Source of the DNA: Sulfurimonas sp. | Lineage (GTDB): Bacteria > Campylobacterota > Campylobacteria > Campylobacterales > Sulfurimonadaceae | Assembly (NCBI RefSeq): GCF_014859695.1 | Contig: NZ_JACUTS010000007.1 | Span: 1 to 46,193, forward strand | DNA length: 46,193 nucleotides | Direction of reading: 5' to 3' | In this document: piece by piece, positions 1 through 46,193 of the stretch | Layout of the letters: each line of letters begins with the position of its first letter | Numbering within the stretch: the stretch's first letter is position 1 | Translations under genes and position numbers: made by a program | The notes under the pieces: generated by a model | What the model was told of the DNA's origin: nothing | Database searches by the model: none | Seen by the model: the letters and a program-made list of their open reading frames with translations, nothing else

Positions 1-1
1 C

Positions 2-109
2 TATAGTACCGTAGTTTGCTTAGGTTTTTACGCACCCAAATTTTTCATTAAATCCCCATTGGCAGGAAAAGAGCTAAATTTCGACATCAACATCCTCTCG
101 GTACAGTAA
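2..109 (+). CDS. C-terminal tail of a gene entering from the left; possible FKBP/SlyD-type peptidyl-prolyl isomerase
   Basis: The frame is open from the left edge of the window to a TAA at 107-109, giving about 35 residues. The end PLAGKELNFDINILSV resembles the conserved PLAGK-L-F-V-V-L segment near the C-terminus of FKBP/SlyD-type prolyl isomerases. The residues upstream of it (around APKFF) do not match that family well, and shifting frame by one base near position 50 would restore an Asn before the Pro. It could therefore be a real divergent tail or a decayed copy. The stop codon lies in a 7-bp hairpin, as at ordinary gene ends. The family call is tentative because only the tail is visible. 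Confidence 0.4.
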   Translation, partial: YSTVVCLGFYAPKFFIKSPLAGKELNFDINILSVQ

Positions 110-125
110 AGAGTTTAGCTCTTTA
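107..125 (+). terminator. Hairpin at the end of the left-edge gene
   Basis: TAAAGAG (107-113) pairs perfectly with CTCTTTA (119-125) around a TTTAG loop and includes the stop codon of the entering gene. No T-run follows, so intrinsic termination would be weak. Confidence 0.4.
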
Positions 126-186
126 CTCCCCCTTCTCTGCTTGAATATCTGCTATTTATAAAATTAAACACTCACAAAAACAAATG

Positions 187-195
187 TGCTATAAT
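187..195 (+). promoter_or_regulatory. Extended -10 promoter for the 148-aa gene
   Basis: TGCTATAAT is a consensus extended -10 element (TG-n-TATAAT). The start codon at 242 lies about 40 nt beyond the expected transcription start. The upstream DNA is A/T-rich with no clear -35, as is usual in Campylobacterota. Confidence 0.55.
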
Positions 196-241
196 CTCAA
201 CATGAAATGTTATTTTTATTATAACAATAAAGGATATTTAT

Positions 242-688
242 ATGAACGAGCCCTATTTTCAAAACATACAAAAAGATATACTCTCCTACAGAGAGAATTT
301 AGAAAAAAACAACATGATAATCGACAAAACTAACAAGATGTTTCTTCATCTGATTTTAGATATTTTAGAGTATCTTGGTACAGAAGACCCTCAAAAGCTT
401 GATGAACTATGCGAATATAATATCATGACAATGAAAAAAGAGTTTGAGTCGGTTATACATGGCAGCTCGGTAAGCGAAAAAGTTCAAGCAATTTTGCTCA
501 CTTTTTTCATGCGTATAGCAAAAGAGATGGATATTAAATATGAAAATATAGAGAACGAGAGCCTATCAAAGCTCTATGCTCTTATGACTTCAAAAGATTT
601 TAAATACCCAAGCTATATCAAGAGTCAAAAAAGCTTCACACTTGAGAGTATGCCCGACAACATCAAAAGAATGCTCTATCTAAAATAA
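242..688 (+). CDS. Hypothetical protein, 148 aa, soluble and helical
   Basis: I do not recognise a family. The product is charged, predicted mostly helical, and lacks a signal peptide, membrane segment or Cys motif. The middle (SEKVQAILLTFFMRIAKE) could form an amphipathic or buried helix. The ATG at 242 follows AAAGGA with reasonable spacing, and an extended -10 lies at 187-195, so it probably has its own promoter. It stands alone between the left-edge gene tail and the convergent yhcH-like gene. Function unknown; it is probably a lineage-specific cytoplasmic protein. Confidence 0.75.
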   Translation: MNEPYFQNIQKDILSYRENLEKNNMIIDKTNKMFLHLILDILEYLGTEDPQKLDELCEYNIMTMKKEFESVIHGSSVSEKVQAILLTFFMRIAKEMDIKYENIENESLSKLYALMTSKDFKYPSYIKSQKSFTLESMPDNIKRMLYLK

Positions 689-777
689 TTATGATTCCAC
701 TCTCTTGTAGAGCTGATATATAAAAGAAAAGGGCTTCTCCTTACACAGAACGACCATTATCGATTCTACGTTATCTA

Positions 778-1266
778 CTAGACCCTAACTTTTACAACAG
801 CTTTGAGAACTTTTACACTATCAGTGACTTTTATACATGGCATATGGGCATCTTGTGGATAAAAAATAGCGACATTACCCGCTTTTAAAACGATAGACGA
901 TACTCCTTTTTTGTCCTCATATTTTATAAAGTCAAGCTCCTCGTTGTAAGACAAAGCCACTGCTAAAAGATTTGTGCTTGAAACCTCTATAATCTCTTCG
1001 CCGCCAAGTATGAACTGCACGTCAATATATTTTCTGTGCGATTCAAAAAAACACTCCTCTCTATTTTTAGAGTTATATGCCTGCTCTAGCGCAAAATTCT
1101 CTTCATCCAGCTCTATTTTTTCACAGCCACCCAACGGGCATTCAATAAGTCGCTTATGCTCAACACTGTTTTTATCGAGAAATCTCTCAAGATAGAGAAA
1201 TGCCGTTGCAAATTTCTCTCTCTCCGCCTGATTCTTTACAACTTCCAACGCTCCAAACAGTGCCAT
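778..1266 (-). CDS. YhcH/YjgK/YiaL (DUF386) family protein
   Basis: The motifs ESHRKYIDVQFILGGEE and GNVAIFYPQDAHMPC, followed by a KAVVKV end, are diagnostic of the YhcH/YjgK/YiaL family. These are small cupin-like proteins with a His-lined pocket, found near sugar and sialic-acid catabolism genes and suspected to be sugar anomerases or isomerases. At 162 aa the length is normal. I chose the ATG at 1266, preceded by GGAG eight bases upstream, over the TTG one codon earlier. It follows the yaeQ-like gene by 16 bp and is probably co-transcribed with it. The substrate is unknown; proximity to the methylthioribose-salvage operon is suggestive only. Confidence 0.8.
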   Translation of the reverse strand: MALFGALEVVKNQAEREKFATAFLYLERFLDKNSVEHKRLIECPLGGCEKIELDEENFALEQAYNSKNREECFFESHRKYIDVQFILGGEEIIEVSSTNLLAVALSYNEELDFIKYEDKKGVSSIVLKAGNVAIFYPQDAHMPCIKVTDSVKVLKAVVKVRV

Positions 1267-1282
1267 CAAATCATCTCCGCTT

Positions 1283-1813
1283 TTATTTCCATCTATCTTC
1301 TCTTACTACCACGCTGTTATCATTGTCTATAATGGTAAGTTCAAAGTCGCTGATATTGCACTGCAAAAGCATTGCTCTCTTAGCCAAAAGCTCTATATCG
1401 CCATCAATCCTCAGGTAACGAACAGAGAGATTTTTAAAACGTCCAAGAGTGCTTTGCATCTGCTTCCACCAAGCCAAAGCGCTTCCCTCTTGATACATGT
1501 AGATAATAACTTTCTCGGAGCGACCGCACGCTTTTCTAATGCGCTTTTCATCTGGCTGACCCAAATCTATCCAGAGTTTTATATCGCCGTTTAGAGCTTT
1601 TTGCCACAAATCCGGCTCATCATCTTGTGAAATTCCTTTGGTAAATAGTAGTTCTTCATCTGCGTTTAACATAAGCGCAACCAGCTTTATCATTAGGCGC
1701 AACTCTGTCTCGGAAGGGTGTTTGGCAAGAGTGAAGTTATGCTCCGCGTAGTAGTTGCGATCCATATCTGAGATGTTTAGCGAAGCTTTGTAAATAGTCG
1801 CGTTAGCAGCCAT
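1283..1813 (-). CDS. yaeQ: YaeQ family protein
   Basis: The 176-aa product matches YaeQ throughout: the start MAANATIYKASLNISDMDRNYY, then AKHPSETELRLMIKLVALML, then LWIDLGQPDEKRIRKAC. YaeQ proteins have a PD-(D/E)XK nuclease-like fold, but no nuclease activity is established to my knowledge. The ATG follows AAGGAAAATC. It is the first gene of a two-gene unit with the yhcH-like gene. The cellular role of the family remains uncertain. Confidence 0.88.
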   Translation of the reverse strand: MAANATIYKASLNISDMDRNYYAEHNFTLAKHPSETELRLMIKLVALMLNADEELLFTKGISQDDEPDLWQKALNGDIKLWIDLGQPDEKRIRKACGRSEKVIIYMYQEGSALAWWKQMQSTLGRFKNLSVRYLRIDGDIELLAKRAMLLQCNISDFELTIIDNDNSVVVREDRWK

Positions 1814-1904
1814 GATTTTCCTTTTATTGATTCTTTTTATAAGCGAGAGTATACGACAATAGGGAACAAATACCTAAGGAAGTGGGTTATGCTCCCTAAA
1901 TAAA

Positions 1905-3866
1905 CTAGATTATTCTATCGCTTCCGCCGTCAATCGCGACTTGAGCGCCGGTTGTTTTTGCGAACGCTCTTCCCGCCATCGCACATACAAGCTCTGCAAC
2001 ATCGTCTGATTTTATCTCTGTTTTAAGCACATTGTTTGTTTTGTACTCCTCAACGCTCATGTTATAGGCTTTTGCACGATTAGCCAAAACTTCCTCCGTC
2101 CAGATAGCCGTATCAAATACAGCGTGCGGGTGAAGCGTGTTTACGCGCACTCCAAACTCTCCAAGCTCAAGTGCGGCAATACGTGCAAGCTGTGTCTGCC
2201 CCGCTTTTGCCACGGAATAAGCCGCCGCACCTTTTCCGGGAGCGGGAAAGTTTTTAGAAGCGACCATAATAACAGTAGCATCAACGCCTAACTTTAGAAA
2301 CGGCGCCGTATATTTGAGCAGTTTTTGATGCGCAGTAAGGTTTATATCCATACTTCTTTGCCAGTTCTCATCGCTCAACATGTCAAGATTTTCGCTGGGC
2401 GTGAAGATTCCCGCATTGCTGACAACTATGTCGATTCCTCCAAAACTCTTAACCGCCCTCTCTATCGCTTTTTGGATATCTTCGCTACATGTTAAATCAC
2501 ATTTCACACCTATTGCATCACTTTTTGCAAAGATTTTCTCAACTTCTGGGTTAATATCAAGAGCAACTACCGCCGCTCCTCTTTTGTTTAACATCTTAGC
2601 GATTGCCAGTCCTATTCCGCTTGCCGCACCCGTTACAAGAGCTACTTTTCCGCTAAACTCAGGCGCATTTGCACCCCCTTTTAGCTTTGCCTGTTCAAGC
2701 GACCAGTACTCAACTTCAAAGATATGTTGTGCGCTCAGAGCTTTGTAACCGCCTAGTTTTTCGGCTTTTAGTATCGCTTCAAATGTGTGGTCGTTTATAT
2801 CTTTTATGATATTTGCCTCTTTTGCATTTGCGCCGAAAGATAGGGTTCCAGCTCCTTTTAATATTGCAAAATTCGGAGCTGGATTTAGAAGAGTCTCCGT
2901 AGTTTTATTTGCCTCAAAGTACTTTTTATACTCTTTTACAAAATCTGCCAGATCTGCTCTAAAGTCATCTCCTAAAATGGCAGGAACCCTCTTTGTTCTT
3001 ATAACATGATCAGGAGTCAGAGGTCCCTCGGTAGCGATTTTTTCAACATTTTGCTTTGAAAAGTGTACCGCCAGATCACTGTCGTTCAAGATAGAGATAG
3101 TCGCTCTGCCTTTAAGACTTGAGACCTCTTTGCGGATTTTTGCCAAAGTTAGAAGCTCCAAAGAGGCATCAGATTTTTCTACATGTAGATTTGCGCCCTT
3201 AGTCTCAAGATACCTCTCTGCCCTCTCCACAAGCTCTATCGTCTTCTCGTAAGAGTTCTTTGCATCATCATTGAATGTAAAAAGACCGTGGTTCATAAGA
3301 ACCATCCCCTCCAACTTGCTCCAATCAACATCTCTCGTCATATCGTAGATAAGCTTTGCAAGAACAAATCCTGGCATAATGTATGGAATAACCAACACTC
3401 TCTCACCGTAAAGCTCTTTTATCTTCTCTTCGCCGCCCTGGGTATTTGTAATGGTTACAACAGCGTCGGTATGCGTGTGGTCAACAAATTTAAAAGGGAT
3501 AATCGCATGCAGTATCGCTTCAACTGATGGGTTTGGAGCAGATGGATTTGTCATGGCAAGGCGCTGATACTTTACCATATCGGTGTCGCTAAGCTCTTTT
3601 AACTCCGCCATTTTAAGAAGCATCTCCATCTTAACAGGAGCAAAACCCTCAGCTTCAATAGTTGCCAAATCCCAGCCGCTCCCTTTGACATAAAGAATCT
3701 CTTCAATCTCTCCAAAAAGGTTTGTTGCAATTGATTTTACAGATGTGTTTCCGCCGCCGTGGAGAACCAAAGAGGCATCACGCCCAAGCAGTCTTGAGGT
3801 GTAAACCCTCAAATCCAGATCTGTTTTGTAGTTTCTTGCTTCTTCATTATCCCATAAAGTTGTCAA
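1905..3866 (-). CDS. Bifunctional class II aldolase / short-chain dehydrogenase (5-deoxyribulose- or methylthioribulose-1-phosphate aldolase type)
   Basis: A fusion of about 653 aa. The N-terminal part is a class II (zinc) aldolase, with HGGGNTSVK, the metal-binding DHTHTD and MNHGLF. The C-terminal part is an SDR oxidoreductase, with the Rossmann motif TGAASGIG, NAG, and the catalytic YSVAK. The architecture matches proteins usually annotated as rhamnulose-1-phosphate aldolase/dehydrogenase. Here it follows mtnK and mtnA, so the likely reaction is cleavage of 5-methylthio- or 5-deoxyribulose-1-phosphate to DHAP plus an aldehyde, which the SDR half then reduces or oxidises. I prefer the TTG start at 3866, four bases after mtnA, because AGAGGA sits seven bases before it. 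The longer frame from a GTG at 3920 would overlap mtnA by 50 bp. Family confident, substrate inferred. Confidence 0.85.
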   Translation of the reverse strand: MTTLWDNEEARNYKTDLDLRVYTSRLLGRDASLVLHGGGNTSVKSIATNLFGEIEEILYVKGSGWDLATIEAEGFAPVKMEMLLKMAELKELSDTDMVKYQRLAMTNPSAPNPSVEAILHAIIPFKFVDHTHTDAVVTITNTQGGEEKIKELYGERVLVIPYIMPGFVLAKLIYDMTRDVDWSKLEGMVLMNHGLFTFNDDAKNSYEKTIELVERAERYLETKGANLHVEKSDASLELLTLAKIRKEVSSLKGRATISILNDSDLAVHFSKQNVEKIATEGPLTPDHVIRTKRVPAILGDDFRADLADFVKEYKKYFEANKTTETLLNPAPNFAILKGAGTLSFGANAKEANIIKDINDHTFEAILKAEKLGGYKALSAQHIFEVEYWSLEQAKLKGGANAPEFSGKVALVTGAASGIGLAIAKMLNKRGAAVVALDINPEVEKIFAKSDAIGVKCDLTCSEDIQKAIERAVKSFGGIDIVVSNAGIFTPSENLDMLSDENWQRSMDINLTAHQKLLKYTAPFLKLGVDATVIMVASKNFPAPGKGAAAYSVAKAGQTQLARIAALELGEFGVRVNTLHPHAVFDTAIWTEEVLANRAKAYNMSVEEYKTNNVLKTEIKSDDVAELVCAMAGRAFAKTTGAQVAIDGGSDRII

Positions 3867-3870
3867 AATA

Positions 3871-4950
3871 TTATCCTCTAAATTTTTCTTGAATTTTATC
3901 GAAATCTGCCTCGCAAACACCTCTGTTTGTTATAAGTCCAGTAATTAGTCTTGCGGGCGTAACGTCAAAGCCGTAATTTAATGCAGGCGAATCTTCGGGA
4001 GTTATGCGTACTTCACGAACGACTCCTTCACCGTCTACCCCTTTTATAAACCTAACCTCATCAGGGCTTCTCTCCTCTATGGGTATCTCTTTTACTCCGT
4101 CTCTTATCTCGAAATCAAATGTTGAAGTGGGGATTGCAACATAAAAAGGAACACTGTTATCATGCGCCGCAAGTGCTTTTAGGTAAGTTCCTATCTTGTT
4201 TGCCACGTCACCGTTGGCACTTACCCTGTCCGCCCCGACAATTACCATATCTACCATGCCGTGCTGCATAAGATGTCCGCCCGTGTTGTCTGCTATTATC
4301 GTGTGCTTTATGCCGCCTTGGGTAAGTTCCCACGCGGTAAGTGAGGCTCCCTGATTTCGCGGACGCGTCTCATCAACCCACACATGCACATCTATGCCTC
4401 TTCGCTTTGCCTCATAAATCGGTGCTAAAGCAGTTCCTTCGTCTATTACCGCGAGCCATCCTGCATTGCAGTGCGTTAGTATATTTATCTCTGTTTTGCC
4501 GCTCTTTTTTAAAATATCTTCTATTATGTCACAACCGATTTCTGCTATCTTTTGGCTCTCTAACGCCTCTTGGTCATTTAGCTCTATGGCAAATCTTCTT
4601 GCATCATCTACCAAATCATCCGAATCTTTTAAAAGCTCCATCATCCTATCAACCGCCCACATAAGATTTACCGCAGTAGGACGGGACTCTCTTATCAGTG
4701 CAGCTTTCTCTTGAAGCGCTTCATAATCTCCATCAACCTCGATAGCGGCTATATATATCCCAAATGCGGCAACGCTTCCGATAACCCCCGCACCGCGAAC
4801 AGTCATGTTTTTTATAGCATTCACAACCTCTTCGGTGTTTGTTAGATGTCTTGTGTCGTAAACAAAAGGCAGCTGCCTCTGGTCTATTACCTCCAGACAC
4901 TCATCAAACATATCATCGCTTAACCATAAAGCCTTATACTTACCCTGCAT
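3871..4950 (-). CDS. mtnA: S-methyl-5-thioribose-1-phosphate isomerase
   Basis: This 359-aa protein isomerises 5-methylthioribose-1-phosphate to the ribulose form. It carries family hallmarks: TVRGAGVIG near the N-terminus, the catalytic cysteine in LTHCNAGWLA, the acid in IVGADRVSANGDVANKIGTY, and the VTPARLITGLITNRG end. Length is typical. The ATG at 4950 overlaps the end of mtnK by 11 bp and has GGAG ten bases upstream, so the two are translationally coupled. It distinguishes itself from eIF2B-like paralogues by the full catalytic Cys/Asp set and by its kinase neighbour. The enzyme may also accept 5-deoxyribose-1-phosphate. Confidence 0.93.
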   Translation of the reverse strand: MQGKYKALWLSDDMFDECLEVIDQRQLPFVYDTRHLTNTEEVVNAIKNMTVRGAGVIGSVAAFGIYIAAIEVDGDYEALQEKAALIRESRPTAVNLMWAVDRMMELLKDSDDLVDDARRFAIELNDQEALESQKIAEIGCDIIEDILKKSGKTEINILTHCNAGWLAVIDEGTALAPIYEAKRRGIDVHVWVDETRPRNQGASLTAWELTQGGIKHTIIADNTGGHLMQHGMVDMVIVGADRVSANGDVANKIGTYLKALAAHDNSVPFYVAIPTSTFDFEIRDGVKEIPIEERSPDEVRFIKGVDGEGVVREVRITPEDSPALNYGFDVTPARLITGLITNRGVCEADFDKIQEKFRG

Positions 4951-6166
4951 TTTTCACTATCTCCAATATCTCATCTACACTATCTATCTTGTCATAATTT
5001 ATTACAAACTCTCTTGCAATTTTTAGAGCAATTTTTTCAGCCTCGGCTCTGAGATTTTTATCTTCAATTCCTCTTATTTCTGCAACTCCCGCGACACCGT
5101 AAACTCTTCTTGCCATTTTAACTCCGGCATATCCGATGCTCTCTTTTATAATATTTTTTACAAAATTTTCTTTATATCTTAAAAGTGTTTCATTATCCAA
5201 ATATCCCTCTACCAAGAGAGCGGACTCTCTATCCTCTGCCCAAAAATCCAAAAATTTCTCGCTAAATTTCTCTAAAACCTCTTTTATGGTTACCAAAAGC
5301 CACTCTTGAAAATCTTCATCTTTTGTAATAACGACATGGTAGATATAGTTGTTTACCAAGTTTGCCAAAAGAGCGCCTACATCAAAACCAAATGGTCCTA
5401 CAAATGCAAACTCGGGGTCTATTACATAGGTCTGGCTCTCGTTTATCATGATAGAGCCTGTATGCAGATCTCCATGTAAAAGAGCATCACTCTGCGTCAT
5501 GAACTTATATTTTAACTCTAAAACTCTCTCTTTAAACTTCATATCTTTAAAAAGTTTTTGCGCCTCTGGATTATTTTTTACATTTTCATTATCATTTGTT
5601 TCATGCTCCATAAAAGCAAAACTAAAAACTAAATCCTCCGTTAGTTTACAAAGCTCTATATTGGAGTTAAACTGAGCGATTATAGCTCTTTTTTCACTGC
5701 TGCTAAGATGCAGAGATGATGTATAAAAAAGCATTGCCGACATATATGTCGATACATGTTCGCTAAATTTTTCATACTTTACCCCCTCCATAAGCCCTTT
5801 TCTCATAATAACATGACTGCCCAGATACTCCATAACCACAAGGCTCATATCTTCGCTGGTATGGTAAATATTGGGTATAAAACTTGGAAGGATATTGTAA
5901 AATTTCTGCAAGGCTCTTATCTCGTATGTCATTCTCTCCCGCCCCAGAGGAAACTCTTCACCCACGCATCTAAGATATGGAACTGCCTGTTTTGCTATAA
6001 GAGCTTTTTGGGGATTTTGCACAGAGCTTATTTTATATACATAGTTGAGATTGCCGTCACCAATTTCCTGTGCGGTCAAATCATCAGCACCGAAATATGC
6101 CATAATTTTTTTTATCTTTGAAATATGCTCTATCACACTTGTTTTATCTAACTTTTTATAATCCAT
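4940..6166 (-). CDS. mtnK: S-methyl-5-thioribose kinase
   Basis: 408 aa, aminoglycoside-phosphotransferase fold. The ATP loop is GDGNLNYVYKI, the Brenner-type catalytic motif is LHGDLHTGSIM, and the metal-binding segment is VIDPEFAFVGPFGFDVGALL, all characteristic of MtnK. It should phosphorylate methylthioribose (released from methylthioadenosine by a nucleosidase not in this window) to feed MtnA next door. A 5-deoxyribose substrate is equally possible. The ATG follows AGAGGA. It is the first gene of a three-gene minus-strand operon. Confidence 0.9.
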   Translation of the reverse strand: MDYKKLDKTSVIEHISKIKKIMAYFGADDLTAQEIGDGNLNYVYKISSVQNPQKALIAKQAVPYLRCVGEEFPLGRERMTYEIRALQKFYNILPSFIPNIYHTSEDMSLVVMEYLGSHVIMRKGLMEGVKYEKFSEHVSTYMSAMLFYTSSLHLSSSEKRAIIAQFNSNIELCKLTEDLVFSFAFMEHETNDNENVKNNPEAQKLFKDMKFKERVLELKYKFMTQSDALLHGDLHTGSIMINESQTYVIDPEFAFVGPFGFDVGALLANLVNNYIYHVVITKDEDFQEWLLVTIKEVLEKFSEKFLDFWAEDRESALLVEGYLDNETLLRYKENFVKNIIKESIGYAGVKMARRVYGVAGVAEIRGIEDKNLRAEAEKIALKIAREFVINYDKIDSVDEILEIVKNAG

Positions 6167-6187
6167 TTTTTCCTCTTTATTTAAAAA

Positions 6188-6200
6188 ATTGTATCATAAT
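6188..6200 (-). promoter_or_regulatory. Putative -10 region between mtnK and the divergent 66-aa gene
   Basis: On the minus strand this reads ATTATGATACAAT, containing TATGAT, about 25 bases upstream of the mtnK start. On the plus strand the same bases read TATCATAAT before the 66-aa gene. With only 66 bp between the two starts, both promoters must overlap here. No clear -35 is visible. Confidence 0.35.
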
Positions 6201-6232
6201 TCGTTATTATTTTATTAAAAGGAGGGTTTCTG

Positions 6233-6433
6233 ATGGGTTGGACATGTCAACATGACTACAAAGGCTACTGCAAGCTTATTAAAAAAGAGTGCGCCCCCGG
6301 AATGAAAGGGTGCATACTAAAAAGCAGCGAGTATACGTTTAGCACTGGCAGCTATGAAGAGTATAAAAAAGCACAGGACGAGAAACAGGAAAACCCTCAG
6401 ATTGATTTTGCCGCTTTAGCAAGAAGTCATTAA
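6233..6433 (+). CDS. Small four-cysteine protein, 66 aa
   Basis: Not assigned to a named family. The product has four cysteines at residues 5, 13, 20 and 27 within an N-terminal block (CQHD, YCKLIKKEC, GMKGC), followed by a charged, Tyr-rich tail. The spacing suggests a small metal (Zn or Fe) or Fe-S site. There is no signal peptide. A strong AAAAGGAGGG ribosome site precedes the ATG, suggesting good expression. Its stop overlaps the stop of the convergent SDR gene by 4 bp (TTAA). Confidence 0.75.
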   Translation: MGWTCQHDYKGYCKLIKKECAPGMKGCILKSSEYTFSTGSYEEYKKAQDEKQENPQIDFAALARSH

Positions 6434-7125
6434 TCCCAAAACTCCAACGGATTGGGATATAAAAATGTATAGTTAAACTCTTTAATCAACTTATCCGCCA
6501 AAACTCTCCTATTTGAAAACCCTTGAAAATTTCCAATCTCGGAACCAAATTTTTGGCTGTTCTTTTGATGAATCTCTTTTCTTGTCGGATGCTCTGGTGC
6601 GACAAGGTTGTATATGCCCTGATTTACTCCGCTCTTTATCATCATCTTTACAATATTTACTACATCGTCTCTGTGGATATAGTTGACAAAACCGTCGCTA
6701 AAATCGGTTGCGCTTTTCCATCTTCCGGCAACCCTGTCATCTCCCATAAGTCCACCGAGTCTTAAAATCAAGACTCTCTCTTTTAAACCAATAACCAAAT
6801 CTTCGGCATCTTTTATAAGAGATGCTTTTGTAATAGATGCGCTCTCATCAACGTCTGAGTCAAACTCTCTATAAACCGATGTCGAACTCATTAAGATTAT
6901 TTCACATGTTAGTTTTGTCAGTGCGGCTATTTTTTGAAGCGTCTTTAAGTAGTTGTCTTTTGTGTTTATTGCGATTATTATTATATCATTTTGCCAAAAA
7001 GAAGCGTCATCTGTAGTCGACTCCCTTGAGAAACACTCTACATGTAACTCTTTTGAAAGCTCACTAGAGAGCGGCTTTCCAAGCCAGCCGCATCCGATGA
7101 TTCCGACACTCTTTTTTTGGTTCAT
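6430..7125 (-). CDS. NAD(P)-binding SDR/epimerase-like protein (YeeZ-like)
   Basis: 231 aa with an N-terminal Rossmann motif GIIGCGWLGKPL, an MSSTSVY strand as in extended SDR epimerases, LRLGGLMGDDR and a YNLVAPEHPTRKEI segment. The layout resembles the E. coli YeeZ group of small atypical SDRs, whose substrates are not known. It is the last gene of the nirDL operon; its ATG overlaps the stop of the upstream 97-aa gene as ATGA. Whether it works in heme d1 metabolism or is merely co-transcribed cannot be told from sequence. Confidence 0.75.
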   Translation of the reverse strand: MNQKKSVGIIGCGWLGKPLSSELSKELHVECFSRESTTDDASFWQNDIIIIAINTKDNYLKTLQKIAALTKLTCEIILMSSTSVYREFDSDVDESASITKASLIKDAEDLVIGLKERVLILRLGGLMGDDRVAGRWKSATDFSDGFVNYIHRDDVVNIVKMMIKSGVNQGIYNLVAPEHPTRKEIHQKNSQKFGSEIGNFQGFSNRRVLADKLIKEFNYTFLYPNPLEFWD

Positions 7126-7415
7126 CTCTTGGGTTTGTTTGTATGGTAACTTTTTTTGATCGTTATCATCTCATAGAGCGAAACTTCAGGCATCGCCTCT
7201 TCTATGAGTTTATCGGTGTCTCTAAACTGACCCCTCATCTTCTCAATGTCTTCGTATCCGGCAGGTTTAATCTCATTCATCGCCGTGCCTACAACAATCG
7301 CCCATACAAAAACAAGCATAGCCCAAACAGTTTTTTTGGCGCCCACATAAACTCCAACGAAGTGGAAAGCAAGGCTTAAAGCTATGGCAATTGCCAATAT
7401 AATAGTTAGACTCAT
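7122..7415 (-). CDS. Small membrane protein, 97 aa, in the nirDL operon
   Basis: Two predicted membrane helices lie near the N-terminus (about residues 3-22 and 30-45), followed by a charged soluble tail with a conserved-looking MPEVSLYEMITIKKSYH segment. The start codon overlaps the stop of the preceding 53-aa ORF (ATGA), and its own stop overlaps the next start in the same way, giving strong operon evidence. No family recognised. It shares the operon with the siroheme decarboxylase gene under an FNR-type box, so a role in anaerobic respiration is plausible but unproven. Confidence 0.7.
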   Translation of the reverse strand: MSLTIILAIAIALSLAFHFVGVYVGAKKTVWAMLVFVWAIVVGTAMNEIKPAGYEDIEKMRGQFRDTDKLIEEAMPEVSLYEMITIKKSYHTNKPKR

Positions 7416-7573
7416 TTTACTAAACGCTCCTCTCTTGGTTTAACTACGATTCCGGCATCTTTAACCATTCCATCGCTAAAATGCTTAACGCCTATGGTCG
7501 CAAGCACCATTAACCCGCTAATGAGCAGCAGGAAAAATATTGCTAAGGAGTATCGTTTAAATATTTCCAGCAT
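7412..7573 (-). CDS. Very small membrane protein, 53 aa, in the nirDL operon
   Basis: Begins MLEIFKRYSLAIFF and ends KPREERLVK. A single membrane helix spans about residues 8-29, with a basic N-terminus and a short outside or periplasmic tail. Reality is supported by tight packing: the ATG immediately follows the stop of the 139-aa gene, and the TGA overlaps the ATG of the 97-aa gene. An automated caller with a 60-aa cutoff would miss it. No family recognised. Confidence 0.65.
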   Translation of the reverse strand: MLEIFKRYSLAIFFLLLISGLMVLATIGVKHFSDGMVKDAGIVVKPREERLVK

Positions 7574-7993
7574 CTACTCAATCTCTTTCTTTTGTTTTGC
7601 TTCTTCTTCCATCTTAAGATCACTGTCTGTCCACTCAATACATCTTGAAGTGTGGAAATCTCTCTCGTAATCACTATTTTTAAATAGATGATCTTCTACT
7701 CTCCAGCCCAGTGCTTTAGACAAAATTACAGATCTTGCAACGGTTCTTTTCATCTTGTTTTCACAAATTATCTCTTCGCCGGCATTAAACATCTCTTCAA
7801 CGTTTTGCATCCTTGATGTTGTCGCATTGTAGTGCAGAGTTATCATAATCAAGACAAAAGCTCCAACAGAGAGCATCCCTTTTTTAAACGCGCCCTTTGG
7901 CATAAAATCTCTTGTTGTTACAAATGCTGCAACGCTAAGAATAAAAATTCCTATTACTATATATACCGCTTCCAATTCTAAAAAAAGTTCCAT
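7574..7993 (-). CDS. Membrane protein with two helices and a Cys-bearing tail, 139 aa
   Basis: Two N-terminal membrane helices (about residues 9-27 and 39-55) precede a soluble domain with two cysteines (IICENK and SRCIEW) and an acidic, Lys/Glu-rich end. The two cysteines could form a disulphide if the tail is periplasmic. It starts nine bases after the nirDL stop with a GGAAT ribosome site, so it is co-transcribed with nirDL. Family unknown; it could be an assembly factor or a small redox subunit, but nothing in the sequence proves that. Confidence 0.7.
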   Translation of the reverse strand: MELFLELEAVYIVIGIFILSVAAFVTTRDFMPKGAFKKGMLSVGAFVLIMITLHYNATTSRMQNVEEMFNAGEEIICENKMKRTVARSVILSKALGWRVEDHLFKNSDYERDFHTSRCIEWTDSDLKMEEEAKQKKEIE

Positions 7994-8002
7994 TTTTATT
8001 CC

Positions 8003-9001
8003 TTAATTTCCATACTGTTCTTCCCAAGCTGCAAACTCGGGAGTGAAGTACTCTATTCTTACCTTCTTAAACTCTCTTGAGCTGTAAAGCGGCATGTAAC
8101 TCTTTGATTCTATCTCTAAAGCCATATCAGCGATAATAGCATTTGTCTCATCCGTGCTCTTTCCGTGAACCATCGTAAAGAGGTTATATGGCCAGTTTGC
8201 ATATTTTGGGCGAAGATAGCAGTGAGAAACTGCGCTAAATGCAGCAGCTTTCTCTCCTATGGCTTCTCCTTTTTCTTCATCAATATCCCAAACTACCATA
8301 GCATTAGCGCTAAAGCCTGCTTTTCTATGGTTGAGAATTGAAGCAAATCTTCTCATAACTCCCGCTTCTTGAAGCTCATTTAAGATCCCAAAAAAAGTGT
8401 CGTAATCGATACCAAGCTCATCTACTGCCTTCTTAAACGGTTCGCTTATCATCTCTATGTCATATTGAGCGCTTCTTATTACTGCATGATGAAGGGGAGT
8501 AAGCTCTATTTCAGTATGCTTGACTTTTTTTACTTCCTCTTTTTTCTCATCTTTACCCGTAGTGTTTAGCTTTACGTTGATCTTAAAGAGCTTCAGTGTA
8601 GGAAGCATAATATACTCCTCTGCTCCAGTAGCTTCTGCCAGAACCTCCAGCGTTTTTTCAAGTCCAAGCTTAGAATTTGGAGCAACTGCGAGCGTAAACC
8701 AGATGTTAAAATCGTGATTTCTCTCATAATTGTGTGATATTCCGGGATGAGAGTTTATAATCTTTACCGCATCGCTTATCTTCTGCGCAGGAATTTTAAA
8801 TGCTACCAAAGAGGAGATATAGCCCAATCTTTTTGTGTCAAATATTGCTGACGTTTGACGTATAATATTGCTTTTTTTCTGCTCTTGCAAAATGCTAAGA
8901 ACCTCATCTTCACTCATATTTAACTCATCAGCTATAGCCTTAAACGGTCTCTCAAGCAAAGGAAATTTCTTTTGAATGCGCGATAAAATTTCATCTTTCA
9001 T
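8003..9001 (-). CDS. nirDL: Siroheme decarboxylase, fused NirD-NirL (AhbA-AhbB) type
   Basis: Two tandem Lrp/AsnC-like modules. The first has an HTH-like segment, DTKRLGY and NYERNHDFNIWFTL; the second repeats the plan with NHRKAGF and CYLRPKYANWPYNLFTMVH. These are the paired signatures of NirD/AhbA and NirL/AhbB, which decarboxylate siroheme to didecarboxysiroheme on the way to heme d1 (NirF and NirJ follow). The fold is that of transcription regulators, so database labels such as AsnC regulator would mislead. I chose the ATG at 9001 because GGAA lies upstream and the predicted FNR promoter would give a 32-nt leader; the frame extends to an ATG at 9022. First gene of a five-gene operon. Confidence 0.9.
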   Translation of the reverse strand: MKDEILSRIQKKFPLLERPFKAIADELNMSEDEVLSILQEQKKSNIIRQTSAIFDTKRLGYISSLVAFKIPAQKISDAVKIINSHPGISHNYERNHDFNIWFTLAVAPNSKLGLEKTLEVLAEATGAEEYIMLPTLKLFKINVKLNTTGKDEKKEEVKKVKHTEIELTPLHHAVIRSAQYDIEMISEPFKKAVDELGIDYDTFFGILNELQEAGVMRRFASILNHRKAGFSANAMVVWDIDEEKGEAIGEKAAAFSAVSHCYLRPKYANWPYNLFTMVHGKSTDETNAIIADMALEIESKSYMPLYSSREFKKVRIEYFTPEFAAWEEQYGN

Positions 9002-9039
9002 ATATATTACTGTTCCATTCATTATTTTTATTTATGTCG

Positions 9040-9045
9040 ATTGTA
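9040..9045 (-). promoter_or_regulatory. -10 element for the nirDL operon
   Basis: Reads TACAAT on the minus strand (five of six to TATAAT). It lies exactly where a -10 is expected if the FNR-type box at 9068-9081 is centred 41.5 bases before transcription start. Confidence 0.5.
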
Positions 9046-9067
9046 ATCTAATTTCAATTAATCTAAG

Positions 9068-9081
9068 TTGATATCCATCAA
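9068..9081. promoter_or_regulatory. FNR-type box, perfect consensus, between nirDL and met8-like genes
   Basis: TTGAT-ATCC-ATCAA matches the FNR/CRP-superfamily consensus TTGAT-N4-ATCAA in all ten defined positions. It is the only such perfect site noticed in the window and sits midway between divergent genes for two heme d1 pathway steps. At the class II distance of 41.5 it aligns with TACAAT on the minus strand and roughly with TACTAT (9105-9110) on the plus strand. The regulator itself is not encoded in this window. Confidence 0.7.
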
Positions 9082-9140
9082 TAAGAGTTTTAAAAAAAGT
9101 ATGATACTATGTCACTCAAACAGAGACGAAAAGAGATAGA

Positions 9141-9710
9141 TTGAGTTATTTTCCGGCCTTCTTAAAACTTGAAAATAGAAAAATTCTAATAGTCGGTGGC
9201 GGTGTTATCGCTTTTGAGAAGTTAAAGCATCTTTTAGATTTTACATCCGATATCTCTGTAATAGCACTTGAGCTCTCTGATGAGATGCAGAAGATGGTAG
9301 AAGAGAGAAATCTTCATTTTCTAAAAAGAGGTTACAAAAGAGGAGATATTAAAGATTTTGCAATTGTTGTCGTTGCAATTGATGATATCCCACTTCAGGC
9401 AGAAATATTTAAAGAGTCAAGGGACTACAACTGCCTTTGCAACTCTGTTGATTCAGTAGATTATTGTGATTTTATTTTTCCATCATATATAAAAAAGGAT
9501 GATTTAACTATCGCCATATCTACATCCGGAGCATCTCCGGCTATTGCAAAACATCTGAAAAAATATCTTTTAAAGCTGATTCCATCAGACATAGCTATTT
9601 TTTTAAAAGAGATGAGAAGTCTAAGAGAGAGTTTGCCAAAAGGCAGAGAGAGAATGAATATGCTTGATAAAAAAGCAGAAGATTATATACAAACATGGAG
9701 CAAAAAATGA
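9141..9710 (+). CDS. Precorrin-2 dehydrogenase / sirohydrochlorin ferrochelatase (Met8-like siroheme synthase)
   Basis: 189 aa with the NAD-binding GGGVIAFEKLKHLL motif, KRGYKRGDI, CNSVDSVDYCDFIFPSY and AISTSGASPAIAKHLK, all typical of the CysG N-terminal / Met8 family. It oxidises precorrin-2 and inserts iron to give siroheme, the substrate of the divergently encoded NirDL. The uroporphyrinogen methylase activity, fused in CysG, is separate here and encoded at 20382. Start is TTG at 9141, about 25 bases after the promoter predicted from the shared FNR-type box. The next gene overlaps its stop (ATGA). Confidence 0.88.
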   Translation: MSYFPAFLKLENRKILIVGGGVIAFEKLKHLLDFTSDISVIALELSDEMQKMVEERNLHFLKRGYKRGDIKDFAIVVVAIDDIPLQAEIFKESRDYNCLCNSVDSVDYCDFIFPSYIKKDDLTIAISTSGASPAIAKHLKKYLLKLIPSDIAIFLKEMRSLRESLPKGRERMNMLDKKAEDYIQTWSKK

Positions 9711-10084
9711 GTATGAAAAAAGCGTTAATATTTGGGTTTTTCACAGCCTTTTTAATCTTGGGAATAGTCTCAATGAAAAGAGCGTTGCCTGATGCAAAAG
9801 AGGAGCGTATATATCAAGCCATAAAGGTTTACAGCCCTTACACGGTGGAGAAAAAGGTAGGCGGATTAACTATTATCGATAAACGTAACGGAGAGAAAGA
9901 GAGTCCAAGTTCTAAAGAATTTTTTCATAGAGTAGATGAGCTAGATAAAGCATGGGGAAAAGAGCATCTGAGTATAGAGAACAATGAAGTTCTTATACTA
10001 GGCGAAAACAACCAGACAGTTGCAAGAATCTTTATTGAAAACCAAAAAGAGAGAGAATTTCTGAAAAACTTTTTCGGAATCTAA
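9707..10084 (+). CDS. Membrane-anchored hypothetical protein, 125 aa
   Basis: Starts MSMKKALIFGF with one N-terminal membrane helix (about residues 4-20), then a soluble domain ending VARIFIENQKEREFLKNFF. The start at 9707 overlaps the TGA of the siroheme synthase gene and has GGAG six bases upstream; a longer frame from 9695 is less well supported. No family recognised. Translational coupling suggests a link to the siroheme gene. Confidence 0.65.
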   Translation: MSMKKALIFGFFTAFLILGIVSMKRALPDAKEERIYQAIKVYSPYTVEKKVGGLTIIDKRNGEKESPSSKEFFHRVDELDKAWGKEHLSIENNEVLILGENNQTVARIFIENQKEREFLKNFFGI

Positions 10085-10096
10085 ATCTCTCTGCGT

Positions 10097-11320
10097 TTAA
10101 AAAGAGTCATGCTCTAATGTCTTAATCTTAAAAGATAGATATAGAGCAAAAAAGAGCACAACAAAAGAGCTGCTATATAGAGTTGCATAATTAAAAAAGT
10201 GCAAAATCACTCCGCCTGCAATTGAGAAAAACATTCCCAAAGAGACAATATTCATCTGAAGAGCTATATAAACCGGTCTTTTTTCCGCCGGTGCTATTTT
10301 TAGTATAAGGTTACTAGACGCTATTCGGTTGCCGTCAATGGAAGCGCCGACTAAAAAGAAAATAAACATATACTCATAGAGCGATGATGCATTGGCTGCT
10401 AAAACTATTGCTGCCATCTGAAGCATTATAGAGATTTTTGCGGTCAGTGTATTGTGTCCGCGTCCGCTAAGAGTTCCCCACAAAAAATTGCTCAGCATGG
10501 CGCCCACCATCTGGGTTGTAATCAAAGAGCCTATCGCAATACCGTCAAGATCTATCTTTTGCTGCGCATCAAGTATGATAAATGGCAAAGCAATTAAGTA
10601 TCCATAAGCCAAAAGAAAAGTAGTGACTTGGATTTGCAAGTTTTTGTCCGCCCTTAAAATTGCGTAGGAGTTTTGCAAAAATTTTCTAAATGTGCTCTCT
10701 TTTTTGGAGACCTCCTCTTTTACAGGCTCATCTACCGATGCAAATGCCAGATACCCAAAACCCATAATAAAAGAACTTATTATAAATAGATAGCCGTAAC
10801 TCTGAGGCGGTTCAAACGATTCCAAAATCCAAGCAGCAAGTGCACCGCTTATAAGTCCGCCTACGGCGCTGAAAAACTGGCGATATGCCATCGTTTTGCC
10901 GCGAAATTTATGAGAAAAAATCTTAGCCATTATCTCTCTAAAGTATATTGCTGCAAAACCTGCGCTAAATGAGAACATAAAGAGTCCAAAACCGATGGAA
11001 GCAAGCGTTAGGTTTGGATAGTTTTCGCCAAAGAGGATAATTGCAATACCGATGAGAAACCATGACAAAAATCTTATAAAAAAGATTCTGCGAAGGTATG
11101 GCATCATCAACTTATATGTCTGCGCATGAAAGGCTGCAAACAGCTGTACTACAATTGCCCCTCCGCGAAGAAGAGCCGCGAAAAACCCCACAAGCATGGA
11201 GCTGCCGCCGAAGTAGTTTACGATAAGCGGCAAAATCGTGGAAGGTTCGGCAATTGTAGTTCCGATTGCCAAAAAGAATCCATGTAAAATATTTTTTACA
11301 TGGTTGGAGAATTTATCCAT
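10097..11320 (-). CDS. Major facilitator superfamily transporter
   Basis: About 407 aa, largely hydrophobic with 11-12 predicted membrane helices and loop motifs of the MFS kind (KFRGKTMAYRQFF between helices, PAEKRPVYIALQMN near the end). The start at ATG 11320 overlaps the previous gene by 8 bp; the open frame runs back to 11386, but that extension (basic, non-hydrophobic) would overlap the upstream gene by 74 bp. An in-frame ATG at 11332 is an alternative. Substrate unknown. Likely co-transcribed with the YbiB-like gene. Confidence 0.8.
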   Translation of the reverse strand: MDKFSNHVKNILHGFFLAIGTTIAEPSTILPLIVNYFGGSSMLVGFFAALLRGGAIVVQLFAAFHAQTYKLMMPYLRRIFFIRFLSWFLIGIAIILFGENYPNLTLASIGFGLFMFSFSAGFAAIYFREIMAKIFSHKFRGKTMAYRQFFSAVGGLISGALAAWILESFEPPQSYGYLFIISSFIMGFGYLAFASVDEPVKEEVSKKESTFRKFLQNSYAILRADKNLQIQVTTFLLAYGYLIALPFIILDAQQKIDLDGIAIGSLITTQMVGAMLSNFLWGTLSGRGHNTLTAKISIMLQMAAIVLAANASSLYEYMFIFFLVGASIDGNRIASSNLILKIAPAEKRPVYIALQMNIVSLGMFFSIAGGVILHFFNYATLYSSSFVVLFFALYLSFKIKTLEHDSF

Positions 11321-12209
11321 TGAGCATTTCATAAGCCTCTTTAATAGTGGAAGCCTTTTGCGCCACAAAGAGAACAACAGCCGCATTAAGTCGTGCCAAC
11401 TTTAAAAACTCGTCTGAAGGGTTGCTCAGTTGCTCTAAAGACTCGCTAAGAGTTATCTTCTCCCAAGATTTTGTATAGTTTATGCCGTAATATTCAGGAT
11501 CTACTATAATCTCCTCTACGCTGCCATCCTCTGCAATCCAAAGGCGCCCTTTGCTAAAGAGCTCCGGAGTCCCTTCATTACCCTGAATAAGTGCGAGTCT
11601 TTTATATCTATGCTCAAAAGTATCGACATATTTTTTAACAAACGGTTTATGAAAAACACCCGTAATTGCATACTCGCTAGATGCGACATTTGGAAGCTTC
11701 TCTATGGTATTTAGCCCCGTGCGAAGTCCGAGTCTCATACGCATCTGAGTTAAATCATGCATCTCTTTAAAAAAATCAGCTCTATCAAAATAGTGTATGT
11801 TCTTGTTTAGTTCTATATTTGTAGCTATCTCTTTGAGCGTTATTCCTTTTTTTGCAGGTGCCAAATCATCGCCTACTACAACAAGATTTAGCCCTGAACC
11901 CTCTAAAATCTTTGCGACTAAAGGAAATATAAATGGGTTGTTTGCCTTCCCGTCAAATGGATAACCAAGCTCTATGGAGTTTGGCACTGCTCGTTTTTGA
12001 ATAAACTCGTCACATGCCTCAACAACGCCCCTAAACTCATCTGTAGTTTCAGGTTTGAGTCTCCACCCAAGCAAAAAAGCAGCAATCTGTTCATCATAAG
12101 CAGATCTTTTTAAAACCTGCTCCATCATATCTTTTGCCTCTTGCAAAGTTAAATCTCTATTTCCTTTTTCACCTGTTCCCACAGCATGAATATATTTAAA
12201 AAAATCCAT
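11313..12209 (-). CDS. TrpD2/YbiB-like protein (anthranilate phosphoribosyltransferase fold)
   Basis: 298 aa of the nucleoside-phosphoribosyltransferase class III / glycosyltransferase 3 fold: an N-terminal helical domain (LTLQEAKDMMEQVL, EQIAAFLLGWRLK), then PFDGKANNPFIFPLVAKIL and RMRLGLRTGLNTIEKL. The glycine-rich PRPP loop of true TrpD is not intact, as in YbiB-type paralogues that bind nucleic acid rather than making tryptophan. It lies next to a transporter, not in a trp operon. I therefore do not call it trpD. Confidence 0.75.
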   Translation of the reverse strand: MDFFKYIHAVGTGEKGNRDLTLQEAKDMMEQVLKRSAYDEQIAAFLLGWRLKPETTDEFRGVVEACDEFIQKRAVPNSIELGYPFDGKANNPFIFPLVAKILEGSGLNLVVVGDDLAPAKKGITLKEIATNIELNKNIHYFDRADFFKEMHDLTQMRMRLGLRTGLNTIEKLPNVASSEYAITGVFHKPFVKKYVDTFEHRYKRLALIQGNEGTPELFSKGRLWIAEDGSVEEIIVDPEYYGINYTKSWEKITLSESLEQLSNPSDEFLKLARLNAAVVLFVAQKASTIKEAYEMLNG

Positions 12210-12339
12210 TATTATCTCTTTATGCTTTTATTTTTTAGCATGATATAGTTATTTGGCTGACATTGAGATAATAGATTTAAGTGAAGAGTGGATTTTTTGG
12301 TATTGTACAGGAGAAGATATGGGTATTTTTAAAGATTCC

Positions 12340-12364
12340 CACGGGCACGACTAAGATGCCCGTG
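12340..12364. terminator. Hairpin downstream of the lipoprotein gene
   Basis: CACGGGCA (12340-12347) pairs perfectly with TGCCCGTG (12357-12364) around a 9-nt loop. It sits 22 bp after the stop of the minus-strand lipoprotein gene. On that strand only a broken T-tract (ATCTTTAAAAAT) follows. Confidence 0.6.
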
Positions 12365-12385
12365 AATAGTAGTATTTAGTAGGTC

Positions 12386-12763
12386 TTAGTGACTCAATCC
12401 CTCTTTTTTCAACTCGTCTACAATTGCGTGTCTAAGTTTTAACAACTGATCCATTGGAGCATTTTTATTATCTCCCGCAATCTGCTGATTTTGATACACA
12501 ACTGTTGAAGAAACAGTTTTGTCGTCGATATTTTTTTCTACTATAACCGCGTTGCTTTTATACTCGGTAACACGCCATCCCTCTTTTTTACCCGCAATTC
12601 TTATAGCCTTTAGCACATCTTCATTGCTATGATGACCTACATATATTGCTGTTTCAGAAATCGATTCAGGACCCTTTGTACCCATCTCTAAACCGCCGCT
12701 GCACCCCACAGATAACATAAGAGTTGCAACAGATGCAGCAACTATTGAGAACATTTTTTTCAT
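12386..12763 (-). CDS. Putative lipoprotein, 125 aa
   Basis: A type II signal peptide with lipobox LSVGC predicts acylation at Cys20 and anchoring to a membrane facing the periplasm. The mature part (ETAIYVGHHSNEDVLKAIRIAGKKEGWRVTE) is a small mixed alpha/beta domain with no family I can name. It has its own -10 (TATAAT at 12812-12807, minus strand) and a hairpin after the stop, so it is a single-gene unit. Confidence 0.75.
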   Translation of the reverse strand: MKKMFSIVAASVATLMLSVGCSGGLEMGTKGPESISETAIYVGHHSNEDVLKAIRIAGKKEGWRVTEYKSNAVIVEKNIDDKTVSSTVVYQNQQIAGDNKNAPMDQLLKLRHAIVDELKKEGLSH

Positions 12764-12806
12764 CTTTTTTCCTTTAGACTTTAATGGTGAATTTTGTGTA
12801 AGTTTA

Positions 12807-12812
12807 ATTATA
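12807..12812 (-). promoter_or_regulatory. -10 element of the lipoprotein gene
   Basis: TATAAT on the minus strand, about 43 bases upstream of the start codon at 12763. No obvious -35. Confidence 0.45.
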
Positions 12813-12838
12813 TTTAAAAAAAATTAATTAATCAATGA

Positions 12839-12844
12839 TATAAT
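12839..12844 (+). promoter_or_regulatory. Extended -10 element of the 63-aa gene
   Basis: TATAAT preceded by TGA gives an extended -10 (TG-n-TATAAT), 39 bases before the ATG at 12884. Confidence 0.5.
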
Positions 12845-12883
12845 GACAATCTTAAAAATTAAATAGAAAAGAGTTACTATATT

Positions 12884-13075
12884 ATGCTTCCGGATATTGT
12901 ATTTATTTTTGTCATGTCTGTTCCTATGATAATGTTTTCTGTATTTCCCGGGATAAAGCTCGGTGAGTATTTACAAAAAAAGTATAATCTGCAAGAGAAA
13001 GAAAAGCGCATTGTCTCAATCGCTACAACTCTTATATTTGCGATGACTCTCTCATCTCTACTCCACTTCCTATAG
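12884..13075 (+). CDS. Small membrane protein, 63 aa
   Basis: Two predicted helices (about residues 2-22 and 44-62) flank a positively charged loop (EYLQKKYNLQEKEKR), which by the positive-inside rule is cytoplasmic. It has a consensus extended -10 at 12839-12844 and a weak AAAAGAG ribosome site. The overlapping minus-strand frame (12877-13095) has implausible composition and no promoter, so I take this strand as real. No family recognised. It precedes the nor/nir cluster but has no overlap with it. Confidence 0.55.
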   Translation: MLPDIVFIFVMSVPMIMFSVFPGIKLGEYLQKKYNLQEKEKRIVSIATTLIFAMTLSSLLHFL

Positions 13076-13192
13076 AGTTTTACTAAGACAATCAAAACAT
13101 ATACATTAGAAAAAGTAATAAAAAGAGCACTGTGTTTCAGATTGTTACAAAAATAATAAAATCAACCTTAAATTTTAGATTTAATAGAAAAA

Positions 13193-13206
13193 TTGATATA
13201 TGTCAA
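13193..13206. promoter_or_regulatory. FNR/NNR-type box upstream of the nor-nir operon
   Basis: TTGAT-ATAT-GTCAA matches the variant recognised by FNR, NarR and NNR/DNR-type regulators (TTGAT-N4-GTCAA). Taking it as centred at -41.5 puts the start of transcription at 13241, and the bases at -12 to -7 read TAAACT (13229-13234, four of six to consensus). The leader to the ATG at 13277 would be 36 nt. Binding protein not in the window. Confidence 0.65.
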
Positions 13207-13276
13207 CAGATTTTAAACTAATTAGGACTAAACTTCTCTTGATTCTGAAAAATTTAGTACTTGAAGGAGAGATAAA

Positions 13277-13603
13277 ATGATTGGTGAAATCTTGATGACA
13301 CAGGACATAGGTGTTGATGAATTCTTACCACTATTTATAGCTTCTACTCTTGTTTTAGTATTTGGAGGATTCTATGTTGGTATATATACAGCTGTAAAAG
13401 TCAAACTGCTCAAAAACTGGGCTATGCCTTTTAGCTACCTATTTTGGATATTAACGGCTTACTGTTTGTATCTCATGGGAAGTTATATGCATGTGAATGA
13501 TTTTACAGCCAAGGCTTTAGTTGTTGCTGCTCTTGGAATATTAATACTTCCACATGCAGTTTATTACATGCAAGACCGTGTTCACGAAGAGAATGAACAC
13601 TAA
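13277..13603 (+). CDS. Membrane protein, 108 aa, first gene of the norCB-nirS operon
   Basis: Three predicted helices (about residues 17-38, 48-66 and 78-96) and a His/Glu-rich tail (RVHEENEH). Several lumen-side residues (VGIYTAVK, NWAMPFSY) may be conserved, but I recognise no named family. The ATG has a strong AAGGAGA site and lies 36 nt after the transcription start predicted from the FNR-type box. It is 37 bp before norC. Position suggests an assembly or accessory role for NO reductase. Confidence 0.75.
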   Translation: MIGEILMTQDIGVDEFLPLFIASTLVLVFGGFYVGIYTAVKVKLLKNWAMPFSYLFWILTAYCLYLMGSYMHVNDFTAKALVVAALGILILPHAVYYMQDRVHEENEH

Positions 13604-13640
13604 CTTATATATATTGACCCATAATTTATAGGAGGGTATA

Positions 13641-14327
13641 GTGGCAAAAAAATCCGTATGGAGTGACAATCGCTTCTGGCAACGTTCAGCAGGATGGGTT
13701 ACAGGTTTCGCATCGATGCTTCTTATTTGGTTAACGTTTGATACGATACCGCAAATAATGTTAGGCTCAGATGAGGATTTACAACAAGGCGTAACAAAGA
13801 GGGTTCCAGGACCTACTGTTATTAATTATAAAATTACTTATGAAATGGACACAAAACGTGGCCATGAAATTCCAGTAATTGGTGGTGCAAATGCAGAAGG
13901 AAGATCATCTTTTCAAGAAAAAGAGACATTCTTTGGAAGAGATGACTGGAGCGAAGAAGAGGCTGCGGGGCTGCTTCACCTAGGTAAATTAGGCTCACAA
14001 ACTAAAAACTGTATGAACTGTCATACTCTTCTTGGAAACGGTGCATACTATGCTCCAGACTTAACAAAGGCTTGGTTAGATCCAGCATGGGGTCCTAATG
14101 GTCCAATGCAAGCTATGACAGGCAAAAATACAAAAGAAGAAGCAATGGCGGAATTTTTACAATTCCCATCTCAATATCCTACTCATGCGCGTATGATGCC
14201 AAACCTTGGTATTACTCCTGAAGAGGCTAAGGGTTTAGTTGCTTTCTTAAAACATATGTCATCAATAGATACAAATGGTTTCCCAAGAAACTTTGGAAAA
14301 ATAGAAGGAGCAGTACATGGTAAATAG
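13641..14327 (+). CDS. norC: Nitric oxide reductase subunit C (membrane-anchored cytochrome c)
   Basis: One N-terminal helix (about residues 14-32) anchors a periplasmic domain with a single heme c site, CMNCH at 124-128, followed by TLLGNGAYYAPDLT and a Met axial ligand in RMMPN. This is the electron-input subunit of cytochrome-c-type NO reductase. At 228 aa it is longer than the roughly 150 aa of proteobacterial NorC because of an extra 50-60 residues (PGPTVINYKITYEMD and GRDDWSEEEAAG) between helix and heme. Start is GTG with AGGAGG six bases upstream. Overlaps norB by 11 bp. Confidence 0.95.
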   Translation: MAKKSVWSDNRFWQRSAGWVTGFASMLLIWLTFDTIPQIMLGSDEDLQQGVTKRVPGPTVINYKITYEMDTKRGHEIPVIGGANAEGRSSFQEKETFFGRDDWSEEEAAGLLHLGKLGSQTKNCMNCHTLLGNGAYYAPDLTKAWLDPAWGPNGPMQAMTGKNTKEEAMAEFLQFPSQYPTHARMMPNLGITPEEAKGLVAFLKHMSSIDTNGFPRNFGKIEGAVHGK

Positions 14328-15741
14328 TCATTTAAAATATGAATCAAAACAATTAGCGACATGGTATTTTACTTTTGCTGCAATTATTTTTGGTGCACAA
14401 CTACTTTTTGGTTTAGTTGCTGCTACACAATATGTAATGCCGGGGTTCCTGTTTGAAATCGTGGACTTCTCTGTTGCTAGAATGATACACATCAATGCGC
14501 TTATTGTATGGATGGTATTTGCGATGATCGGTTCAGTTTATTGGTTACTACCGGATGAGACAGGTATCGAGACTGTAGGTATTGGCTTAGGGAAAGTGCT
14601 TTTCTGGGCTTTTGCTGCCTCTATCGTTGTTGTTGTTCTTGTTTACCTAATAGTTCAAGTTGGACCAGCAGATGAGACATCTCTTTGGCTAATACATGAA
14701 GGTCGTGAGTATATCGAAGCACCTCGTTGGGCTGACATCGCTATCGTTGTTGTTGTTCTTGGTTTTATCTATAACCTTTATGCAACAGGAATGAAAGGTA
14801 ACCGTTCAGGTATCGTTACTGTACTTATGGCTGACATGCTAGCGTTCGCCGGTATCTACTTAGCAGGTATGGGTTATACTGATAACATCTCTGTTGATCA
14901 ATTCTGGTGGTGGTGGGTTATTCACCTTTGGGTTGAAGCTACTTGGGAAGTTTTCGTAGGTTCGCTTGCTGCTTATGGTCTAATCACTATGATTGGTGCG
15001 CACCGTAAAGTTGTTGAGATGTGGTTATGGATTGAAGTAGCAATGCTATTTGGTTCAGGTATCCTTGGTATGGGTCACCACTACTTCTGGATCGGTACAC
15101 CTGAGTACTGGTGGGAAATTGGAGCACTATTCTCTGCACTAGAACCGTTGCCGCTTGTTGCTATGTTTATCCACGTTCTTTATGACTGGGGAAAAATGCA
15201 AGGTGAAGAGAGTGCAAAGGGTCTGGAAACTTCTGTTATTGCAAATAAACCTGCGTTTACTTGGTTTGTTCTTAATGCAATCGGTAACTTCCTAGGTGCT
15301 GGTGTTTGGGGATTCTTCCACACATTTCCACAAGTTAACCTTTATACACACGGTACACAGTTTACGTCGGCACACGGACACTTAGCGTTCTTTGGAGCTT
15401 ATGCAACACTTCTTATCGGTATGTTCTACCTTGCAGTTCAAGGTAAAAACGGTATAAAAATAATGAATGCAACAAAGAAATCAATCTGGGCAACTAGTAT
15501 GATTTTCGGAGGCGTTCTTGGTATGACTGCCGCTCTTACACTTTCTGGATATGTTCAAGTTCTTGTCTCTCGTGCACAATGGGGTGCTACTTGGGAAGGT
15601 TACTTTGCAGGTCAAGCAAGTATATGGTTTACGCAAGGTATGGATTGGAGACTTATTATGGGTGTTGTTACATTCTTAGGTTTCTTTGTTCTAATCGCAG
15701 ACTTATTGAGTATCGGCAAAGCTACTCATCACAAACGTTAA
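14317..15741 (+). CDS. norB: Nitric oxide reductase subunit B (cNOR catalytic subunit)
   Basis: 474 aa, 12 predicted helices, reducing 2 NO to N2O. Metal ligands are all present: His58 (low-spin heme b), His203 with Glu207 in HLWVEATWE and His254-His255 in GHHYFWIG (FeB), Glu276 in ALEPLP, and His353/His355 in SAHGHLAFFG (heme b3 and heme b). There is no N-terminal quinol-oxidase-like extension, so it is the cytochrome c-dependent form, paired with norC. The ATG has AAGGAG six bases upstream. A 21-bp direct repeat lies within the gene at 14621 and 14741, in two Val-rich helices. Codon use favours CGT for Arg, unlike flanking genes. Confidence 0.96.
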   Translation: MVNSHLKYESKQLATWYFTFAAIIFGAQLLFGLVAATQYVMPGFLFEIVDFSVARMIHINALIVWMVFAMIGSVYWLLPDETGIETVGIGLGKVLFWAFAASIVVVVLVYLIVQVGPADETSLWLIHEGREYIEAPRWADIAIVVVVLGFIYNLYATGMKGNRSGIVTVLMADMLAFAGIYLAGMGYTDNISVDQFWWWWVIHLWVEATWEVFVGSLAAYGLITMIGAHRKVVEMWLWIEVAMLFGSGILGMGHHYFWIGTPEYWWEIGALFSALEPLPLVAMFIHVLYDWGKMQGEESAKGLETSVIANKPAFTWFVLNAIGNFLGAGVWGFFHTFPQVNLYTHGTQFTSAHGHLAFFGAYATLLIGMFYLAVQGKNGIKIMNATKKSIWATSMIFGGVLGMTAALTLSGYVQVLVSRAQWGATWEGYFAGQASIWFTQGMDWRLIMGVVTFLGFFVLIADLLSIGKATHHKR

Positions 15742-15751
15742 GGAGAAAGTT

Positions 15752-15904
15752 ATGTTTGAACCATTTGTAGATGTAGTTCCAAGTTTCTTTGGTTGGTTAA
15801 ACCAAGGTCCCTTGACTCTAACAATTTTTTTACATACTGTTATCGTACTTCCAATGTTTTGGATTTACAAGCAAGAGAAAGCTCGTTTAGAGCAAGAGGG
15901 TTAA
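15752..15904 (+). CDS. Small membrane protein, 50 aa, between norB and nirS
   Basis: The sequence begins MFEPFVDVVPSFFGWLNQGP and ends KQEKARLEQEG, with one membrane helix at about residues 20-38. AAGGAG precedes the ATG and the gap from norB is 10 bp, so it is translated in the same operon. It resembles in size and plan the small single-helix subunits of heme-copper oxidases (such as CcoQ), but I cannot show homology. Below usual ORF length cutoffs, so probably often unannotated. Confidence 0.7.
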   Translation: MFEPFVDVVPSFFGWLNQGPLTLTIFLHTVIVLPMFWIYKQEKARLEQEG

Positions 15905-15920
15905 TTTAACAATTAGTCGT

Positions 15921-15939
15921 GCAGGGCCTTCGGGCCCGC
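15921..15939 (+). promoter_or_regulatory. GC-rich UUCG-tetraloop hairpin in the norB-nirS intergenic RNA
   Basis: GGGCC-TTCG-GGCCC (15924-15937), extended by two more G-C pairs across a one-base bulge. It is the most GC-rich stem in an AT-rich neighbourhood, lies 31 bases before the nirS ATG, and lacks a T-run. More likely an mRNA processing or stability element than a terminator. Confidence 0.55.
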
Positions 15940-15969
15940 ATATTCGTCTATTTTAGAAGGAGAAATAAA

Positions 15970-17613
15970 ATGAGATTAGATAAATTAGTTATGTCAGTTG
16001 CTGCAATGGCAGTAGTAGGTTCGGGTATGGTTGTCCAAGCGTCTAGCAAGATGGATGTAGAGTTGGTTTTTGAAAAAGAGTGTCAAGGCTGTCACGGTCC
16101 TAACCTAGAGGGTGGTGTTGGTTCTGATTTACGTCCTGCGGTTACTGCTAAGAAAAACGCTTATGAGCTCGCAGAAGTTATTTTAAACGGTAAAGCTGGT
16201 ACAGCTATGCCTCAATTTAAAGATAAATTTACTAAAGACGATGCTGATAAGATGGTTGATTATATTCAGCACTTTAAGGGAAGAGTAATCAAGCAGCTTA
16301 CTCTTGAGACAGTAAAAGAGGGATGGAAGCCGTTAAACGACAGAATGAAATTCTTTACTGAGTATCCAAACGCAGTTGATGTTAAGAAAAACACAGACAT
16401 CTGTTTCGTAACTGAGCGTGATGCTGAGCGTGTTGCATTCGTTGATGGTACAAGCGGTAAGATCCTATCTAAGCACCCTGCAGGTTTTGCTGTTCACGTA
16501 ACAGTTACAAACAAGCGTCAGCCTCGTTATGCTTACTCAATCTCTCGTTCAGGTCTAGTAACAATGTTCGACCTTAACACTCCGGGTCAGCAAAAAATTG
16601 CTGAGTGTCAAGTTGGTTCTGACTCTCGTGGTCTTGCAGTATCTCCAGATGGTAAATACCTAATGGCCGGCAACTATGTTCCAGGCGGTGCTGTACTTAT
16701 GGATGCTATGACTCTTGAGCCGTTAAAAGTTTATCCTACATCAAGTGTTATCAAGCCAAACGGTGATATCGATTCATCTCGTGTAGCCGGTATCTTTGAC
16801 ACTCCGTACGGTCCTTACTTTGCATTTGCACTAAAAGACGGTGGTCACGTTTATATCGTAGATTACTCTAAGCCAAATTTCCCAATCGTTGGAGATATTC
16901 CAAACATTGGTGATATTCTTCATGATGGTTTCTTAAATGAAGGTAAACAGATTGGTCGTTACCTATTTATTGCTTCTCAAGGAAGTGACGTTGTCGGTGT
17001 TGTAGACTTTAAAACTAAATCATTAGTAACAAAAATCTACACAGGTCCTGCATCTAAGCCACACCCAGGTCAAGGTTCTTCTTGGTTTAATGAAGGTTTA
17101 GGAGAGCAACTTGGTGCTACTGTTAACATGAACTTAGGTCAAGTAACTATCTGGGATAGCAGCTTTGATGTTATTCGTCAGATTCCAATCGGCGGCGGTG
17201 GACTATTTATCGGTACATCTGAGCACACTCCGTTCCTATGGGCTGACAACGTTCTTGGTTCAAGCGATGTTTGGAATCAAGTTCACTTGATCAACAAGCA
17301 GACTCTTGAAGTTGACAGAATTATCACTGTTGGTACAAAGGAAGGTACAGTAATAGATCCTGTAACTCACAAAGTGCTATACAAGTGGGATGTTCCGACT
17401 GTAAAAGATGACAAAGGTAACGCTATCGTTCCTAGAATTCTTCACGCTGAGCCTGCTAACCACGGTTACTGGACTATGATTTCTGAGTGGAATGCTGGTC
17501 GCATCGGTATCTATGAAGCAAAAACAGGTAAGTTTGTTAAATACATCACTGGTTTAATAACTCCTACGTTTACTTACTCAATCGAGCACAGACAAACTAT
17601 TCCAGGTGCATAA
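15970..17613 (+). CDS. nirS: Cytochrome cd1 nitrite reductase
   Basis: 547 aa, periplasmic, reduces nitrite to NO. Signal peptide (about residues 1-24), a heme c domain with CQGCH at 38-42 and Met80 (TAMPQF) as second ligand, then the eight-bladed heme d1 propeller. The d1 iron ligand is His176 in GFAVHVT, and the two active-site histidines are His318 (ILHDGF) and His365 (KPHPGQG). The start at 15970 has AGAAGGAG just upstream; the frame extends to a GTG at 15919 but that part would destroy the signal peptide. Codons are strongly biased (CGT, GGT, AAC), as for an abundant protein. Ends with two hairpins and a T-run. Confidence 0.96.
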   Translation: MRLDKLVMSVAAMAVVGSGMVVQASSKMDVELVFEKECQGCHGPNLEGGVGSDLRPAVTAKKNAYELAEVILNGKAGTAMPQFKDKFTKDDADKMVDYIQHFKGRVIKQLTLETVKEGWKPLNDRMKFFTEYPNAVDVKKNTDICFVTERDAERVAFVDGTSGKILSKHPAGFAVHVTVTNKRQPRYAYSISRSGLVTMFDLNTPGQQKIAECQVGSDSRGLAVSPDGKYLMAGNYVPGGAVLMDAMTLEPLKVYPTSSVIKPNGDIDSSRVAGIFDTPYGPYFAFALKDGGHVYIVDYSKPNFPIVGDIPNIGDILHDGFLNEGKQIGRYLFIASQGSDVVGVVDFKTKSLVTKIYTGPASKPHPGQGSSWFNEGLGEQLGATVNMNLGQVTIWDSSFDVIRQIPIGGGGLFIGTSEHTPFLWADNVLGSSDVWNQVHLINKQTLEVDRIITVGTKEGTVIDPVTHKVLYKWDVPTVKDDKGNAIVPRILHAEPANHGYWTMISEWNAGRIGIYEAKTGKFVKYITGLITPTFTYSIEHRQTIPGA

Positions 17614-17652
17614 TTTGCACCTTCTCTCCCTCGTGGAGAGAAAACTTTTTTT
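17605..17652 (+). terminator. Double-hairpin intrinsic terminator of nirS
   Basis: GGTGCA/TGCACC (17605-17610 with 17616-17621) encloses the nirS stop codon. It is followed directly by TTCTCTCC/GGAGAGAA (17622-17629 with 17635-17642) and a run of seven T at 17646-17652. It separates nirS from the d1-synthesis genes. Confidence 0.8.
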
Positions 17653-17815
17653 ATATTAACAATTAAGTTCTTCAACTAAAGTACTCATAAGCTATAAAAA
17701 TATATAAAGCTTCTCAGCTATACAATAACTATATAAAATTAATAATTTTGACAATTATAAGCCAAAGTTCAAGCTTGATTTAGCTAGAATAATATATAAA
17801 CGTAAAGAGACAATT

Positions 17816-18121
17816 ATGAAAAAAAGTATACTAATATCGCTCGCTTTAACGTCTTTTTTATCTGCAAACGAAATGGATGGAAAAGAGGTTTTTGAAATGT
17901 ACTGCTGGGGATGTCATCATCAGATTTCTGAAGCGTTTGGTCCATCCTTTACAGAGATTGCTTCCAAGCGCTCTTATGAGGAGATACAAGCCTATATTTT
18001 AGATCCTGAGTCAATGTATAAAGCGTTTGGATATAAACGCACAGTGATGACAAAATTAAAGCTAACAGACAAAGAGAGAGAAGCTATTGCAAAATATGTT
18101 CTCTCATACAAAGGTAAATAA
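17816..18121 (+). CDS. nirC: Small monoheme cytochrome c, NirC-like
   Basis: 101 aa with a signal peptide ending near SANEM, one heme c site CWGCH at 30-34, and a Met in VMTKLKLT as likely sixth ligand. Small c cytochromes of this kind (NirC) accompany nirS and can donate electrons to it or to NirF-type steps. It begins a five- to seven-gene unit: its TAA directly abuts the nirJ ATG. The gene lies 202 bp after nirS beyond a strong terminator, so it needs its own promoter in the A/T-rich gap; candidates such as AATATATAA near 17791 are too degenerate to call. Confidence 0.85.
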   Translation: MKKSILISLALTSFLSANEMDGKEVFEMYCWGCHHQISEAFGPSFTEIASKRSYEEIQAYILDPESMYKAFGYKRTVMTKLKLTDKEREAIAKYVLSYKGK

Positions 18122-19243
18122 ATGTTTAGATTATCAAACCTCATATCTTCAGTTGTTGAGGGTAAGCCTGAGAGAGTACTGGATGGTTCTATTGCGATAT
18201 GGAACTTCACAAACCGCTGTAACCTCTCATGTCTTCACTGCTACTCGAAATCAACACTTGATGAAGTGGATACACTAACAACTGAGCAGATTAAAAAAAC
18301 TATTTTAGAGATGAAAGCGAACGGAGTCAAGTTTATTATCTTCTCAGGAGGAGAGCCACTCACAAGAAAAGATCTCTTTGAGATTGCCGATTTTTGCAAA
18401 GAAAACGGCATTATTACCTACCTCTCAAGCAACGGTCTCTACTTCACAAAAGGAAATATACAGCGCATAGTAAGCACGTTCAACTATGTCGGTGTGAGCA
18501 TAGACGGTGATGAGCCTACGCATGACTATTTCAGAGGACTCAAGGGTGCATTTAAAGAGACGCTTAAAGCTGTGCAACTTGCAAATGCAACAGGGGCTAA
18601 AGTCGGCATACGCTTTACAATGACAAAAGATACCATTAACTCTCTAGAGTATATTTTTGACCTTGCCCAAAAAGAGAATATTCCAAAAATCTATATATCT
18701 CACCTTGTCTACTCAGGGCGTGGGCTTGATAATCTAAAAATGGATCTATCAAAAGAGCAAAGAAGAGAGGCTATGGAGTTTATAATTGATAAAGCTTTTG
18801 AGTACTACGAAACAGGAAGAGATATAGAGATAGTAACAGGAAATATGGAGCAGGATGCAATCCTATTTTTAAATAGATTTGCCCAAAAATATCCTCATCT
18901 TAAAGAGACAATGAGAGAGCGTCTTGTCTCTTGGGGCGGCAACAGTGCGGGACGCAAGCTCTTAAACATAAACAGCGAGGGCGACGTAAGACCTGACCCA
19001 TTCTTCCCTCTAACAGTCGGGAACATAACAAAGCAGGATTTCGGGGAGATTTGGCAAAGCGGTGAACTGCTAGATCAGTTAAGAGTTCATCCTAGACGTC
19101 AGATAAGCGGCATCTGCGCAGAGTGTGAGCAGATAGATATTTGTAACGGCGGCTCTAGATCAAGAGCCTACGCTATTACCGGTGATTTATGGAGCGAAGA
19201 TCCATCATGCTACCTAAGTGAACAAGAGAGAAGGAAAGATTAA
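18122..19243 (+). CDS. nirJ: Heme d1 biosynthesis radical SAM protein NirJ
   Basis: 373 aa. The radical SAM cluster motif is CNLSCLHC (Cys33, Cys37, Cys40), with the GGEPL SAM-binding loop and a C-terminal SPASM-like cluster region (ICAECEQIDICNGGSR and a later Cys in DPSCY). NirJ removes propionate chains from didecarboxysiroheme to install the d1 oxo groups. Tight packing: starts on the base after nirC ends and shares one base with nirF (TAATG). Related AhbC/AhbD enzymes look similar, but position next to nirF and nirS makes NirJ the best call. Confidence 0.92.
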   Translation: MFRLSNLISSVVEGKPERVLDGSIAIWNFTNRCNLSCLHCYSKSTLDEVDTLTTEQIKKTILEMKANGVKFIIFSGGEPLTRKDLFEIADFCKENGIITYLSSNGLYFTKGNIQRIVSTFNYVGVSIDGDEPTHDYFRGLKGAFKETLKAVQLANATGAKVGIRFTMTKDTINSLEYIFDLAQKENIPKIYISHLVYSGRGLDNLKMDLSKEQRREAMEFIIDKAFEYYETGRDIEIVTGNMEQDAILFLNRFAQKYPHLKETMRERLVSWGGNSAGRKLLNINSEGDVRPDPFFPLTVGNITKQDFGEIWQSGELLDQLRVHPRRQISGICAECEQIDICNGGSRSRAYAITGDLWSEDPSCYLSEQERRKD

Positions 19244-20382
19244 TGAAAATAAGTAAAACAGTAGTAGGCATCTCCCTTCTGGCGGCGATGTTTATAAACG
19301 TTCACGCCAAAGGACTAAACCCGATACTCGCAGAGCTAAGAGGAAACGATAAGCTTTTTGTTGTTGAGAGAGAGAGCAGTTCGCTTGCTATTATTGAGCA
19401 AGGGCTAACGAGAAACCATATGGAGGGGATGCACGACATGAATCACGGCGTTGTAAAATTTTATGACAACGACGGATATGTCATCTCCCGTGACGGATAT
19501 ATTATAAAGTTTGACCCTATTGAAGAGAAGATTCTCAAAGAGTTTAAAACAAGCGATAGTGCAATCGGCTTTACTGTAACTAAGAACTACATCGCTGTTG
19601 CAAACTACGCAAAAAAGAGTGTTGATATTTTAGATAGAGATTTAAACCCTATTAAGTCGTTTGAAACCGGTTCAAAAAATGTCGGGATTAAACAGTATAA
19701 GAACTACTTGGTTTTCTCTCAGATGGATAATGATAAAATCACAGTACTAAAAGATAAAAATGAGGGCAAAGGGCTGCCTGACTTTGAGATATACAAAGAG
19801 TTTGAAGATGTCGGTGTTATGCCCTTTGACGCTATGATAAAAAACAACCATTTTATTACCGGATTTTTTAAAAGTGACTTTTTCGGCGTTGTTGATCTCG
19901 ACACAATGACATACTCAAAAATCGATATTTTACTTGAAGACAGAAAGCCCGTACTTAAAGTTCCGCACTTTGGCTTTTGGAGCATAAGTGACGGGCATGT
20001 TTTTATACCGGCTGTCGGCAACAACAAGGTTCTTGTTTATACTCCTGATTTTAAATTTGTAAAAAACATCGAAACAGAGGGACTTCCTGTCTTTACTACT
20101 CTTAGTCCTGATCAAAAATATATGGCAGTAACGTTTAGCGGCGATAAATTTCCTGTTGTACAGATCATAGACACAAAAACTCTAGAGGTTATAAAAAGAT
20201 TTGAGTTTGACGGAAAAGTGCTACATGCGAGATGGTCCAACCTTAGACCAAATCTCTATATATCCGTAAATGATACAAACAAAGTTGCCGTTATTAATAC
20301 AAAAGAGTGGTATCTCGCTCGTGAGATGTATAATGTTAAAAAACCGTCTGGTTTATTTATTTACGGAGAGGAAAGAAAATAA
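19243..20382 (+). CDS. nirF: Heme d1 biosynthesis protein NirF
   Basis: 379 aa with a cleavable signal peptide (cleavage probably after VHAKG), then a NirS-like beta-propeller without heme c. Family features include MTYSKIDILLEDRKPVLKVP and a late HARWSNLRPNLYISVND block ending KKPSGLF. NirF acts in the periplasm, binding a d1 precursor at a late step of heme d1 formation. The lipobox of some NirF proteins is absent. It overlaps both neighbours by one base (TAATG). Confidence 0.92.
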   Translation: MKISKTVVGISLLAAMFINVHAKGLNPILAELRGNDKLFVVERESSSLAIIEQGLTRNHMEGMHDMNHGVVKFYDNDGYVISRDGYIIKFDPIEEKILKEFKTSDSAIGFTVTKNYIAVANYAKKSVDILDRDLNPIKSFETGSKNVGIKQYKNYLVFSQMDNDKITVLKDKNEGKGLPDFEIYKEFEDVGVMPFDAMIKNNHFITGFFKSDFFGVVDLDTMTYSKIDILLEDRKPVLKVPHFGFWSISDGHVFIPAVGNNKVLVYTPDFKFVKNIETEGLPVFTTLSPDQKYMAVTFSGDKFPVVQIIDTKTLEVIKRFEFDGKVLHARWSNLRPNLYISVNDTNKVAVINTKEWYLAREMYNVKKPSGLFIYGEERK

Positions 20383-21122
20383 TGGGGAAAGTCTACTTAA
20401 CCGGTGCAGGACCGGGAGATATTGAGCTATTGACTCTAAAGGCGCTTAGGGTTATCAAAGAGGCAGATGTGGTTATTTATGACCGTTTGGCAAACCCTGA
20501 TATTTTAAAAGAGGCGAAAAGCGGTTGTGAATTTGTCTATGTTGGAAAAGAGGATGGCAGACATATCATGCCTCAGGATGACATTAACGAAGTAATCTAT
20601 CAAAATTCACTCAAATATGAGAATGTGGTTCGTCTTAAAGGTGGAGATCCGTTTGTTTTTGGACGCGGCGGAGAAGAGGCGCTTTATCTGCATGAAAGAG
20701 GCATTAGATTTGAAGTAATCCCGGGTATTACATCTTCAATCAGTGCTCCGGCATATGCCGGTATTCCTGTTACACATCGCGGTGTTGCGGTTAGCTTTAG
20801 AGTTGTAACGGGACATGAGTCTCCTCATAAAAAAGAGTCCCAGATTCCATGGGAGACCTTTAAAACAGATGATACTATCGTCTTTTTGATGGGGCTTCAC
20901 AATCTTCCTAAAATATCTAGAAAACTTATTCAAATCGGAAAATCTGAGGATTATCCGTGTGCTGTAATATCCAAAGGAACAACCAAAGATCAGATTGTTG
21001 TTGTAGGCACGCTCAAAGATATCGTAGAGAAAACAAAAGATTTGCCTACGCCGGCGCTTATTGTTGTTGGAAAAGTCGTTGAACTTAGAAAACAGTTAGA
21101 TTGGTTTGAGGGAAATGTCTAA
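20382..21122 (+). CDS. nirE: Uroporphyrinogen-III C-methyltransferase (SUMT; NirE/CobA)
   Basis: 246 aa single-domain methylase: VYLTGAGPGDIELLTLKAL at the start, DRLANPDIL, RLKGGDPFVFGRGGEE, PGITSSISAPAYAGIPVTHRG, and a final PTPALIVVGKVV. It makes precorrin-2 from uroporphyrinogen III, the entry to siroheme and heme d1, feeding the Met8-like enzyme at 9141. Being in the nir operon, it is probably the dedicated NirE; cobA would be an equally valid name. Overlaps nirF by one base and the kinase gene by eight. Confidence 0.92.
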   Translation: MGKVYLTGAGPGDIELLTLKALRVIKEADVVIYDRLANPDILKEAKSGCEFVYVGKEDGRHIMPQDDINEVIYQNSLKYENVVRLKGGDPFVFGRGGEEALYLHERGIRFEVIPGITSSISAPAYAGIPVTHRGVAVSFRVVTGHESPHKKESQIPWETFKTDDTIVFLMGLHNLPKISRKLIQIGKSEDYPCAVISKGTTKDQIVVVGTLKDIVEKTKDLPTPALIVVGKVVELRKQLDWFEGNV

Positions 21123-22641
21123 TCTCCAAAATACCTCCGAAGCGGTTTTAATCGCACCAAATATCTACTGGGTCGGTATGCATCTAAAAAACGACCCATT
21201 TCAATGTCATCCATACCTCATCAAAAACGGCAATGAGTCAATTCTAATCGATCCCGGCTCCATGCTTGAGTTTAGCGAGACAGTTAGAAAAGTAAAAACG
21301 ATTATGGAGATGAGCTCTATAAAATACATTGTCCTTCATCATCAAGATCCGGATCTTGCTGCAGCAGTGCCGGAGATAGAGAAGCTTATAAACAGAGCTG
21401 ACCTCCGGATCGTAACACACTCCAGAATGTCTCTTCTGATAAAGCACTATCTTGTTACTTCAAGCTATTACGAGATTGATAAAAATGAGTATCAGCTCCT
21501 TACCTCCAGCGGATTTAAGCTTGAATTTTTAACCACTCCATACTGCCACTCTCCAGGAGCATTTGTCAGCTATGAGCCTGTTTCAAAAACTCTTTTCTCA
21601 GGCGACATATTTGGGGGAATCGAGGAGTCTTGGGATTTTTATGCAGATGAGAGCTATTTTTTTAAAGCCAAGCGGTTTCATGAGGAGTATATGCCTAGCA
21701 AGGATATATTTAACTACTCACTTAGTAAAATTGAGAAGCTTGACCTTGAGATGATAGCTCCCCAGCACGGCTCAATTATAGAGAAAAAATATATTCCCCA
21801 GTTGATAGAAGATATGAAAAATCTTGACTGCGGGCTCTATATAGAGGAAAAATATAACCAAGAACTCATCGACACCATAGAAGAGCTAAAGAGAAAAGAG
21901 CAGTCTCTAAGAGAGAGAAACCTGATGCTCTCAGAGCAGTCAAAAAGAGCAGAAATTGGAGAGATGATAGGCAACATTGCTCATCAGTGGCGCCAGCCTT
22001 TGGCAATCATAAACACATCACTGGCAATCCTAAAAGAGAAAAATAGAGCGGATATGCTAAGCAAGGATGAGATTGCAGAGAAGCTAGAGAAGATGGAGAA
22101 GAGAGTAATCTATATGTCTGAGACCATAGAGGATTTTATGAGCTACTACACCCCGGAGAGGGAAAAGGCTTACTTTAACGTAAGTGAAGCGGTAGAGAAG
22201 GCGATTGATATAGTAAACCTTAAGTCAAATGAGCGAGATATACATCTAGAACTGCTGTTGCATAGCAAATATAAGGTTTACGGGCTTATGAATGAGTTTG
22301 TGCAGGTAGTCGTATCTATTTTATCAAATATCAACGATTTAATTACCATAAGAGAGGTTAGAGATCCTGCTGTGAGCATCTCGCTCTATGATGAGGATGG
22401 GTATATTGTTCTCTCTATCAAAGATAATTGCGGAGGAGTTGATGAAAAAAACCTAAGTAAAATATTTGATCCCTACTTTACTACAAAGCACAAATCAATA
22501 GGCACCGGACTGGGTCTGCATATCGCGAAGATGATTGTAGAAGAGAACATGAGCGGTGTGCTCGGTGCAAAAAATATCTACTCTCCAAAAGACGAAAAAA
22601 TTGGAGCAGAATTCACCATAAAGATAAAAAATGAAAGCTGA
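21115..22641 (+). CDS. Sensor histidine kinase with N-terminal diiron ODP (FprA-like beta-lactamase-fold) domain
   Basis: 508 aa, no membrane segment, so a cytoplasmic sensor. Residues 1-240 form a flavodiiron-type beta-lactamase domain with metal ligands in HHQDPD (75-80), His145 (CHSPGAF), Asp164 (SGDIFGG) and His218 (APQHGS); the flavodoxin half of true FprA is missing. A coiled coil (about 240-280) leads to the kinase: NIAHQWRQP with His290, an N box, DNCGGV and GTGLGLHIAKMIVEE. ODP domains bind O2 and can react with NO, so the likely signal is O2, NO or redox. Start is ATG 21115, inside nirE by eight bases. Pairs with the response regulator that overlaps its end. Confidence 0.9.
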   Translation: MSNLQNTSEAVLIAPNIYWVGMHLKNDPFQCHPYLIKNGNESILIDPGSMLEFSETVRKVKTIMEMSSIKYIVLHHQDPDLAAAVPEIEKLINRADLRIVTHSRMSLLIKHYLVTSSYYEIDKNEYQLLTSSGFKLEFLTTPYCHSPGAFVSYEPVSKTLFSGDIFGGIEESWDFYADESYFFKAKRFHEEYMPSKDIFNYSLSKIEKLDLEMIAPQHGSIIEKKYIPQLIEDMKNLDCGLYIEEKYNQELIDTIEELKRKEQSLRERNLMLSEQSKRAEIGEMIGNIAHQWRQPLAIINTSLAILKEKNRADMLSKDEIAEKLEKMEKRVIYMSETIEDFMSYYTPEREKAYFNVSEAVEKAIDIVNLKSNERDIHLELLLHSKYKVYGLMNEFVQVVVSILSNINDLITIREVRDPAVSISLYDEDGYIVLSIKDNCGGVDEKNLSKIFDPYFTTKHKSIGTGLGLHIAKMIVEENMSGVLGAKNIYSPKDEKIGAEFTIKIKNES

Positions 22642-23320
22642 AAAAATCAAAGACATATCTATTTTACTGGCAGAAGATGAGACGGAGTTGCGTGAGACTT
22701 TATCTGAATATCTACAACTATTCTTCAGCAGAGTCTATACGGCATCGTGCGGAAATGAGGCGTATGATATATATAAGCAAAAAAGTCCCGATATTATTTT
22801 AACCGATATAAACATGCCGAACCTTGACGGTTTAGAGATGATTGCGAAAATAAGAAAAGATGACAAAGAGACGAAAATAATAGTAATAAGCGCTCATTCA
22901 GATCAAGAGAAACTGCTCCAAGCAGTAAAACTTCATCTTGAAGCGTATCTTATTAAACCGATAAAAACAGATACTCTTAAAAAAATGCTCTTTGACACGG
23001 TTGAGCTTATAAGAAAAACTTCCCACCGCGTCTATGTAAACGAGACCACATATTGGGATTACGACACAAGTACTCTGTGGAAAAACGCTAAAGAGATAAA
23101 ACTTAGAAAGATGGAGAGTCTTCTCTTGAGGCTTCTCTTCTCAGAACCAAACCGCTGTTTTTCTGCCCAAGAGATATTCGAGGCTCTTCATGAAGGCAAA
23201 GAGAATAAAGAGTTCTCTTCACATGCCATAACATCTCTTATGAAGCGCATTAGAATGAAGCTACCAGGGGAGTTGATTCACAATATATACGGGTTTGGCT
23301 ATAAAATCATTCTTACTTAA
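22631..23320 (+). CDS. Response regulator, receiver plus winged-helix DNA-binding domain
   Basis: 229 aa. Receiver domain with acidic pocket (AEDE at 14-17), phospho-acceptor Asp59 in LTDINMPN, and Lys in LIKPIK. The C-terminal domain (about 130-229) is OmpR-like, ending IHNIYGFGYKIIL. It overlaps the ODP kinase gene by 11 bp, so the two form a cognate pair that is probably tied to the nir operon. Targets are not visible from sequence. A hairpin shared with the convergent Sel1 gene ends the operon. Confidence 0.9.
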   Translation: MKAEKIKDISILLAEDETELRETLSEYLQLFFSRVYTASCGNEAYDIYKQKSPDIILTDINMPNLDGLEMIAKIRKDDKETKIIVISAHSDQEKLLQAVKLHLEAYLIKPIKTDTLKKMLFDTVELIRKTSHRVYVNETTYWDYDTSTLWKNAKEIKLRKMESLLLRLLFSEPNRCFSAQEIFEALHEGKENKEFSSHAITSLMKRIRMKLPGELIHNIYGFGYKIILT

Positions 23321-23339
23321 GAGTTTTAAATACTCTTAA
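23317..23339. terminator. Bidirectional hairpin between the response regulator and Sel1 genes
   Basis: TTAAGAGT (23317-23324) and ACTCTTAA (23332-23339) pair perfectly around a 7-nt loop. The stem contains both convergent stop codons and ends in A/T on either side. Confidence 0.6.
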
Positions 23340-24037
23340 TATTTATGCAGCTCATATTTTTTATACAACTCTTTTGCCTCTTCGTTTCCGGCATCTATCG
23401 CCTTTTGTGCCCACTCTCTGGCTTTTGAGAACTTCTCTTGGTTGCAGTATATCTCTGCTAGAAGATAGTAAGCTGCCTCATCGCCCTCTGCCGCATTTTT
23501 TTCAAGCCACTTAGACGCTTCATCAAACTTTAAAAGCTGCATATAGATACGTCCTATATTTTGCTCGGCTATCTTATGCCCTGAAGCTGCGGCACTCTCT
23601 AAGAGCTCTGCTGATTTTGTAACGTTTGCATCAACACCGTCGCCTCTGTAGTACATAAGCGCTAAATCATACTGTGCATTGGCACTCTTTTGCTCTGAAG
23701 CTTTGCTAAGTAGCTCAAATGCCCTTTTGCTGTCCTGCTCTACGTTATCGCCTCGCAGATAAAACATTCCCAGATCATACTGCGCATTTGCGTTGCCGCT
23801 GTTTGCGGATCTCTCAAGCCACTCTATTGATTTTTGCATATCTTTTTTTGTGCCTAAACCATTTGCGTAGAGATAACTAAGCGCACTCTGTGCCACCGCA
23901 TCGCCATCTTTTGCATTTTTCTCATAAATCTCAAACGCCTTCTTGTAATCACTCTTTTTAAAAGCCTCCAAAGCCGCCACATTATCGGCATGCAGATTTA
24001 AAAACAACAAAAATCCAACAACTATAAATTTAAACAT
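23336..24037 (-). CDS. Secreted Sel1-repeat protein
   Basis: 233 aa with a signal peptide (MFKFIVVGFLLFLNLHA) followed by about five Sel1-like repeats of 36 residues, recognisable by A-x-x-x-L-G/A-x-x-Y-x-x-G-x-G (ALSYLYANGLGTKKD, DLGMFYLRGDNVEQD, DLALMYYRGDGVDAN). Sel1 repeats form alpha solenoids used in protein-protein contacts; in Campylobacterota many are periplasmic Hcp-like proteins. No enzyme domain. It has AAGGATAGGGAA-like ribosome binding upstream. Function unknown. Confidence 0.85.
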   Translation of the reverse strand: MFKFIVVGFLLFLNLHADNVAALEAFKKSDYKKAFEIYEKNAKDGDAVAQSALSYLYANGLGTKKDMQKSIEWLERSANSGNANAQYDLGMFYLRGDNVEQDSKRAFELLSKASEQKSANAQYDLALMYYRGDGVDANVTKSAELLESAAASGHKIAEQNIGRIYMQLLKFDEASKWLEKNAAEGDEAAYYLLAEIYCNQEKFSKAREWAQKAIDAGNEEAKELYKKYELHKY

Positions 24038-24066
24038 TTCCCTATCCTTCTTATTTCAATACGCTA

Positions 24067-25290
24067 TTATACACTCGGCTTTTTAATCTTTTGCAACTGA
24101 TCTACAATTTTTACAACAACAAGATCGGATGTAACATTTATGGATGTTCTAGCCATATCCAAAATCCTGTCAACTGCTACTATCAAAGCAATATACTCAA
24201 CAGCCAAACCGAGCTGATTTAAGATTACGACCATCATAACAAGCGATGCACTCGGGAGCGCTGCAACCCCGACACTAAGTGCAACAACGGTTACTCCAAG
24301 CCAAAGCTGATCTGCAAAACTTAGATCGACTCCTGCCAGATGAGATATATAAAGCACTGCCACTGTTAGGTATGCGGCAGTTCCGTCCATGGAGACGGTA
24401 GCACCCAAAGGAAGCACAAAAGAGGCGTTTTTCTTATCAACGCCTCCGACCTCCTCTACAACACGCATCGATACAGGCAGAGTTGCCGTACTTGATGCGG
24501 TAGAAAAAGCCATAATCGGCGCTTCGCGTACGTTGCTGAGATATCTAAATGGATTTACGCGTCCAAAAAAAGCCAAAACCGCAGGCAGAGTTATAAGAAG
24601 ATGGATAAGCAAAACAGAGAGAACCATCAACACATACTTCCAAAGACCAATTATTACCTGGGCTCCCTGCTCGGCTATAACATACGAGATTAGGCTAAAG
24701 ACGCCTATTGGCGTTAGCTTAATAACCCACTCCGCCATTATAAGTATTGCATTTGTAACCGCCGTAAAAAAATCCAACACCAGCTGCTTTCTCTCCTCTT
24801 TAAGATGCAGCGAAGCTACGCCAAAGAGAGCGGAAAAAACAATAATCTGCATCATAGAGCCGTTACTTAGAGCATGAAATATATTTGTCGGGATAAAACT
24901 CAGAATCATAGAGCCAAAAGAGAGAGGTGCTATTTCAGAAGCCTTAGCATACTCAAGTCCATGAGCAGATACCGCTTCTCCGATTGGAATCATATTCATT
25001 GCCAAAATAGCCGTAAAAACGGCAAGTGCCGTTGTGAAAATATAGAGCGCGATAGTTCTAAGTCCGATGCTCTTAAGCGTATGCAGGCTTCCAAGCCCCA
25101 CGATTGAAACATAGATACTTGAGAAGACAAGAGGGACTACGAGCATCTTTAAAAAACTTATAAAAATCTGACCTATTACCTGCTGTTTTAACGCCAGTTG
25201 AGGCAGAAAAACCCCAAAAAGAACCCCAAGCACTATGCCTAAGAGAACCAGTCTATTTGTTGTGGAGTACTTTTTGATTTTTTCTATCAT
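24067..25290 (-). CDS. Dicarboxylate/amino acid:cation symporter (DAACS family)
   Basis: About 407 aa with 8 helices and two re-entrant loops. Signature elements: AFSTASSTATLPVSM (first hairpin loop), LPLGATVSMDGTAAYL, and DRILDMARTSINVTSDLVV (substrate- and Na-binding helix 8). This family imports glutamate, aspartate, succinate or similar acids with Na+ or H+. I chose ATG 25290, 13 bases after the mgtE stop; the frame extends to 25326 but that would overlap mgtE and add non-hydrophobic residues. Exact substrate unknown. Confidence 0.88.
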   Translation of the reverse strand: MIEKIKKYSTTNRLVLLGIVLGVLFGVFLPQLALKQQVIGQIFISFLKMLVVPLVFSSIYVSIVGLGSLHTLKSIGLRTIALYIFTTALAVFTAILAMNMIPIGEAVSAHGLEYAKASEIAPLSFGSMILSFIPTNIFHALSNGSMMQIIVFSALFGVASLHLKEERKQLVLDFFTAVTNAILIMAEWVIKLTPIGVFSLISYVIAEQGAQVIIGLWKYVLMVLSVLLIHLLITLPAVLAFFGRVNPFRYLSNVREAPIMAFSTASSTATLPVSMRVVEEVGGVDKKNASFVLPLGATVSMDGTAAYLTVAVLYISHLAGVDLSFADQLWLGVTVVALSVGVAALPSASLVMMVVILNQLGLAVEYIALIVAVDRILDMARTSINVTSDLVVVKIVDQLQKIKKPSV

Positions 25291-25303
25291 CTGTTCAAAA
25301 ACT

Positions 25304-26632
25304 CTACAACAAAATATATGTTGCAAGTGCTAAAAAGCTGAAAAATCCCACAACATCCGTTACCGTTGTTATAATAACAGTGCTTCCTATAGCAGGGTCG
25401 ATATCCATTCTTTTAAGAAAAAGGGGAACAGCCGCTCCAAAGAGACCCGCCATAAAAAGGTTTATTACCATACTAAGGGCAATTACGACGCCAAGCATAT
25501 TTATCTTGAACCAAACCGCTGCCACAATCCCCATAACAACCGCGAAAATAACTCCATTCATCAAAGAGATTAAAACCTCTTTTTTAATAATACGCATAGC
25601 ATCACCCTGTGAAATTCCTCCAAGAGCGAGCTGTCTCACAACAACAGTAAGACTCTGCGTTCCCGCATTTCCGCCCATTGAAGCGACGATGGGCATTAAA
25701 ACGGCAAGGGCTACCATGCTCTGGAGAGTATCTGCAAAAAAGCCTATAACTATGGAAGCAAATATGGCAGTGAAGAGGTTGAGCCCAAGCCAAGAGGCTC
25801 TTTTCTTACCCGCTCTAAATATCTCGTCATACTCCTCTGCATCATCGTCTACTCCGGCAAGATGGTACATCTGCTCCGTTGCATGTTCGTTGATAATATC
25901 ATAGATATCATCCGAAGTTATACGCCCAAGCAAAACTCCGTACGCATTGACAATCGGCATAACAGAGAGGTCATACTCTTCAAAATAGTGAACGACATCT
26001 TTAATGTTCTCTCTATCCTCTGCTTTTTTTGGCTCAAAACTATCTTCGCTCTGCTCTATGTTTTTTATTAGAGTTTTGTCAAAATCAAAGACAAGCAAAT
26101 CATCCAAGCCTACCGTAAAGAGAAGTTTTTTATCGTTACCGATAATAAAGAGATTTTGTATATTTTCTATCTCTTTAGCTTTTCTAAGCTCAGCAAACCT
26201 TCTTATGACGTCATGTACAATCTCCTCTTTATATGCAGTGAAAATTTCAAGCTGCATATAGGCGCCGGCATCATCCTCGTCGTAAGTCTGAAGTTTGATA
26301 ATCTCCTTTCTATCATCTTCATCAAGCGTATCAAAAACCTTAGAAGCTACACTCTCATCAACCTCTTGAAGCTCATGCATAAAGTCAACTTGGTCATCCG
26401 ACTCAAGCGCAGATACCGCATCACGAAGCTCCTCAATGCTAAAGTTCTCTACAACATCGTCAAAATATCTATCAGGAAGAGCAAGAGCAACATCACCGAT
26501 AAGATCTTTTGGTACGAGTTTCAGAGCTGCGGCAAATTCACTATCATCGAGCTGCTTGAGTATCTTTGCTATATCGGAGGGGTGAATCTCGCTTAGCTCA
26601 TGGGCATTTAAATACTCTTGCAATTTATTCAT
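25304..26632 (-). CDS. mgtE: Magnesium transporter MgtE
   Basis: 442 aa with the full MgtE plan: an N-terminal helical superhelix (LSEIHPSDIAKILKQL onward), a CBS pair (about 130-250), a connecting helix and five membrane helices with the pore signature PIVASMGGNAGTQSLTV. The cytoplasmic N and CBS domains close the pore when Mg2+ is plentiful, so regulation is at protein level. It follows the yceI gene by 12 bp and is likely part of a run yceI-mgtE-symporter. Confidence 0.93.
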   Translation of the reverse strand: MNKLQEYLNAHELSEIHPSDIAKILKQLDDSEFAAALKLVPKDLIGDVALALPDRYFDDVVENFSIEELRDAVSALESDDQVDFMHELQEVDESVASKVFDTLDEDDRKEIIKLQTYDEDDAGAYMQLEIFTAYKEEIVHDVIRRFAELRKAKEIENIQNLFIIGNDKKLLFTVGLDDLLVFDFDKTLIKNIEQSEDSFEPKKAEDRENIKDVVHYFEEYDLSVMPIVNAYGVLLGRITSDDIYDIINEHATEQMYHLAGVDDDAEEYDEIFRAGKKRASWLGLNLFTAIFASIVIGFFADTLQSMVALAVLMPIVASMGGNAGTQSLTVVVRQLALGGISQGDAMRIIKKEVLISLMNGVIFAVVMGIVAAVWFKINMLGVVIALSMVINLFMAGLFGAAVPLFLKRMDIDPAIGSTVIITTVTDVVGFFSFLALATYILL

Positions 26633-26644
26633 AAAGTAGTTATC

Positions 26645-27172
26645 TTAAAATGTAGCTTTTATTAAAAGATCAACCTGATCACGCACACACATAAACATCA
26701 TGCAAGGCATCTCAATCCCGTAATCGCTCATTAAAATCATCGAATTTGCCTCTATAACCAAGCTGCCATCTATCGTTGTTATTTTAGCATCTGCGCTCAA
26801 CTCTCTTTTTTCTCCGTGAAAATCAAGCGTGCCGTTGATAACATAACCATCCTCTTTCTCTGTTTTTACTATACTCGATATTGTGTAGGTAGCAAAAGCA
26901 AATTTATCCGATTGAATCTCTTTATACATGCTCTTATCTCTGTCGCTCTTATCACTTGTAAAAAGAGTTGTCTCAACCCAAAACTTACCATTAATAGTAG
27001 TAATATCGTTGTTCTCTATGGTTAAATCCGCCTTGAGATAGTTATTTACAGGGTCAATGGTGCTATCCATCATCATCTCTGTGTGTGCTGCGACATAGCC
27101 GCTTTTCAACTCTAAGTTAATCGCAAAGAGGGGGAGTGCTAAAAGCAACATCGTAAATATTTTTTTCATCAT
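26645..27172 (-). CDS. YceI family periplasmic protein
   Basis: 175 aa with a signal peptide (MMKKIFTMLLLALPLFA) and the YceI lipocalin-like beta-barrel, which binds isoprenoid chains such as polyprenyl lipids. Recognisable segments are ITTINGKFWVETTLFTSDK, FATYTISSI and VINGTLDFHGEKRELSADAKI. The first of two ATGs at 27172 is close to AAGGA (3 nt); the second at 27169 has better spacing. An extended -10 (TGCTAAAAT on the minus strand near 27203) suggests its own promoter despite the upstream operon. Confidence 0.85.
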   Translation of the reverse strand: MMKKIFTMLLLALPLFAINLELKSGYVAAHTEMMMDSTIDPVNNYLKADLTIENNDITTINGKFWVETTLFTSDKSDRDKSMYKEIQSDKFAFATYTISSIVKTEKEDGYVINGTLDFHGEKRELSADAKITTIDGSLVIEANSMILMSDYGIEMPCMMFMCVRDQVDLLIKATF

Positions 27173-27197
27173 AAATCCTTATTATTAAATTGGTACA

Positions 27198-27206
27198 ATT
27201 TTAGCA
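27198..27206 (-). promoter_or_regulatory. Extended -10 promoter of yceI
   Basis: Minus strand reads TGCTAAAAT, an extended -10 with five of six bases of the hexamer. It lies about 26 bases before the start codon, between the upstream membrane-protein gene and yceI. Confidence 0.45.
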
Positions 27207-27217
27207 TATATTTTGCT

Positions 27218-28126
27218 TTAATGCAGAGCTCTTGAGAGAGCAACCGCCAAACCAAGACCTGATGCCATCCAACCGACAAATATCATCATAAATGCGAGTT
27301 TCGTTATGCTCGCTTCTTTGCTAAGAGTTCTAAATACGACCACGTTGTAGTAGGAGATGGTAAAAGGGTAGAACATAGCAAGAAGAAGTGGAAGCTCCAA
27401 ATATGAGAGTGTATAGCTAGACGCAAAAATAAGAGCTATAAAAATATGCTTTTTTGTTTTTGATATGTTGATGAAATATGCACCGACTAATCCCAAGAGG
27501 TGAAATGCGATGATTGTAAAAGTGTACTGCGACCAGATATCTATGTTTGAGTGTCTGGAGAGAGTCTCAAAAAGATTTGAATCCAAAAATATCCATAACA
27601 TCAAAGGGAGATATTGAAGATATGGGTGTGAAACCTCTTTCTCATCCGTCTCGACCATATAGTCTCTAAGCACAAAAGCGCTAAAAAGCGCAATTGCGCT
27701 AAAGCCGACTGCCATATATACTCTGTTATCGGCATCATAGGTGAAAAAATATGTGCCGATTGTGTATGCTATCGCAAGAGCGAAAAGGAGCTCTTTTTGC
27801 TGTTTTGCTTTAAATAGATAGATCCCAAGCGGAGCCATAACACCGACTGAGAGACCAAGCAGAATAAGTGTAAAACTGTTGTAGTCAGGGTATAGAGTCG
27901 ACAAAAGCAGCTGCAGACCAAGAGCAACCATTATCTTATGTATAGGATTGCTGATTTTACCCCATGAAAAACCGCCCAGAATAGTCCCTGTCACTCCGCC
28001 GACAAACATCGGAAAGAGTGTCACAATATCTGAGTTGTAGTGCTCGGCAACGCCCGTCTGGACTATCAAGAGATAGAAACAGAGCTCAAATCCAAGAAGT
28101 AAAACAAGAGCTAAAGAGTGGATCAT
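27218..28126 (-). CDS. Polytopic membrane protein, 302 aa, in the oxidase-like/ABC operon
   Basis: Nine to ten predicted helices fill almost the whole protein. Short loops such as GGFSWGKISNPIHK between early helices recall MFS-type carriers, but the length (302 aa) is short for MFS and I cannot assign a family. Histidines at SHPYLQYLP and RHSN could be functional. Its ATG overlaps the stop of the oxidase-like gene (ATGA), so it is the last member of a five-gene translationally coupled set, and probably a partner of that protein. Confidence 0.7.
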   Translation of the reverse strand: MIHSLALVLLLGFELCFYLLIVQTGVAEHYNSDIVTLFPMFVGGVTGTILGGFSWGKISNPIHKIMVALGLQLLLSTLYPDYNSFTLILLGLSVGVMAPLGIYLFKAKQQKELLFALAIAYTIGTYFFTYDADNRVYMAVGFSAIALFSAFVLRDYMVETDEKEVSHPYLQYLPLMLWIFLDSNLFETLSRHSNIDIWSQYTFTIIAFHLLGLVGAYFINISKTKKHIFIALIFASSYTLSYLELPLLLAMFYPFTISYYNVVVFRTLSKEASITKLAFMMIFVGWMASGLGLAVALSRALH

Positions 28127-29664
28127 AAGCGGCTTCTAAAGATGAGATATAAAAGAGCGTAAGAGATGTCGTAAAAACCTACAAGAAGCCCAAGTGCGTC
28201 TATCGTCCCAAGGTAAAAGAGAGATAAAAAAACACTCCCCGTAATAAGACGAGCAATTGAGGTAAAATAGGCAAAAAGATGCCCCTCTTTGGTTATTCCA
28301 ACAAGATGTAAAATTCCCACAAAGCCCATAAAACCAAATACCAAATAGTAGTAAGGCGTAAAATGTAACCCTAAAAACTCAAACAGTATTGGAGCTGATA
28401 AAAAGAGTATCAATGCGCCCAGACCATCAGATGCAAAACCGTTTAGATGGTATAGCCCAAGCGGAGAGGGTTTTGAAATCTTTATCTTTTTTACAATAAA
28501 ATAGATAATTCCAATAACCGCTAAAATACCGCCCAAGAGACGAATCTGCCACATGGATATGACATCAATCGCAAAAATTTCTGCTTCATCAAAACCTGCC
28601 AGCGTGAGAGAGATAAAAATAACCCCGATAACAAGAAGCCAAAAGTGCATAAACCTCTCGGGCAGTTTGTAGAAATATTTCAACACGCTAAGAGACATAA
28701 AAAATATTCCAAGCCCAATGGCGACATGAGCATGTGCGACTATCAAATCGTTTCTATGAAACGGCCAGCGGATTTCTGGGATAAAAAGGATATTGCCCTG
28801 AATCATCACAAACAAAAATGCCCAGATGGAGATGACCAGATAAGGCGTGGATTTCAGAGTAATCTTTGCATCCATGCACCACTTTATAAGCAGCGGGGCG
28901 TAGGCAAAAGTTAGCCACTGATAAACCCACTCTTCATTGTATGAAAGCTCTCCTCTAAAAATGCGCGTGGCAACCGAGAGAGCGTATCCGACGAGCGGAA
29001 GAATCCAAAAGATGTGCCATTTAGCGACAAACTCCTCTTTTGCATGCAGCTTTATCATAAGATAAAAGAGCGGAATCAGCGTAAAACTCATACCCAGAGT
29101 ATTGTCCCCGTGAGGTCCTATAAGCGTTTTTTCAACCTGTCCGTAAGTCGGATTCATTAGAACAATAAGTGCCAAAGGTGCCACAAAAAGAAGAGCTTTT
29201 GAAACTTTTACCCAAAGAGGCGCAACCTCATACTGTTTTATGGTTTTAAAGATTGCAATAATATAAAAAATACCCGAAGCCGCAAGTATAAAGTTAAGTT
29301 CGTACGCAAAATCATAAAACGGCAGACCTCTTTGAACTCCCAAAGAGATAGAGAGAACCGCCATAAATAAAAAAAGATGCCACAACAAAAAGTAGTTTCT
29401 TAAGGGCTCTACTGCAGCGCTTAAATCCAGCTTCTCTTTCGCAAAGAGCGCAAAGGGAAGTAGGGAGAGAGCGAGCATAATCGGACCGTATAGCATCAGC
29501 GTAATATGAAGGGAGCGCGCGGTTGAAGCATTTAATAGGGTATTGTCTAAAGAGGAAAATCCCAACATCTGTGCCGCATATATAACACCCGCTGTAATAG
29601 AGCCTAAAAATATAAAAGCCCAAATAGGGATAACCGAATCTATTAATCTATAAAATTTGTCCAT
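28123..29664 (-). CDS. Heme-copper oxidase subunit I-like membrane protein lacking the CuB His-His pair
   Basis: 513 aa with about 14 predicted helices. Similarity to the CcoN/NorB superfamily is visible in two places: ARSLHITLMLYG (His53, helix II low-spin heme ligand) and FHRNDLIVAHAHVAIG (His311 and His313, helix X, as in cbb3 and NorB). GPHGDNTLGMSF (His185) aligns with the helix VI histidine of CcoN. The helix VII His-His pair that completes the CuB/FeB site is missing: the matching stretch reads GYALSVATRIF. Hence it may bind heme b but probably cannot reduce O2 or NO in the usual way. It overlaps the ABC ATPase gene by 17 bp and the next gene by 4. No cytochrome c subunit adjoins it. 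Confidence 0.7.
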   Translation of the reverse strand: MDKFYRLIDSVIPIWAFIFLGSITAGVIYAAQMLGFSSLDNTLLNASTARSLHITLMLYGPIMLALSLLPFALFAKEKLDLSAAVEPLRNYFLLWHLFLFMAVLSISLGVQRGLPFYDFAYELNFILAASGIFYIIAIFKTIKQYEVAPLWVKVSKALLFVAPLALIVLMNPTYGQVEKTLIGPHGDNTLGMSFTLIPLFYLMIKLHAKEEFVAKWHIFWILPLVGYALSVATRIFRGELSYNEEWVYQWLTFAYAPLLIKWCMDAKITLKSTPYLVISIWAFLFVMIQGNILFIPEIRWPFHRNDLIVAHAHVAIGLGIFFMSLSVLKYFYKLPERFMHFWLLVIGVIFISLTLAGFDEAEIFAIDVISMWQIRLLGGILAVIGIIYFIVKKIKISKPSPLGLYHLNGFASDGLGALILFLSAPILFEFLGLHFTPYYYLVFGFMGFVGILHLVGITKEGHLFAYFTSIARLITGSVFLSLFYLGTIDALGLLVGFYDISYALLYLIFRSRL

Positions 29665-30271
29665 CTTTTAGCCTGATAATTTGAGTTGCATAATTTTCTA
29701 TCTGCATGTCATGAGAGGCGACAACTACCGTAGTGCCACGCTTTACCGCTTGGGCTAAAAGTCCATAGACTATTTGAGAGTTTTTTGAGTCAAGACTACC
29801 GGTGGGCTCATCCGCAAAGATGATTTTTGGTTCGTTCACAAGAGCGCGGGCAAGTGCCACGCGTTGTCTCTGCCCGCCGGAAATCTCATTTGGATAACGT
29901 GAGGAGAGCTCTAAAATACCTAGTTCTTCAAGTATCTTCTCTATATTTTGTTTCTTATCTTCGAGTGCTGCAAGAGCTATATTTTCATAAACGCTTAAAT
30001 AGTTTATAAGGTAGTGAAACTGAAAAACAAACCCCACCTTGCTTTGACGGAAATAGTCTATATTTTTGATTTTTTCAACCGACTCACCATCTATTAAAAG
30101 CTCTCCGCTTGAGGGTTTTAGCAGGGTTGAGAGAATGGAGAGAAGTGTTGATTTTCCGCTTCCGCTCTCTCCGCTTAAAAAGAGAAATTCGCCGCTCTTT
30201 ATCTCGAACGAAAGGTCAAAAAGAACCTGCTCTGCGCCGTAAAAGTGAGAAACATGTGACGCTTGTATCAT
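29648..30271 (-). CDS. ABC transporter ATPase (LolD/MacB type)
   Basis: About 207 aa with Walker [11 protein letters not shown]-loop FVFQFHYL, signature SGGQRQR, Walker [13 protein letters not shown] and H-loop SHD. The phrase DEPTGSLD is typical of the LolD/FtsE/MacB branch, which couples to FtsX-fold permeases such as the one upstream. I chose ATG 30271, overlapping the permease stop as ATGA with AAGGA five bases before it; an ATG two codons earlier is in frame. Probably works in lipoprotein, peptide or mechanotransmission-type transport, not solute uptake. Confidence 0.9.
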
Positions 30272-31341
30272 GCACATCCTTGATTTATCAGAAGTATCGG
30301 GTCCGTTTTAGAGGCAATCCACGCTGGTATCAGTGAGCCCAAAAGAGCCATAAAAATCGTTGAGGCAAAAACATACAGCGCGGTTGAGAGCGATAGTGTT
30401 CCGTTTACATAGCCCTGAAGCATCTCAATATGCGGAAGCATAGCCAAAATGCCAAGACTCAGAAGAAGCGCAAATATATAGGCAGAAATACTCATAATAA
30501 GTGTTTCAAAAAAGAGATTTTTAATGATAAAAAGGCGGCTCTTGCCGAGTGCGCGCATGATTCCAAACTCCTCTTTGCGAGAGTTTACAATCATGCTCAT
30601 AACCGAGGCAATTCCCATGAGTCCCATAGCAAAAGCGAGCGTTGAGATAACAAGGGATGAGTTCTCAATGATTTTAAACTGGTTATACTCTTTTACAAAA
30701 GTCTGTGTCGTCTTTACCTCGACCTCACTGCTTAACTCGGATATTTTTCCAACAATGGCATCTATCTCGCTTGGAGAGGAGGATGAGACCAAGAGAAAAG
30801 ATGCCGAGCGGTTAAAAAGCTTGCCCGCATCTCTTATATTCATAACAACACCGCCCTCTTCAAAGCCTATTTCACTGCTGTAAACACCCGATATTGTAAA
30901 TTTCTTATTTCCTATATTGATCTCTTTTACAACAAACTGTTTTGCAAGATTCTCACCGAGTATAACCTCTCCCTCTTTTGGATAAACTCCCTCCGCAAGC
31001 TTGTAGTGAGGAAAATGGTTTGCGGTCGTACCGTAAATCCCCGCAATGGGTATATGCCCAATAGGAGAGGCGCCGACAATCATAGCATAGCTTGAAGAGA
31101 CATGCGGCAGTGCATCTATCTTTTGAATAAGCGCAATATCTACGTTTGAAAAAAATGTATCCGAGATCCCTTTTTGTGTGACAATGATATCGCCGTCCGT
31201 ATTAATCATCTTAGAGTACATCCCGATTACGCCCTGAGATACGGAGCTGATGAGAAAAATCGCCATGACGGCGATGGTAATAGATGAGAATATTAGAAGG
31301 GTTTTAAAAGAATTTTTGCTGAGTGCTTTGAGTGAAATCAC
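30268..31341 (-). CDS. ABC transporter permease (MacB/FtsX type)
   Basis: 357 aa: helix 1 (about 15-38), a large periplasmic domain of about 190 residues (MacB_PCD-like, with GDIIVTQKG and VILGENLAKQF), then three helices starting at SSLVISTLAFAMGLMGIASVM. NSRKEEFGIMRALGKSR is the cytoplasmic coupling loop of FtsX-fold permeases. Such permeases extract or push periplasmic substrates. GTG start at 31341 overlaps the stop of the preceding gene. Forms a transporter with the ATPase encoded next. Confidence 0.88.
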   Translation of the reverse strand: MISLKALSKNSFKTLLIFSSITIAVMAIFLISSVSQGVIGMYSKMINTDGDIIVTQKGISDTFFSNVDIALIQKIDALPHVSSSYAMIVGASPIGHIPIAGIYGTTANHFPHYKLAEGVYPKEGEVILGENLAKQFVVKEINIGNKKFTISGVYSSEIGFEEGGVVMNIRDAGKLFNRSASFLLVSSSSPSEIDAIVGKISELSSEVEVKTTQTFVKEYNQFKIIENSSLVISTLAFAMGLMGIASVMSMIVNSRKEEFGIMRALGKSRLFIIKNLFFETLIMSISAYIFALLLSLGILAMLPHIEMLQGYVNGTLSLSTALYVFASTIFMALLGSLIPAWIASKTDPILLINQGCA

Positions 31342-31808
31342 TTCTCAATCGCCATTTTTAACTCTTCTTTTGTCGAGATAAACGATATCTCTTTGATTTT
31401 TGACTCTTCTATATGCAGAAGAGTGATTTTTTGCTCTTTGTTTGGAACTGCGTTTTGGAACTTTTCTCCATAATGCAGGTATATTAGATGTTTATACTTT
31501 TGTAGTTTTGGCAGGGCAAACATATTCGTAATTAACGAGGGCATCTTGTTTATGTCCGCTATAAATACAGAGTTGTTTTTTGGCAGATAAAAAGGGCTCT
31601 GAGTATTGAGATATTCGTTAACCAAAGCTCCCGTATCTTTTTCAAAAGCGACTATTACCAACTTGGTCTTTTTGGGTATTTTCATTTGGCGCCCCATCGG
31701 CGTCTCATATTTAAAGCTATCCAGCATATTAAGCGGAGAGGTTATAGTAAGCGGGGCTGCACCTAAAATCGCGACACTAAGAGTTAAAGCGGTTAAAAAT
31801 CTGTTCAT
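31338..31808 (-). CDS. Exported protein, 156 aa, first gene of the oxidase-like/ABC operon
   Basis: A signal peptide (cleavage near ILGAAPL) precedes a compact alpha/beta domain with a thioredoxin-like strand order (KTKLVIVAFEKDTGALVNEYL, NSVFIADINKMP) but no CxxC, so no thiol redox role. The ending HIEESKIKEISFISTKEEL is charged. Strong AAGGAAAAAA site before the ATG. Family not recognised. Being upstream of, and overlapping, the MacB-like permease gene, it may be the substrate-handling periplasmic partner of the transporter. Confidence 0.7.
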   Translation of the reverse strand: MNRFLTALTLSVAILGAAPLTITSPLNMLDSFKYETPMGRQMKIPKKTKLVIVAFEKDTGALVNEYLNTQSPFYLPKNNSVFIADINKMPSLITNMFALPKLQKYKHLIYLHYGEKFQNAVPNKEQKITLLHIEESKIKEISFISTKEELKMAIEK

Positions 31809-31851
31809 TTTTTTCCTTGAATAGTTAAGATAAAATTATACTATCGATATG

Positions 31852-32598
31852 TTAATTGATGGTAAAAACAGGTATTTCGGCTGCAACTCTATATCTTACC
31901 CTGACGCCCCAGTACCCAAGCCCTCTAGATACATATAGAAGCGTATTTCTATATCTGTAAAGCCCTGAAATATAGGGTTGAAAATATTTAACGACAATGC
32001 TAAAAGGGTATATCTGCCCGCCATGCGTATGTCCGCTTAGTTGTAAATCTATGCGAAAATCTTCCACATGAGCTATATCTTTTGGCTGATGAGTAAGCAG
32101 TATAGTAGAGAGTTTTGGGTCTAATCTACCAAAGAGCTCTTTTATAGGTCGTTTTATCCCTCTTACAAAACCGTATCTATCACTAAGTCCCACCAACTGC
32201 ACAACAGAGCCCTTCAGTGCTATCTCCGCTATCTTGTTGTCAAGACAATGAACTCCGACACTCTCCATAACCGACTCTAGATCTTTTGGACCATAAACGA
32301 TATCGTGATTGCCGGTCACATAGTAAGATGGCGCTTCAAGCTCTCTAAAACACTCTAGCTGCTCTTTTACATTTAGCGCGGAAGTTTGAAGTATATCTCC
32401 GCTAAAGAGCACAAGATCAGGCTTAAGAGCATTTGTTTTTTTGACAAGATTTTCAAGATACCGAACCCCAACATCTTTACTAAGATGCAAATCTGAGAGC
32501 AAAATTATGCGAAGCCCGTTTAAAGAGCTGCAAAATGAATCGCTCTGAATCGCTATCTCATCAAAGGGAAAATATTTCCAGCCTATCTGAAGAGACAC
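31852..32598 (-). CDS. Calcineurin-like metallophosphoesterase (YkuE-like)
   Basis: 248 aa with the five metallophosphoesterase motifs in order: LSDLHLS, FSGDIL, TGNHD, LTHQP and SGHTHGGQ. Overall layout is that of the YkuE / UDP-2,3-diacylglucosamine hydrolase-like group. Unlike many YkuE proteins it has no N-terminal membrane helix or Tat signal, so it probably acts in the cytoplasm or at the membrane face. GTG start at 32598, 11 bp after the upstream lipoprotein gene. The physiological phosphoester is unknown. Confidence 0.85.
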   Translation of the reverse strand: MSLQIGWKYFPFDEIAIQSDSFCSSLNGLRIILLSDLHLSKDVGVRYLENLVKKTNALKPDLVLFSGDILQTSALNVKEQLECFRELEAPSYYVTGNHDIVYGPKDLESVMESVGVHCLDNKIAEIALKGSVVQLVGLSDRYGFVRGIKRPIKELFGRLDPKLSTILLTHQPKDIAHVEDFRIDLQLSGHTHGGQIYPFSIVVKYFQPYISGLYRYRNTLLYVSRGLGYWGVRVRYRVAAEIPVFTIN

Positions 32599-32609
32599 TC
32601 TTGCCTAGC

Positions 32610-33266
32610 CTAGTTTTGAAAATGTTTTACTGTAAGCTCTATCCACTTATCAAGAGCGGGTTTAATATTTTCAAACTTCAGAGTCTCGTCATCTAAGATG
32701 ATTTTTTCATCTTTGATAATCTCCATGCTCTCAAACATACTCTCGCCTGTTGTAGCATCAACAATACGCTTCTCGCCCAAAATTCTGACATTTCCATCGG
32801 CATAAGAGTTGTATGATGTTACCGTCACATCCATTGCGATAGGCGAAAATTGGTTCCACTTCTTATCGTCAAAATGAACCTCAACTGCAGAGATTGCAGA
32901 CTCCAAAACAATAGTATCCTGCTCTTTCATATCTACAACTTTAAAGTTGCTGTTTTTTTGAATCTCACTTTTATATCCCTCTGTTACATACTCGGATATC
33001 TTTTTATAAAGCATTGTTTGAGGATCACTCTGCTGTGCTTCAGGAATCGTCGCTATTACCTGAGCAGGAGAGATTAAAACTGTTTTGTGCTTTGAGATCT
33101 CATACTCTTTAAAACTCTTCGTAGCACTAAGTCCATCGGAACTCTTAAGTTGTGTATAGTCATTAAAAAAGCCGCTGTTCTTAGCCGCTACACTCTTGCC
33201 TGCACAGCCGTTTATTAAAAATGCAAAAGCGATTAGTGCTACAGTAAATGTTGTTGATAGTTTCAA
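32610..33266 (-). CDS. Lipoprotein, DUF3313-like
   Basis: 218 aa with lipobox LINGC (acylated Cys21), then SGFFNDYTQLK, which resembles the start of DUF3313 lipoproteins, and a beta-rich body (KHKTVLISPAQVIATIP, VLESAISAVEVHF). Start is a TTG with AAGGA five bases upstream; a TATAAT lies at 33331-33326 on the minus strand. Likely outer-membrane anchored; function unknown. A 7-bp inverted repeat (AAAACAG/CTGTTTT) lies in its leader. Confidence 0.7.
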   Translation of the reverse strand: MKLSTTFTVALIAFAFLINGCAGKSVAAKNSGFFNDYTQLKSSDGLSATKSFKEYEISKHKTVLISPAQVIATIPEAQQSDPQTMLYKKISEYVTEGYKSEIQKNSNFKVVDMKEQDTIVLESAISAVEVHFDDKKWNQFSPIAMDVTVTSYNSYADGNVRILGEKRIVDATTGESMFESMEIIKDEKIILDDETLKFENIKPALDKWIELTVKHFQN

Positions 33267-33325
33267 ATTAATCCTTTATTTAAAACAGCGTGTCTCTACT
33301 GTTTTTTGTAATAATATCATTTTAG

Positions 33326-33331
33326 ATTATA
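33326..33331 (-). promoter_or_regulatory. -10 element of the DUF3313-like lipoprotein gene
   Basis: TATAAT on the minus strand, about 60 bases upstream of the TTG start. It immediately adjoins the end of repeat element A. Confidence 0.4.
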
Positions 33332-33335
33332 AACT

Positions 33336-33471
33336 GACCTTACGCACTTTTGTAAAAAAGTTTGTAGAACACCTTATAATTCTCGAAAAAGATACTTTTT
33401 CGTAGCTTTAGGGGGTTGTAGGGACATTTGTCCCTGCCACTAAAATGGACGCGTTCGTTTTAGTGCGTAAC
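33336..33471 (+). repeat. Structured intergenic repeat, copy A (upstream of the SYLF gene)
   Basis: Reads in the direction of the gene behind it. Three hairpins: CGAAAAAG/CTTTTTCG (33384-33391 with 33395-33402), AGGGACA/TGTCCCT (33420-33426 with 33429-33435), and CACTAAAATG/CGTTTTAGTG (33438-33447 with 33456-33465) with loop GACGCGTT. Between hairpins 1 and 2 lies the conserved linker TAGCTTTAGGGGGTTGT. A TATAAT at 33375-33380 precedes hairpin 1. Nearly identical to copy C on the opposite strand over more than 100 bp, and related to copy B. Confidence 0.85.
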
Positions 33472-33553
33472 ATCAATTATAGACTTTACCTATTTTAATA
33501 AATTATGATATTATTATTGCTATAAACTTAGAGTAGCGCTAAAGGCTTGCACA

Positions 33554-34144
33554 ATGAAACACCTAAAACTAATCGTCGGCTTACTTCTAATAGCTCTCAT
33601 ATTTTCTGGATTTTGGTCGGGAAAGAGCAAAAGAGAGATACGCGAAGAGAACAGGCTTGAGAGAGTAGATCGTATCATTGCCAGCAACCAAACAATGCAA
33701 CTGCTCTATAAATATGCACCTGAGGCTAGAAAAATTGTGCTCCGCTCTTACGGATATGCAACATTTAGTAACGTCGGAGTAAATCTAGTTCTCTTCTCGG
33801 CAGAGGGCGGAAAAGGGATGGCACATAACAACAGGACAGGTATCAACACCTACATGAACATGGCGTCCGGCGGCTTAGGGCTTGGGCTTGGAGTTAAAGA
33901 TTTTAGAGCTGTTTTTCTCTTTGAGAACAAAAGAGCTTATGACACTTTTGTAAACTCTGGCTGGGAAGCAAACGCGCAAGCAGATGCTGCTGCAAAGTAT
34001 GAAGAGAGCGGCGGCTCACTTAATGCGGCAATCACTGTTGCTCCAGGCGTAAGACTCTATAAACTAACACAAAACGGCTTAGCGCTTCAAGCTACTGTTC
34101 AAGGAACAAAATATTGGAAAGATGCAGAACTTAACAAAAACTAA
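33554..34144 (+). CDS. SYLF-domain (Ysc84-type lipid-binding) protein, exported
   Basis: 196 aa with an N-terminal signal or anchor (LIVGLLLIALIFSGFW) and the SYLF domain: YGYATFSNVGVNLVLFSAEGGKGM, a Gly-rich SGGLGLGLGVKDFRAVFLFEN and ending GTKYWKDAELN. SYLF domains bind phosphoinositides in eukaryotes; bacterial versions are envelope proteins of unknown lipid preference. The ATG at 33554 is 82 bp after repeat element A; a TATAAA at about 33521 could also promote it. Monocistronic, followed by the DUF3015 gene 58 bp on. Confidence 0.85.
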   Translation: MKHLKLIVGLLLIALIFSGFWSGKSKREIREENRLERVDRIIASNQTMQLLYKYAPEARKIVLRSYGYATFSNVGVNLVLFSAEGGKGMAHNNRTGINTYMNMASGGLGLGLGVKDFRAVFLFENKRAYDTFVNSGWEANAQADAAAKYEESGGSLNAAITVAPGVRLYKLTQNGLALQATVQGTKYWKDAELNKN

Positions 34145-34202
34145 TTTTTAGTTAAGCTAATAAATCTTACAATAGTTTGATCTTAAAATAAAAGGAAGTT
34201 CA

Positions 34203-34649
34203 ATGAAAAAAATTCTAGTTAGTCTTGCGGCAGTTATAGCACTAAGCTCATCTGCAATGGCAGGCGTAAACTCTCAGACTGGTTGTGGTCTTGGTTCTAT
34301 GATTATCAAAGATGATTCAACAGCTGTGTTATTGGCTCTTCAAGCTACGACAAACGGTACTTCAGGCAACCAGACATTCGGTATAACTTCAGGAACTTTG
34401 GGTTGCCAAAAAACTCAATTTGTAATGAATGGACAAGCTGAAGAGTTTGTTGCTTCAAATATGGATCAACTTGCTAAAGAGATAGCAATCGGACATGGAG
34501 AGAGCATCGATACGTTGGCAGAACTTTTAGAGGTATCCGACCAAGCTACTTTCTCTGCATCTCTACAAGAGAACTACAACAAAATTTACACTAGCCAAGA
34601 TGTAAAAATGGCTGATGTACTTGACAATATCTCTACAACAACTCTTTAA
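34203..34649 (+). CDS. DUF3015 family exported protein
   Basis: 148 aa with a classic signal peptide cut after SSAMA, then GCGLGSMIIKD, NQTFGITSGTLGC and EEFVASNMDQLAKEIAIGHGESIDTLAELL, the characteristic order of DUF3015. The two cysteines could be disulphide-bonded in the periplasm. AAAGGAAG site before the ATG. Ends at a 14-bp-stem hairpin. Members are common in Campylobacterota and marine proteobacteria; function is not established. Confidence 0.88.
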   Translation: MKKILVSLAAVIALSSSAMAGVNSQTGCGLGSMIIKDDSTAVLLALQATTNGTSGNQTFGITSGTLGCQKTQFVMNGQAEEFVASNMDQLAKEIAIGHGESIDTLAELLEVSDQATFSASLQENYNKIYTSQDVKMADVLDNISTTTL

Positions 34650-34656
34650 AAAAAGT

Positions 34657-34688
34657 CAAAATCAAACGAATTTTTTCGTTTGATTTTG
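34657..34688. terminator. Intrinsic terminator with a 14-bp perfect stem
   Basis: CAAAATCAAACGAA (34657-34670) pairs without mismatch to TTCGTTTGATTTTG (34675-34688) around TTTT. It follows the DUF3015 stop by 7 bp. A-rich on the left and T-rich on the right, so it fits termination of the plus-strand gene. Confidence 0.8.
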
Positions 34689-34719
34689 CTCTTCTAAACA
34701 TCAACTTCAGGAACTTCCT

Positions 34720-36546
34720 ATTTTAAACAAATTATTTTTGCTACTTACTATTTCTCTCTCTCTTTTGAATGCTTCTTCAGATCTTTATAAACAAAAAGCG
34801 CAAGAACTAAATCTATCGGACTCAAGATACTGGAATCTGCTGCTGCATATGCAAGACGGCAGAAGCGAGATAGACGATGAGAGATTTTTTTTATCACCCA
34901 ACGGCAAAACAGATGCAAAAGATGAACTTAATGCCACTATTGATGCGCTTTTGAATGAGACTGCTTTTGATGACAACGCAACTGCATGCAGATTTCCTGC
35001 AAGAAAAGCCTGGCTAAAAGAAAAACTCTCTATTTCAAACCTTCCTGAAGTGAAATGTGAAAAGTATGATGCCATCGTCAAGAGACTAAAGCCAAAATCT
35101 GTAACTCTTGTTTTCCCATCAGCCCACATAAACTCTCCAGCTTCCATGTTTGGACACACATTTTTACGTATTAACTCGGTATATGACTCTAAACTTCTCT
35201 CTTATGCCGTAAATTACGCTGCAGATGCAAATCCGGATGAAGAGAATGCCGTACTTTTTGCAATCAAGGGTCTCTTTGGAGGATACTTCGGAAGATACTC
35301 GCTGCTTCCATACTATGACAAACTCAAAGAGTATAGAGATAGCGAGCAGAGAGACATTTGGGAGTATGATCTTGATTTTAGCGAAGATGAGACGCGCAGA
35401 ATGATAGAGCATATCTGGGAGCTCAACGAAACACACTCATACTACTATTTTTTTACCGAAAACTGCTCATACAACATGCTCTGGTTCTTAGAGGTTGCAA
35501 GACCGTCGCTACACCTCAGAGAGTATTTTAACTATCAGGTAATTCCTCTAGAGACTGCTCATGTCGCAAATCTAGAAAACATCATTAAAGATAAGTTTTT
35601 CAGACCATCAAAAAGAACCACTCTTTTAAAATATGAGGAACTTATAGAGAGAAAAAATATCCACCTCCCGCTACAACTGGTAGATTTGGACATCTCACTA
35701 GATGATGTTTTAACAAATTTAAATATTGAAGTGCAGCAGAAAAAATATATTCTAGAAGCCTCAATAGAGCTGCTTGAGTACAAATTTAGCAAAAGCAAAA
35801 TAGAAAAAGAGAGATACTTAGAGCTCTTCCATGAGCTCTCAAAAGCAAGAGCAAAACTTGGGCAGGGAGATAAACTGGATATAAAAACCCCTCCAAATCC
35901 CATTGAGAGCCATAGAGCTATAAGAGCAACCATCGGCGCCGGCTCCAGAGATGGTAACGCTATTGGCTTTTTAGGTGTTCGCCCCGCATATCATGACCTA
36001 GAAGATAGTAACTATGGATTTTTAAGAGGCACTCAAATTGAGTTTATGAATCTTGAGCTCTCCTACTCAAAGAGTGACTTAGAGGTTGAAGATGCAACCA
36101 TTCTCTCTATTGTCTCTCTTGCACAAAGATCTCACTTTTTTGAAAGCCTCTCTTGGAGAACAAAGTTTGGCTGGGATAGAAACTCTCTTGAGTCTACAGC
36201 AAATTTCATAGGTACTGTAGGCGTAGGACTGAGCTGGGGAAATAAACTTGGCTACACTTACATCATGGCTGATCCGCTTTTTTATCTCGGCGGAAAAGCA
36301 AAATCTGCAATAGGCGGTTCTGTCGGTGTCGTTTTTGACAGATATAACTCAATGAGCACTAATATTGAAGCTACTAGAAGATGGTACGATAACGGTGAGG
36401 AACAAAATATGGTTGCTCTCTCACAAAGCTTTAGAGTCTCGCAAAACACTCAAATAAAGTTTAAATATGACTATAAAGAGAGAGGCAAACAAGAAGTAAA
36501 TAATAAAGAGGATAGCTTGAGAGTCTATCTAAACCTCTACTTTTAA
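34720..36546 (+). CDS. DUF4105 (Lnb N-terminal-like) periplasmic domain plus outer-membrane beta-barrel-like C-terminus
   Basis: About 608 aa. Residues 100-330 carry the DUF4105 hallmarks: VFPSAHINSPASMFGHTFLRI (GH motif), GGYFGRYSLLPYYDKLKEY, and FFTENCSYNMLWFLE (Cys of the papain-like NlpC/Lnb fold), implying a His/Cys hydrolase. The C-terminal 200 residues have alternating strands (NYGFLRGTQIEFMNLELSYS to a final aromatic YF), as in outer-membrane barrels. The conventional start, TTG at 34738, has no ribosome site at proper spacing; ATT at 34720, six bases after AGGAA, would complete a standard signal peptide (LNKLFLLLTISLSLLNASS), and I use that. Function unknown. Confidence 0.75.
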   Translation: MLNKLFLLLTISLSLLNASSDLYKQKAQELNLSDSRYWNLLLHMQDGRSEIDDERFFLSPNGKTDAKDELNATIDALLNETAFDDNATACRFPARKAWLKEKLSISNLPEVKCEKYDAIVKRLKPKSVTLVFPSAHINSPASMFGHTFLRINSVYDSKLLSYAVNYAADANPDEENAVLFAIKGLFGGYFGRYSLLPYYDKLKEYRDSEQRDIWEYDLDFSEDETRRMIEHIWELNETHSYYYFFTENCSYNMLWFLEVARPSLHLREYFNYQVIPLETAHVANLENIIKDKFFRPSKRTTLLKYEELIERKNIHLPLQLVDLDISLDDVLTNLNIEVQQKKYILEASIELLEYKFSKSKIEKERYLELFHELSKARAKLGQGDKLDIKTPPNPIESHRAIRATIGAGSRDGNAIGFLGVRPAYHDLEDSNYGFLRGTQIEFMNLELSYSKSDLEVEDATILSIVSLAQRSHFFESLSWRTKFGWDRNSLESTANFIGTVGVGLSWGNKLGYTYIMADPLFYLGGKAKSAIGGSVGVVFDRYNSMSTNIEATRRWYDNGEEQNMVALSQSFRVSQNTQIKFKYDYKERGKQEVNNKEDSLRVYLNLYF

Positions 36547-36562
36547 GAGTTACTTTAACTCT
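36546..36562. terminator. Small hairpin between convergent DUF4105 and AMIN genes
   Basis: AGAGTT (36546-36551) pairs with AACTCT (36557-36562) around ACTTT. It overlaps both gene ends, which are only 3 bp apart; a short stem, so a weak signal. Confidence 0.35.
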
Positions 36563-37206
36563 ATAAGATAGCCATCAACAATTTTTTTAAAATTATATCT
36601 ATAGAGTCCATCCAACTCCACAACAACTCTGTAGTAACCGTCATGATTTCCGATTCTTACCTCATTGAAGATATTGTTTGGAACTTTTTTAATGTAACTT
36701 TTAATGCTGCTGTCTCTTTTGAAATCTATAACAAGCCTATGAGGATTGACAAGCAAAAAATTTCTTATTGCCTCATCTTCTGTTACTAGTTTTAAACTCT
36801 TTTGAGATGAGAAGAGCGAAACATATTTTATAGAAGCAATCTTTTGATAGGTCTCTTTTTTTTGAACACTTTTTTGAGTGGAAGCTGCAGTTCGCGGCTG
36901 CGTATTGTTATCTTGTTGGGCATAGCTCTGGGAGATAAAGAGAGGAAGGTGCCAATCAACGGCATTGTTAAGTTCTATACTTTTTTTCTCAATAGAGCCG
37001 TCAAGATTTTTAAACTCCACGGTTACCTTTTGAAGAACTCTTGCTTGTGAGGGAATGGCTATGGTAGCTCTTTTTAGAGGCTCACTCTCTCTATCTTTAT
37101 TTGATGTAATCAATATATCTTTCTCGCCCTCAGACGCAAAGAAGGGATTCTCTCTAGCATCAAGAAGCAAAAAAAACAAAAAAGATATAAACAGAACTCT
37201 AATCAA
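36550..37206 (-). CDS. AMIN-domain exported protein
   Basis: About 218 aa: a signal peptide (LFISFLFFLLLDA), a variable linker rich in Gln/Thr, then a C-terminal AMIN domain (PHRLVIDFKRDSS, NNIFNEVRIGNHDGYYRVVVELD, YLIELK). AMIN domains bind peptidoglycan-associated partners and target proteins to the envelope. I use TTG at 37206 because AGAGGGG lies five bases before it; GTGs at 37212 and 37233 are alternatives, and the latter sits at the edge of repeat B. In Campylobacter a similar gene follows eno and the ftsB-like gene. Confidence 0.78.
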   Translation of the reverse strand: MIRVLFISFLFFLLLDARENPFFASEGEKDILITSNKDRESEPLKRATIAIPSQARVLQKVTVEFKNLDGSIEKKSIELNNAVDWHLPLFISQSYAQQDNNTQPRTAASTQKSVQKKETYQKIASIKYVSLFSSQKSLKLVTEDEAIRNFLLVNPHRLVIDFKRDSSIKSYIKKVPNNIFNEVRIGNHDGYYRVVVELDGLYRYNFKKIVDGYLIELK

Positions 37207-37224
37207 AGTCACCCCTCTTATAAT

Positions 37225-37387
37225 GTTAAACACTCAAACGAACTCGTCCGTTTTAGTGGCAGGGACTTAAGGTCCCTACAACCCCCTTACCATGTAGTAT
37301 GCCATTGGTTAGCATACCTAAAAGCTACAAAACGAAGTTTCTTTAGAAAAAACAAGTTTTTCGAGATTTCTATGGTGTATTATATCA
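37225..37387 (-). repeat. Structured intergenic repeat, copy B (upstream of the AMIN gene)
   Basis: Sense is the minus strand. Compared with A and C it has the final hairpin (CACTAAAACG with CGTTTGAGTG, one mismatch), the middle hairpin (AGGGAC/GTCCCT, 37261-37266 with 37272-37277), the AGGGGGTTGT linker and a CTCGAAAAACTTG start. An extra 40-50 bp segment with a TATGC/GCATA stem is inserted between AGCTTT and AGGGGG. A TATAAT (minus strand, near 37383-37378) precedes it. Confidence 0.75.
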
Positions 37388-37397
37388 AGATTAAGCG

Positions 37398-37676
37398 CTA
37401 TTTTGCAGAAATCTCTTTTAACTCAAAATACTCTTTTTGAAGCTCTGCATTTTGAGTTCTAAGTCTGCTAATTTCACTTTGCAGATACTCCTCATAATCT
37501 TGAAGTCCAAGCATAACCTCTAGCGAATTGGTTCCGTACAGAAGTATGCCGATATATACCCCTGTTACCAGTACAAATGTAAGAAGTATTAAGAACTTTG
37601 CTAAAGACAGACCTAGATATTTTTGCGTAAAACTCTGCGTGTCGTCTATTCCCTCGTAAAGCTCTTCATCTCTCAT
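37398..37676 (-). CDS. FtsB/DivIC-like septum formation initiator protein
   Basis: 92 aa bitopic protein: short cytoplasmic N-terminus, one helix (about residues 26-46, FLILLTFVLVTGVYIGILLYG), then a periplasmic coiled coil (EEYLQSEISRLRTQNAELQKEYFELKE). This is the layout of FtsB/DivIC, which join FtsL and FtsQ in the divisome. It is located just after eno, where FtsB-like genes commonly occur in proteobacteria. Nine bp separate it from eno, so the two are co-transcribed. Confidence 0.82.
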   Translation of the reverse strand: MRDEELYEGIDDTQSFTQKYLGLSLAKFLILLTFVLVTGVYIGILLYGTNSLEVMLGLQDYEEYLQSEISRLRTQNAELQKEYFELKEISAK

Positions 37677-37685
37677 TAAAAGCTC

Positions 37686-38951
37686 TTATTTGAAAAGTTT
37701 TGAACCTAAATACTCACCGTAAACAACTTCATTTTCTATTTCTAAGAGGCGATTGTACTTAGCTGTTCTCTCTGAGCGAGCAGTAGAACCTGTTTTTATC
37801 TCGCCACAGTTTAGTGCAACAGCAAAGTCTGCAATGAAAGCATCTTCACTCTCGCCTGAACGGTGACTCATAACACACTTGTAGCCGTTTCTTTGAGCAA
37901 GGCGGACAGTAAGCATAGTTTCGCTTACCGAGCCGATTTGATTTGGCTTAATCAAGATAGAGTTTGCGATTCCTTTTTGGATTCCTTCGTTGAGGATGTT
38001 AGCATTTGTAACAAAAAGATCATCACCTACAAGCTGTACTTTGTCGCCCAACTTTTCGGTTAGTATCTTCCAGCCGTCCCAGTCATCCTCGCTTAAGCCG
38101 TCCTCGATAGAGACGATTGGATATTTTGAGCATAAATCAACATAGTAATCAACAAGCTCTGCAGAAGTTACTGTTCTGTTTTCGCTCTCTAGTCTATAGC
38201 CGCCATCTGCAACAAGTTCGCTTGCCGCAACATCAAGAGCGATTGCCATCTGCTCTCCTGCTTTGTACCCAGCCTTTTCTATCGCTTCCATAATGATCTG
38301 GATAGGCTCTTCATTTGAGCTTAAATCAGGTGCAAAACCACCCTCGTCTCCAAGAGCCGTATTATGTTTTTTTGCTTTTAAAATAGCTTTTAGATTGTGG
38401 TAAACCTCTGCTGAGGCTTGAAGTGAAGTTGCAAAATCATCAAATCCGACCGGCATAATCATATACTCTTGAAAATCCACTGAGTTGTCTGCATGTGAAC
38501 CGCCGTTAATAATGTTGAGCATCGGCGTAGGAATAACCATAGCATTAGCTCCGCCAAGATAGCGGTAAAGAGGGATACCCAAACTCTTTGCTGCGGCACG
38601 TGCAACTGCCATAGAGACACCCAGAACTGCATTTGCACCTAGATTTCCGTAGTTCTCAGTTCCATCAAGCTCTTTCATTGTGGCATCGATTACGGCTTGA
38701 TTAAACGGAGAAAGCCCGATAATAGCATCAGAAATTTGACTATTTACATTTTCTACCGCTTTTAGTACGCCTTTGCCCATATATCTGCTGCCGCCATCAC
38801 GAAGTTCCAGCGCTTCGCGCTTGCCAGTGCTCGCGCCAGATGGCACGATTGCACTCTCTTTTGTTCCATCACTAAGCTCTACTGTAGCTTTTACCGTCGG
38901 GTTTCCACGTGAATCCATCACTTCTATTGCACTAACATTATCTATAAACAT
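37686..38951 (-). CDS. eno: Enolase (phosphopyruvate hydratase)
   Basis: 421 aa, full length. Conserved segments: [62 protein letters not shown], the catalytic loop [24 protein letters not shown], and SHRSGESED. It interconverts 2-phosphoglycerate and PEP; in an autotroph this mostly serves gluconeogenesis. Mg2+ ligands (Asp, Glu, Asp) lie in the segments listed. ATG at 38951 with AAGAAGG upstream; the only leader available is the 200-bp gap to recA, which is mostly repeat C. Confidence 0.97.
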
Positions 38952-38976
38952 TATTTATCTACCTTCTTATTTTTTT

Positions 38977-39114
38977 GTTACACACTGAAACGAACGCGTC
39001 CGTTTCAGTGTCAGGGACAAATGTCCCTACAACCCCCTAAAGCTACGAAAAACTTTGTTTTTCGAGAATTACAAGGGTATGTTTTATGTACTTTTATGAA
39101 AAGCGTATAAGGTC
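38977..39114 (-). repeat. Structured intergenic repeat, copy C (upstream of eno)
   Basis: Sense is the minus strand, toward eno. Perfect stems: CACTGAAACG/CGTTTCAGTG (38983-38992 with 39001-39010), AGGGACA/TGTCCCT (39013-39019 with 39022-39028), CGAAAAAC/GTTTTTCG (39046-39053 with 39057-39064). Relative to copy A, stem pairs change together (G-C to A-T in the long stem, C-G to G-C in the last pair of the third). A TGTAAT stands where A has TATAAT. Homology with A continues to the GACCTTA end near 39114. Confidence 0.85.
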
Positions 39115-39151
39115 ATTATTATTTTTAATTTTATATCGCTTAACGGGCGGA

Positions 39152-40189
39152 TTATAAATCTGCATCCTCTATCTCTAGAGTATCCATTGTCATAAGTGAG
39201 TTTATGCCCATGGCCGCTTTTATTTTCTCTTCAATTTCGCGAGCCATTTCTGGGTCTTCTTTAAACTTAGCCTTGACATTTTCACGCCCTTGACCGAGTT
39301 TTGCCTCTCCATAAGAGAACCAAGCGCCGCTCTTGTCTATGATATCAAGCTTAACGCCATAATCTACAAGTTCGCCCTCTTTTGAGATACCTTCACCGAA
39401 CATTATATCAAACTCAGCTTGGCGAAACGGAGGTGCTACCTTGTTTTTTATAACCTTTGCTTTTACACGGTTGCCTATTTGGCTCTCGCCCTGCTTTAGA
39501 GATGCAATACGCCTAACATCTATACGAACCGAAGCGTAAAACTTAAGCGCATTTCCTCCGGTAGTAGTCTCCGGCGAGCCGTATCCCATCATACCGATTT
39601 TCATACGAATCTGATTGATAAAAATAACCGTACAGTTCATTTTATGCAAAATACCCGTTAACTTACGAAGAGCTTTTGACATAAGACGTGCTTGAACACC
39701 GACATTTTGGTCAGACATTTCACCCTCTATTTCAGACTTTGGCGTAAGCGCCGCAACCGAGTCGATAACTATCAGGTCTATTGCGCCGCTGCGAGCGATA
39801 GTCTCAACTATGTCTAAAGCCTGTTCGCCGTAATCCGGTTGAGAAACAAGCAGATTGTCAACATCAACACCAAGATTTTTAGCATACCCGACATCAAGGG
39901 CATGTTCTGCATCAATAAATGCACAAATACCGCCGGCTTTTTGGCACTCTGCCGTTATTTGAAGTGCCAAAGTTGTCTTTCCTGAACTCTCAGGCCCATA
40001 TATCTCGACAACTCTGCCCTGCGGTACTCCGCCGATGCCGAGTGCAAGGTCAAGTCCGATAGAACCGGTACTAATCGACTCAATCGGCATTATCTCTTTA
40101 TCGCCTAGTCTCATAAGCGCGCCCTTGCCGAATGCCTTATCAATCTGCTTCATAGCTAAGTCTAATGATTTTTGTTTATTCGCGTCCAT
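39152..40189 (-). CDS. recA: Recombinase RecA
   Basis: 345 aa. Walker [29 protein letters not shown] (Walker B), the MAW motif and loop regions ([48 protein letters not shown]) are all intact. It catalyses strand exchange and co-protease activity. Start is ATG 40189 with AGAGAG upstream; the frame extends to 40231 without a ribosome site. No SOS box recognised in its leader. The order with mqnD, fliQ and murB on the divergent side matches what I recall of Campylobacter. Confidence 0.97.
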
Positions 40190-40361
40190 ATTTGACTCTC
40201 TTATATTAAATTTAGACTTATTGTACGACAACTTTTGATTTTTATTTTAAAATATTGCAAATTGTCATATTTTTATACAGAAATTCTATATAAAATTAGT
40301 GGGATTTTATCCTTATTTGGTTAAAATTTAGTTTATATTTTTAAGTAGATAGGCGACTAAT

Positions 40362-41225
40362 TTGAAAAAAACAGTTATTGCACACTCTCCGGACGCTGAT
40401 GACGTATTTATGTATTATGCTATTAAGTTTGGCTGGGTAGATATGGATGGCGTAAAATTTGACAATATCGCCGAAGATATTCAAACTCTAAATGAAAAAG
40501 CACTTGAGGGAGTTTATGAGATAGTCGCCATAAGCTTTGCCCTCTACCCTCATATAAGAGATGATTATGCTCTGTTGAGCACCGCCGTTAGTTTTGGAGA
40601 GGGTTATGGACCTAAACTCATCAAAAAAAAAGGTGCTAAACTCAAACGCAATTTCAAAGTTGCTCTTAGCGGCAAACACACGACCAACGCTATGCTTTTT
40701 CGCATTGCCTACCCTGATGCCAGAGTGACATATATGAACTTTTTGGAGATTGAGCAGGCTGTTCTTGATGGAAAAGTTGATGCGGGCGTGCTTATTCATG
40801 AGAGCATTTTGACCTACAATGATGCGCTTGAAGTTGAGAGAGAGATGTGGGATATTTGGCAAGAACTCGCAGGAGATGAGCTTCCTCTCCCCCTGGGAGG
40901 CATGGCGATTAGCCGCTCTATACCTCTAAACAGAGCCATAGAGTACGAGCGCACCCTAACAAGAGCAGTGCAAGTAGCGCGCGATCACAAATATAAACTC
41001 TCACAAATGCTGCTTGAGAGGGATCTTGTACGCATAGATGCGCCTACTTTGGATAAATATCTTGAACTTTACGCAAATGACAACTCCATAACTCTGAGCG
41101 AAATACAGTATAAAGCTATAAACAAACTTTTTGAGATTGGTTACAAAAACGGTTTTTATGATTCTCCTCTAAAAGTTGAAGACTTTATGATACCAACCGA
41201 GTATCAAGAGATAAGAAATTCATAA
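40362..41225 (+). CDS. mqnD: 1,4-dihydroxy-6-naphthoate synthase (futalosine menaquinone pathway)
   Basis: 287 aa, periplasmic-binding-protein fold enzyme. Conserved: AHSPDADDVFMYYAIKFGW, EDIQTLNEKALEG, ISFALYPHIRDDYALLSTAVSFGEGYGP, then DAGVLIHESILTY and PLPLGGMAISR. MqnD makes dihydroxynaphthoate from cyclic dehypoxanthinyl futalosine, placing menaquinone synthesis on the futalosine route, as in all known Campylobacterota. TTG start at 40362 with AGGCGACTAA before it. Its TAA overlaps the fliQ ATG by one base. Confidence 0.9.
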   Translation: MKKTVIAHSPDADDVFMYYAIKFGWVDMDGVKFDNIAEDIQTLNEKALEGVYEIVAISFALYPHIRDDYALLSTAVSFGEGYGPKLIKKKGAKLKRNFKVALSGKHTTNAMLFRIAYPDARVTYMNFLEIEQAVLDGKVDAGVLIHESILTYNDALEVEREMWDIWQELAGDELPLPLGGMAISRSIPLNRAIEYERTLTRAVQVARDHKYKLSQMLLERDLVRIDAPTLDKYLELYANDNSITLSEIQYKAINKLFEIGYKNGFYDSPLKVEDFMIPTEYQEIRNS

Positions 41226-41491
41226 TGGAAGCAAAGCTCGTATCGCTGGGAATTGAAACATTTAAAATAGCGCTCATGCTTGCACTCCCCGGTCTTTTAA
41301 CCGGTATGTTTATAGGTTTGGCGGTAAGTATATTTCAAGCTACTACACAGATTAATGAGATGACTCTTAGCTTTATTCCTAAAATTATCGGCGTAGTTAT
41401 TGTTGTAATATTAACGATGCCTTGGATGTTAAATGCAATGACAGACTTCTCTTTAAACATTTTTAATATGATTCCAGCCTTTGTAGAGTAA
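41225..41491 (+). CDS. fliQ: Flagellar biosynthesis protein FliQ
   Basis: 88 aa, two membrane helices with the family sequence LALPGLLTGMFIGLAVSIFQATTQINEMTLSFIPKI in the first half and PWMLNAMTDFSLNIF at the end. FliQ is part of the FliPQR export gate of the flagellar type III system, so the organism is motile or at least carries the apparatus. It shares one base with mqnD upstream and one with murB downstream (TAATG at both joins). Codon usage is normal for the region. Confidence 0.94.
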   Translation: MEAKLVSLGIETFKIALMLALPGLLTGMFIGLAVSIFQATTQINEMTLSFIPKIIGVVIVVILTMPWMLNAMTDFSLNIFNMIPAFVE

Positions 41492-42318
41492 TGAAGAGCC
41501 AAACAATGGACTTCAGCAAATTCTCCTCCATTAAGATTGGCGGAAATTTAGATGTTTTTCTGCTTGAAGATTGCAACCAAGACCATGAAGATTTTTACAT
41601 TATCGGCTCATGTAACAATATTTTAATGGGCACAAAACCTCCTCCTCTTTTAAAACTAAGCAAGAAGTATGACTATATAAAGATAGAGGAGAACACTCTT
41701 AAGATCGGCGCTGCAACGCCTTCGGGGAAAATAGCCTCTTTTTGCAAAAAATACGATATTGCAAATTTTGAGTTTCTCTCCCATCTGCCGGGAACTTTAG
41801 GCGGTTTGGTCTATATGAACGCAGGACTTAAAGAGTATGAGATATTTAATCATCTGCTCTTTATAACTACATGCAGCGGTGTTTTTCAAAAAAGAGAAAT
41901 TGCGCATGGATACAGGTTTACAAATATTAAAACTCCTATTTTAGAAGCAACTTTTTTGCTAGAGTACGGGTATGACAAAGAGAAGCTCTTAATGTTTAAA
42001 GGTATGCGTGACAACCAACCCTCAACACCGAGTGCAGGAAGCTGTTTTAAAAATCCACAGAATGATTATGCAGGCAGACTAATTGAAGCAGTCGGACTTA
42101 AAGGCTATAGAGTGGGCGGGGTGGAGTTTAGCTCACAACATGCAAACTTTTTGGTAAATGTGGGAAATGGAACTTTTGATGATGCAATATTTTTGATACA
42201 AGAGGCTCAAAAACGAGTATATGATGCGTTTAAAATCTGGCTTGAGTGTGAAATTGCGGTTTTAGATACGAAATATATGGGTAAGAATTCACCGCTTCAT
42301 AATCCCTACAAAAAGTAG
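41491..42318 (+). CDS. murB: UDP-N-acetylenolpyruvoylglucosamine reductase
   Basis: 275 aa, FAD-binding. Motifs: SSIKIGG, IIGSCNNILMG (FAD loop), FEFLSHLPGTLGGLVYMNAG, YRFTNIKTPILEATF, PSTPSAGSCFKNP with the catalytic Ser, and a final SSQHANFLVN. It reduces the enolpyruvyl group in peptidoglycan precursor synthesis. The length is short for MurB (type II-like), normal in Campylobacterota. A small CCTAC/GTAGG hairpin (42305-42319) spans its stop codon and separates it from the convergent nifU by 3 bp. Confidence 0.93.
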   Translation: MKSQTMDFSKFSSIKIGGNLDVFLLEDCNQDHEDFYIIGSCNNILMGTKPPPLLKLSKKYDYIKIEENTLKIGAATPSGKIASFCKKYDIANFEFLSHLPGTLGGLVYMNAGLKEYEIFNHLLFITTCSGVFQKREIAHGYRFTNIKTPILEATFLLEYGYDKEKLLMFKGMRDNQPSTPSAGSCFKNPQNDYAGRLIEAVGLKGYRVGGVEFSSQHANFLVNVGNGTFDDAIFLIQEAQKRVYDAFKIWLECEIAVLDTKYMGKNSPLHNPYKK

Positions 42319-42321
42319 GAA

Positions 42322-43296
42322 TTAGATCGGTAAAACTCTGATTTTTTTAGAGAGTTTCTCTTTTAGAGTTGATTCGATTGCGTAAAGAGTTCCTGTTGCA
42401 GAACTTGCACATCCGTTACATGCACCTAAATATCTGATATATACGTCGATGTACTCATCACCGGGCTTTACGTCGATTACTTCCATGTCGCCGCCGTCCA
42501 TGATTAAAAACTGACGAACACTCTCATCTATTTCAGCATCAATTGCTTTAATCTGCTGCACCAAAGTCATAGACTCAAAACTTCCTTTTGAGCCTGCATC
42601 CGCAGCCGCCTTCATCTTCTCTTCATCCATCTCACGACGTGTATCTCTTAAAATATCCACTAGATAGTACTCCCTTTTTTCATGTCCGCCAGGTTTTATA
42701 CAGCTTTTACAAAAACCGCCGGCTTTTGTGTAATCCGTAATCTGCTCAATAGTTGTCAAGTCGTTTAGTCTAATAACCTCTTGAAGAGTTCTTAAACTAA
42801 CGCGAGCACACTCACAAACGATTATCTCCTCTTCAAAAGTCTCTGAATCAACACCGAGATAAAGTCCTGCAGCTTTTTTAATAACATCGTAAGCCATAAC
42901 TGAACAGTGCATCTTTTGAGGCGGAACAGCAGGAGTCTCTGGGTTGTCTCTTAGAGCAAACTCAACATCGATATTTGTTATCTTTACAGCCTCTTGAACG
43001 GTTTTACCAATACAAAGCTCCGTCATGATGTCTGAACTTGCAATTGCAGTTCCGCATCCAAAACTTTTAAACTTAGAGTTTACGATAACATCTGTTTTTG
43101 GGTCAACTTCCCAGTAAAGACGCACAGCATCCCCACAGCTCTCAGCTCCAAAATCAGCAACAATAAGTCTGTTGCCGTGTGCTGCAGCCTCCTCTTCCGT
43201 AATCTCGCCCTGATGTTGCGGGTTATTCATCAAGGTGGTTACTTTATTTGAGTAAGCATCCCATAAAGAAGCCCCCAATAAGTCATTTTTTGCCAT
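42322..43296 (-). CDS. nifU: Fe-S cluster assembly scaffold NifU (three-domain)
   Basis: 324 aa with all three NifU parts: an IscU-like N-terminus (NSKFKSFGCGTAIASSD and HCSVMAYD give the scaffold cysteines), a central [2Fe-2S] ferredoxin-like BFD domain (VCECARVS and GGFCKSCIKPGG), and a C-terminal Nfu domain (LGACNGCASS). Works with the NifS-like desulfurase encoded upstream. In Campylobacterota this pair is the general housekeeping Fe-S system, so it does not imply nitrogen fixation; no nifHDK is present. ATG has AAGGATATATA before it. Confidence 0.95.
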   Translation of the reverse strand: MAKNDLLGASLWDAYSNKVTTLMNNPQHQGEITEEEAAAHGNRLIVADFGAESCGDAVRLYWEVDPKTDVIVNSKFKSFGCGTAIASSDIMTELCIGKTVQEAVKITNIDVEFALRDNPETPAVPPQKMHCSVMAYDVIKKAAGLYLGVDSETFEEEIIVCECARVSLRTLQEVIRLNDLTTIEQITDYTKAGGFCKSCIKPGGHEKREYYLVDILRDTRREMDEEKMKAAADAGSKGSFESMTLVQQIKAIDAEIDESVRQFLIMDGGDMEVIDVKPGDEYIDVYIRYLGACNGCASSATGTLYAIESTLKEKLSKKIRVLPI

Positions 43297-43324
43297 TATA
43301 TATCCTTATAATTTATTTCATAAA

Positions 43325-43430
43325 TTCAAGGGAACCTTTTTCCCTGATTTGTCCGCAAAAGGAACTCGTCCCTTTTACTTCGCTAGCCGCTATGGCACTA
43401 AAGCTTGACACGTTCGTGTCAGAAATTTAT
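43325..43430 (-). repeat. Possible diverged member D of the intergenic repeat family (upstream of nifU)
   Basis: Sense strand is minus, toward nifU. Architecture resembles A-C: a TATAA-like stretch, a hairpin TGACACG/CGTGTCA (43406-43412 with 43415-43421), the word AGCTTTAG, a stem AAAAGG/CCTTTT around GGGACGAGTT-like bases, and a stem AGGGAA/TTCCCT next to the start. Linear identity with A-C is low, so membership is uncertain. Confidence 0.35.
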
Positions 43431-43455
43431 ACTTTCATTTAACAAAGAATTGCTA

Positions 43456-44712
<1,257 letters not shown>

Positions 44713-44718
44713 TTAATT

Positions 44719-44735
44719 AAGACATTTTTTGTCTT
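44719..44735. promoter_or_regulatory. Inverted repeat upstream of nifS
   Basis: AAGACA (44719-44724) and TGTCTT (44730-44735) separated by TTTTT, 34-50 bases before the nifS start. Candidate operator or leader hairpin; no match to a regulator I can name. Confidence 0.35.
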
Positions 44736-44797
44736 CTTTTACTTCTGTTATGGTATTAGTTTTGTTATTTGAATAAGCTTAAATGAAACTGTGCTTA

Positions 44798-44817
44798 TAT
44801 AATATTTAAGCTATAAT
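44798..44817 (+). promoter_or_regulatory. Two candidate -10 elements for the 176-aa gene
   Basis: TATAAT occurs at 44798-44803 and again at 44812-44817. The first gives a more usual leader length (about 37 nt) to the ATG at 44846. Confidence 0.4.
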
Positions 44818-44845
44818 TATACATTGAAACAAAATAGGAAAACCA

Positions 44846-45376
44846 ATGTGTAATTTTAACAAACATAATGAAGAAACCAAAGCAATCATACACCTTTTGA
44901 TGCAAAAGTGTGTAGAGAGTGTCGGAGGAGTCAATTTTCTTTTAGGACTCATCGAAGCCATAAAAGAGAAAAAACCAAACGCTTTAATCAGCAGCAGTTG
45001 CAAAGTTGACTCAAAAGAGCTCAATATAAAATGGAATAAAATAGTTTTTAAAGATAAATTTGATGTTTTAGAAGAGGCTATTCGCTCACATAGAAGCTCA
45101 GAAAATCCAGATTTTAATCTTCTTCAAAGCGATAGTCAAAAAAAGAAAAAAAAGATTTTAAACATGGTCAAAACTTTAGCGCCGATAGAGTTTAGCGTAA
45201 GGGTTAAAAACTCTGAAGATTTTGAGGGGTTTGGCTTTAAAATATTTGAAACAATTGAGGAGGATTGCGTAAAAATCAACCCTATTTTTGTAGCATTATT
45301 TTTCTGTTCAACCGAATATATGAAAAAGGTTCTAAGATACGAGATTTCCGATTTGGATGTTAGGAAAGATTTATAA
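44846..45376 (+). CDS. Hypothetical protein, 176 aa, cytoplasmic
   Basis: No family recognised. Three cysteines lie in the first third (MCNF, QKCVESVG, SSCKVD) and more near the end (EEDCVKI, FFCST). The centre holds a lysine run (SDSQKKKKKILNMVK) after an acidic helix. There is no signal peptide or convincing membrane segment. Good -10 elements and an AGGAAAACC site precede the ATG, and the 3-prime end overlaps the convergent pseudouridine synthase gene by 17 bp. Possibly lineage-specific. Confidence 0.7.
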   Translation: MCNFNKHNEETKAIIHLLMQKCVESVGGVNFLLGLIEAIKEKKPNALISSSCKVDSKELNIKWNKIVFKDKFDVLEEAIRSHRSSENPDFNLLQSDSQKKKKKILNMVKTLAPIEFSVRVKNSEDFEGFGFKIFETIEEDCVKINPIFVALFFCSTEYMKKVLRYEISDLDVRKDL

Positions 45377-46049
45377 TCTTATACTCTGATGGCTCCATGC
45401 CATCAACACTAAACTCTCCAAAACGTAGTCTGTGAAGTGCGACTACCCTATTTCCTACTGCACCAAACATTCTCTTTACCTGATGGTATCTTCCCTCGCA
45501 AATCTCCAACCTTACCAAAGTTGGCTCTGTTATCTCCATTTTGGCACTAAGAAGCGGTTTTTTCTCTCCCCTTAGCATAAGAGACCCGCTTGCAAAAATC
45601 TCTGCCTCATCCCCTCTCAAAGGTTCTGCAAGAGTAGCTTCATACACTTTAACCACATCGCTTTTTGGACTGGTTAATTTATGATTCAACTCCCCGTCAT
45701 CCGTTAAGAGAATTGCACCCGTAGTGTCTGCGTCCAATCTTCCGATGGTAGAAATCTTTGGATTTCTTCTTTGCCAGCGCTGTGGAAGCAGAGAGTAGAT
45801 AAGTACTCCAGCGTCATCATGAGAGCAGATTACTCCGCTTGACTTATTCATCAAAATAACCAATCTCTCATCATCAAGTCTCTCACCCTCAACCGTAATG
45901 TCGCTGTGGTAAGCTTTTTGTCTTACATCAAAAACCCTGACGCCCTCTATGCATACTAGGTTTTTGCTCAAAAACTTTTTTGCTTCACTTCTTGTGCAGT
46001 ACCCTAGACTTGAGAGGTGAGCGTCCACTCTTTTATAGCTGTTTTGCAT
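45360..46049 (-). CDS. 16S/23S rRNA pseudouridine synthase, RsuA/RluB family
   Basis: About 229 aa: an S4-like RNA-binding N-terminus (RVDAHLSSLGYCTRSEAKKFL), then catalytic GRLDADTTGAILLTDDGELNHKLTSP with the active-site Asp, and the late motif CEGRYHQVKRMFGAVGNRVVALHRLRFG. It isomerises uridine in rRNA; which position cannot be told from sequence. I use ATG 46049, where the S4 homology starts; the open frame continues to 46130. Tail-to-tail overlap with the 176-aa gene is 17 bp. Confidence 0.88.
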   Translation of the reverse strand: MQNSYKRVDAHLSSLGYCTRSEAKKFLSKNLVCIEGVRVFDVRQKAYHSDITVEGERLDDERLVILMNKSSGVICSHDDAGVLIYSLLPQRWQRRNPKISTIGRLDADTTGAILLTDDGELNHKLTSPKSDVVKVYEATLAEPLRGDEAEIFASGSLMLRGEKKPLLSAKMEITEPTLVRLEICEGRYHQVKRMFGAVGNRVVALHRLRFGEFSVDGMEPSEYKIINLS

Positions 46050-46153
46050 ATTTATCACTTTTTTTGCAATCCTACCATTTTGTGGGTTAAAAAGAAAATG
46101 GGTATAATTGCAAAAAAATAGCAGATACAAATAAAGTGAAGGAATTATACGTC

Positions 46154-46193
46154 ATGGGACAAACTATAACCGAAAAAATATTCTCTGAGCATG
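46154..46193 (+). CDS. leuC: 3-isopropylmalate dehydratase large subunit, N-terminal fragment
   Basis: Only 13 codons are present before the window ends: MGQTITEKIFSEH. This matches the start of LeuC in Campylobacterota, the aconitase-like [4Fe-4S] enzyme of leucine biosynthesis. AAGGA lies about a dozen bases before the ATG. The call rests on the short conserved start, so it is probable rather than certain. Confidence 0.75.
   Translation, partial: MGQTITEKIFSEH

Follow-up and report, generated by a model that had tools for sequence, protein, structure and literature searches.

Six neighboring genes of a Sulfurimonas sp. contig, here designated A, B, C, D, E, and Y, make up a conserved gene set that looks like an undescribed cell-envelope system and probably handles a redox-active membrane lipid. 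The set combines a type VII ABC transporter (B and C) with a membrane protein whose modeled fold resembles that of the MFS (E), an exported protein (A), a periplasmic YceI lipocalin (Y), and a membrane protein (D) whose modeled structure has the fold of heme-copper oxidase (HCO) subunit I. Known parallels exist for each half of this combination, namely, a YceI protein with a di-heme cytochrome and a type VII ABC transporter with a periplasmic lipid partner. A survey of the open-access literature found no published description of the module or of a CuB-less HCO-fold protein in such a system.

Gene content, distribution, and linkage

The window analyzed is a 46,193-nt stretch of Sulfurimonas sp. 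contig NZ_JACUTS010000007.1 (assembly GCF_014859695.1). A check of its open reading frames confirmed the five stop-to-start overlapping genes recognized in the first-pass annotation: A-B-C-D-E all lie on the minus strand (31808-27218), with successive overlaps of 4, 10, 17, and 4 nt. The YceI-family gene Y follows 45 bp downstream of E on the same strand and belongs to the gene set, and a metal-dependent hydrolase gene, represented in the window by M, is a further member in many lineages (Table 1). NCBIfam returned no name for A, D, or E.

Table 1. Features of the gene set in the Sulfurimonas sp. window (coordinates are positions in the window)
Feature	Coordinates	Strand	Basis or remark
A, exported 156-aa protein, no family assigned	31338..31808	-	N-terminal signal-like segment; in 68 loci
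B, type VII ABC permease, 357 aa	30268..31341	-	MacB_PCD + FtsX (Pfam)
C, ABC ATPase, 209 aa, LolD/FtsE/MacB class	29648..30277	-	ABC_tran (Pfam)
D, HCO-fold membrane protein, 513 aa, CcoN/NorB-like	28123..29664	-	COX1, AF2, Foldseek, VIA
E, 302-aa membrane protein, MFS-like fold, 11 predicted helices	27218..28126	-	AF2, VIA
Y, YceI-family periplasmic lipocalin (isoprenoid/lipid carrier class)	26645..27172	-	Pfam YceI, PDB match
M, calcineurin-like phosphoesterase (YaeI/LpxG-like), lineage-specific member	31852..32598	-	Pfam, NCBIfam
D His53 codon, predicted helix II low-spin heme ligand	29506..29508	-	Aligned to CcoN H64
D GPHGDN (183-188), invariant motif, helix VI start	29101..29118	-	D187 at CcoN CuB-His position
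D residues 238-239, lost helix VII His-His positions	28948..28953	-	hhalign column match to CcoN H278-H279
D H311-A-H313 codons, predicted helix X high-spin and low-spin heme ligands	28726..28734	-	CcoN H366/H368
D C-terminal extension, residues 400-513, adds four predicted helices to the HCO fold	28126..28467	-	AF2, VIA, conservation

Two short conserved peptide patterns of D, searched against 84,980 species genomes, recovered 105 confirmed relatives. The best 80 of these 105 come from Sulfurimonas, Sulfuricurvum, Sulfurospirillum, Sulfurovum/Sulfurovaceae, genera of the Arcobacter group, and related MAGs, some of them loosely named (e.g., "Proteobacteria bacterium" and "Helicobacter cetorum isolate SulCav"), and no relatives were found in viral contigs or plasmids. 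On the basis of this two-pattern scan, the D family looks confined to environmental Campylobacterota. Within the order, D is present at strong scores in 55 of 299 genomes; four more genomes with weak hits (E values of 6e-5 to 5e-4), located mostly in the helix VIII-X region, were not counted because that region is also matched by ordinary oxidases. The occurrence of E follows that of D exactly, with both genes present in 55/55 genomes and both absent in 244/244. These counts are the figures to quote, since the Fisher test of the co-occurrence (p=1.8e-61) ignores shared ancestry.

The partners of D are retained in most of the 93 loci collected: C in 90, B and E in 89 each, Y in 85, and A in 68. 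Some of these loci represent the same gene taken from two collections, and missing partners often coincide with contig ends. B, C, D, E, and Y are linked in about 90 loci, and their order varies among genera: M-A-B-C-D-E-Y in Sulfurimonas, A-B-C-D-E-Y in Sulfuricurvum, B-C-D-E-Y-A-M in the Arcobacter group, B-C-D-E-Y-M in Sulfurospirillum, and E-Y-B-C-D-A in Sulfurovum. The retention of the genes through such rearrangement argues more strongly for a functional set than a single frozen order would. The connection between an oxidase-like protein and ABC transporter genes, which had been read from this one locus, is conserved across genera.

Additional genes adjoin the module in a lineage-dependent manner. 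Among the 60 loci with enough flanking sequence, M is adjacent in 37 and an MBL-fold hydrolase (Lactamase_B_2) in 16, while no locus has both and 7 have neither. Because the alternation follows lineages, we regard it as suggestive only, and the mutual exclusion of the two hydrolases may be coincidental synteny. The genomes of the Arcobacter group (Arcobacteraceae) carry a CopRS/HprR-like two-component pair after the module. Denitrification genes also occur nearby: norCB and nirS lie in the window at a distance of about 11-16 kb from D, and three congeners have NorB close to D.

Fold and ligand pattern of protein D

The AlphaFold2 model of D (pLDDT 87.8, based on an alignment of 79 orthologs) shows the 12-helix fold of HCO subunit I. 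The top Foldseek matches in the PDB are CcoN subunits of cbb3 oxidases (E values down to 4.2e-7), followed by other HCO subunits. Residues 1-399 of the model are superimposed by VIA on cbb3 9g6b with a Z score of 24.0 (371 residues aligned, rmsd 5.1) and on cNOR 3o0r with a Z score of 23.9, the structural matches having about 14% sequence identity; residues 400-513 form an additional helical membrane segment outside this fold. The profile-profile comparison recommended in the first-pass annotation produced matches to both candidate families, with the stronger one to Campylobacterota CcoN (E=3.9e-7 in global and 4.3e-5 in local hhalign alignment) and the weaker one to NorB (E of about 4e-4), and controls pairing D with the E, B, and Y families or with reversed CcoN gave no signal. 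The Pfam COX1 match of D (E=2.7e-6, 27.0 bits) lies under the gathering cut-off of 34.8 bits and recurs at E<=0.1 in 72 of the 79 orthologs. Since a search of PDB sequences with the D profile returned zero matches at E<=1, the HCO relationship is based on hhalign, Pfam COX1, and the fold. The Pfam domain of cytochrome b561, Ni_hydr_CYTB, had no match in D. As modeled, D has an HCO-superfamily fold, and it probably derives from the CcoN/NorB branch.

The three histidines initially proposed as heme ligands of helices II and X align with the corresponding ligands of CcoN in the profile-profile alignment (H53 with H64, and H311/H313 with H366/H368) and are invariant in all 79 orthologs. The likeness to C-type HCO subunits extends to the propionate-side His and Asp of helices IX-X, where H303 and D306 align by hhalign with CcoN H358 and D361, and to Y227, which aligns with the helix VII residue Y272 of CcoN, presumably the active-site tyrosine of cbb3 as judged by its spacing from the His-His pair. 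With predicted ligands for a low-spin heme (helices II and X) and a high-spin heme (helix X), the sequence suggests that D should bind two b-type hemes.

Canonical enzymes of the HCO superfamily keep a CuB/FeB site together with the heme. The ligand set of this site, one helix VI His plus the helix VII His-His pair, is incomplete in all 79 orthologs of D. The helix VI ligand position is occupied by Asp187 in 79/79 (motif GPHGDNTLGMS); His185, earlier considered a helix VI-like ligand, is indeed invariant and located at the start of helix VI, but it precedes the CuB-ligand column by two residues. The positions of the helix VII pair are G238 and E239 in D and vary freely among orthologs, with a single His at either position in 26/79 and the pair in 0/79. 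The absence of the pair, first noticed in this one protein, is therefore a property of the whole family, and no ortholog restores it. Among the alternative NO reductases (eNOR, sNOR, gNOR, and nNOR), which have family-specific altered active-site ligands, gNOR keeps a helix VII His, whereas D does not. By its sequence, D keeps the heme ligands but lacks a standard CuB/FeB site, and we do not class it as an oxidase or an NO reductase. D further differs from CcoN and NorB in its extra C-terminal membrane region and in a module that contains no cytochrome c subunits. Since CxxCH is absent from every module protein, a quinol is a likelier electron donor than a built-in cytochrome c.

Some 75 residues are invariant across the 79 orthologs. 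These include H53, H185, D187, N188, Y227, R234, E245, W246, H303, H311, and H313, as well as Y405, D413, H453, R472, and D499 of the C-terminal extension, and Y242, N305, and D306 are kept in 78/79. D evolves under purifying selection, with dN/dS of about 0.07-0.11 (dN 0.04-0.12, dS 0.44-1.6), and is thus not a relic. In one congener D is internally deleted, with an 85-codon in-frame remnant, and two genomes from a different family within the order have copies of D interrupted by stops or frameshifts. The rest of the module is kept in these genomes, which suggests that the ABC part may not need D.

The ABC transporter and its periplasmic partner

The permease B contains MacB_PCD and FtsX domains, both above the Pfam cut-off (63.7 and 59.3 bits), and matches 5xu1_M (6.6e-8) and MacB 5gko_A (9e-6) in the PDB. 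The ATPase C has a strong ABC_tran match (E=9.9e-37, 127 bits) and NCBIfam matches to FtsE (5.6e-55) and LolD (8.9e-55), all under the equivalog cut-offs. These domains bear out the MacB/FtsX permease and ABC ATPase assignments made from the sequence alone, and the combination of MacB_PCD, FtsX-like transmembrane region, and LolD/FtsE-class ATPase defines B-C as a type VII ABC transporter, presumably assembled as B2C2. The initial description as a MacB-like exporter holds for the MacB/FtsX type and has to be refined to a type VII transporter with no MacA gene in the operon. MacAB-TolC shares the permease domain family, but it has a fused ATPase-permease and a MacA adaptor, whereas C is a chain separate from B, the operon has no gene for a MacA adaptor or an outer-membrane factor, and no MacA/HlyD adaptor turned up among those neighboring genes of the window that were scanned. 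With a separate ATPase and no neighboring MacA, LolCDE and YbbAP are the better comparison.

Type VII ABC transporters serve periplasmic partners by extracting lipoproteins or hydrophobic compounds (PMC12646458). YbbAP-TesA and LolCDE-LolA (PMC12646458) resemble the present module in having an FtsX/MacB-type permease, a separate ATPase, and a gene for a periplasmic lipid-handling partner. The module differs from them in its single MacB_PCD permease, its presumed redox membrane partner, the YceI protein in place of LolA or TesA, and its hydrolases (M or MBL-fold), which are not exported.

Y, overlooked in the first-pass annotation, is the best clue to function. Its Pfam YceI score (47.8 bits against a cut-off of 23.7), its PDB matches to YceI proteins (E values from 5.8e-13 for 1y0g to 4.3e-6), and an N terminus that appears signal-like by eye identify it as an exported member of the YceI lipocalin family. 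Members of this family carry isoprenoids or ubiquinone-8, and in general a gene for a di-heme cytochrome b561 is linked to the YceI gene or fused with it (PMC9113575). In Burkholderia, such a pair protects envelope lipids from peroxidation, and the cytochrome b561 (LcoA) has been proposed to re-reduce the quinone of the lipocalin (BcnA) (PMC9113575). The gene of a di-heme-type membrane protein is likewise linked to a YceI gene here; the membrane partner D differs from LcoA in having the HCO rather than the b561 fold, and the module adds a type VII ABC transporter, the MFS-like E, and the exported A. Alternatively, Y could act in stress and have only the operon in common with the other genes.

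The AlphaFold2 model of E (pLDDT 93.6) superimposes on EfpA over 292 residues (VIA Z score of 24.5, span 1-302), but it has 11 predicted helices against the 12 of the MFS fold, and Pfam gave no MFS match. E had no convincing match to any Pfam family and belongs to no known sequence family, and it lacks the invariant Met or Cys residues typical of metal carriers. A has no Pfam or PDB relative. A resemblance of A to thioredoxin/peroxiredoxin proteins, suspected by eye, was rejected after hhalign comparison with three AhpC/TSA groups (best E value of 0.03, probability 1.6%).

Proposed function and alternatives

We propose, with a probability of roughly 40%, that A-B-C-D-E-Y constitutes one cell-envelope lipid-redox system. 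B-C would spend ATP on taking a hydrophobic substrate out of the inner membrane and delivering it to Y in the periplasm, comparable to the loading of LolA by LolCDE and the presentation of lipids to TesA by YbbAP; an isoprenoid/quinone-like lipid is the likeliest substrate. The putative di-heme protein D would mediate electron transfer between the ligand bound by Y and the quinone pool, keeping this ligand reduced in the periplasm in a manner parallel to that proposed for LcoA with BcnA, and with its CuB site lost it would no longer reduce O2 in the usual way. E would be an obligatory component, acting perhaps as a flippase or an intramembrane carrier, and M or the MBL-fold hydrolase may process a related metabolite. 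The proteins may form a complex, and the system might have a protective role. The genomes with a broken D, and the possibility that Y only shares the operon, count against this proposal. A bolder version, possible yet doubtful, makes D the first member of a functionally new class within the HCO superfamily. In this version the di-heme protein without CuB, which may have gained a novel His/Asp(/Glu) metal site, would be physically coupled in its redox chemistry to an ATP-driven type VII ABC transporter, so that a redox-active lipid is reduced or oxidized during its extraction to a lipocalin.

It seems unlikely that D is instead an active NO or O2 reductase that has a rebuilt site of His185 and Asp187, perhaps joined by Glu245, and depends on the ABC, YceI, and MFS proteins for its assembly or supply. 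The invariance of H185, D187, N188, Y227, E245, W246, the propionate-side H303, and the high-spin heme ligand H311 exceeds the need of a dead site, the alignment of Y227 with the CcoN tyrosine points the same way, and some NOR families have altered active-site ligands. However, the helix VII positions are variable and without their His pair, the module has no CuA, cytochrome c subunit, or CxxCH, and the association of D with NorB (24/55, p=0.28) or NosZ (26/55, p=0.36) is not significant among the 299 genomes, which weakens a role in NO or N2O metabolism, NO reduction as well as the NO sensing considered at first. A heme sensor that responds to O2, NO, or the redox state of the membrane and gates the transporter, comparable to BceS-type partners of BceAB, would agree with the coupling of type VII ABC transporters to membrane sensor partners (PMC12646458), with the gas binding expected of a heme that is five-coordinate and has its distal pocket open, and with the two-component pair of the Arcobacteraceae. 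We consider it quite improbable because D has no output domain, the whole module is kept in lineages without adjacent two-component genes, and sensing alone leaves the YceI and MFS proteins unaccounted for.

The closest likeness of D to CcoN would also suit a module for maturation, or for heme or metal trafficking, that serves another respiratory complex, with D as a CcoN-derived scaffold and E as a CcoA-like MFS importer; MFS transporters serve oxidase biogenesis, as CcoA does for cbb3. There is little to recommend this scheme when a COX1-family oxidase occurs in 35 of 40 genomes sampled and the module in only 55 of 299, and when E is devoid of the invariant residues noted above for metal carriers. 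Least credible by far is a decaying oxidase relic carried by an unrelated ABC operon, to which the loss of the CuB site and the deleted or disrupted copies of D in a few genomes could be ascribed; it is contradicted by the measured dN/dS, the many invariant residues, the strict co-occurrence with E, and the linkage conserved across genera.

If the lipid-redox proposal is true, the HCO fold has been reused beyond gas reduction, and respiratory cytochromes are tied to envelope lipid transport. The module would also provide a testable handle on the cargo of YceI lipocalins and its reduction, beyond what the LcoA-BcnA work settled. The hosts are sulfur- and nitrogen-cycling Campylobacterota, and the system may therefore matter across oxygen gradients.

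Loci with a disrupted oxidase-like gene

Gene D, encoding the membrane protein with a heme-copper oxidase fold, is reduced in genome G032 to an in-frame remnant of 85 codons, in which 66 N-terminal residues are fused to the last ~20; the locus retains A, B, C, E, and Y despite this reduction. In two genomes from another family of the order (G249 and G272), the reading frame of D is broken by in-frame stops or a frameshift, and E, which encodes the MFS-fold membrane protein, is intact in both.

Lineage-specific neighbours of the module

An MBL-fold metal-dependent hydrolase gene adjoins the module in Sulfuricurvum and Sulfurovum loci, and only where the calcineurin-like phosphoesterase M is absent; the two occurred together in none of 60 loci. 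Sulfurimonas retains a divergent trio next to the module, comprising a DUF3015 protein, an Lnb_N/DUF7840 protein, and a 196-aa protein with no Pfam match. In Arcobacter-group loci, genes for DUF1924 (c-type heme) and cytochrome b561 lie close to the module, as does a CopRS/HprR-like two-component pair in several.

Positions of module neighbours and disrupted D genes
Feature	Position	Strand
Denitrification island	window 8003-23320	
NirDL-like regulator/decarboxylase	within island	
NorC	within island	
NorB	window 14317-15741	
Cytochrome cd1 NirS	window 15919-17613	
NirJ	window 18122-19243	
Uroporphyrinogen-III methyltransferase	within island, after NirJ	
Sensor kinase and response regulator	after the methyltransferase, last listed for island	
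Divergent neighbours, three proteins	window 33554-36546	+
MBL-fold hydrolase	L091 9937-10848	
DUF1924 and cytochrome b561	e.g., L079 11292-12995	
D remnant, G032	L028 (contig C1) about 7634-7891	
Disrupted D, G249	C1:1207691-1210187	
Disrupted D, G272	C10:148431-150943	

Proximity to denitrification genes

The window also carries a denitrification island. The distance between D and NorB is likewise at most ~15 kb in three other Sulfurimonas genomes (G005, G144, and G213), and this proximity is within-genus synteny.
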